Below the pieces are notes generated by a model, which saw only the letters and a list, made by a program, of their open reading frames with translations, was not told where the DNA came from and searched no databases. A stretch of 32,961 bases of DNA from Flavobacteriales bacterium (GTDB taxonomy: Bacteria; Bacteroidota; Bacteroidia; NS11-12g; UBA955), in NCBI GenBank assembly GCA_947463125.1, contig CANHQZ010000024.1, positions 1 through 32,961 of the forward strand, read 5' to 3'. Positions 1 through 32,961 of the stretch are shown piece by piece (position 1 is the stretch's first letter; each line of letters starts with the position of its first letter). The position numbers were made by a program, and so were the translations under genes.

Positions 1-975
1 ACGCGGCACCCCCCCGGAGTAGCTGGAATAATTCAGGTCATTTTCATTGGTTGTGTAGGAAGTATACATCATGCCACCGCTTAAGTTCACATCCTGCTTT
101 TCGCCAAACTGGTTTCTTTCTTCCCAGTTCATGCCCACATTGCTGGTATTGCCACGGAGTGCATAGGCACTGAATTTTCGTTTTCCCTTGAAATTGCTGT
201 ACAACGCCCGCTGTTCATACAGACTTAAATCACTGGATCCCGCCATGGACAAATTGCCGAAATAGCCTTTTTTAGCATCCTCCTTCAACCGTATATCAAG
301 GGTTTTTACCTTTTCTGCAGACTGGTCTCCGGTGCGTTTGGCCTCCTCAGATTGTGCATCGTAAACCGTTACTTCCTTCACCATTTTGGCATCCAGGTTG
401 CGGGTGGCCAGGGTTGGGTCTTCTCCAAAAAATTCTTCACCATCCACCAGCACGCGTTCAACTTTTTTGCCTTGGGCGGTAATTTCCCCGTCGCGGTTAA
501 CCTGCAAACCGGGCAGCTTCTTTAGCAAATCTTCTACGGTCGCGTTGGGTTTGGTTTTAAAGCTGTCCGCCAGATAAATCAGGGTATCGCCCTTCAACCT
601 CATTTTGCCCTTTTGCGCCTTGATGATAACGGCTTCCAGCAATTGCGACAGGGGTATCATATCAATGCTGCCAATATCCACCGGGGTTTCCGACAATTGA
701 TAGCTTTCAATGAAATCGGCATATTTTGGGTACGTGATTAGCAGATTGTATTTGCCGGCTTTTGGAGGTTTCAGACTAAAATAACCATCCTTGCCGGAGC
801 GGGTAAAACATGCCAGCGTGGAATCGGAGGCTCTGAGCAGCAATACGCTTGCGCCGGCTACAGGGGTGTTGTTGGCAGAGTCATAGGTTCTTCCTGTTAC
901 AGAAGTCTGAGTAAATGCCGGACTTAGTAGCAGAAGCAGAAGCCAAAAAACGCAGATTTTTTTAAATAAACACAC
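1..975 (-). CDS. TonB-receptor-like outer membrane beta-barrel protein, 5' part only
   Basis: My translation of the minus strand gives an open frame of 325 codons that runs off the left edge, so the C-terminal barrel is missing. The N-terminus is a hydrophobic signal (run of Leu, then SPAFTQ). A carboxypeptidase-regulatory-like beta-sandwich follows (SVTGRTYDSANNTPVAGASV, later SGKDGYFSL), then a plug-like segment (ATVEDLLKKLPGLQVNRDG, VLVDGEEFFGEDP), then the first barrel strands. This order is typical of Bacteroidota outer membrane barrel proteins related to SusC/TonB receptors. The role would be uptake or outer-membrane assembly; the substrate cannot be told. No ATG precedes the signal peptide. 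The best start is GTG at 975, placed just before LFKKICVFWLLLLLL; an in-frame TAA lies further upstream, and TTG or CTG starts between them are possible. The gene is alone on its side, with 232 bp to the next gene. Confidence 0.85.
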   Translation of the reverse strand, partial: MCLFKKICVFWLLLLLLSPAFTQTSVTGRTYDSANNTPVAGASVLLLRASDSTLACFTRSGKDGYFSLKPPKAGKYNLLITYPKYADFIESYQLSETPVDIGSIDMIPLSQLLEAVIIKAQKGKMRLKGDTLIYLADSFKTKPNATVEDLLKKLPGLQVNRDGEITAQGKKVERVLVDGEEFFGEDPTLATRNLDAKMVKEVTVYDAQSEEAKRTGDQSAEKVKTLDIRLKEDAKKGYFGNLSMAGSSDLSLYEQRALYSNFKGKRKFSAYALRGNTSNVGMNWEERNQFGEKQDVNLSGGMMYTSYTTNENDLNYSSYSGGVPR

Positions 976-1207
976 GGAATGCAGGATGTATAAATGAAGC
1001 CGCAAGATACGGAAATTAAAAAGTTGTTAATTCTAAACGATAAAATAATCAATACACATAAACCGACCTAAGGGCCAGTAATCCTTTTTTCACTGAACAA
1101 ATTATAATGGCATAACAATGAGTCAGATCAGGCTTTTTAAAATTGGAAGTTGATTTATATCATATGCAAACGATTCCTTATTTAAAATGTAACTATATAT
1201 TTTTATA
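976..1207. other. AT-rich intergenic region between two minus-strand genes
   Basis: These 232 bp hold no credible ORF. On the minus strand TATCTTGC at 1002-1009 resembles the Bacteroidota -7 box TAnnTTTG with two mismatches and could serve the outer membrane barrel gene. No clear hairpin terminator for the upstream FISUMP gene was seen. Confidence 0.4.
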
Positions 1208-4200
1208 TCACTTTATATAGGTTTTATTACCATTGCTATTGATATAGTATTTACCACCTCGATTTCCTGTTTGCACACCTTTACTTTTTCCTCCACCACC
1301 ACAGATATTATAGAAGCATAGCTGACACTCTACACAATTCAAAATGTAAAAGGTTTCGTAATAATTATTAGAGACTACTTCTCCTTTAATTGTTAGCTCA
1401 TCTTCAAAGGGAGGCGTCTTCGTCTTATTGTTATCAAGTTTGAAAGCATACTGCAGATCTTTACAATTAATGCACCAATCACTTACAGTGCAGGCGTCAT
1501 GATACATTTGGTATTTCTTGCAACCTGTAAATTTGGATCGGTATAAATAACCTATAGGATTAGCAGGTTGTAATCCAATCGCAGCATTTACTAGTTTTAA
1601 CGGAGCAGCAATGTCAGGTTCTGCAGTAAATTGAGCAGCTGGTAACTCCAGATCTCTGTAGTTGAACAATATAGGACTATTATAATTAAACAGATCATAA
1701 TCAGAACCTGATTTTTCAAAAGAACTGAACCCGATTGTGCTTTGTATCAAGGAAGAAATCAAATAATCATTATAGGTTCTGCTGTTGGCATATACAAGAT
1801 ATTTTGAGATAGTATCTGATATATAACCATAACGATAATATGCTTTCTTTATTACAAGTTTATTTTTAGCATTTGCAAGTTGAAACGATTTAATAAATAA
1901 TTCAGGTGTTTTACTTAAATAGTAAATTTTGGCCATCATATTTTCATGGAATTTGGGCTGATGTTTGAGCATAATTGTTGGCCAATTTTCTTCAGGTGTA
2001 TTAAAGTATTTGGGAAGACATAAAATCAAATAGTTTTTGAAGAGGTCATTGGCTTCAATAAACCTGCCAATTAAAAGAAGTGAATCTATAGTCGGTTTGT
2101 ATATCTCATGTATAACTTGATTGATTTTAATGAAATTTATACTTAAACTGGAACTTAAATTTACTGTTTCGCTTTTTACTTCAGTGTAATAGCAGTTGTT
2201 TTTCTCCTCGGGCCATACATTTTGTTTTGTGGCATTCAGGTTGTATATTTTATTTTTTCCAACAAAATATTTGCCGGGAGGACAATTTATAGAAAGAGTA
2301 AATTTTTTTGTAGCCTGATTTGAGGTCAGTTTATCAAATTGCAATTGATTGAAAGAACGAATAAAGGAAGTGTCCAAATTATATCTCAATAAGTCAGTGC
2401 TATTGTTTGTTACTAACTGGTTTATATTCAACTCAGGTATGCTCAATTGATAATCAAAACCGGTGGGCAATACGCTTAAATCAATCATTATATCAAATTC
2501 CCTGAAATCACTTGGAAGTTTTTTGTCTAATGTGGTGATTTTATTTTTTTTCCAGTCAATATTAGGAATATCCGCAAGAAATAAACCACTTTGTATGCTG
2601 TAGTCGATGAGGGTTCTTAACTTTTTATTTTTATAATACTCTGACAATGTTCCGAATTTTATATAGGTATTTAAATAGCCATTTCCCAAAGAGAGAAAAT
2701 CAGCATAAACACTTGTATCCATAGCATAAATAAAAACTTTGTTTAGACCTGAAACTGTAGTAATATTTTGTGCATAAATCAGGGAATCAATAACTTTTAG
2801 TTTATGTGAAAGCAAGGATTTTGAAATTGGAATCTGGTTCAATTTTTCAAGACTGTCAGCGGGATCAGTTTTATAATCCTTGAAACATAAAATCGAATAG
2901 CCTTCACCTTGTTTTGCATTTTCAAAATCTGACTGTACGGCATTACCGCCAATATCAGAGGATACCTTTAAAATAACAGGACTGGTTAATTTGCTGTACA
3001 GGTTATAACTATAATTACTGGTCCACCATGCTCCTGACCACCTAACATAATCTGGTCTTTCTGTATAAGGAGTATTGTAAAACTTACCGTCTGTTGAACA
3101 GTATGATCCCCCCAGTTGAATTATACCATCTGATTTGTACATGGTAATTGTTTTAGGGTAAGCATCACATATTTCCTTGCCAATAATCAAATTACCATTT
3201 GTTTTTAGTGTTTGATCCGGTATTTCTTCTACGCTACCTGCAACCTTGAGAAGTTCAAATTTATTGGGTATATGCCAACCTTCCGGAGCAATTTGTTTGC
3301 TGCTGGCTACAGCCCAATAATTATAAAGTTTTCCGGTATTTTTGGCATTGCGACTATCAAATTTATAGTAGCAATAAGCAGGCAATTTCATGCTATTAAA
3401 ATGAATCCATTCTTCAGCGGATTTCGCTTCTGGAATAATTGTGCCGTCACGAAAAACAGAGGTATTGAGATTTTTACTTTGATAGATAATAATGCCTTTT
3501 TTTCTCTCCGCTTTCTCTTCGATCGGCATTGCAGGTAAGATGTTTCCTAACACATTATTACTTGAATTATCGGCAGACGCTTCTGTGTAATGACTTGATG
3601 TGTTTTTTGAAGTATCCATAATACTCTCATTTTTCTCTTCAGAAGTATTTTTGAAACATAAAATGGAATAACCATTACCAACATTATCAGAAATAAATTC
3701 AGCATCTACCGAATTTGTTTGAATCATTGCGCTAATCTTAACAGCAAGCAATCCTTTATTTTTAAATTCGGTATTAATCCACCAGGCTCCATACCACAAA
3801 ACATATTCAGGGTTTTTTGCATAGGGAGTACCGTAAAACTTACCGTTTTTATCACATGCACTTGCAGCTAAAGGCATGACACCCCCATTCAATTTTATCT
3901 GTATCGGGTTAGGCAAATAGTCTCGTTCATGTTTTCTTCTATTTATATCGAAAGCCTCACTCTCTGGAATATCACCCACACCGAATGCAATCTGAATCTC
4001 ATAAATATTCGGAATATGCCAACCTTCCGGAATAACTTTATCAGCATTGATAGCGGCCCAATAATTATATAACTTTCCAAGTTTATTTGCATTTTTAGAA
4101 TCATAATTGTAATGACAATAACAGGGAGTTTTATTTTCATTAAACAACTTCCATTCTTCAGCTGATTTTGCTTCCGCTATAGGACTACCGTCTTTGTAGG

Positions 4201-4444
4201 TACTTGTATTAAGGTTCTCAGAAGTAAAGGTTACAACACCCTTGGTTGTCGTTGTATACAATGTTTCTTCACGCTTCTCTTTGAGACTTATTTTATCAGC
4301 AACTTCATCTAACGCTTTATTTTTTATTACACTGCCATTAATAATTTGAGAATACAAATCTATATCGAAGCTTTTAAACAAAAATATTAATACTATAATT
4401 ATATTTTTTAATCGATATATTTTAGATAAATATTTTGAGTTCAT
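1208..4444 (-). CDS. Secreted protein with two FISUMP domains and a PBCV-basic-adaptor-like C-terminal tail
   Basis: A 1078-residue protein if begun at ATG 4444; an upstream ATG at 4504 is in frame, but the promoter box TACTTTTG (4462-4469) lies inside that extension, which favours 4444. The N-terminus is a signal peptide (MNSKYLSK, hydrophobic IIIVLIFLF, ending near YSQ). Two similar units of about 200 residues follow, each with SAEEW, GKLYNYWA, PEGWHIPN, GAWW and GYSILCFK. These are the hallmarks of the FISUMP (Fibrobacter succinogenes major paralogous) domain, so the unit has been duplicated. About 500 unrecognised residues come next, then a Cys-rich stretch (CxxC-like pairs CINC and CVEC, GGGG linker). 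The last 20 residues, with RGGKYYI and GNKTYIK, match the pattern of the PBCV-specific basic adaptor domain. Function is unknown; cell-surface or secreted is inferred. Codon use is far more AT-rich than in the neighbours, which suggests transfer or rapid evolution. Confidence 0.8.
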   Translation of the reverse strand: MNSKYLSKIYRLKNIIIVLIFLFKSFDIDLYSQIINGSVIKNKALDEVADKISLKEKREETLYTTTTKGVVTFTSENLNTSTYKDGSPIAEAKSAEEWKLFNENKTPCYCHYNYDSKNANKLGKLYNYWAAINADKVIPEGWHIPNIYEIQIAFGVGDIPESEAFDINRRKHERDYLPNPIQIKLNGGVMPLAASACDKNGKFYGTPYAKNPEYVLWYGAWWINTEFKNKGLLAVKISAMIQTNSVDAEFISDNVGNGYSILCFKNTSEEKNESIMDTSKNTSSHYTEASADNSSNNVLGNILPAMPIEEKAERKKGIIIYQSKNLNTSVFRDGTIIPEAKSAEEWIHFNSMKLPAYCYYKFDSRNAKNTGKLYNYWAVASSKQIAPEGWHIPNKFELLKVAGSVEEIPDQTLKTNGNLIIGKEICDAYPKTITMYKSDGIIQLGGSYCSTDGKFYNTPYTERPDYVRWSGAWWTSNYSYNLYSKLTSPVILKVSSDIGGNAVQSDFENAKQGEGYSILCFKDYKTDPADSLEKLNQIPISKSLLSHKLKVIDSLIYAQNITTVSGLNKVFIYAMDTSVYADFLSLGNGYLNTYIKFGTLSEYYKNKKLRTLIDYSIQSGLFLADIPNIDWKKNKITTLDKKLPSDFREFDIMIDLSVLPTGFDYQLSIPELNINQLVTNNSTDLLRYNLDTSFIRSFNQLQFDKLTSNQATKKFTLSINCPPGKYFVGKNKIYNLNATKQNVWPEEKNNCYYTEVKSETVNLSSSLSINFIKINQVIHEIYKPTIDSLLLIGRFIEANDLFKNYLILCLPKYFNTPEENWPTIMLKHQPKFHENMMAKIYYLSKTPELFIKSFQLANAKNKLVIKKAYYRYGYISDTISKYLVYANSRTYNDYLISSLIQSTIGFSSFEKSGSDYDLFNYNSPILFNYRDLELPAAQFTAEPDIAAPLKLVNAAIGLQPANPIGYLYRSKFTGCKKYQMYHDACTVSDWCINCKDLQYAFKLDNNKTKTPPFEDELTIKGEVVSNNYYETFYILNCVECQLCFYNICGGGGKSKGVQTGNRGGKYYINSNGNKTYIK

Positions 4445-4461
4445 GTTTTTTATTAATTTTC

Positions 4462-4469
4462 CAAAAGTA
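4462..4469 (-). promoter_or_regulatory. -7 promoter box TACTTTTG for the FISUMP gene
   Basis: TACTTTTG on the minus strand fits the Bacteroidota consensus TAnnTTTG exactly and ends 17 nt before ATG 4444. No TTG was found at the usual 19-21 nt upstream. The box lies inside the longer frame that begins at 4504, so it argues for the shorter protein. Confidence 0.5.
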
Positions 4470-4631
4470 GTCATTATATTTGAGAATATCTTTATATTAA
4501 ACAAGATAATTTATTTGGGTTCAGTTTTAAATTTTAACAAATAACAGCACTATGAAATTCACACTAGTAGTGTGTGCAAGCTGTAAAATTGGGATTTAGA
4601 AAAAATCCGAAAGTAATCGAAAGTTACTTTG

Positions 4632-4703
4632 TGGTCCCGCCAGGAATCGAACCTGGATCTAATGCTCCGGAGGCATTCGTAGTATCCATTCTACTACGGG
4701 ACC
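4632..4703 (-). tRNA. tRNA-Arg, anticodon CCG
   Basis: The minus strand folds as a 72-nt cloverleaf. The acceptor stem is GGTCCCG/CGGGACC with discriminator A, the D stem is GTAG/CTAC, and the anticodon stem AATGC/GCATT holds loop CTCCGGA with U33 and anticodon CCG. The T arm contains GGTTCGATTCC. The 3' CCA is not encoded; the next bases are CAA. A near-match promoter box GATATTTG lies at 4723-4730, 19 nt upstream. The AT-rich FISUMP gene begins on the 3' side. Confidence 0.95.
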
Positions 4704-4813
4704 GGCCTGTGTGAACAGACTGCAAATATCAGTATTTACCCCCGAATTCGCCCCACAAAAATCTGCATTCCGTCAGATTGCACCAATTATACACCCATCC
4801 TCGCTTTACTTCG

Positions 4814-4821
4814 TAACTTTG
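4814..4821 (+). promoter_or_regulatory. -7 promoter box TAACTTTG for the S41 peptidase operon
   Basis: TAACTTTG is a perfect TAnnTTTG and ends 6 nt before ATG 4828, so transcription should begin almost at the start codon. This also excludes the longer frame starting at 4711, which would place the promoter inside the gene. No -33 TTG at the usual spacing was seen. Confidence 0.65.
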
Positions 4822-4827
4822 CCCTGT

Positions 4828-6462
4828 ATGGAAATCCGTATTCGCATACCCAAAACCGCCCTGCTGGCCCTAGCTGCCCTGTTCCTCAGCACCGGCTACA
4901 AAACCTACGATAACCTCTTTGAATACAGCAAAAACCTGGAAATATTCGCTACCGCCTACAAACAGGTGGGAACAAGCTTTGTAGATGACGTAAACCCCGG
5001 AACCTTAATGCGCAAAGGCCTCGATGCCATGCTTGCCTCGCTGGATCCCTACACCAACTACTACAGCGAAGCACAGACCGAAGAAGCCATGATTGAACGC
5101 CAGGGAGAATACGGCGGGGTGGGCTGCCGCATTTTCATCCGCAACCGCTACCCCGTGGTGAGTGAGGTTTTTCGCGGCTATGCCTTCGCCAATGCCGATA
5201 TACGCTGTGGCGACATCATCAAATTCGTTTCCGGGCAGGAAATGGCCGGCAAATCCACCGGCGATGTCGGTGCCATGCTGCGCGGTGCCCCCAATACATC
5301 CCTTACCCTCATTGTGGAACGAAACGGAAAACCACTGGAGAAAAAAATTACCCGCGTTTCCGTACGCACCAAAAACGTGCCCTGGTCGGGCATGATCAAC
5401 GAACAAACCGGCTACATCAAACTGGATGAATTCGGCCAGAACTGCGCCCAGGAAATAGAAACCGCCCTCACAACGCTGCAGAAAAACCCGGGCATGAACA
5501 AGCTGATACTGGATCTGCGCGGCAATGGCGGCGGACTGCTGGCCGAAGCCGTAGATATTGTAGGATTGTTTGTGGGCGAAAATAAACTGGTGGTAAACAT
5601 GAAAGGCCGCACCACCGAAAGTAACCGCAAATGGATGACCCGCAAGCCTGCCGTGGCCCCCGATTTACCCCTGGTGGTGCTGGTAGATGCCCAAAGTGCA
5701 AGCGCCAGTGAAGTGGTGAGCGGCAGCCTGCAGGACATGGACCGCGCGGTTATCATCGGGCAAAACAGCTTTGGCAAAGGGCTGGTGCAAAATTTCTATC
5801 CGCTGCCCTACCGCACGCAGATGAAAATCACCACTGCCAAATACTACACCCCAAGCGGGCGCTGCATACAGCTGCTGGACTACAGCAAACGCAACCCCGA
5901 CGGCAGCGCGGGCAGTATCCCCGACAGCCTGCGCAAAGCGTTCAAAACCGCTGCAGGACGCACGGTGTATGACGGTGGTGGCATTCGCCCCGATGTAATG
6001 GTAGATCCTTTCAGCGGCGAGCCCCTGATTAAATATCTGTTGGAAGAACGCTACGTTTTTGACTTCGCCAACGAGTTTCGCAACAATAATGAATCCCTGC
6101 CTGCCGAAGAACGGTTTATCACCCCTGCACAATTTGAGGTTTTTGGCAAACAATGCGCTGCCAAACTGAAAACACAGCTGCGCAAAAAGATGGAAGAAGC
6201 CCTGCAGAACAGCGTGAAAGATGAAGAGCTGGTGAAAATGATTATGAACGGCGTTAGCGATGCCAAACTGGAAAAAGCCGTGCTCGACCACATCAACCAC
6301 TGCGGCGAAACCCTGATGTACCGTATGGAATCGGAAATCATTGCCCGCTACCCCGATGCGGAACGCGAGTACAAACACATGTTCGCCGGCGACCCTGATC
6401 TGGCCACAGCCCTCAAAACACTAAACAACCCCGATGCGTATAACCGCATTCTCCGAAAATAA
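4828..6462 (+). CDS. S41 family C-terminal processing peptidase with PDZ domain
   Basis: A 544-residue serine protease of the CtpA/Prc (tail-specific protease) family, acting in the periplasm on the C-termini of envelope proteins. The N-terminus MEIRIRIPKTALLALAALFL is a signal peptide or membrane anchor. SLDPYTNYYSE marks the N-terminal helical part. A PDZ-like domain follows at about residues 95-180 (GGVGCRIF, GDIIKFVSGQ). The S41 core carries the dyad: Ser292 within SASASE and Lys317 within FGKG, 25 residues apart as in known CTPs. A C-terminal extension of about 170 residues follows. The start was chosen at ATG 4828, just after a TAACTTTG box. The stop codon is directly followed by the ATG of the TauE/SafE gene, so this is the first gene of a five-gene operon. 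Confidence 0.92.
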   Translation: MEIRIRIPKTALLALAALFLSTGYKTYDNLFEYSKNLEIFATAYKQVGTSFVDDVNPGTLMRKGLDAMLASLDPYTNYYSEAQTEEAMIERQGEYGGVGCRIFIRNRYPVVSEVFRGYAFANADIRCGDIIKFVSGQEMAGKSTGDVGAMLRGAPNTSLTLIVERNGKPLEKKITRVSVRTKNVPWSGMINEQTGYIKLDEFGQNCAQEIETALTTLQKNPGMNKLILDLRGNGGGLLAEAVDIVGLFVGENKLVVNMKGRTTESNRKWMTRKPAVAPDLPLVVLVDAQSASASEVVSGSLQDMDRAVIIGQNSFGKGLVQNFYPLPYRTQMKITTAKYYTPSGRCIQLLDYSKRNPDGSAGSIPDSLRKAFKTAAGRTVYDGGGIRPDVMVDPFSGEPLIKYLLEERYVFDFANEFRNNNESLPAEERFITPAQFEVFGKQCAAKLKTQLRKKMEEALQNSVKDEELVKMIMNGVSDAKLEKAVLDHINHCGETLMYRMESEIIARYPDAEREYKHMFAGDPDLATALKTLNNPDAYNRILRK

Positions 6463-7281
6463 ATGAGCGCATTGCAATGGCTTCTGCTGCCCCTGGTGGG
6501 CGCCGCAGGCGGCTTTCTGGCCGGCATGCTGGGTGTGGGCGGTGGCATCATCTTCATCCCGCTGCTCAGCTGGCTGTTTGCCTCTCTGGGACTGCCCCCG
6601 GAAGAAATTGTGCGCTTTACCCTGGCAAACAGCATTTTGCTGGTGGTGGTGAGCGGACTGACAGGCACCCGGAAACAATACCGGCTGGGTGAATGGCAAT
6701 GGCGCAAGGTTCTGAGTATCGGCGTGCCCGGTGCCACAGTATCGTATGCGGTCACTTATTCCATTCAGCACGGCGACTGGTACAGTAAATCCCGGTTTAA
6801 TTTAGTCTTTCTGTTGTTTTTAGCCATCTCTGTAGCCAACATGATTTTTGGCAAAAAAAAGGACCCGGAAGCAACCATACCGCAAGAAAAACCCTTATCA
6901 GCCGTACTGGTGGGCATCTTTGCCGGTGCGGTGGTTGCCCTGAGCGGGCTGGGCGGGGGTGTGATTATGGTTCCCCTTTTTCGTATGGTACTTAAAATGC
7001 CCATGCGGCAGGCCACAGCGCTCTCCCTGAGCATTATCCCTGCGCTGGGTTTCGCTCCGCTGACAGGCTACATGCTGGCGCCCGGTGCAACCCAATTGCC
7101 ATTTTTACACACGGGTTATGTTGCATGGCCCTACGCCCTGCCCATGGCTGCGGGCGTAGTCGTGTTTGCCACCGTGGGAATGAAAGCCGCTAAACACATC
7201 TCCGAAACCACTTTACGGATTATCTTTGCAATCCTTTCCTCCATCGTAATTGTTAAAACCTTGTATGACATTTTTTCTTAA
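6463..7281 (+). CDS. TauE/SafE family sulfite/anion exporter
   Basis: A 272-residue polytopic inner membrane protein of the TauE/SafE (UPF0721) family. It shows the two inverted family repeats, each opening with a glycine-rich helix: GGFLAGMLGVGGGIIFIPLL near the N-terminus and ALSGLGGGVIMVPLF at about residue 155. Several more hydrophobic helices follow each repeat. Known members move sulfite, sulfoacetate or other small organic anions, but substrates vary widely, so none is assigned. The ATG begins immediately after the TAA of the S41 peptidase, and the end overlaps the start of the M28 peptidase by 17 nt, so translation is probably coupled. Confidence 0.9.
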   Translation: MSALQWLLLPLVGAAGGFLAGMLGVGGGIIFIPLLSWLFASLGLPPEEIVRFTLANSILLVVVSGLTGTRKQYRLGEWQWRKVLSIGVPGATVSYAVTYSIQHGDWYSKSRFNLVFLLFLAISVANMIFGKKKDPEATIPQEKPLSAVLVGIFAGAVVALSGLGGGVIMVPLFRMVLKMPMRQATALSLSIIPALGFAPLTGYMLAPGATQLPFLHTGYVAWPYALPMAAGVVVFATVGMKAAKHISETTLRIIFAILSSIVIVKTLYDIFS

Positions 7282-8983
7282 TAACCTTAAGGCCCTTCTC
7301 TTCTGCACGGCTGCGGTATTTGTAGGATTTTTACAGGCCCAGAAGCCCGCAAATGATAAACGCATCTACCGTCTTTCCAACGATATTTCCTACCTCGCTT
7401 CCGACGCGCTGGAAGGCAGACAGACAGGATCACCCGGCGAAAAATTATCGGCTGAGTTTATTGTTGCACAAATGAAGGAAGCCGGCCTCAAACCCCTTAA
7501 AAAAGACTGGTTTCAGACATTTGACATCATCCAGCTTCGCATAGCCAAAACACAATGTGAACTGGCCTTTGTAGTGGGCCCGGGAGCCGTAAAGTCATTG
7601 ATCCTCAATGAACACTATTACCCCATCAGCCAGACAGGCAATGAAGACAGTGCGGAAGCTGAGATTCACGATTGCGGATACGGCCTGGTTTTGCGCGACA
7701 GCATCAAAAGAGACGATTTTGAAAGCGATGGCGGTGTAAAAGGCAAGATTGCCCTTATCCGCCTGGGTTTTCCAGGTGATCAGGACAACAGCAAAAGCCT
7801 CTATGCCGGCGTAGCCGATATCAACACCAAAATCAGAGAGGCACTGGCACACGGAGCCGTTGGCATCCTTTTCCTGCCGGGAAGCAGCGCCGCGGAGGCC
7901 CCAAAAGCCCAGCTGGACCGCAATGCTAAAACATTCAACATTCCCATTTTTTACCTCACCGACCTGTTTTCAAAAGAATTACCCCGCGGTATTAGCATGA
8001 GAATGAAAAGCCACATTGCAGTATTTAAAACCACAGCCCACAACGTAGTGGGTGTTTCCGGAAAATTTAAAAAGCGCAAAAACAGCATTATTGTCTGTGC
8101 CCACCACGACCACCTGGGTTTTAACGAGTACGGCGGAAGCCGCTATACCGGCCCGCAGGCCATACACAACGGCGCCGATGACAATGCCAGCGGTGTGGCA
8201 GCCATGCTGGAGCTGTCGCGCAGCCTGAAAGGCTTGAAATACAAGAAGAACAACCTGGTTTTTGTGGCATTCAGCGGCGAAGAGCTGGGTCTGCTGGGCT
8301 CAAAGCACTTTTTGCAGCAGTGCCCTGTACCCAAACAAAAAATAAGTTATGTCATCAATATTGACATGCTGGGCCGACTGGATTCGCAAAGCAAAACCCT
8401 GATGGTAAACGGTGTGGGAACCAGCCCGGTCTGGAAAACCACCCTTTCAATCATTAAAACCGACACAACCCGTATCCGCATTGCTACCACAGAAAGCGGC
8501 CTGGGCCCAAGTGATCACGCATCGTTTTACCTGGAAGGCATACCCGTACTGCACTTTTTTAGCGGACAGCATGAAGATTACCACAAACCCTCCGATGATG
8601 CCGATAAAATCAACTACGCAGGCATGGCTGCTGCAGTTGAGGTAATCGAAAAGGTGATTTCGGCCAATACAGGCAAGAAAAAACCTGCGTTTACCAAAAC
8701 AAAAGATGTCACCCCCGGACGCAGTAATTTCAAAGTGACCCTGGGCGTGATGCCCGATTATACTTTCACCGGCAACGGCATGAAGCTGGACGGGGTTACT
8801 GAAGGCCGCCCTGCCCAGAAAGCAGGACTGCAGCGCGGTGATATCATTACCCGTGTGGGCGAAATCAACATTGGCAGCGTTTCGGACTACATGAACGCAC
8901 TTTCCAAATTCGAAAAAGGCCGTAAAGCAGAAGTAACCTACCTTCGTGACAGCAAAACCCTCACCACTACCGTTGAGTTCTAA
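7265..8983 (+). CDS. M28 family metallopeptidase with PA-like insert and C-terminal PDZ domain
   Basis: A 572-residue secreted zinc aminopeptidase-like protein. The N-terminus MTFFLNNLKALLFCTAAVFV ending in LQAQ is a signal peptide. A PA-like insert (about 130-250) precedes the catalytic core. The dinuclear zinc site is complete: His280 (AHHDHLG), bridging Asp306 (GADDNASG), the pair Glu339 (base) and Glu340 (SGEELG), Asp367 (NIDMLGR) and His440 (DYHKPSD). The last ~85 residues form a PDZ domain (GVTEGRPAQKAGLQRGDIIT). ATG 7265 was preferred to the in-frame TTG at 7250 because the signal peptide begins there. It probably degrades peptides in the periplasm or outside the cell. The pairing with a CTP-type protease in one operon is suggestive, but a shared substrate is not shown. 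Confidence 0.9.
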   Translation: MTFFLNNLKALLFCTAAVFVGFLQAQKPANDKRIYRLSNDISYLASDALEGRQTGSPGEKLSAEFIVAQMKEAGLKPLKKDWFQTFDIIQLRIAKTQCELAFVVGPGAVKSLILNEHYYPISQTGNEDSAEAEIHDCGYGLVLRDSIKRDDFESDGGVKGKIALIRLGFPGDQDNSKSLYAGVADINTKIREALAHGAVGILFLPGSSAAEAPKAQLDRNAKTFNIPIFYLTDLFSKELPRGISMRMKSHIAVFKTTAHNVVGVSGKFKKRKNSIIVCAHHDHLGFNEYGGSRYTGPQAIHNGADDNASGVAAMLELSRSLKGLKYKKNNLVFVAFSGEELGLLGSKHFLQQCPVPKQKISYVINIDMLGRLDSQSKTLMVNGVGTSPVWKTTLSIIKTDTTRIRIATTESGLGPSDHASFYLEGIPVLHFFSGQHEDYHKPSDDADKINYAGMAAAVEVIEKVISANTGKKKPAFTKTKDVTPGRSNFKVTLGVMPDYTFTGNGMKLDGVTEGRPAQKAGLQRGDIITRVGEINIGSVSDYMNALSKFEKGRKAEVTYLRDSKTLTTTVEF

Positions 8984-8985
8984 AA

Positions 8986-9942
8986 ATGAAAATCATTGAC
9001 CACATCCGCGGCGCTTCCGGAAAAACCCTGTTTTCCTTTGAAATACTGCCTCCGCTGAAAGGCGCAGACATTGCTACATTGTGGAAAGGCATAGACCCGC
9101 TCATTGAATTCAAGCCCTCGTTTATCGATGTTACCTACCACCGCGAGGATTTTATCCTGCGCAACCGGCCCGACGGAACTTTCGATAAGATAAGCACCCG
9201 CAAACGCCCCGGCACCGTTGCCATCTGCGCAGCACTGCAGAACAAATACAAGATTGATGCTGTTCCGCACCTCATCTGCGGCGGATTTTCGCGTGAAGAC
9301 ACCGAAAACGCACTCATTGACCTGGACTTTCTGGGAATTGACAATATCCTTGCCCTGCGTGGCGATGCCCGAAAAGGCGACACCCACTTCATTCCCGAGC
9401 CGGACGGACATAAAAATGCCCTGGATCTGATACACCAGATTCGCAACATGAACGCGGGTATTTACCTGGATGAGGAACTCACCAATGCCCGCGATACGCA
9501 TTTCTGTATCGGCGCTGCGGCCTACCCTGAAAAACACATTGACGCCCCCAGCATGGAGGTTGATATGAAATACCTGAAACGCAAGGTAGAAGCCGGCGCG
9601 GATTTTCTGGTTACCCAAATGTTTTTCGACAACCGCCACTACTTCGACTTTGTGGCCAAATGCAGGGAGAACGGCATTCAGGTGCCCATCATTCCCGGTA
9701 TCAAACCCCTCAGTACCTCCAAGCAAATGGAAGTGTTGCCCCGCATATTCCACATCGAAATGCCCGAAGACCTGCGCAAAGCCACCGCAGGCATAACCGA
9801 TGATGCTGCCATCAAGCAGATTGGTACGGAATGGGCTACCATGCAGTGTAAGGAACTCATGCAAAAGGGCGCGCCTGTACTGCATTTCTACACCATGGGT
9901 AAAAGCGAGCAAACCTCAGCCATTTGTAGGTCCATTTTCTAA
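8986..9942 (+). CDS. metF: 5,10-methylenetetrahydrofolate reductase
   Basis: A 318-residue FAD-dependent TIM-barrel enzyme reducing methylene-THF to methyl-THF, the methyl donor for methionine synthesis. Family landmarks are clear: FSFEILPP with the catalytic Glu19, DVTYHRED, HLICGGFSREDTENAL, ILALRGD, the IGAAAYPEKH segment, FLVTQMFFD and PIIPGIKPLS. The length is a little above the ~300 residues of the E. coli enzyme. The gene starts 2 nt after the M28 stop and its TAA overlaps the ATG of rsgA (TAATG), so it lies within the operon. No riboswitch-like leader exists, because there is no room upstream. Confidence 0.96.
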   Translation: MKIIDHIRGASGKTLFSFEILPPLKGADIATLWKGIDPLIEFKPSFIDVTYHREDFILRNRPDGTFDKISTRKRPGTVAICAALQNKYKIDAVPHLICGGFSREDTENALIDLDFLGIDNILALRGDARKGDTHFIPEPDGHKNALDLIHQIRNMNAGIYLDEELTNARDTHFCIGAAAYPEKHIDAPSMEVDMKYLKRKVEAGADFLVTQMFFDNRHYFDFVAKCRENGIQVPIIPGIKPLSTSKQMEVLPRIFHIEMPEDLRKATAGITDDAAIKQIGTEWATMQCKELMQKGAPVLHFYTMGKSEQTSAICRSIF

Positions 9943-10865
9943 TGAAGGGAATCGTTGTAAAAAGCACAGGCAGCTGGTACAACGTACTCGACGAAGAAGG
10001 AAAAGCATGGAAAGCCCGCGTGCGGGGAAAAATCCGCCTGCATGAGGCTGATACCAGCAACCCTATTGCTGTTGGCGACCGTGTGCTGCTGCAACCCGAC
10101 CCGCAATACCCGGACACCTGCACCATCACCGATATTGAACCCCGCAGCAACTGGGTTATCCGCAAAAGCAACAAGCTCAGCAGCCGAAGGCAAATTATTG
10201 CTGCCAACATCGATGTGGCCGTGATGGTAGCCGGACTGGCAGCTCCCCGCACCTCATTTGGCTTTATAGACCGCTTTTTAGTTTGCTGTGAGGCATTTCA
10301 CATTCCCGCCATCATCTTCCTCAACAAAACCGATTTGCTACCCTCAGGAGGGCTGGAATTGCTAAATGAAGTGGGTGAAATCTACCGCAATGCCGGGTAT
10401 AAAGTCATCACGGGATCGGCGGCCACCGGACAGGGCGTGGATGAACTTAAAAATGAAATCGCCGGAAAAACGGTGTTGTTTGCCGGACACAGCGGTGTGG
10501 GCAAAAGCACCCTGCTGAACTGCATGTTTCCGGAAGCAGAAGCCCGTGTGGGCATCATTTCCGCGGCGCATGAAAAGGGCAAGCACACCACTACATTCGC
10601 AGAGATGCATATGTTTGCAGGAAATACAGGCATTATCGACACCCCCGGTATCCGAGATTTCGGGCTGGTTGATATTCTGCCCAAAGAAAGCGGGCAGTAC
10701 TTTCCCGAGTTCAGGCCCTTTTTACAACAATGTAAATTCAACGACTGCAGCCATACCAACGAGCCGGAGTGTGCCATCAAAGCAGCCGTAGAAGATGGAC
10801 AAATACCGATGCAGCGTTTTTATTCCTACCTGAGCATTTTGCAGGGTGAGGATGTGTTTAGTTAA
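9942..10865 (+). CDS. rsgA: Ribosome small-subunit-dependent GTPase A
   Basis: A 307-residue circularly permuted GTPase that acts in late 30S subunit maturation in the cytoplasm. An N-terminal OB-fold spans about residues 1-70. The permuted G motifs come in the expected order: G4 NKTD (128-131), G1 GHSGVGKS (182-189), G3 DTPG (233-236). The zinc knuckle is complete with Cys264, Cys269, His271 and Cys277, followed by the C-terminal helices. The length is typical. The ATG overlaps the metF stop by one base, and the gene closes the operon; no strong terminator hairpin was seen after it. Confidence 0.97.
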   Translation: MKGIVVKSTGSWYNVLDEEGKAWKARVRGKIRLHEADTSNPIAVGDRVLLQPDPQYPDTCTITDIEPRSNWVIRKSNKLSSRRQIIAANIDVAVMVAGLAAPRTSFGFIDRFLVCCEAFHIPAIIFLNKTDLLPSGGLELLNEVGEIYRNAGYKVITGSAATGQGVDELKNEIAGKTVLFAGHSGVGKSTLLNCMFPEAEARVGIISAAHEKGKHTTTFAEMHMFAGNTGIIDTPGIRDFGLVDILPKESGQYFPEFRPFLQQCKFNDCSHTNEPECAIKAAVEDGQIPMQRFYSYLSILQGEDVFS

Positions 10866-10925
10866 TTTTTATACATTATTCTATGATTTTTTCAATTTTA
10901 TGTAAATTTTGTGTATTCTTGAACC

Positions 10926-11984
10926 ATGAAAAACATTTTATTCAGCTTTCTTTGGATAATTGCAAATTCAAGTCAAGCGCAAAAAGTAGATTTAGATCCT
11001 TTTAAATTTAATTTGGAATATCGTGATTTACCTCATGATATCTTTGACTCTAGTCTTAAAAGTTTCACCCCAATCATTCAGTTAACGCCGTTCACAAAGG
11101 AACATATTAGCGAAGAAGTGGTAGCTTCGAAACTTTTAATCCATGGCTATGAACGCAGCAATAGCAATGCTGATATTCAGTTTGTATTTTATATGAGCGA
11201 CATAACCATTTTGGAATTTGATATACTAGAAACTGTAGCTGAGTCTAAAAACAGAGATGGCACTATTAACAAAAAATATTCTTATTTTGGAGTTCTGAAA
11301 TATAGATTATCTGCAATTGCATATCTCAAAAATAAAGCTGGAAAAGATTTAGTTAGACGCACTGATCTAATCTTAAACAACTCTCTTCAGCCCTTAATTT
11401 GGAAAAGTAAAGAGTTTAATACTAGCAGCGCAGCGAGCCAATATATGAAGGATAATATTGAAATTATTAACGGCAATCTTTTAAGAGAAAACCTAAATAC
11501 AGCAATAGTCGATGCAAACCAATGGGCTAATTACTGCGTTGGATTCCCACTCAAAAAGGATAACGTGCAGCTATGGCTATTGGATAGCAAAAATCACCCC
11601 GAATATGAAAACATGCACAAACGCTGGAACTCACTTAAAATTAGTCTGCAAGAGATTACAGCTGTAAGCATTAATGAAGATATCAAATTAGTAATAATAG
11701 AGGCTATTAAATATTTTGACAGTATTAAAATAACATATAATGGTCAGGAAAAATCTGACAAAAAAATGAGGTATGCAGCTTTTTATAACAATGCACAACT
11801 TTACCTCATATTAGATAAGCCAGAAGAAGCTAAAAAAGAAGCTGAGGGTTTAATAGTTAATGATTATGATGCCAAGGATGGTGAACGAATAAGAAAACAG
11901 GCAGAGGGGCTGTCTGAACTTTTTAAAAAGCATGACATATATACTCGACATTTCGAAGCTATGCAGCGACCATATAGAAGATAA
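10926..11984 (+). CDS. AT-rich secreted protein of unknown function with TPR-like C-terminus
   Basis: A 352-residue protein that I do not recognise. The N-terminus (MKNILFSFLWIIANSSQAQ) is a signal peptide. The middle contains beta-like stretches and WANYCVGFPL. The C-terminal ~120 residues are helical and TPR-like (MRYAAFYNNAQLYLILDKPEEAKKEA), ending in a basic RRPYRR-like tail. Base composition is clearly more AT-rich than in rsgA before it and the carboxylase after it. A near-match -7 box TATTCTTG (10914-10921) ends 4 nt before the ATG. The stop codon lies 5 nt from the 3' end of the SRP RNA gene on the opposite strand, so the two converge. A recent insertion next to the RNA gene is possible, but no flanking duplication was found. 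Confidence 0.75.
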   Translation: MKNILFSFLWIIANSSQAQKVDLDPFKFNLEYRDLPHDIFDSSLKSFTPIIQLTPFTKEHISEEVVASKLLIHGYERSNSNADIQFVFYMSDITILEFDILETVAESKNRDGTINKKYSYFGVLKYRLSAIAYLKNKAGKDLVRRTDLILNNSLQPLIWKSKEFNTSSAASQYMKDNIEIINGNLLRENLNTAIVDANQWANYCVGFPLKKDNVQLWLLDSKNHPEYENMHKRWNSLKISLQEITAVSINEDIKLVIIEAIKYFDSIKITYNGQEKSDKKMRYAAFYNNAQLYLILDKPEEAKKEAEGLIVNDYDAKDGERIRKQAEGLSELFKKHDIYTRHFEAMQRPYRR

Positions 11985-11989
11985 AAAAA

Positions 11990-12070
11990 GGCGGTATCGC
12001 GCCGCTACAACCCGCTGTCCTTGCTGCCTTCCGGCCCTGGGGAATTGAACGGGGAGCTGGCCGTACCGCC
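11990..12070 (-). ncRNA. ffs: Signal recognition particle RNA, small bacterial (4.5S) type
   Basis: On the minus strand an 81-nt RNA closes with the pair GGCGGTA/TACCGCC. The apical part carries the conserved SRP domain IV: CCAGGGCCGGAAGGCAGCA, with a GGAA tetraloop on a CC/GG stem and the asymmetric/symmetric internal loops that bind Ffh. A run of seven T residues directly follows the 3' end and acts as a terminator tail. A perfect promoter box TATCTTTG (12075-12082) sits 4 nt upstream of the 5' end. The exact 5' end may be a few bases earlier (CACC). Confidence 0.93.
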
Positions 12071-12074
12071 GGTG

Positions 12075-12082
12075 CAAAGATA
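12075..12082 (-). promoter_or_regulatory. -7 promoter box TATCTTTG of the SRP RNA
   Basis: TATCTTTG on the minus strand ends 4 nt before the SRP RNA 5' end. It gives an internal yardstick for box-to-transcription-start distance in this genome, because the mature RNA end is structurally defined. No TTG at -33 was recognised. Confidence 0.65.
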
Positions 12083-12092
12083 AGGGTTTGGC

Positions 12093-12134
12093 GTTTATTA
12101 GTCTAATGGTTTATTTGTCTCATGGTTTATTGGG
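12093..12134 (+). repeat. Tandem 16-bp repeat, two full copies and a partial
   Basis: GTTTATTAGTCTAATG (12093-12108) is followed without spacer by GTTTATTTGTCTCATG (12109-12124) and GTTTATTGGG (12125-12134). The period is exactly 16. The same unit recurs after the threonine dehydrogenase gene near 27640. The array lies upstream of the SRP RNA promoter. Confidence 0.8.
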
Positions 12135-12231
12135 AAACATGCACATGCCGGCCCGGGTTTAAACCGTAGGCTGTGAGCCGGGGAAGAACATGTTCAAACT
12201 ATACACTGTTAACTATACGCTCGTATTCCCG

Positions 12232-12239
12232 TAATTTTG
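12232..12239 (+). promoter_or_regulatory. -7 promoter box TAATTTTG for the acyl-CoA carboxylase gene
   Basis: TAATTTTG fits TAnnTTTG and ends 7 nt before ATG 12247. A TTA at 12209-12211 sits 20 nt upstream, where the -33 TTG is expected. Confidence 0.55.
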
Positions 12240-12246
12240 AACCTTC

Positions 12247-13893
12247 ATGGCAAAAACCGATCTGGAATTCAACAAAAACGAAGACCTGAACAAACAGGCC
12301 TGGGATGCAGTCAAACAAAAACTGTCCGTCATCCACCAGGGGGGCGGGGCCAAAGCGGCCGCCAAACAAAAGGAAAAAGGCAAAATGCTGTGCCGCGAAC
12401 GCATCGATTACCTGCGCGACAATAACTCCGAATGGATCGAAATCGGGGAGTTTGCAGGCTTTGACATGTACCCCGAACACGGGGGCTGCCCCGCCGGCGG
12501 CGTGGTGGCAGGCATCGGTTTTGTTTCGGGCAGACAGTGCATGATTGTGGCCAACGACGCCACCGTAAAGGCCGGCGCCTGGTTTCCCATTACCGGCAAG
12601 AAAAACCTGCGTGCCCAGGAAATCGCCATGGAAAACCACCTGCCCATTATCTACCTCGTAGACAGCGCCGGGGTTTACCTGCCCATGCAGGATGAAATCT
12701 TCCCGGACAAAGAGCACTTCGGTCGCATATTCCGCAACAACGCCATTATGAGCAGCATGGGCATCACCCAGATTGCCGCCGTGATGGGGAGCTGCGTGGC
12801 CGGTGGCGCTTACCTGCCCATCATGAGCGATGAAGCCCTCATCGTAGACAAAACCGGATCCATCTTTTTGGCCGGCAGCTACCTGGTAAAAGCCGCCATC
12901 GGCGAGGATGTTGACAACGAAACCCTGGGCGGCGGCACCACCCAAAGCGAAATCAGCGGGGTGATTGACGATAAATTCCCCGACGATAAAAGCTGTCTCG
13001 ACCGCATACGCTACATCATGGACAAACTGGGTAAACCCCACGATGCCGGTTTTAGCCGCGTGACACCCGCAGCGCCCAAAGAAAATCCCAAAGACATCTG
13101 GGGTATCCTTCCCTCAGAACGCTCCAAACCTTACAAAACGCTTGAAATCATTCACCGGCTGGTGGACAACAGCGAGTTTGAGCAATACAAGGAAAACTAC
13201 GGCAAAACCATAATTTGCGGCTATGCCCGCATCGATGGATGGGCTGTGGGCATTGTTGCCAACAACCGTGAACTGGCTAAGGCCAAAAAGCCCAGTGGCA
13301 GCACCGAAATGCAGTTTGGCGGTGTCATCTACAGCGACAGCGCCGACAAAGCCGCCCGCTTCATCATGAATTGCAACCAGAAAAACATTCCGCTGGTGTT
13401 TCTGCAGGATGTGACCGGCTTTATGGTGGGCAGCCGCAGCGAACAGGGCGGTATCATTAAGGACGGCGCCAAAATGGTCAACGCCATGAGCAACAGCACC
13501 GTGCCCAAATTCACCGTGATTATGGGCAACAGTTACGGTGCAGGCAACTATGCCATGTGCGGTAAAGCCTACGATCCCCGCCTGATTGTGGCATGGCCCT
13601 CGGCCAAAATAGCCGTGATGGGTGGAGAACAGGCCGCCAAGGTGCTGCTGCAGATTGAAGAAATGAGCCTCAAGGCCAAAGGAGAGGAAATTACCCCCGA
13701 AGCCAAAAAAGCCCTGCTGGATAAAATCACGCAACGCTACGAAAACCAGACCACACCGTACTACGCAGCATCACGCCTGTGGGTAGATGCCATCATCGAA
13801 CCGGTTCAAACACGCACCTGGATCAGCATGGGCATTCAGGCCGCTTCGCAGGCACCTGTAAAACCCTTCAATGTGGGGGTGCTGCAAACCTGA
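12247..13893 (+). CDS. Acyl-CoA carboxylase, carboxyltransferase (beta) subunit
   Basis: A 548-residue carboxyltransferase of the propionyl-/methylcrotonyl-CoA carboxylase beta family. It transfers CO2 from carboxybiotin to an acyl-CoA in the cytoplasm. Both crotonase-fold halves are present: an N half (KMLCRERIDYL, IYLVDSAGVYLPMQ, GSCVAGGAYLPIMSDE) and a C half (IPLVFLQDVTGFMVG, KFTVIMGNSYGAGNYAMCG, WPSAKIAVMGGEQAA). The glycine-rich oxyanion segments are intact. The AGGAYLPIMSDE segment resembles methylcrotonyl-CoA carboxylase more than propionyl-CoA carboxylase, which would point to leucine breakdown; this is a likelihood call by eye. No biotin-carboxylase alpha subunit is adjacent, so the partner must lie elsewhere. 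Expression is probably from the TAATTTTG box; the mRNA would have almost no leader. Confidence 0.92.
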   Translation: MAKTDLEFNKNEDLNKQAWDAVKQKLSVIHQGGGAKAAAKQKEKGKMLCRERIDYLRDNNSEWIEIGEFAGFDMYPEHGGCPAGGVVAGIGFVSGRQCMIVANDATVKAGAWFPITGKKNLRAQEIAMENHLPIIYLVDSAGVYLPMQDEIFPDKEHFGRIFRNNAIMSSMGITQIAAVMGSCVAGGAYLPIMSDEALIVDKTGSIFLAGSYLVKAAIGEDVDNETLGGGTTQSEISGVIDDKFPDDKSCLDRIRYIMDKLGKPHDAGFSRVTPAAPKENPKDIWGILPSERSKPYKTLEIIHRLVDNSEFEQYKENYGKTIICGYARIDGWAVGIVANNRELAKAKKPSGSTEMQFGGVIYSDSADKAARFIMNCNQKNIPLVFLQDVTGFMVGSRSEQGGIIKDGAKMVNAMSNSTVPKFTVIMGNSYGAGNYAMCGKAYDPRLIVAWPSAKIAVMGGEQAAKVLLQIEEMSLKAKGEEITPEAKKALLDKITQRYENQTTPYYAASRLWVDAIIEPVQTRTWISMGIQAASQAPVKPFNVGVLQT

Positions 13894-13902
13894 TAAAAAC
13901 AT

Positions 13903-13933
13903 TTGTTGTTTGAACAAACTTTTATTAACTTTG
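13903..13933 (+). promoter_or_regulatory. Promoter TTG-N20-TAACTTTG for the pirin gene
   Basis: TTG at 13903-13905 and TAACTTTG at 13926-13933 are separated by 20 nt, matching the Bacteroidota -33/-7 pattern. The box ends 14 nt before ATG 13948. The longer frame starting at TTG 13903 would overlap the promoter and is therefore unlikely. Confidence 0.7.
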
Positions 13934-13947
13934 TTAAACACGAAACC

Positions 13948-15081
13948 ATGGCTAAACAGGAACCCCGCAGAAGCTTTTTAACCCGCCTTGGACTGGGAAT
14001 CGCCGGTGCGGCTGCACTGCCCGCCCTGGCTATGGCAAAAGCCTTTAAAAAAGAAGAAGAAATGAGCAATCCCATCAAACGCAGCATGGAACTCGGTTTT
14101 CAGTGGGAAACCCTGGATCCGTTTTTGTTTTGTGTGCACCACGAAGACTACTTCCCCGCCGGCAACGAGCAGATGGGGCCTGCCCCTGAACTGCTGAGAG
14201 GGCGTTCCATTGGTGATGATTTCATCATCAAAGACGGATGGCGCATGTATCACGGAGATACTGTGCCCGGTTTTCCGGGCCACCCGCACCGCGGTTTTGA
14301 AACGGTGACCGTGGTACGACGCGGGCTGGTGGACCACGCCGATTCACTTGGTGCCGCAGGCCGCTATGGCGACGGCGATGTGCAGTGGATGACCGCCGGC
14401 AAAGGCGTGCAGCACTCCGAAATGTTTCCCCTCATCCACCCAGACAAGGATAATACCATGGAGCTGTTTCAGATATGGCTGAACCTGCCCAAAAGAAACA
14501 AGATGGTGGAGCCGCATTTTAAAATGCTGTGGAGCCATACCATTCCCCGCCACAACCACACCGATGCCCAGGGTAAAAATACCATGGTGGAAGTAATTGC
14601 TGGCCGGCTGGCTGACAAAACAGCCCCTGCTCCCCCGCCTGACTCATGGGCCGGAATGCCCGAAAATCAGGTGGCCATCTGGAATATCAGCATGGAGGAA
14701 AACGCATCCTTCACCTTGCCGGCTGCCGGTGATGGCATTAACCGAATGTTGTATTTCTATGAGGGAGAAACGCTTACCCTGGCGGGTTACGAACTGAAAG
14801 CCTACCACGGGGCCGAACTGGATGCCCGCGCGGATGTGGTTATTCAAAACGGTCCAAAAGCCGCTAAAATCCTGATTCTGCAGGGCAAACCCATTCAGGA
14901 GCCCGTAATTCAGTACGGTCCGTTTGTGATGAACACCAAAGACGAAATCTACCAGGCCTTTCAGGATTACCACGCCACGCAATTTGGTGGCTGGCCCTGG
15001 CCCAAAACCGGGCAGGTGCACGACCGCAGCAAAGGCCGCTTTGCCTTGCATGCGGATGGCAGGGAAGAATTGCCGGGGTAA
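13948..15081 (+). CDS. Pirin family protein with a twin-arginine signal
   Basis: A 377-residue bicupin of the pirin family (members include quercetin 2,3-dioxygenases and redox-sensing pirins). The N-cupin metal ligands are all visible: His112 and His114 (HPHRG), His156 and Glu158 (QHSE), with the family's 44-residue spacing. The C-terminal cupin lacks an obvious metal set, as is usual. The N-terminus PRRSFLTRLGLGIAGAAALP is a convincing Tat signal, predicting export of the folded metalloprotein. An internal ATG at 14062 (MSNPIKRSM) would give a cytoplasmic form of ordinary pirin length. The gene converges on the esterase gene with only 10 bp between the stops. Confidence 0.9.
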   Translation: MAKQEPRRSFLTRLGLGIAGAAALPALAMAKAFKKEEEMSNPIKRSMELGFQWETLDPFLFCVHHEDYFPAGNEQMGPAPELLRGRSIGDDFIIKDGWRMYHGDTVPGFPGHPHRGFETVTVVRRGLVDHADSLGAAGRYGDGDVQWMTAGKGVQHSEMFPLIHPDKDNTMELFQIWLNLPKRNKMVEPHFKMLWSHTIPRHNHTDAQGKNTMVEVIAGRLADKTAPAPPPDSWAGMPENQVAIWNISMEENASFTLPAAGDGINRMLYFYEGETLTLAGYELKAYHGAELDARADVVIQNGPKAAKILILQGKPIQEPVIQYGPFVMNTKDEIYQAFQDYHATQFGGWPWPKTGQVHDRSKGRFALHADGREELPG

Positions 15082-15091
15082 CGTTCGCTTA

Positions 15092-16468
15092 TTACCGCTT
15101 CTCAGGCATTATAAACTCCAGCGCATCTTTCATTTGCCTGCGCCACTCCGTTTCGTTGTGGTCAGCACCTTGATAAACCACCGTTTTCCAGTTTTTGCCA
15201 AATTCATACCCGCGCTTTTTCATGATCGCATCCACCTTTTTCTGGTGCGGACCGTAAAGCGAATCCAGATAGCCGGTGCCGTGCGCAAAAAATATCCTGT
15301 GTTGGCCGGTTGTAGGCAGTTTTTGGGTCAAATAGCGCTGAAATGCAACCGGAGCGGCAGGATAGCGCAGGTGTGACGTGCCCGGCCAGTGCGTTGAAAG
15401 ACAAATGGCTTTGCCAAACACATCCGGGTATTCGCAGAGCGCATACCAAGAGATAAGTCCGCCCATGCTGGCCCCTGCGATGATGGTATTTTCGGGGTTT
15501 GTTGCCGGCGCGAATCGTTTGTCTATATAAGGTTTCAGCTCTTTTACCAGAAATTTGAGGTAGGCATCGGCATTCGAAGTTCCCTCAATGCCAAACAGGG
15601 GTACACCACCCCCAATTTTAGTGATGATGCTGTCTTTATCGGCCACTGACAGGTAGTTATCCCAAACCTTTTGCGGAAAATAATCGCCGCTGCGGTTTTT
15701 ACCGTCGTTCCAAATGCCCACCACCACAGCTTTTGAAGTGCGTGCCGAGATTACTTCGTCCATGCCCCACTCCTGCTTGTTCCATGTGACGCGGCTGTCA
15801 AACAGCATTTGCCCATCGTGCATATAAATTACAGGCGTGGATGCTCCCGGCGTGTAACCATCGGGCAGCCATACCGCCACCCGGTGCGGAGCGGTGTACC
15901 TTGACGGGAAATAGCCCAGTTGAATAAGCCTTCCTGCAGACACTTCAGGATCTTTCTGCCGCCGCAAGGTTCCGGTTTGTATGGCCTCCCAGGTTAATGC
16001 AGGACTCCAGAAAGTATTGGGCATCATGGTAAACAACACCGCCGAATCTTCAAAAGCCAGGCTATAGTTGAATTGACTGCCCGGACCACCTTTACTGAAT
16101 GACAGGTAATTGATGGCAAATCTTGCGGGCAGTTTTAAACTGTCGTAACCGGCAATAGTGGCCATTCCGGCTGCGCTGTCATCCACGGTAAGTGTGAGGG
16201 TGTCGTAGTGCTTCTCATATCCGGAAGTGGAAATAAACGTCATGGAATAGGCCTTTTTACTTGCACCGGAAAACCCTTTGGTAGTTGGATAAATGCTAAT
16301 TTGCCGCGTATACCGGTTTCCTTCGGTTTTACTGCCCGGATACACCAGCACAGAGCCTTCAAATGTGCCCAGAAAACGCAACGGAAGCCCACCGGAGGCA
16401 TTTTGGGCACTCAGCCACCCAATTCCATATAAAGAGGCATAAAATGCCACTGTAAGGCCTTTCATCAT
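15092..16468 (-). CDS. Secreted alpha/beta-hydrolase esterase (enterochelin esterase/esterase D-like)
   Basis: A 458-residue protein with signal peptide MMKGLTVAFYASLYGIGWLS ending at AQ. The first ~170 residues are beta-rich and unrecognised. The hydrolase part begins near VAVWLPDGYTPG and continues with PVIYMHDGQMLFD. The nucleophile elbow is GASMGG (Ser), and the catalytic His is likely in GADHNETEWRRQ near the C-terminus. This is the putative-esterase family of enterochelin esterase/esterase D; the natural ester is unknown. The start was placed at ATG 16468 (16465 is also ATG) rather than TTG 16486, because the signal peptide begins there. TATTTTCG upstream on the same strand is a one-mismatch -7 box. 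The gene is divergent from the ABC-F gene and both promoters share a 65-bp gap. Confidence 0.87.
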   Translation of the reverse strand: MMKGLTVAFYASLYGIGWLSAQNASGGLPLRFLGTFEGSVLVYPGSKTEGNRYTRQISIYPTTKGFSGASKKAYSMTFISTSGYEKHYDTLTLTVDDSAAGMATIAGYDSLKLPARFAINYLSFSKGGPGSQFNYSLAFEDSAVLFTMMPNTFWSPALTWEAIQTGTLRRQKDPEVSAGRLIQLGYFPSRYTAPHRVAVWLPDGYTPGASTPVIYMHDGQMLFDSRVTWNKQEWGMDEVISARTSKAVVVGIWNDGKNRSGDYFPQKVWDNYLSVADKDSIITKIGGGVPLFGIEGTSNADAYLKFLVKELKPYIDKRFAPATNPENTIIAGASMGGLISWYALCEYPDVFGKAICLSTHWPGTSHLRYPAAPVAFQRYLTQKLPTTGQHRIFFAHGTGYLDSLYGPHQKKVDAIMKKRGYEFGKNWKTVVYQGADHNETEWRRQMKDALEFIMPEKR

Positions 16469-16505
16469 GTTTGGCGAAAATAACACAAAACCTGCTGAAT
16501 GGGGT

Positions 16506-16513
16506 TACTTTTG
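16506..16513 (+). promoter_or_regulatory. -7 promoter box TACTTTTG for the ABC-F gene
   Basis: TACTTTTG matches TAnnTTTG exactly and ends 20 nt before the GTG start at 16534. No TTG at the canonical distance was found. Confidence 0.5.
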
Positions 16514-16533
16514 CAGGGTTGTAAGCAAGCATT

Positions 16534-18420
16534 GTGGGAACCAACTACCTGTCCATCGAAAACATCTCCAAAACCTGGCATGACCGTCCCGTGCTTTCGG
16601 GCATTTCCTTTGGCATAGACAAAGGCGAAAAAGTGGCGCTGGTGGCCGGTAACGGACAGGGCAAAAGTACCTTGCTCAGCATCATCAGCGGGCAGGAAAA
16701 CCCCGATTCCGGGCAAGCCATCCTGCGCAAGGACATCACCGTGGGGTTTTTGCCCCAGGAACCCGAACTTAATCCCGCACAAAGCATTCTGGAAAATGTA
16801 TTGCTGCAACAAACCCCGGTAACCCGCGCCGTAGCCGATTATGAAAAAGCCCTGCTGCTTCAGGAAGAAAATCAGACTGACGCAGCCCTTGAGGCCTTAC
16901 AAAACGCCACCGAAACCATGAACCGCCTGGGCGCCTGGGATTATGAATACCGGGTGAAACAGATTCTCAACCAGTTAAAAATCCGCGATGTGGGACAGTC
17001 GGCGGCTTCGCTCAGCGGCGGACAGAAAAAGCGGGTGGCGCTGGCACGCATACTCATCAGCGAGCCCGATTTGCTTATCCTCGACGAACCTACCAACCAC
17101 CTGGATCTGGACATGATAGAGTGGCTGGAAGATTACCTCACCCAACGCGACATTACCCTGCTGCTGGTTACCCACGACCGCTACTTTCTGGACCGTGTTT
17201 GCGAGCGCATCATTGAGCTGGACGGCGGACAGATTTACCATTACAAAGGCAATTACAGCTATTTCGTGGAGAATAAGGCCCACCGCGAAGAAGTGGCCGC
17301 CAGCGAAGCCGAAAAAGACCGCAACCTCTTTCGGCGAGAACTGGACTGGGTGCGACGTATGCCCAAAGCCCGCACCACCAAAAGCAAAAGCCGCATTGAT
17401 TCGTTTGATGACCTGCAGGAAAAACTCAAGGGTGTAAAACGAAAAAATGAACTGAATATCACCATGCGCATGGAGCGGCTGGGCGCCAAAATCCTGGAAC
17501 TGCACCACGTGAAAAAAGCCTTTGGCGACCTGAAGATTCTGGATGATTTCAATTACATCTTCCGCCGTGGTGAAAAAGTAGGCATTGTAGGACCCAATGG
17601 CGTAGGCAAATCAACCCTGCTGAACATGATTATGGACCTGGAATCGCCCGATTCCGGCAAGATTGTGACTGGCGATACCATGGTGTTTGGATATTTTAGC
17701 CAGCAAACCTTTAAGGTGGATGACCACAAAAAAGTAATTGACGTGGTGCGCGATGTGGCCGAATGGATACCCATGGCCAACGGCCATAAACTTACTGCCT
17801 CGCAACTGCTGCTGCGGTTTGGGTTTTCGTATGACAAACAGTGGGATTTTGTATCAAAACTCTCCGGAGGCGAAAAACGGCGTCTGTTTTTGATGAGTAT
17901 TCTGATGAAAGCCCCGAATTTCCTTATCCTGGACGAACCCACCAACGACCTCGATATCGAAACCCTGGGCGTGCTGGAGCAATTTCTGCTCGATTACCAG
18001 GGCTGCGCCATTGTGGTGAGCCACGACCGCTATTTTATGGACAAAGTGGTAGATCACCTGTTTGTGTTCGAAGGCAACGGCATCATCCGCGATTTTCCCG
18101 GCAGCTACAGCGATTACCGCGAGTGGAAAGAACTGCAGGAGGAAATGCAGACTGTCCCTAAACCCGCGGAAACCACGACAGCCGAAAAAACACCCGAAGC
18201 CACCGAAAAACGCAAACTGACGTTCAAGGAAAAATTCGAACTGGAGCAACTGGAAAAAGAGCTGCCTCAGATGGAAGCCCGCAAGGCGGAAATAGAGCAG
18301 GAACTGGCCGCCAAATTTGACGACTACGAACAGATTGTAAAACTCACCGCCGAGCTGGAAAAGCTGAAATCAGACCTGGATGAAAAGGGCATGCGCTGGC
18401 TGGAACTCAGCGAAATGTAG
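16534..18420 (+). CDS. ABC-F family ATPase, Uup type
   Basis: A 628-residue soluble twin-ATPase. NBD1 has Walker A GNGQGKST (39-46), signature LSGGQ (160-164) and Walker B LLILDEPTNHLD (from 180). NBD2 has GPNGVGKST (353-361), LSGGEKRR (443-450) and LILDEPTNDLD. A charged linker at about 245-320 joins them, as in ABC-F proteins that reach toward the ribosomal P site. The C-terminal ~75 residues form a Glu/Lys-rich coiled coil (LEQLEKELPQMEARKAEIEQ), the feature of the Uup subgroup, which binds DNA or ribosomes. The role is probably in translation or ribosome maintenance. No membrane domain is present. The start codon is GTG; no in-frame ATG lies nearby. Confidence 0.93.
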   Translation: MGTNYLSIENISKTWHDRPVLSGISFGIDKGEKVALVAGNGQGKSTLLSIISGQENPDSGQAILRKDITVGFLPQEPELNPAQSILENVLLQQTPVTRAVADYEKALLLQEENQTDAALEALQNATETMNRLGAWDYEYRVKQILNQLKIRDVGQSAASLSGGQKKRVALARILISEPDLLILDEPTNHLDLDMIEWLEDYLTQRDITLLLVTHDRYFLDRVCERIIELDGGQIYHYKGNYSYFVENKAHREEVAASEAEKDRNLFRRELDWVRRMPKARTTKSKSRIDSFDDLQEKLKGVKRKNELNITMRMERLGAKILELHHVKKAFGDLKILDDFNYIFRRGEKVGIVGPNGVGKSTLLNMIMDLESPDSGKIVTGDTMVFGYFSQQTFKVDDHKKVIDVVRDVAEWIPMANGHKLTASQLLLRFGFSYDKQWDFVSKLSGGEKRRLFLMSILMKAPNFLILDEPTNDLDIETLGVLEQFLLDYQGCAIVVSHDRYFMDKVVDHLFVFEGNGIIRDFPGSYSDYREWKELQEEMQTVPKPAETTTAEKTPEATEKRKLTFKEKFELEQLEKELPQMEARKAEIEQELAAKFDDYEQIVKLTAELEKLKSDLDEKGMRWLELSEM

Positions 18421-18486
18421 AGCGTGGCAAAATGCCGTTTTGCTCAATTTTCCGCTGAACAGTGTACCCATGTGAATAACATCCCT

Positions 18487-18518
18487 TTGCGCCTGCTGCT
18501 TTTCCTTGCCTAACTTTG
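18487..18518 (+). promoter_or_regulatory. Promoter TTG-N21-TAACTTTG for fabD
   Basis: TTG at 18487-18489 and TAACTTTG at 18511-18518 are 21 nt apart. The box ends only 4 nt before ATG 18523, the same distance as in the SRP RNA gene between box and RNA end. A leaderless mRNA is therefore expected. Confidence 0.7.
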
Positions 18519-18522
18519 CCCC

Positions 18523-19404
18523 ATGGCTAAACACGCTTATGTATTTCCCGGCCAGGGCAGCCAGTTCGTGGGCATGGGAAAAGACCTCTACGACAATTCC
18601 CCGGAGGCAAAGGCCCTGTTTGAACAGGCCAACGATATTCTCGGTTTTCGCATCACCGACCTCATGTTTGCAGGCACCGATGAAGACCTGAAACAAACCC
18701 GGGTAACCCAGCCCGCCATATTCCTGCACAGCGTCATCCGTGCGCGCATGCTTGACAATTTCCACCCCGATATGGTGGCGGGCCACTCCCTCGGCGAATT
18801 CAGCGCGCTGGTGGCCAATGGCACCCTTTCCTTTGAAGACGGCCTTAAACTTGTTTACCAGCGGGCCATGGCCATGCAGGAAGCCTGCGAGCTGCAGCCT
18901 TCAACCATGGCGGCTGTGCTGGCGCTGGAAGACCACAAAGTGGAGGGAATATGCGCCGGTATTAACGGTGTGGTGGTACCTGCCAACTACAACTGTCCGG
19001 GGCAGCTGGTGATTTCAGGCAGTGTGGAAGCCGTGAATGAAGCCTGTGAAGCCCTGAAAGCCGCCGGCGCAAAGCGTGCGCTGGTGCTGCCTGTGGGTGG
19101 TGCTTTTCACAGCCCGCTGATGGAACCCGCGCGTGAGAAACTGGCCAAAGCCATTGAAAATACACCATTCGCCGAACCTTCATGTCCTGTCTATCAGAAC
19201 GTAACCGCCTCGGCCGTTACCGATAAGGAAAGCATCCGTAAAAACCTGGTGGCACAGCTCACTGCGCCCGTTAAATGGACCCAAAGCGTACAAGCCATGT
19301 GGGCCGATGGCGCCACCCTGTTCACCGAAGTGGGACCGGGCAAGGTATTGCAGGGTCTCGTTAAAAAGATCGCCCCCGAAGCGGAAACAGAAGGTTTTCA
19401 GTAA
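18523..19404 (+). CDS. fabD: Malonyl-CoA:ACP transacylase
   Basis: A 293-residue cytoplasmic enzyme that loads malonyl groups onto acyl carrier protein for fatty-acid synthesis. It opens with the family signature YVFPGQGSQFVGMGKDL. The catalytic Ser89 lies in GHSLGEFSAL, Arg114 in YQRAMAM contacts the malonyl carboxylate, and His196 in GGAFHSPLM completes the site. TEVGPGKVLQGLVKKI marks the C-terminus. The length is slightly below the ~310 residues of E. coli FabD. No other fab gene is adjacent, so it stands as a single transcription unit converging on the T9SS substrate gene with 3 bp between the stops. Confidence 0.96.
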   Translation: MAKHAYVFPGQGSQFVGMGKDLYDNSPEAKALFEQANDILGFRITDLMFAGTDEDLKQTRVTQPAIFLHSVIRARMLDNFHPDMVAGHSLGEFSALVANGTLSFEDGLKLVYQRAMAMQEACELQPSTMAAVLALEDHKVEGICAGINGVVVPANYNCPGQLVISGSVEAVNEACEALKAAGAKRALVLPVGGAFHSPLMEPAREKLAKAIENTPFAEPSCPVYQNVTASAVTDKESIRKNLVAQLTAPVKWTQSVQAMWADGATLFTEVGPGKVLQGLVKKIAPEAETEGFQ

Positions 19405-19407
19405 GAT

Positions 19408-22398
19408 TTATCGGATCAGGTTCACCGAACCGCTGATGACCTTGTCTTTCTTGCCATCTTTGCCTTTCAGCATAATCTGGTAAAAGTACGTTCCTTCGGG
19501 AAGCCATACTTTGTTGTTGTCTACCGTGCCATCCCAGCAGGCCTCCAGGTTGTCGCTGTAGTAAATCCGTTCTCCCCAGCGGTTGAAAATCTTAAGGCTG
19601 CCCGTGTTGCAGTTTTTATTCAGGCCCACCACCTTATAGCAGTCATTTTTGCCATCCTGATTGGGCGTGAATACATTCGCCAGGCGAATATCCTGCAGGC
19701 TGTCGGCATTGATGGAAATACGTTTTTCCAGCGTGTCCTTGCAGCCCGAGATGGGGTGCGTAAGATAGACCTTCAAACGGTAAATTCCGGGACCGTACTT
19801 GTGGGTAACCTCCAGTCCGTTGGTATTGGTGCTGTCGCCAAAATCCCAGTACGGATTGCCGATGCCCTGTCCTTCAACCCTGAATTTCCATTCGGAAGAA
19901 CATGGCTCTGATTCCGTCAAAAGCAATGCCAGTGGGGTTTCCAGTACTTCCACATCCAGTTGAAAACTATCCAGTTTATTGCAGGATGAGGAATCTGTCA
20001 TTTTCAGTTTAACAGTGTATTTGCCGGGCTTGGAATAGGTATGCCTTGGATTGAGCACCGTATCGGTTTTGCCGTCACCAAAATCCCACAAATAGCGTGC
20101 GCGAAAACCGGGAGTGACTACGTTGAACTGAATGGAATTGGGCATACACACCGGGTTGGGTGTGGCTGTAAATGGTGAAGTGATGGCATAGGAAACCCTG
20201 AACTCCAGCTTAAAACTCGCATTGCTGCAACGGTAGCTTACATTCGTGGGAAAGGCAGAACCTGAGGTAGTAGGAAAGTCATTCAGACCGGGCGGATTGT
20301 TAGGACAACTTGCACATACCGATTGGTAAATCACGCCGCGCTTGTCAAAGCGGCTGGTACCGCCATCCACGTGGTCTTCGCTCTGGTTTCCGCCAAAATA
20401 AGTGGCATACAGCACATTGGTGGCGTCTTTGCTCAGGGCAATCAAATAAAAATCCGCGTCGTCCGTAGTCTTTTGAATGGCATCGGTCGTCACGGGCAAA
20501 CCGGCAGTGGTTCCCGCATTCCCAACACCCACATTGCTTCCCCAGCCGCTGAAGTAGATGTTATAGCACTTATCTACCATAAACGCGCAGGGACTTAACT
20601 CAGGTGTACCGCTGCGGTTACCAAAGGTAGTAACCCATTTCTGGGTGCTTAAATCATTGCTGAGTTTACCGATAAACTGGGTTGTATTGTCTTTGCCATA
20701 GGTGCCAGGACTTCGTGTTATTCTGCCCTCTGTTTGTCCGTTGATGTAGATATTTTGTTCGGGGTCGTAATCCAGAAAATAAATCTGCTCATAGGCCAGG
20801 GTGCCCCAGAATGTGCTCCGCAGGACAGAACCCGTATCCGGATTCATTTTCACCACAAAACCATCGGCACCACCGCCCTGATAGGTTGTTTCGTACGTGT
20901 TTCCCACTATTGGAAAACCACTGCTCACGGTTCCACCACCCACAAACAGGTTGGCGCTGTCGTCCAGTTTCACGGAATAAGCCGCATCATCACTGGTTCC
21001 ACCCAGATAGGTGCTCCAGCGCAAGGCGCTCAAATTTCCGTTCAGCGAAAACACCACTGCGTCCAGTCCGCCTTTCGCCGTTCTGTAAGCGGCACGCTGA
21101 ACAGGAAAATTGTTGGAGCGGGTGCAGGTAGCCGCGAAAATGTTGCCCCGCCCGTCGGCCAGCACATCACCCCTGAAGTCGTCGGCATAATTGTAATGCA
21201 ACGCGCCGGTATTGATGCCGTCATTGTCGGAACCTCCCAGAAATGTGCTCCCCATAAGAGTTGTGCCATCGCTGCTGATCTTGGCGACATACAAATCGTG
21301 GTTTCCGTTATGGGTTTTATCAAACGCGCCCCCCGAAACAGGGAAATCTGTAGACAGTGTGGTTCCCAGCACCAGCAGGTTGTTTTTTTCATCAATACAC
21401 AGACTGTGAGGGTATTCATTGCTACTGCCACCCAGATAGGTTGCATAAACCAGGCTGCTGCCATCGGGTTTGTATTTTGAAATGGCCACATCACAAGGCA
21501 AAAAAACAGGCGCCGCTGCCGGGCCGCTGCCGCCATATATAGTCTGGAAAGCGCCTGAAGTCACGGGATAATCACCCTGATCTGTGTCTACAATACCACC
21601 GGCATAGAGATGCCCTGTGGAATCGTAGGTGGCGGTAAAACCAAAGTTATCGCCGCGCGAACCGGAATACGTGCTGAAAACCAGCACCGGATCTATGATG
21701 AGGGGTTTACTTTTATTATAGATGCCTGTTAAAAATGACAATGTATTTTCCTGCTGTCGAAACCCACATTCCACCGGGTTTTCTCCTTGAAATGCCAGTG
21801 GTTTTTTTAACGTAAAATTGCCTACGGATGTTTCACAGACTGCAGCATTGTCTACCAGTGAAATACGGTTCTGGCCTTGCAGTTCCATCCGAATCAAAGA
21901 GGCGTCGGCACCGGGATTCAGCAGCCAGTCAAATTCAATTTCTTCGCCGCGGGAATACACCATGAAATCGATGCCCGGATACACGTTTTTAAGCTTGATA
22001 CGATTGACAGGGTATATCTCAGTGCGCCATTTTTCGGGATTTTTACCCAAATAATAATTTTCATAATACGCAGCTTCGCCGCTTTGTTCGGTGGTGATTG
22101 TTCCGGCTGCATTGCAACCTGCAAAACGAACCTTTAAAACATGCCCGCGGAGTGCAAACTGCGTGTCTTTGCCACGGTAATGAAAAGCCTTGTGTACATT
22201 GGGCAGATCTTCTTTGTGCAGCATCTTAATGCTGAATCCGTTTTTCTCAATAAAAATGGCTCCGCCCTTAAAAACAGCCTTGGCTACTATCGGCTCATCC
22301 CATTGTCCTTCATTGGGGGTAAAATACAGCGATGACTGCGATTGCAGTGAAATTGCGGAAAGCAAAAACCAGATTGATATGAAAAAGCGCGATTGCAC
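19408..22398 (-). CDS. Giant secreted T9SS substrate: SBBP-type repeats, PKD domains, type B (gliding-associated) C-terminal domain
   Basis: About 996 residues. The signal peptide (SRFFISIWFLLSAISLQSQ) is followed by an N-terminal domain opening LYFTPNEGQWDEPI, typical of the module that precedes SBBP repeats. Repeated beta-propeller-like units follow at about 230-700 (YATYLGGSSNEYPHSL, STFLGGSDNDG, STYLGGTSDDAAYSV, YATYFGGNQSEDH). Two PKD domains come next (YLWDFGDGKTD, PYWDFGDSTNT). The end is a CHU_C/T9SS type B sorting domain (NVFTPNQDGKNDCYKV, FNRWGERIYYSD, WLPEGTYFYQI). It is exported by the type IX system and held at or released from the cell surface, perhaps as an adhesin. The frame extends to TTG 22407, but that codon is part of the promoter box; GTG 22398 is the better start. 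Confidence 0.9.
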   Translation of the reverse strand: MQSRFFISIWFLLSAISLQSQSSLYFTPNEGQWDEPIVAKAVFKGGAIFIEKNGFSIKMLHKEDLPNVHKAFHYRGKDTQFALRGHVLKVRFAGCNAAGTITTEQSGEAAYYENYYLGKNPEKWRTEIYPVNRIKLKNVYPGIDFMVYSRGEEIEFDWLLNPGADASLIRMELQGQNRISLVDNAAVCETSVGNFTLKKPLAFQGENPVECGFRQQENTLSFLTGIYNKSKPLIIDPVLVFSTYSGSRGDNFGFTATYDSTGHLYAGGIVDTDQGDYPVTSGAFQTIYGGSGPAAAPVFLPCDVAISKYKPDGSSLVYATYLGGSSNEYPHSLCIDEKNNLLVLGTTLSTDFPVSGGAFDKTHNGNHDLYVAKISSDGTTLMGSTFLGGSDNDGINTGALHYNYADDFRGDVLADGRGNIFAATCTRSNNFPVQRAAYRTAKGGLDAVVFSLNGNLSALRWSTYLGGTSDDAAYSVKLDDSANLFVGGGTVSSGFPIVGNTYETTYQGGGADGFVVKMNPDTGSVLRSTFWGTLAYEQIYFLDYDPEQNIYINGQTEGRITRSPGTYGKDNTTQFIGKLSNDLSTQKWVTTFGNRSGTPELSPCAFMVDKCYNIYFSGWGSNVGVGNAGTTAGLPVTTDAIQKTTDDADFYLIALSKDATNVLYATYFGGNQSEDHVDGGTSRFDKRGVIYQSVCASCPNNPPGLNDFPTTSGSAFPTNVSYRCSNASFKLEFRVSYAITSPFTATPNPVCMPNSIQFNVVTPGFRARYLWDFGDGKTDTVLNPRHTYSKPGKYTVKLKMTDSSSCNKLDSFQLDVEVLETPLALLLTESEPCSSEWKFRVEGQGIGNPYWDFGDSTNTNGLEVTHKYGPGIYRLKVYLTHPISGCKDTLEKRISINADSLQDIRLANVFTPNQDGKNDCYKVVGLNKNCNTGSLKIFNRWGERIYYSDNLEACWDGTVDNNKVWLPEGTYFYQIMLKGKDGKKDKVISGSVNLIR

Positions 22399-22404
22399 GC
22401 AATA

Positions 22405-22412
22405 CAAAGATA
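22405..22412 (-). promoter_or_regulatory. -7 promoter box TATCTTTG for the T9SS substrate gene
   Basis: Perfect TAnnTTTG on the minus strand, ending 6 nt before GTG 22398. The upstream TTG at 22405-22407 is the last three bases of the box, so it is unlikely to be the start codon. Confidence 0.6.
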
Positions 22413-22565
22413 AAGATTAGACGCCGCGCCCACATCAGGTGTTGTCTTTGCACGGTAAAAAAATGGGATGATGAAATTGACTCGGGCTTGTCAATCTCGC
22501 CCTGCCGCATGCCATGCGCAAAGACAAACCAATGGGAAATGGGAAAAGTTGTCAAATCGCCAATC

Positions 22566-22649
22566 AATCCCGGAGGGATTACATATCCCTAACCCGGCGC
22601 TGCCGCGCCGGGTGGCGCACAAAGGAGCCCGCGACCCCGGAGGGGTCGC
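22566..22649. repeat. Compound palindromic element: three adjacent hairpins, two with GGA loops
   Basis: Hairpin 1: AATCCC-GGA-GGGATT (22566-22580). Hairpin 2: ACCCGGCGC-TGCC-GCGCCGGGT (22592-22613), a perfect 9-bp stem. Hairpin 3: GCGACCCC-GGA-GGGGTCGC (22631-22649), a perfect 8-bp stem. Hairpins 1 and 3 share the CCC-GGA-GGG core. They lie in a 340-bp gap between two minus-strand genes. They resemble dispersed REP-like intergenic palindromes; a terminator role after fecR is possible, but no T-run follows. Confidence 0.7.
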
Positions 22650-22738
22650 ATAAACGGGTATGATAATATCCCGGGTCAAGGCCATGCTTCTATAGGCTCA
22701 GCATGATACATGGGCCAAGCACGAAAAAACGAATGGTA

Positions 22739-23590
22739 TTACTCCAGCGTCATCTTCAATCCCAACGCCGTATTGAGCGTGTTCAGGATTGCCTGAGGTC
22801 TTGTGCCCTGCTCAAAACTGCCGGTAAATACGCGGTCTTTATCTTCGGCATTTTGCCATACCAACCCTTTACCGTAGCGGTTTTTCAGCACCTGCGATAT
22901 TTCCACGAGCGGTGCGCTGTTAAAAATCAATTTTCCGTCATTCCACCTGCAGGCAGCGTCTGCCATGCCGCTGTACAATTTTCCGTCTTTCAACCGGGCC
23001 ATCATGTTTCGGTTAAGGGTGGTGCGCTGCCCGTCCGCATCTACCTGCACACGGCCATGAGATACTTCCACGGCAGGCATTTCAGCCGGATAATCCGTTA
23101 CATTGAAACCCGTGCCCAGCACAGTTACATTCACATGCGCGCTTTGAACGACAAACGGCAGCAATTCATTTCTCTTTACCTCGAAATGGGCCTGACCCGA
23201 CAAGGTAAGATGCCTGTTGTGATGATTAAACTCAGCATCGTAAGCCAGGCGGCTGTTGCTGTTCAGGGTTACTTCCGATCCATCGGGCAGGGGCAGAATT
23301 TTCACTTCGCCCGGACCGGTAGTGGCAACCAGCGGCTCCACATGGCCTCCGGCAATATTTGAGTAAATAACGGCCGCAAAACCGACAACCAGCGCCACGG
23401 TGGCCGCAGCCAGAAACCATTTGCGGGTAAGCAGAGGTCTGTGGGTTACACGCAGATTGCGGCTGTTGATTTTTTCTTGCAGCATTTCCCACTGCTCAGC
23501 ATTTTGCGCAGCCTGAGGATAGGAGTAGCCGGAGGCAAGATCCCAAACCTCTTTGTATTCTTCAGAAACCGGATTTTTATGCTCTCCCAT
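22739..23590 (-). CDS. FecR family anti-sigma factor with DUF4974-type C-terminus
   Basis: A 283-residue membrane-anchored anti-sigma regulator. A cytoplasmic N-terminus of about 57 residues (EYKEVWDLASGYSYP) precedes one transmembrane helix (KWFLAAATVALVVGFAAVIY, about 58-78). The periplasmic FecR domain follows (LPDGSEVTLNSNSRLAYDAE, LSGQAHFEVKR, VLGTGFNVTDYP). The C-terminal ~70 residues match DUF4974 (FNSAPLVEISQVLKNRYGKG, ILNTLNTALGLKMTLE). Such proteins relay signals from an outer membrane TonB receptor to an ECF sigma factor. Here neither a sigma factor nor a receptor gene is adjacent. The N-terminal domain is shorter than usual and the expected missing piece lies in the 59-residue ORF just upstream. 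ATG 23590 was chosen over TTG 23617, which overlaps that ORF. Confidence 0.87.
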   Translation of the reverse strand: MGEHKNPVSEEYKEVWDLASGYSYPQAAQNAEQWEMLQEKINSRNLRVTHRPLLTRKWFLAAATVALVVGFAAVIYSNIAGGHVEPLVATTGPGEVKILPLPDGSEVTLNSNSRLAYDAEFNHHNRHLTLSGQAHFEVKRNELLPFVVQSAHVNVTVLGTGFNVTDYPAEMPAVEVSHGRVQVDADGQRTTLNRNMMARLKDGKLYSGMADAACRWNDGKLIFNSAPLVEISQVLKNRYGKGLVWQNAEDKDRVFTGSFEQGTRPQAILNTLNTALGLKMTLE

Positions 23591-23591
23591 C

Positions 23592-23771
23592 TTACACCGT
23601 AACCCTTCCTGCAGCATTAACCAGCGCGTCTACCTGTTGCTTAATAATAGCAACGGTCACGTTATACTGGGGATTTTTCTTCAACCAGTCTTCCAGATGC
23701 TTTATTTCTTCGCGGGACATCAGTCCGGCGGCATACTTGGTTATCAGGTTGGATTCAAGTTGTTCCTTCAT
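23592..23771 (-). CDS. 59-residue protein resembling the N-terminal anti-sigma segment of FecR
   Basis: The minus strand from ATG 23771 to TAA 23592 encodes MKEQLESNLITKYAAGLMSR and continues with EEIKHLEDWLKKNPQYN, then a short helical tail to GRVTV. The pattern (L)I.KY..G..S.EE...LE.WL..NP is what FecR proteins of Bacteroidota usually carry at their own N-terminus. The stop is one base from the fecR ATG (TAAGATG), so translation is probably coupled. It is either a separate sigma-binding subunit or the front half of a fecR split by a frameshift. No TAnnTTTG box was seen in the 65-bp gap upstream, so it may be transcribed with the dehydrogenase gene. Confidence 0.7.
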   Translation of the reverse strand: MKEQLESNLITKYAAGLMSREEIKHLEDWLKKNPQYNVTVAIIKQQVDALVNAAGRVTV

Positions 23772-23836
23772 GCCTTATTTGTGACCTTAAATACCACAAA
23801 AGGCAATCCTACCCCCAAAAGAAATCAAAAATATTT

Positions 23837-24892
23837 TTATCCCCTGGGATACGTGTCTTCCAAAATGTCTTTTTTGCTTTCCGGATAGGTGTTTGCGGTG
23901 TAAATACGCTCGATTATTTCAACCACTTTCAGCCCCTCGAGCGCATTGGTGGTAGGTGCAACATTGCGGTTGATGGTATCCACCACGTTCTCTATCACAA
24001 AATTGTGGTTGGCCGCGCTGCCCTTGTAAGGACCGTAATCGTTGGCAGGATTGGCAGGAGGCAGTTCGGGCATGGTGTAATCCTTGATGTGGCAGTATTC
24101 CACCTCGTTCATATATTGCCCGCCAATTTTCACGGTGCCGTTTTCGGCAATAATGGTGATCGAGCTTTCAAAGTTTTTATCCCAAACACTGGTAGAGTAG
24201 TTGATGCAACCCATTCCGCCATTCAGAAAACGGAATTGTATCATACCAGAATCCTCAAATTCGGTGTTGGTTTTGTGGGTGAAATCCTCAAACTGGGCGC
24301 GGATATCGGTAATATCGCCAAACAGCCAGTACATGATATCAATAAAGTGCGAAAACTGCGTGAACAGGGTTCCTCCGTCCAATACCTGAAGGCCTTTCCA
24401 GTTGCCGGCTTTGTAGTAACGGTCATCGCGGTTCCAGTAGCAGTTTACCTGCACCATGAAGATTTTGCCCAGTTTACCGCTGTCCAGCAAATCCTTAATC
24501 CACACCGATGGCGGCGAGTAGCGGTTCTGCATTACACAAAAAACCAGTTTGTGATGCGCCATGGCATTGTACACCACCTGTTCGCATTCAGCCTTGCTGA
24601 GTGCCATGGGTTTTTCAATAACCACATTTTTATTGGCTTTCAGGGCAGCCACGGCGTGCTGTCCGTGCAATCCGTTGGGGGTAGCAATGTTCAGCACATC
24701 AAAATCGGGGCCTTCTGCAAGCAGGCTTTGCAGCGAGCCAAAAAAAGGAACTCCGAAGCTCTCAATGCCCAGGTCATTTTTGGGTCTGATATCGGCCAGG
24801 GCCACCAGTTCCGCATCCGGATTGCGCACAATCATTTCGGCATGGCGTTTTCCGATGTGTCCGGTGCCAAGTACTGCAAATTTTACTTTCAT
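23837..24892 (-). CDS. Gfo/Idh/MocA family sugar-nucleotide dehydrogenase (WlbA/WbpB-like)
   Basis: A 351-residue NAD-dependent oxidoreductase. The Rossmann motif is MKVKFAVLGTGHIGKRHAEM; later landmarks are ADIRPKND, NIATPNGLHGQHAVAAL and VVIEKPMALS, with the EKP motif that holds the catalytic Lys. QNRYSPP, CYWNRDDRYY and DGGTLFTQFSHFID resemble the WlbA/WbpB branch, which oxidises C3 of UDP-GlcNAc-type sugars on the way to 2,3-diamino sugars for surface polysaccharides. The sugar is inferred, not proven. The start at ATG 24892 overlaps the stop of the ABC exporter by 4 nt (ATGA), so the two are translationally coupled; the frame begins at 24943 but those 17 residues would lie inside the exporter gene. 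Confidence 0.88.
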   Translation of the reverse strand: MKVKFAVLGTGHIGKRHAEMIVRNPDAELVALADIRPKNDLGIESFGVPFFGSLQSLLAEGPDFDVLNIATPNGLHGQHAVAALKANKNVVIEKPMALSKAECEQVVYNAMAHHKLVFCVMQNRYSPPSVWIKDLLDSGKLGKIFMVQVNCYWNRDDRYYKAGNWKGLQVLDGGTLFTQFSHFIDIMYWLFGDITDIRAQFEDFTHKTNTEFEDSGMIQFRFLNGGMGCINYSTSVWDKNFESSITIIAENGTVKIGGQYMNEVEYCHIKDYTMPELPPANPANDYGPYKGSAANHNFVIENVVDTINRNVAPTTNALEGLKVVEIIERIYTANTYPESKKDILEDTYPRG

Positions 24893-26613
24893 TTTTGGTA
24901 AGGGGTTAAGCGCTTGTTTTCTAGGGTGTAAACGGTGTCGCAAATGTCGAAAACTTTTTCGCGGTGAGCAATAATAATGAGGGTTTTTCCGGATTTTTTT
25001 AATTCGGCCAGATGACCCAGCAAGATTTGCTCGGTGGCGTCATCCAAGGCACTGCTGGGTTCATCCAGTATCAGCACCTCGCTGTTGTGGTAAATGGCCC
25101 TTGCCAGTGCCAGGCGCTGCTTCTGGCCCTCACTTAGCCGGGAACCATGATCGCCCACTTCGGCCTGCAGCAAATCTCCTGTAGCTTCGGGCCAGCTGAA
25201 AGCGGCCATTTCCAGCGCCCTGTGTATCTTTTGGGTGTCGCTGGCATCTGTTCCAAAAACCACATTGTCTGCAATACTGCCATTAATGATGTAGGGATCC
25301 TGGCCCAGGTAGGCAAACAACTCCAGTGTGCTTTTGCTTTCATCAATGATTTTTCCATCTACATAGATTTCGCCGCTTTTAGGGAGGTAAAAACCCATCA
25401 GCAGCTTTACCAGCGTGGTTTTTCCAGCACCGGAAACCCCGCGTATGCCCACACATTCACCTTTGCGGATGCTGAGATCCAGTGCCCGGATAATTTCCGG
25501 TTTATCGCTAAAGGCAAAATGCACATTCTTCATGGAAATCTCCTGCTGAAAATGGCCTACACGTTCTTTTTTCGGGGTGGTCTCCGAAACCACGGGCCTA
25601 AGTTGTTCTATGGTATAGGCACTCAGTTTCAGGTGCATAAGGCTTTGCAAAACCCGGTTGGCCGCCGGCAGCATACGGAAAACAGCAATGGCAAACAAGG
25701 CCGCCAGTGCGCGCACCTGACCGATATTGTCGCTGGAATAAAAATATGCATAAATCACCAGCAGGGTTATGCCAATCAGGGCAATCATTTCGTTTACCCG
25801 GAAAGGCAAGGTTTGCAAATTGATGGCGCGGATGCCGCTTTCGGAAAAACCACGGAAATATTGCAGCATTTTATCCCTGAAATGCGCTTCGGCGCCATGT
25901 GTGATGATATCTGTAAATCCGCCGCTGCCATAGTTTATTTCACGCAGTGCTTTGTCTCTGAACTTTCCGCCCGCTTCACCCAGCTCGGTAATGCGCCTGC
26001 GGGCAAATCGGTTTACCAGAAAAAACCCACCGCCAATCAAACCCACAATGAGAAAGAAAATGAACGGATTGTACCAGGTGAAAAATGCGGTCAGCAGCAC
26101 CACAATGGCAAGCTCGCTCATCAGCGTCAGGTATGGAATGTAGGTGCCGGACACAAAATAAAACGGCGAGAAAAAGACCACCTCATTAAAGCCCGGACCA
26201 TCGTGGTTCAGCCGGTCATAGGAACGTTCCTTGAAAACACGCTCATAAGCACGCTTGGAAAGGCTGAAAGCAATATCGGAGGCCGTTTTGCGGATATACT
26301 GCTGCAGCAAAAACGCCAGCAGGCCTTTTACCAAAAAAAACAATAGGGTTATTCCTATAAGGGTTTTAAGAAAATTGGCTTCCGAAGCAAAACCAAGCTG
26401 GTGAAAAATAAAACGCAGTTTGCTGCTCTTTTCCAGAAACGAATGGTCAAGCGCCAGCATCAATACAGGTACCATACTGCCCAGGCCAATGATATCGGCA
26501 ACAGCCAGCAAGGTGTGCCCAAGCAAAATCAACCGGGTTTTGCCCCGCTGGGCGACGGTAAGCAATTGCCTGAAGCCGCTGCGGGCAGTGAGTATGATCT
26601 GTCTGGCGTTCAA
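24889..26613 (-). CDS. ABC exporter, fused membrane and ATPase domains (PglK-like flippase)
   Basis: About 574 residues. The N-terminal half has six hydrophobic helices (e.g. ILLGHTLLAVADIIGLGSMV, FLKTLIGITLLFFLVKGLLA, NPFIFFLIVGLIGGGFFLV). The ATPase half carries Walker A GVSGAGKTT (about residue 392), signature LSEGQKQRLALARA, Walker B LILDEPSSALD and the switch His in IIIAHR. The segment RALAALFAIAVFRMLPAANR resembles PglK, the flippase of lipid-linked oligosaccharides. Coupling to a sugar-nucleotide dehydrogenase supports a glycan-lipid substrate. The frame runs to TTG 26622, but that codon is the end of a TACCTTTG promoter box; TTG 26613, 6 nt downstream, is the likely start. This is inferred and lacks an ATG option nearby. 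Confidence 0.87.
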   Translation of the reverse strand: MNARQIILTARSGFRQLLTVAQRGKTRLILLGHTLLAVADIIGLGSMVPVLMLALDHSFLEKSSKLRFIFHQLGFASEANFLKTLIGITLLFFLVKGLLAFLLQQYIRKTASDIAFSLSKRAYERVFKERSYDRLNHDGPGFNEVVFFSPFYFVSGTYIPYLTLMSELAIVVLLTAFFTWYNPFIFFLIVGLIGGGFFLVNRFARRRITELGEAGGKFRDKALREINYGSGGFTDIITHGAEAHFRDKMLQYFRGFSESGIRAINLQTLPFRVNEMIALIGITLLVIYAYFYSSDNIGQVRALAALFAIAVFRMLPAANRVLQSLMHLKLSAYTIEQLRPVVSETTPKKERVGHFQQEISMKNVHFAFSDKPEIIRALDLSIRKGECVGIRGVSGAGKTTLVKLLMGFYLPKSGEIYVDGKIIDESKSTLELFAYLGQDPYIINGSIADNVVFGTDASDTQKIHRALEMAAFSWPEATGDLLQAEVGDHGSRLSEGQKQRLALARAIYHNSEVLILDEPSSALDDATEQILLGHLAELKKSGKTLIIIAHREKVFDICDTVYTLENKRLTPYQK

Positions 26614-26619
26614 AGCAGA

Positions 26620-26627
26620 CAAAGGTA
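26620..26627 (-). promoter_or_regulatory. -7 promoter box TACCTTTG for the exporter-dehydrogenase pair
   Basis: Exact TAnnTTTG on the minus strand, ending 6 nt before TTG 26613. The distance equals that seen at 4828 and 22398. It is divergent from the threonine dehydrogenase promoter, about 20 bp away. Confidence 0.6.
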
Positions 26628-26643
26628 CGTAGATAAATGAATT

Positions 26644-26673
26644 TTGTAAATTCCTGCCCTTTGTGAACCTTTG
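26644..26673 (+). promoter_or_regulatory. Probable promoter TTG-N19-AACCTTTG for threonine dehydrogenase
   Basis: TTG (26644-26646) and AACCTTTG (26666-26673, one mismatch to TAnnTTTG) are 19 nt apart; the box ends 7 nt before ATG 26681. A GTG at 26663 would extend the frame but lies inside this promoter. Confidence 0.45.
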
Positions 26674-26680
26674 CAGTGAA

Positions 26681-27640
26681 ATGCAGAAAGAAACGGTTTT
26701 GGTTATTGGTGCCTGCGGGCAACTGGGTACCGAGCTTACAGAGGCTCTCAGGGGAATTTACGGCGAAAACAATGTGGTAGCCAGCGATGTAAAAAAGAGC
26801 GATAACGTGGTTTTTCAAACCGGCCCGTTTGAAGTGCTCGATATTCTCGACAAACCCAAACTGCTGGAGATTCTGGAAAAATACAAACCCACACAGGTCT
26901 ATCACCTGGCTGCACTGCTGAGTGCCACGGCCGAAAAAATGCCCGAATTTGCCTGGAAACTCAACATGGACGGACTTTTCCACCTGCTGGATGCTGCCCG
27001 CGATACCGGCATCGTGAAAAAAGTATACTGGCCCAGCAGCATTGCGGCTTTTGGACCAAATACCCCCCGTATCAACACCCCGCAGTACGGCGCCATGGAT
27101 CCCACAACGGTATATGGTATCAGCAAACTGGCCGGTGAACTGTATGCACAGTATTACTTCAACCGCTGGGGTGTGGATACCCGCAGTTTGCGCTATCCGG
27201 GCCTCATCGGCTATAAATCAGCGCCCGGCGGCGGCACTACGGATTATGCAGTAGCCATTTACCACGATGCCCTCACCACGGGCAAGCACCACTGCTTCCT
27301 GAAACCCGGCACGGTACTGCCCATGCTCTATATGCCCGACGCCCTGAAAGCAACGCTGGATATTATGCACGCGCCGGCAGAAAAAGTAAAAATCCGCACC
27401 AGCTATAACCTGGCAGGCATGAGCTTCGGCCCCGAAGAAATTACGGCCGCCATCCAAAAACACATTCCTTCGTTCAGCAGCACCTACGAACCCGATTACC
27501 GCCAGGCCATCGCCGATTCATGGCCCGCTGTGATTGACGACAGCCGCGCCCGCGAAGACTGGGGCTGGAAACCCGATTACGACCTCGACAGGATGACAGC
27601 AGATATGCTGGAGAACCTGCGGAGAATGGGGGTTTCATAG
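26681..27640 (+). CDS. L-threonine 3-dehydrogenase, short-chain/epimerase type
   Basis: A 319-residue NAD-dependent enzyme that oxidises L-threonine to 2-amino-3-ketobutyrate in the cytoplasm, feeding glycine and acetyl-CoA. It belongs to the extended short-chain (UDP-galactose-epimerase-like) fold, not the zinc alcohol-dehydrogenase type of E. coli. The nucleotide motif is GACGQLG (10-16), Tyr145 and Lys149 form the YxxxK dyad, and YHLAALLSATAEKMP, SSIAAFGPNTP, RYPGLIGYKSAPGGGTTDYA and VLPMLYMPDAL are landmarks of this TDH group. Its last codons (V-S-stop) lie in the beginning of a 16-bp tandem repeat. The usual partner, 2-amino-3-ketobutyrate CoA ligase, is not adjacent. Confidence 0.93.
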   Translation: MQKETVLVIGACGQLGTELTEALRGIYGENNVVASDVKKSDNVVFQTGPFEVLDILDKPKLLEILEKYKPTQVYHLAALLSATAEKMPEFAWKLNMDGLFHLLDAARDTGIVKKVYWPSSIAAFGPNTPRINTPQYGAMDPTTVYGISKLAGELYAQYYFNRWGVDTRSLRYPGLIGYKSAPGGGTTDYAVAIYHDALTTGKHHCFLKPGTVLPMLYMPDALKATLDIMHAPAEKVKIRTSYNLAGMSFGPEEITAAIQKHIPSFSSTYEPDYRQAIADSWPAVIDDSRAREDWGWKPDYDLDRMTADMLENLRRMGVS

Positions 27641-27681
27641 TTTATTGGTCTCATCGTTTATTGGTTTCATAGCTTATCAGG
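27631..27681 (+). repeat. Tandem 16-bp repeat at the 3' end of the threonine dehydrogenase gene
   Basis: GTTTATTGGTCTCATC (27640-27655) and GTTTATTGGTTTCATA (27656-27671) are head-to-tail with a 16-bp period. A tail fragment GGTTTCATA precedes them (27631-27639) and a degenerate GCTTATCAGG follows. The unit is the same as at 12093-12134. The first copy supplies the stop codon TAG (27638-27640). A degenerate inverted copy (CCAATAAACCATTAAAC and following) lies at 27790-27823. Confidence 0.8.
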
Positions 27682-27869
27682 ATTCTGATGTTGGTCTTTC
27701 CGAAGTTAGGTTAGAACAACAACCTTTCATCCTTCAATTTTTTCATTCTTTCATTAAAAATCTATTTCAGGACGGGACAACGGGACACACCAATAAACCA
27801 TTAAACTATTAAACAATCAAACCAAATCCTTGACTTTCACCACAGAATTTTGTATATTGCATTTCGGGG

Positions 27870-28346
27870 ATGAAAAACAAGGGATTTTACATAGACAAAT
27901 ACCTCGATGTTTACCTGAAGCTTAAGGCAAAAAACCGGCAGGGTGATATGCGCTATCCGCCTTGGGAATTTATGCAGGAACTGCACCACATCTTTGCTCT
28001 TCAAAAAGAACTGCGGGCTATGGGCTTATTTAAAGAAGAAGACCTGGACCGCATGCTGGATAACCAGACCGAGGGATTAACCCATTATTTTATTTACGAC
28101 GAGCCTTTGCGTTATGAGTGGTTTCGCAAGGCTGCGGCACACAAAGTGTGTGAGGCCATGCAGGCACCGCTGGTTAAGGCGCAGATACAGGAACTTAAAA
28201 CCCCGCTGAACTTTGATCAGATCGTGTACATCTACAATGCGCTGCTGGATAAACACATCGACATATATGAGATACCGGCAGATGTATTTGCGGCATTCCG
28301 GGAAACCCGGCAGTACAGAAGTTTTTTTAAAAGGATGCTGGTCTGA
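27870..28346 (+). CDS. Conserved-looking small cytoplasmic protein of unknown function
   Basis: A 158-residue protein that I do not recognise. It has no signal peptide or membrane helix and looks largely helical. Acidic, basic and aromatic residues are evenly spread (KNKGFYIDKYLDVYLKLKAK at the start, DKHIDIYEIPADVFAAFRET near the end). Codon use matches the GC-rich backbone, so it seems native rather than acquired. The ATG follows a 229-bp gap filled with repeats; TATATTGC (27853-27860) may be a weak -7 box. The stop is 8 bp from the end of the convergent membrane-protein gene. Confidence 0.72.
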   Translation: MKNKGFYIDKYLDVYLKLKAKNRQGDMRYPPWEFMQELHHIFALQKELRAMGLFKEEDLDRMLDNQTEGLTHYFIYDEPLRYEWFRKAAAHKVCEAMQAPLVKAQIQELKTPLNFDQIVYIYNALLDKHIDIYEIPADVFAAFRETRQYRSFFKRMLV

Positions 28347-28354
28347 CAGTCCGT

Positions 28355-28678
28355 TCAATCCCAAAGGGTGCCGTCCAGGCCCAAAATAATGCCCGTCCAC
28401 ATGGCTGCCATAAACAACAACAGTCCTGCCAGCAGGGCTAGAATACGCTTCCAAGGTGTAATAAGTTTGAGGAAATCAGGCAATAGCAGGGCCAAAGCAC
28501 CGCAGGCAGAAGCCAGCGGAGTGATGATGAGCGGACGCAGCATCCAGTAAGTTCCCCATTCGGGTTTGGGATGGTCAACGGCAGAAATAAACAGGGAAAT
28601 AACACCCAGCCCAACCACATAGCCGGTGAGTACATTCAGCAGGATGGTTTTGGTTTTCAGGCGGTAGATGGGGGGCAT
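28355..28678 (-). CDS. Small three-helix membrane protein, Bacteroidota-type
   Basis: A 107-residue inner membrane protein. Three hydrophobic stretches are visible: ILLNVLTGYVVGLGVISLFI, LRPLIITPLASACGALALLL and ILALLAGLLLFMAAMWTGII. Between the first two is HPKPEWGTYWMLRP, and the C-terminus is LGLDGTLWD. I recall this layout (a WG..W...P segment and a GLDGTLW end) from short Bacteroidota proteins often labelled as potassium-transporter KefB, a label that the size does not support. Function is unknown. TTCCTTTG (28683-28690, one mismatch to the -7 box) ends 4 nt before the ATG. Confidence 0.75.
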   Translation of the reverse strand: MPPIYRLKTKTILLNVLTGYVVGLGVISLFISAVDHPKPEWGTYWMLRPLIITPLASACGALALLLPDFLKLITPWKRILALLAGLLLFMAAMWTGIILGLDGTLWD

Positions 28679-28799
28679 GGTGCAAAGGAAAGGGATGGAA
28701 CCCGCAAGATATATGATGGCAATCAGGTATCAAAACATTATTATATTATAGATTCTAATCCTTGTTTTTTGAGAAAAAGCCGTTTCTTTTGCATAACTT

Positions 28800-29921
28800 A
28801 TGAAAAGAGAGACTTTTATAAAATTCAAAAAAAGTATACTATGCTTGGTCATAATTCTAAGTGTTAACAGTATATTTTCCCAAACGCTAACGGTTAAAAG
28901 AGATTACTATCCAATTCAATATGGATCACGTGTACATTTCGAGTATCAAGTGCTTCCAGATGGAACATATCACGGCTATTTCAAAGAGTTTAGATCCGAC
29001 GGAACACTGGCATCAAACGTGACAAAGAAAAATGGAAAAAGTGTTAAAGGATATTATTATTTTAAGGATGGTAAGACCATTGAAAGAGAATTTACTTATA
29101 ATCAGTACGAGACACCACATGGTATTCAAAAACTAAACTCATACACAGCTAATAAGCTGCTATTTAATCAGCATGTTTCAATGTGGGAGAATGGTGTTAT
29201 AAAATCAGCTAAAACTCTGTATAATCCCCAAACCATTAAATTTATTTTCGAAAATAACACCGTCAAAAGGTATAATTACATTGAGGATAAGCTAGTGCTG
29301 GTTGATAAATATTATGTTGATCCAAATAATAATGCAATAACGGGTTATCTAAGAGAGAGGGATTTGATTATCCATTTTGAGCGTGGAAAATTAAAAAAGA
29401 TGACTTTTGTTTCTGATACGAATAGAAATCTTTTCTTGAGAGTAGCGCCTGATACTTTGGCGCGCATATATTCTATAAATCAAAAAGATTCATCACAAGA
29501 GTATGATTGTTTTTTTGATACTACAAACAATCTTGCTCGCATTGCATATAATGCCACTGGTGGTGTAAATGTCTCTTTCATAGGTTTTGGGTTATCACCA
29601 ATACAGGTTATTCATTATGACAATACTGAAAGACATGAATCAACCGATTTTTGGGGTTATTTTGATAGAAATTTAGACAAACTTGTAACACGAATTTATG
29701 CATTTAAATATTTGAATTATCCTTCTTTAGACAATAAAATTATTAGTTTTTACAGCATTTTTAATTTGACTAATAAATTATATGAATTCAAAAATTATTA
29801 TGATAATGGTGGAAAGCTAAAAAAGAGAATAGTTTATAAAAGGAGAGACTCCTATCATATAGAGGCATTTACATACGATGCAACAGGTAAACTCATTAAT
29901 ACACAGGTGTTAAATAATTAA
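28800..29921 (+). CDS. AT-rich secreted protein with MORN/YwqK-like repeats
   Basis: A 373-residue protein with signal peptide (ILCLVIILSVNSIFSQ). The first ~110 residues hold MORN-variant units such as DGTYHGYFKEFRSDGTLASN and KGYYYFKDGKTIEREF; a last unit is YDATGKLINTQ at the C-terminus, and YYDNGGKLKKRIVYK lies shortly before it. Such repeats occur in Bacteroidota proteins named YwqK-family antitoxin-like, but an antitoxin role is not supported here, and no toxin neighbour is present. The central part is unrecognised. Codon use is strongly AT-rich against the flanking genes, like 1208-4444 and 10926-11984. It ends at a strong hairpin shared with the convergent AAA+ gene. Confidence 0.75.
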   Translation: MKRETFIKFKKSILCLVIILSVNSIFSQTLTVKRDYYPIQYGSRVHFEYQVLPDGTYHGYFKEFRSDGTLASNVTKKNGKSVKGYYYFKDGKTIEREFTYNQYETPHGIQKLNSYTANKLLFNQHVSMWENGVIKSAKTLYNPQTIKFIFENNTVKRYNYIEDKLVLVDKYYVDPNNNAITGYLRERDLIIHFERGKLKKMTFVSDTNRNLFLRVAPDTLARIYSINQKDSSQEYDCFFDTTNNLARIAYNATGGVNVSFIGFGLSPIQVIHYDNTERHESTDFWGYFDRNLDKLVTRIYAFKYLNYPSLDNKIISFYSIFNLTNKLYEFKNYYDNGGKLKKRIVYKRRDSYHIEAFTYDATGKLINTQVLNN

Positions 29922-29940
29922 ATTGGTATTTCTGAAAAAA

Positions 29941-29973
29941 TTTAGTAAAATGGGTTAGACCCATTTTACTAAA
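29941..29973. terminator. 15-bp perfect hairpin between convergent genes, bidirectional terminator
   Basis: TTTAGTAAAATGGGT (29941-29955), loop TAG, then the exact complement (29959-29973). It fills the gap between the MORN-like gene stop (29921) and the AAA+ gene stop (29974-29976). A-rich and T-rich stem ends could serve as U-tails in both directions. Confidence 0.75.
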
Positions 29974-31704
29974 TCACCCCGCCTTTCTCCGCTCCTTTTG
30001 CAGGTCCATTTCCTGCTGCCCGGGAACCAGGAAACCCAGGGGTGCTTTGGCGGGTGGTTTGCTTGCATACCGCTCGGTCTCGCACAGTTCAATGAGGGTG
30101 TTGAGGCGCGTATCCTCAAGCCCCAGGAGTTTTTCGGCGTTGAAACGCCTTACTACATTGGTGATTTCACCAGGGGTGAACGCAAAATTTTGCGCCAGGT
30201 ATTCGGCTTCGGTTTTGCGCAATCCCTTGATCTGCGCCTTCCAGATAGCGGCCAGGGCTTCCACACCCGGTGCTTCAAAGAACAATTTCATCGTCCACCT
30301 GCGCTCAAACGCCGGATCCATGTTTTGGGTAAGGTTGGTGGTGCCAATCAGAATGCCGCCAAAGGTTTCCATTTCCTCCAGTACCAGGTTTTGCAGGCCG
30401 TTTTGCATCTGGTCCACACTGCGGGTGGCGTTCAGGCGTTTGCCAATAATCTGGTCGCACTCGTTCAAAAACAGGATGGGCTTTACCTCCAGCCGCTCCC
30501 ACAATTTGCGGTAATCGGAGAAAATGCGTTTGAGGTTGGCCTCCGAATCGCCCACCCACTTACTCATAAAGTCGGAAACCTGAATTTTCATCACAGGCCT
30601 GCCGGTGAGTTTTGCCAGCTGCAGGGCAAACTCTGTCTTGCCGCACCCCGGACCTCCGTGGAAGAGCATGGTAATACCCTTCATACGCTCGGTTTTGGAT
30701 AAACCCTGCTGGTATTCGCGAAAACCCTGCACACTGAGCAAACGGGCTATGCGGTCTGTCTTGCGCTGCAATGCGGGACTGAAATGCAATTGTACCTTAT
30801 GCACCTCCTCCGGCTGGATAAGGGGTGTATTCACCGAGGCCATTTTGCGGCGGATCATCTTGAGAATAACAGGATCCAGCTCTTTGAGCAACACATCAAA
30901 CCCCGCCTCGGTAAGCTGCAGGTCGGGGTTAAACTCCATGATATTGGAACCCGTAATTTCCACCAGGCCCTGTTTAATGGGCAGCCAGTCACCGTCCAGA
31001 ATTTCCTGCCTCAGGCGCTGTATGTCTGCGCGGTTGATGTGGATGTAAGAATCCAGGTAAACAAAGTTGAAGGGCTCATTTTCAATGGCTGCCTTGGTGC
31101 AAATGGCCAGCAGGACAAACTCCTCTTCGGGGCCGCCAAAACACATTTTGTCCTCCAGGTACTTTACCAGCGAAAGTTCGCGGTTGTGGCGTCGGGCCAG
31201 CTCAATCAGGTCCGAAAACTGCCTGGGCAGCATGTGGTCACGGTCCAGCAGACGGCGGTTTACAAAGTTCAGCATCTGGTCCAGCCCCTGCGGCGCCGCA
31301 CCTTTAAAACCTTTGGTATCATCTTCATCAATGGCACGCTCGGTTTCGTTACTGAGGGAATAGGAAGGACTGCCGGTTTCGCGGTCGCGGTGCAAATCAA
31401 TGATGCCGGTGCTGCTCATACGCTTCAGCACCACACGCGGACGGGCGCCGTTTTTTTCGAAATGATACTGCAAAAGATTGCGGTAGACTTTGTCATCCAC
31501 CTGCAACTGTGTTTCGCCCTGAACGAAGGTAACGGCCAGCACGGCCACCTCTTCGCAGGTAAGACAAATCTCTCCCGAAAGGCGGGTAAGATCGGGCATT
31601 TCACCCCATAACCGGCCGACCATGCAGGTGGCCTGAATTTCACTGTACGCCGCACGCAAAGCGCGGTCGATTTTGTAAGGCTGCGAAGTGGTTTTTTTAT
31701 TCAT
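29974..31704 (-). CDS. AAA+ ATPase with N-terminal helical/winged-helix region and Asn in Walker B
   Basis: A 576-residue cytoplasmic protein. Residues 1-300 are helical and winged-helix-like, with no domain I can name (a TCEEVAVLAVTF segment and LTEAGFDVLLKELDP). The AAA+ module spans about 310-540: Walker A GGPGCGKT (350-357), Walker B ILFLNECD with Asn414 replacing the usual Asp before Glu415, sensor-1 Asn457 in GTTN, and arginine-finger candidates Arg468/Arg469 in DPAFERRWT. A C-terminal ~40-residue basic tail ends in KERRKAG. The Glu base is retained, so ATP hydrolysis remains possible. Single-ATPase remodellers of this type handle varied protein partners; no partner gene is adjacent. 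A TCCTTTTG near-match box lies upstream. Confidence 0.85.
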   Translation of the reverse strand: MNKKTTSQPYKIDRALRAAYSEIQATCMVGRLWGEMPDLTRLSGEICLTCEEVAVLAVTFVQGETQLQVDDKVYRNLLQYHFEKNGARPRVVLKRMSSTGIIDLHRDRETGSPSYSLSNETERAIDEDDTKGFKGAAPQGLDQMLNFVNRRLLDRDHMLPRQFSDLIELARRHNRELSLVKYLEDKMCFGGPEEEFVLLAICTKAAIENEPFNFVYLDSYIHINRADIQRLRQEILDGDWLPIKQGLVEITGSNIMEFNPDLQLTEAGFDVLLKELDPVILKMIRRKMASVNTPLIQPEEVHKVQLHFSPALQRKTDRIARLLSVQGFREYQQGLSKTERMKGITMLFHGGPGCGKTEFALQLAKLTGRPVMKIQVSDFMSKWVGDSEANLKRIFSDYRKLWERLEVKPILFLNECDQIIGKRLNATRSVDQMQNGLQNLVLEEMETFGGILIGTTNLTQNMDPAFERRWTMKLFFEAPGVEALAAIWKAQIKGLRKTEAEYLAQNFAFTPGEITNVVRRFNAEKLLGLEDTRLNTLIELCETERYASKPPAKAPLGFLVPGQQEMDLQKERRKAG

Positions 31705-32250
31705 GATATTTTATTTTTTAAATTTTTAGGCACAAAAGGAGGTGCGCCACTTATGTGGTGTTTTTTGTTTTAGCGTGAAGTTGGAAAAGGGGTGAACAAC
31801 AAATATACGACACAAACGCTTAATATCCAAATTTTATTGCCGCTTTTTTTGAATTTTTTTATCCGCCTTTGCCCTGCACAATAGGTTAAAAATATTTTGA
31901 CTAAAAATTTGTTTATTTAGTAACTTTCACTTATATTAATGCGTGATGCGTGTGCGCGCGTTCCTTATATATTAAGCTTAACTGAAACACACCTTATACT
32001 CTGAATTACATTGGTTTAAGGTCATTTTTAGCAAGCCTTTTACCATAAACACAGGCATTTCAGACTCCGCTTACCCCGGAAAAGCCTACCGATACTAATT
32101 GTTACACATTTAAGTGTTTTAATTGTGATTTCATTATGCCGGTTTATGCATTCTTTTTTGTTTCGGGTTTTTTCCGTAAACATTAGCTGATCCGACCGTC
32201 TTTTGCCCAAAACCAAATTTTGGCATACATTTGGAATACCATTTAACCGC
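31705..32250. other. 546-bp AT-rich intergenic region
   Basis: No credible gene of normal size is visible. TTG (31897-31899), N21, TAACTTTC (31921-31928) resembles a promoter and would read rightward. A GC-rich alternating stretch GCGTGATGCGTGTGCGCGCG (31941-31960) stands out in the AT-rich surroundings. The right end holds the promoter of the DUF5103 gene. A small RNA or long leader cannot be excluded. Confidence 0.5.
32203..32233 (+). promoter_or_regulatory. Promoter TTG-N20-TACATTTG for the DUF5103 gene, with internal palindrome
   Basis: TTG (32203-32205) and TACATTTG (32226-32233) are 20 nt apart, matching the Bacteroidota pattern. The box ends 17 nt before ATG 32251. Between the elements CCAAAA-CCAAA-TTTTGG (32207-32223) forms a small palindrome that could be an operator. 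Confidence 0.65.
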
Positions 32251-32961
32251 ATGAGAAATTTTGTTGCCGGCTTGCTTTTGATGCTCCCCGCCTGCCTTTG
32301 GGCCTCCAAAGACAGCACCCTGCGCTATGCTAATGCCATTTATGAGAAAGACTTTCGCACCGTAAAAATGGAAAATACCGCCTCCGGATTCCCTTTCCCC
32401 GTGGTGCAGATGGGCGAAACCGGCACCCTGAAACTGGAATTTGACCAGATAACCGATGAACGCGATTATTACCAATATACGCTCATTCATTGTGATGCCC
32501 TCTGGAACCCCAGCGGCCTTCAAAAAAACCAGTTCCTGAACGGACAAGGCTTTGAAAACATAGAAAACGTAACATTCAGCAATGGCACCCTGATGAAGTT
32601 TGTGCACTATGAGGCGGCTGTGCCTGCTGCCAATACCGTTCCACGCGTTTCCGGAAATTACCTGCTGGTGGTATACCGCAACTATGACGAAAAGGATATT
32701 GTGCTCTCCCGCCGCCTGTTAGTGATGGATATGAAAGGCCGTGTGGACCTCACCGTCATTCAAAGTTCGCAGGTGGAACTTCGCCCTACGCATCAGCAGG
32801 TGAACTTCAACTTCGTGCTCACCGAAAATTATTTTATGCCCAAACCCTACCAGGATCTGAAAGCCGTTATTCTGCGGAATGGAGAATGGATTACCACCAA
32901 CAGCAGCCTCGCTCCGCAGTTTATATCCGGAAACAGCTACAGCTATCAGTACCAGACCGGA
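32251..32961 (+). CDS. Type IX secretion plug-domain protein (DUF5103), 5' part only
   Basis: The frame runs 237 codons from ATG 32251 to the window edge without a stop. The signal peptide is MRNFVAGLLLMLPACLWA. Residues 20-140 match the start of DUF5103 proteins (FPVVQMGETGTLKLEFDQI, YYQYTLIHCDALWNPSGL, NGQGFENIENVTFSNGT, then GNYLLVVYRN and LSRRLLVMD). This family is now known as the T9SS plug protein, which seals the periplasmic side of the secretion pore. It would serve export of substrates such as the large type B protein at 19408-22398. The C-terminal part lies outside the window. Confidence 0.85.
   Translation, partial: MRNFVAGLLLMLPACLWASKDSTLRYANAIYEKDFRTVKMENTASGFPFPVVQMGETGTLKLEFDQITDERDYYQYTLIHCDALWNPSGLQKNQFLNGQGFENIENVTFSNGTLMKFVHYEAAVPAANTVPRVSGNYLLVVYRNYDEKDIVLSRRLLVMDMKGRVDLTVIQSSQVELRPTHQQVNFNFVLTENYFMPKPYQDLKAVILRNGEWITTNSSLAPQFISGNSYSYQYQTG

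Follow-up and report, generated by a model that had tools for sequence, protein, structure and literature searches.

Two AT-rich genes in the 32,961 nucleotides of a Flavobacteriales bacterium analysed here (the whole stretch, below called the window) have the look of recent arrivals and probably stem from two separate acquisitions (probability about 0.7), namely the remnant of an integrase-bearing element at tRNA-Arg and a single gene placed in the gap between rsgA and the SRP RNA gene. An earlier note had read both as secreted orphans integrated at the 3' ends of RNA genes. Both genes do lie on the 3' sides of RNA genes (tRNA-Arg and SRP RNA), and integration at the RNA end is supported for the tRNA, where an attachment arm is shared with an integrase-bearing element; for the SRP RNA the argument is one of position.

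Base composition

The following features are referred to in the text.

1..975, minus strand: outer-membrane-type gene bounding the island, 5' part (named by eye, without a family call)
1020..4630: AT-rich island from tRNA-Arg to the outer-membrane-type gene (from GC content; left edge approximate)
1208..4444, minus strand: 1078-aa gene; two Fib_succ_major stretches, C-terminal half unique (open reading frame, domains)
4592..4630, minus strand: 39-nt attachment arm, directly 3' of tRNA-Arg (sequence match to G004 and G076)
4631..4703, minus strand: tRNA-Arg(CCG), integration target (from the displaced 21-nt 3' fragment in G004:C4)
4864..6462, plus strand: S41 peptidase gene, 5' of tRNA-Arg (domain match)
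9942..10865, plus strand: rsgA (domain match)
10864..11980: insert of about 1.1 kb between rsgA and the SRP RNA gene (congener alignments)
10926..11984, plus strand: 352-aa gene, full-length member of a Bacteroidota family (open reading frame, homologues)
11986..12077, minus strand: SRP RNA (RF04183), 65.3 bits (RNA family match)
28800..29921, plus strand: third AT-rich gene, GC 0.306 (comparison case)

The contrast in composition claimed for the two genes was borne out at 32% against 51-52% GC: GC was 0.322 over 1031-4630 and 0.325 over 10864-11980, and the backbone reached 0.519 (4704-10863) and 0.509 (12078-28000). GC3 was 0.28 in the 1078-aa gene and 0.29 in the 352-aa gene versus 0.56-0.68 in six neighbouring genes. 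In the genome control, made up of 855 overlapping 1-kb windows out of 15 stretches, the median GC was 0.472 and 3.0% of the windows fell below 0.38.

AT-rich DNA is not enriched genome-wide on the 3' side of RNA genes. Counting only RNA genes with at least 800 bp on that side (21 tRNAs and the SRP RNA; 7 of the 28 tRNAs were excluded, their 3' side being cut by a contig end), 3' GC was below 0.38 in 2 of 22, exactly the two loci studied here. By hand calculation, two or more of 22 at a background of 3% would be expected with P ~0.14, with several of the 21 tRNAs clustered and therefore non-independent, so that no genome-wide rule can be drawn. On the 5' side, GC was below 0.38 in one of the 21 tRNAs. 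For comparison, the third AT-rich gene lies convergent with an AAA ATPase gene (29974-31704) at a junction with no RNA gene nearby.

The tRNA-Arg locus

The arm directly behind tRNA-Arg carries the evidence for integration. It is identical at 37 of 39 positions to both copies in the congener G004, which are located on separate contigs, and at 34 of 39 in a second genus (G076). One G004 copy precedes an open reading frame with Phage_integrase (3.8e-25), Phage_int_SAM_5 and Arm-DNA-bind_5 domains, i.e., a tyrosine integrase, and the other stands between a displaced 21-nt piece of the tRNA 3' end, which it follows, and a broken integrase start. In G076 the arm is followed by an 89-aa Arm-DNA-bind_5 fragment of an integrase and by AT-rich secreted genes. 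At the tRNA-Arg loci of nine other genomes the best match was 20-23 of 39, so that the arm is absent there; 2000 random stretches gave at most 23 of 39. The arm holds a weak hairpin (AAAGTAA...TTACTTT, seen by eye) followed by a T-run, and to judge from these letters it may partly double as the terminator of tRNA-Arg.

The single open reading frame of the window's island has no integrase domain, and neither a relative of the G004-type integrase (E<=1e-10) nor a second copy of the arm was found in the window's genome. The pattern of the arm was not found in viral contigs. The earlier note had reported no duplicated att sequence, and in the window the longest shared word, 9 nt for tRNA-Arg and 7 nt for the SRP RNA, was indeed within shuffled values, giving no displaced fragment of either RNA.

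The tRNA-Arg gene was detected in five of six congeners, with different content downstream in each; G003 had no tRNA-Arg match whatsoever. Between tRNA-Arg and the flanking gene there are 46 bp in G001, 3.7 kb in the window and about 12.3 kb in G006. The bounding gene is 89% identical in G006 and 64% in G001, where it adjoins tRNA-Arg, and only matches of 32-35% were obtained in G002-G005. Upstream homology with G006 stops near 1020, which sets the left edge of the island. The distribution is thus sporadic and includes an empty site, that of G001, a distant congener with synteny on one side only, whose tRNA 5' neighbour differs from that in the window. The island of G006 holds five genes (GC 0.34-0.40), three of them with type IX-type sorting domains, and one shares 66% identity across 214 aa with the gene behind tRNA-Arg in G002. 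What stands 3' of tRNA-Arg varies within the genus, from an integrase to other AT-rich secreted genes to nothing of either kind. The synteny comparison proposed earlier came out in favour of the note at both loci, and conservation of both AT-rich genes at the same sites was not encountered.

The 1078-aa gene could alternatively start at a TTG at 4504. The term orphan fits the last 580 residues of its protein, for which 69 of the 70 genomes of the family, all but the window's own, gave no match, the unique C-terminal part being found in none of the six congeners; it does not fit the Fib_succ_major stretches or the 352-aa protein with its 54 relatives. The C-terminal tail matched PBCV_basic_adap at E 0.12 only, short of the cut-off. 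The signal-like N termini behind the word secreted were read by eye in the AT-rich genes. A phage or plasmid origin of the 1078-aa protein was considered and rejected, with no match in plasmids or viral contigs; one phage record matches its Fib_succ_major part only, at 26%. No match was found in PHROGs for three proteins.

Comparison with G004 indicates that an element with a tyrosine integrase of that type entered tRNA-Arg(CCG) at its 3' end, so that the tRNA was made whole again and the arm came to lie directly behind it. Neither the integrase nor the displaced piece of the tRNA is present here today; their loss would then have left one AT-rich gene, an order of events that is only presumed. 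Since no related integrase is present in the genome and no displaced fragment in the window, it is from the arm alone that we infer integration here. The evidence supports a decayed or non-autonomous element.

The gap between rsgA and the SRP RNA gene

Alignments with congeners break off at 10863-10867 and pick up again at 11974-11983. In G002, G003 and G004, rsgA and the SRP RNA gene are convergent and only 8-9 bp apart (rsgA stop codon included); the spacing is 78 bp in G006 and 77 bp in G017, a member of another genus. A ParE_toxin/RelB-like pair occupies the gap in G001 and G005, and its content varies among the six congeners. The TAA stop of the 352-aa gene falls on the margin of the conserved ATAAAAAAAGG bordering the SRP RNA. 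The 3' end of the RNA is at 11986, 1 nt from the stop at 11984, and not at 11990 with 5 nt between as first given. The insert comprises one open reading frame without a recombinase or transposase domain, and direct repeats at its ends are at most 5 nt long. A single complete AT-rich gene was set between the convergent rsgA and SRP RNA genes, the insertion itself being evident from the comparison and the process presumed. The gap tolerates foreign DNA, since the insertion spares both genes and the T-run of the SRP RNA. An insertion at the SRP RNA has taken place, and there is no sign that an integrase targeted this RNA gene. The junction can also be read as the gap between two convergent genes. 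In a survey of the 3' side of the SRP RNA at 30 relatives' loci, the strand of the RNA was unreadable by motif in 18. Open-licence papers on integration at SRP RNA, 4.5S RNA or convergent genes yielded a review of the ffs transposons and no Bacteroidota SRP RNA island.

The 352-aa gene is found in none of the six congeners and is present in seven genomes from other genera of the family. In GTDB genomes 54 relatives of its protein were found, and the protein family is widespread in Bacteroidota; it was not found in viral contigs or plasmids. In G013 the gene lies next to OstA_2 and DUF5686 genes. The difference between gene and flank GC was -0.065 to +0.033 in all 54 GTDB loci versus about -0.18 in the window. 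The donor was probably a low-GC member of the Bacteroidota; the donor search gave 42% for the nearest sequence. A search of solved structures with the profile of the protein returned a single match (E 0.25). Compared with the fold of an LptE/CsgG-like lipoprotein with TPR, the structure model (pLDDT 91.4) gave a best Foldseek E of 5.7e-5 with low TM; its N-terminal part reached Z 7.9-8.6 for LptE and Cj1090c, and the model up to 9.9 for TPR, values which may reflect a common arrangement.

Alternative explanations

Several other readings were weighed. Placement of both islands by site-specific integrases at RNA 3' ends, the SRP RNA included, seems rather improbable. The insert adjoins the T-run of the SRP RNA, the same gap carries the toxin-antitoxin pair in G001 and G005, and SRP RNA genes are attachment sites of type I-F3b CRISPR-associated transposons according to PMC11406308; however, no SRP RNA fragment beyond chance and no recombinase accompany the single open reading frame, AT-rich DNA is not in excess 3' of RNA genes, and relatives of the 352-aa gene were near an SRP RNA in 0 of 52 scanned cases and near a tRNA in 1 of 54. 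For the tRNA island, a non-autonomous element that is still alive, made up of the tRNA 3' end, the arm and one cargo gene and mobilised in trans by a G004-type integrase, is unlikely, though slightly less so. The arm kept at 37 of 39 positions relative to an intact element and the single-gene island without a recognised integrase remnant would suit it, but such an element would need a distal tRNA fragment, which the window does not hold, and the genome has no second copy of the arm.

The 352-aa gene could also have been inherited vertically, relocated to the SRP RNA gap and changed by drift in composition, with loss from the six congeners. Its nearest relatives in the tree, G013 and G017, belong to the same family (support 99/97), but the gene sits on a long branch with a GC3 far below that of its neighbours, and several losses, nearest congeners included, would be required, so that this too has little probability. 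A chimeric assembly in which foreign AT-rich DNA was fused to the backbone is hardly credible: the window is a metagenome-type contig, and contig C83 overlaps its positions 1-638 at 95.5%, but congener-homologous sequence continues beyond the tRNA island and the SRP insert at each of their edges, and an independent genome has a match to the arm. It is very doubtful that an undescribed dedicated process inserts single AT-rich genes scarlessly between convergent 3' ends, favouring SRP RNA and other terminators. Sites cited for such a process are the rsgA-SRP RNA gap (in the window, and with the toxin-antitoxin pair in G001 and G005) and the AAA ATPase junction (in the window and G003). Two separate acquisitions are the preferred reading.

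Comparison with known systems and implications

The event at the tRNA is of a familiar kind. The closest known system is that of the Islander-type tRNA-targeted genomic islands, as described in PMC4383910, with which the window island shares the tRNA target, the arm behind a restored tRNA, the patchy distribution and the atypical GC. G004 has the Islander-type set of tRNA, displaced 3' fragment and integrase, whereas the window copy lacks integrase and displaced fragment and holds one cargo gene. In Bacteroidota, according to PMC6764341, the 10K genomic island of Riemerella anatipestifer has a tyrosine integrase beside an Arg-tRNA, with integration and excision shown; the likeness in enzyme type and target is drawn without sequence comparison, and that island differs in having 53-bp repeats and in carrying 12 ORFs. 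At ffs, type I-F3b CRISPR-associated transposons likewise insert next to the SRP RNA gene (PMC11406308), but the window's 1.1-kb insert is one open reading frame with no Tn7-like transposition or Cas gene.

A guess from position and composition can thus be separated into a tRNA half with direct evidence and an SRP half more simply read as a tolerant convergent gap. The defined arm, common to two genera, is usable to find integrase-less remnants in this group. Should the SRP RNA gap ever prove to be a target in Bacteroidota, the precedent of the CRISPR-associated transposons would be extended.

AT-rich islands and their neighbours

Two AT-rich islands with a GC content of 0.322 and 0.325 interrupt a backbone of 0.51-0.52 in the window, which is contig C24 of a 2.34-Mb genome in 85 contigs. 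Genome-wide, 1-kb windows had a median GC of 0.472, and 3.0% of 855 control windows fell below 0.38. Each island holds a single gene, the first at the 3' end of tRNA-Arg(CCG) and the second 1 nt from the SRP RNA, with which it is convergent.

Features of the window and of loci (L) from congeners (G001-G006)
1-975, gene bounding the first island
1208-4444, gene for a 1078-aa protein, first island
4592-4630, 39 nt directly 3' of tRNA-Arg, regarded as attachment arm
10926-11984, gene for a 352-aa protein, second island
28800-29921, third AT-rich gene
L067:16598-17064 (G005) and L063:8894-9360 (G001), ParE_toxin and RelB-like pair in the rsgA-SRP RNA gap
L345:8678-9361 (G003), AT-rich gene at the ATPase 3' junction
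L346:8093-8145 (G002), ATPase 3' junction

The tRNA-Arg island

tRNA-Arg was detected in five of the six congeners searched (G003 gave no match), and the DNA 3' of it was unlike in each. In G001 an outer-membrane-type gene begins after 46 bp, G002 has an AT-rich gene of secreted type, G004 has an integrase, G005 has other small genes, and in G006 AT-rich genes extend over about 12.3 kb. The variable genes expected beyond this tRNA in the earlier note were thus present. The counterpart of the gene at 1-975 lies behind the tRNA in G001 (64% identical) and closes the island of G006 (89%), and this shared boundary makes the 46 bp, the 3.7 kb of the window and the 12.3 kb one interval in three states; matches in G002, G003, G004 and G005 were of 32-35% only. 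The synteny between G001 and the window is one-sided, because the 5' sides of their tRNAs differ. Contig C83 of the same genome, probably a variant from another strain, also overlaps positions 1-638 with an identity of 95.5%. An additional broken tRNA-Arg with about 90 bp inserted was seen about 200 bp 5' of the intact one in G005 (L067:10250-10400) and G006 (L158:60-200).

The arm agreed with two sites in G004 at 37 of 39 positions and with G076, a member of another genus, at 34 of 39. The best matches at the tRNA-Arg loci of nine other genomes (G001, G002, G005, G006, G009, G011, G017, G021 and G023) were 20-23 of 39, and 2000 random stretches reached at most 23. When 70 genomes of the family were searched with BLAST, matches continued past the tRNA itself only in G004 (two sites, 94% over 67 bp) and G076 (90% over 61 bp), with 11 more genomes matching within the tRNA end only. 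Where the arm adjoins the whole tRNA in G004, it is followed by an integrase that combines Arm-DNA-bind_5, SAM_5 and Phage_integrase domains; the second G004 copy stands between a 21-nt tRNA 3' fragment and the start of an integrase broken by a stop codon. In G076 an 89-aa Arm-DNA-bind_5 fragment follows the arm, then AT-rich genes, one of which encodes both FG-GAP repeats and a sorting domain. These contexts indicate that the arm moves together with the integrase and the tRNA end. The genome of the window retains the arm but no related integrase at 1e-10, and no displaced tRNA fragment was found in the window. A stretch of the arm could also form a weak hairpin followed by a T-run, and the arm may therefore double as a terminator.

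The 1078-aa protein carries two Fib_succ_major stretches, a domain that recurs elsewhere in its own genome; counting that genome, 15 of 39 have the domain at 1e-3. The C-terminal tail of the protein (1211-1270) is similar to the PBCV-specific basic adaptor domain, but at E 0.12, short of the cut-off. In the G006 island, five genes have a GC of 0.34-0.40, CHU_C or Por_Secre_tail domains occur in three, and one gene shares 66% identity over 214 aa with the G002 gene behind tRNA-Arg.

The rsgA-SRP RNA junction

rsgA and the SRP RNA are convergent in all six congeners, and the gap between them varies, which agrees with the check proposed in the earlier note. From the rsgA match to the SRP RNA there are 8, 9 and 8 bp in G002, G003 and G004 (stop codon counted), 78 bp in G006 and 77 bp in G017, of another genus; in G001 and G005 a gap of about 600 bp is occupied by the ParE_toxin and RelB-like pair (76% identity between the two genomes over 562 bp), and in the window by the 352-aa gene. 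Alignments of congeners to the window end at 10863-10867 and restart at 11974-11983. The conserved edge beside the insert, ATAAAAAAAGG, is the T-run at the SRP RNA 3' end, and the stop codon of the 352-aa gene falls on it.

The 352-aa family had no member in any of the six congeners but had members in seven genomes from other genera of the same bacterial family (27-42% identity; matches at E 0.06-0.17 in three further genomes were not counted). It occurs at 54 GTDB loci, always in Bacteroidota where a phylum is named, where the GC of the gene minus that of its flanks ranged from -0.065 to +0.033, compared with about -0.18 in the window. The description of both genes as orphans accordingly fits the last 580 residues of the 1078-aa protein, which had no other match among the 70 family genomes, and not the 352-aa protein. 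In the tree the latter grouped on a long branch with proteins of G013 and G017 (support 99/97). The G013 gene (L069) follows OstA_2 and DUF5686 genes and the cluster of the G017 gene (L070) includes OstA_2, neighbours that hint at a role in the outer envelope, which is a guess. The structure model, a confident one (pLDDT 91.4), resembled LptE, Cj1090c and HpaA in its N-terminal part and TPR in its C-terminal part, scores that maybe reflect just a common arrangement.

Role of the RNA genes

The 3' side could be read for 22 RNA genes, and it was AT-rich for two of them, both within the window, which is no excess. The third AT-rich gene faces an AAA ATPase gene, in convergent orientation and 52 nt away, with no RNA gene near. 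In G002 the 3' end of this ATPase gene is separated by 51 bp from a convergent lipoprotein-like gene, and in G003 an AT-rich 227-aa gene (GC 0.34) intervenes; convergent gaps, in this small sample, thus take up such genes without an RNA. At contig ends (C53, C79, C67, C48 and C46), 7 of 28 tRNAs lose their 3' side within about 305 bp and none of 28 its 5' side, which could be caused by variable islands or rRNA operons.

The proposal that both RNA 3' ends were integration points is supported for tRNA-Arg, whose arm is shared with integrase loci, and is unlikely for the SRP RNA. Repeats at the ends of the insert beside the latter never exceeded 5 nt, and around the related genes, at loci many of which are short, Rfam (52 loci) found no SRP RNA and ARAGORN (54) and Rfam together a single tRNA, which lies 243 bp away in L223. 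The SRP RNA is a known target of CRISPR-associated transposons (PMC11406308), and the insert in the window is not one of these. The lone gene beside the SRP RNA is explicable without an RNA-directed mechanism. The tRNA-Arg island, of an already known kind, is probably the remnant of an integrase element or a non-autonomous form of one, and the neighbour of the SRP RNA is probably a single gene of foreign origin in a gap that tolerates insertions.
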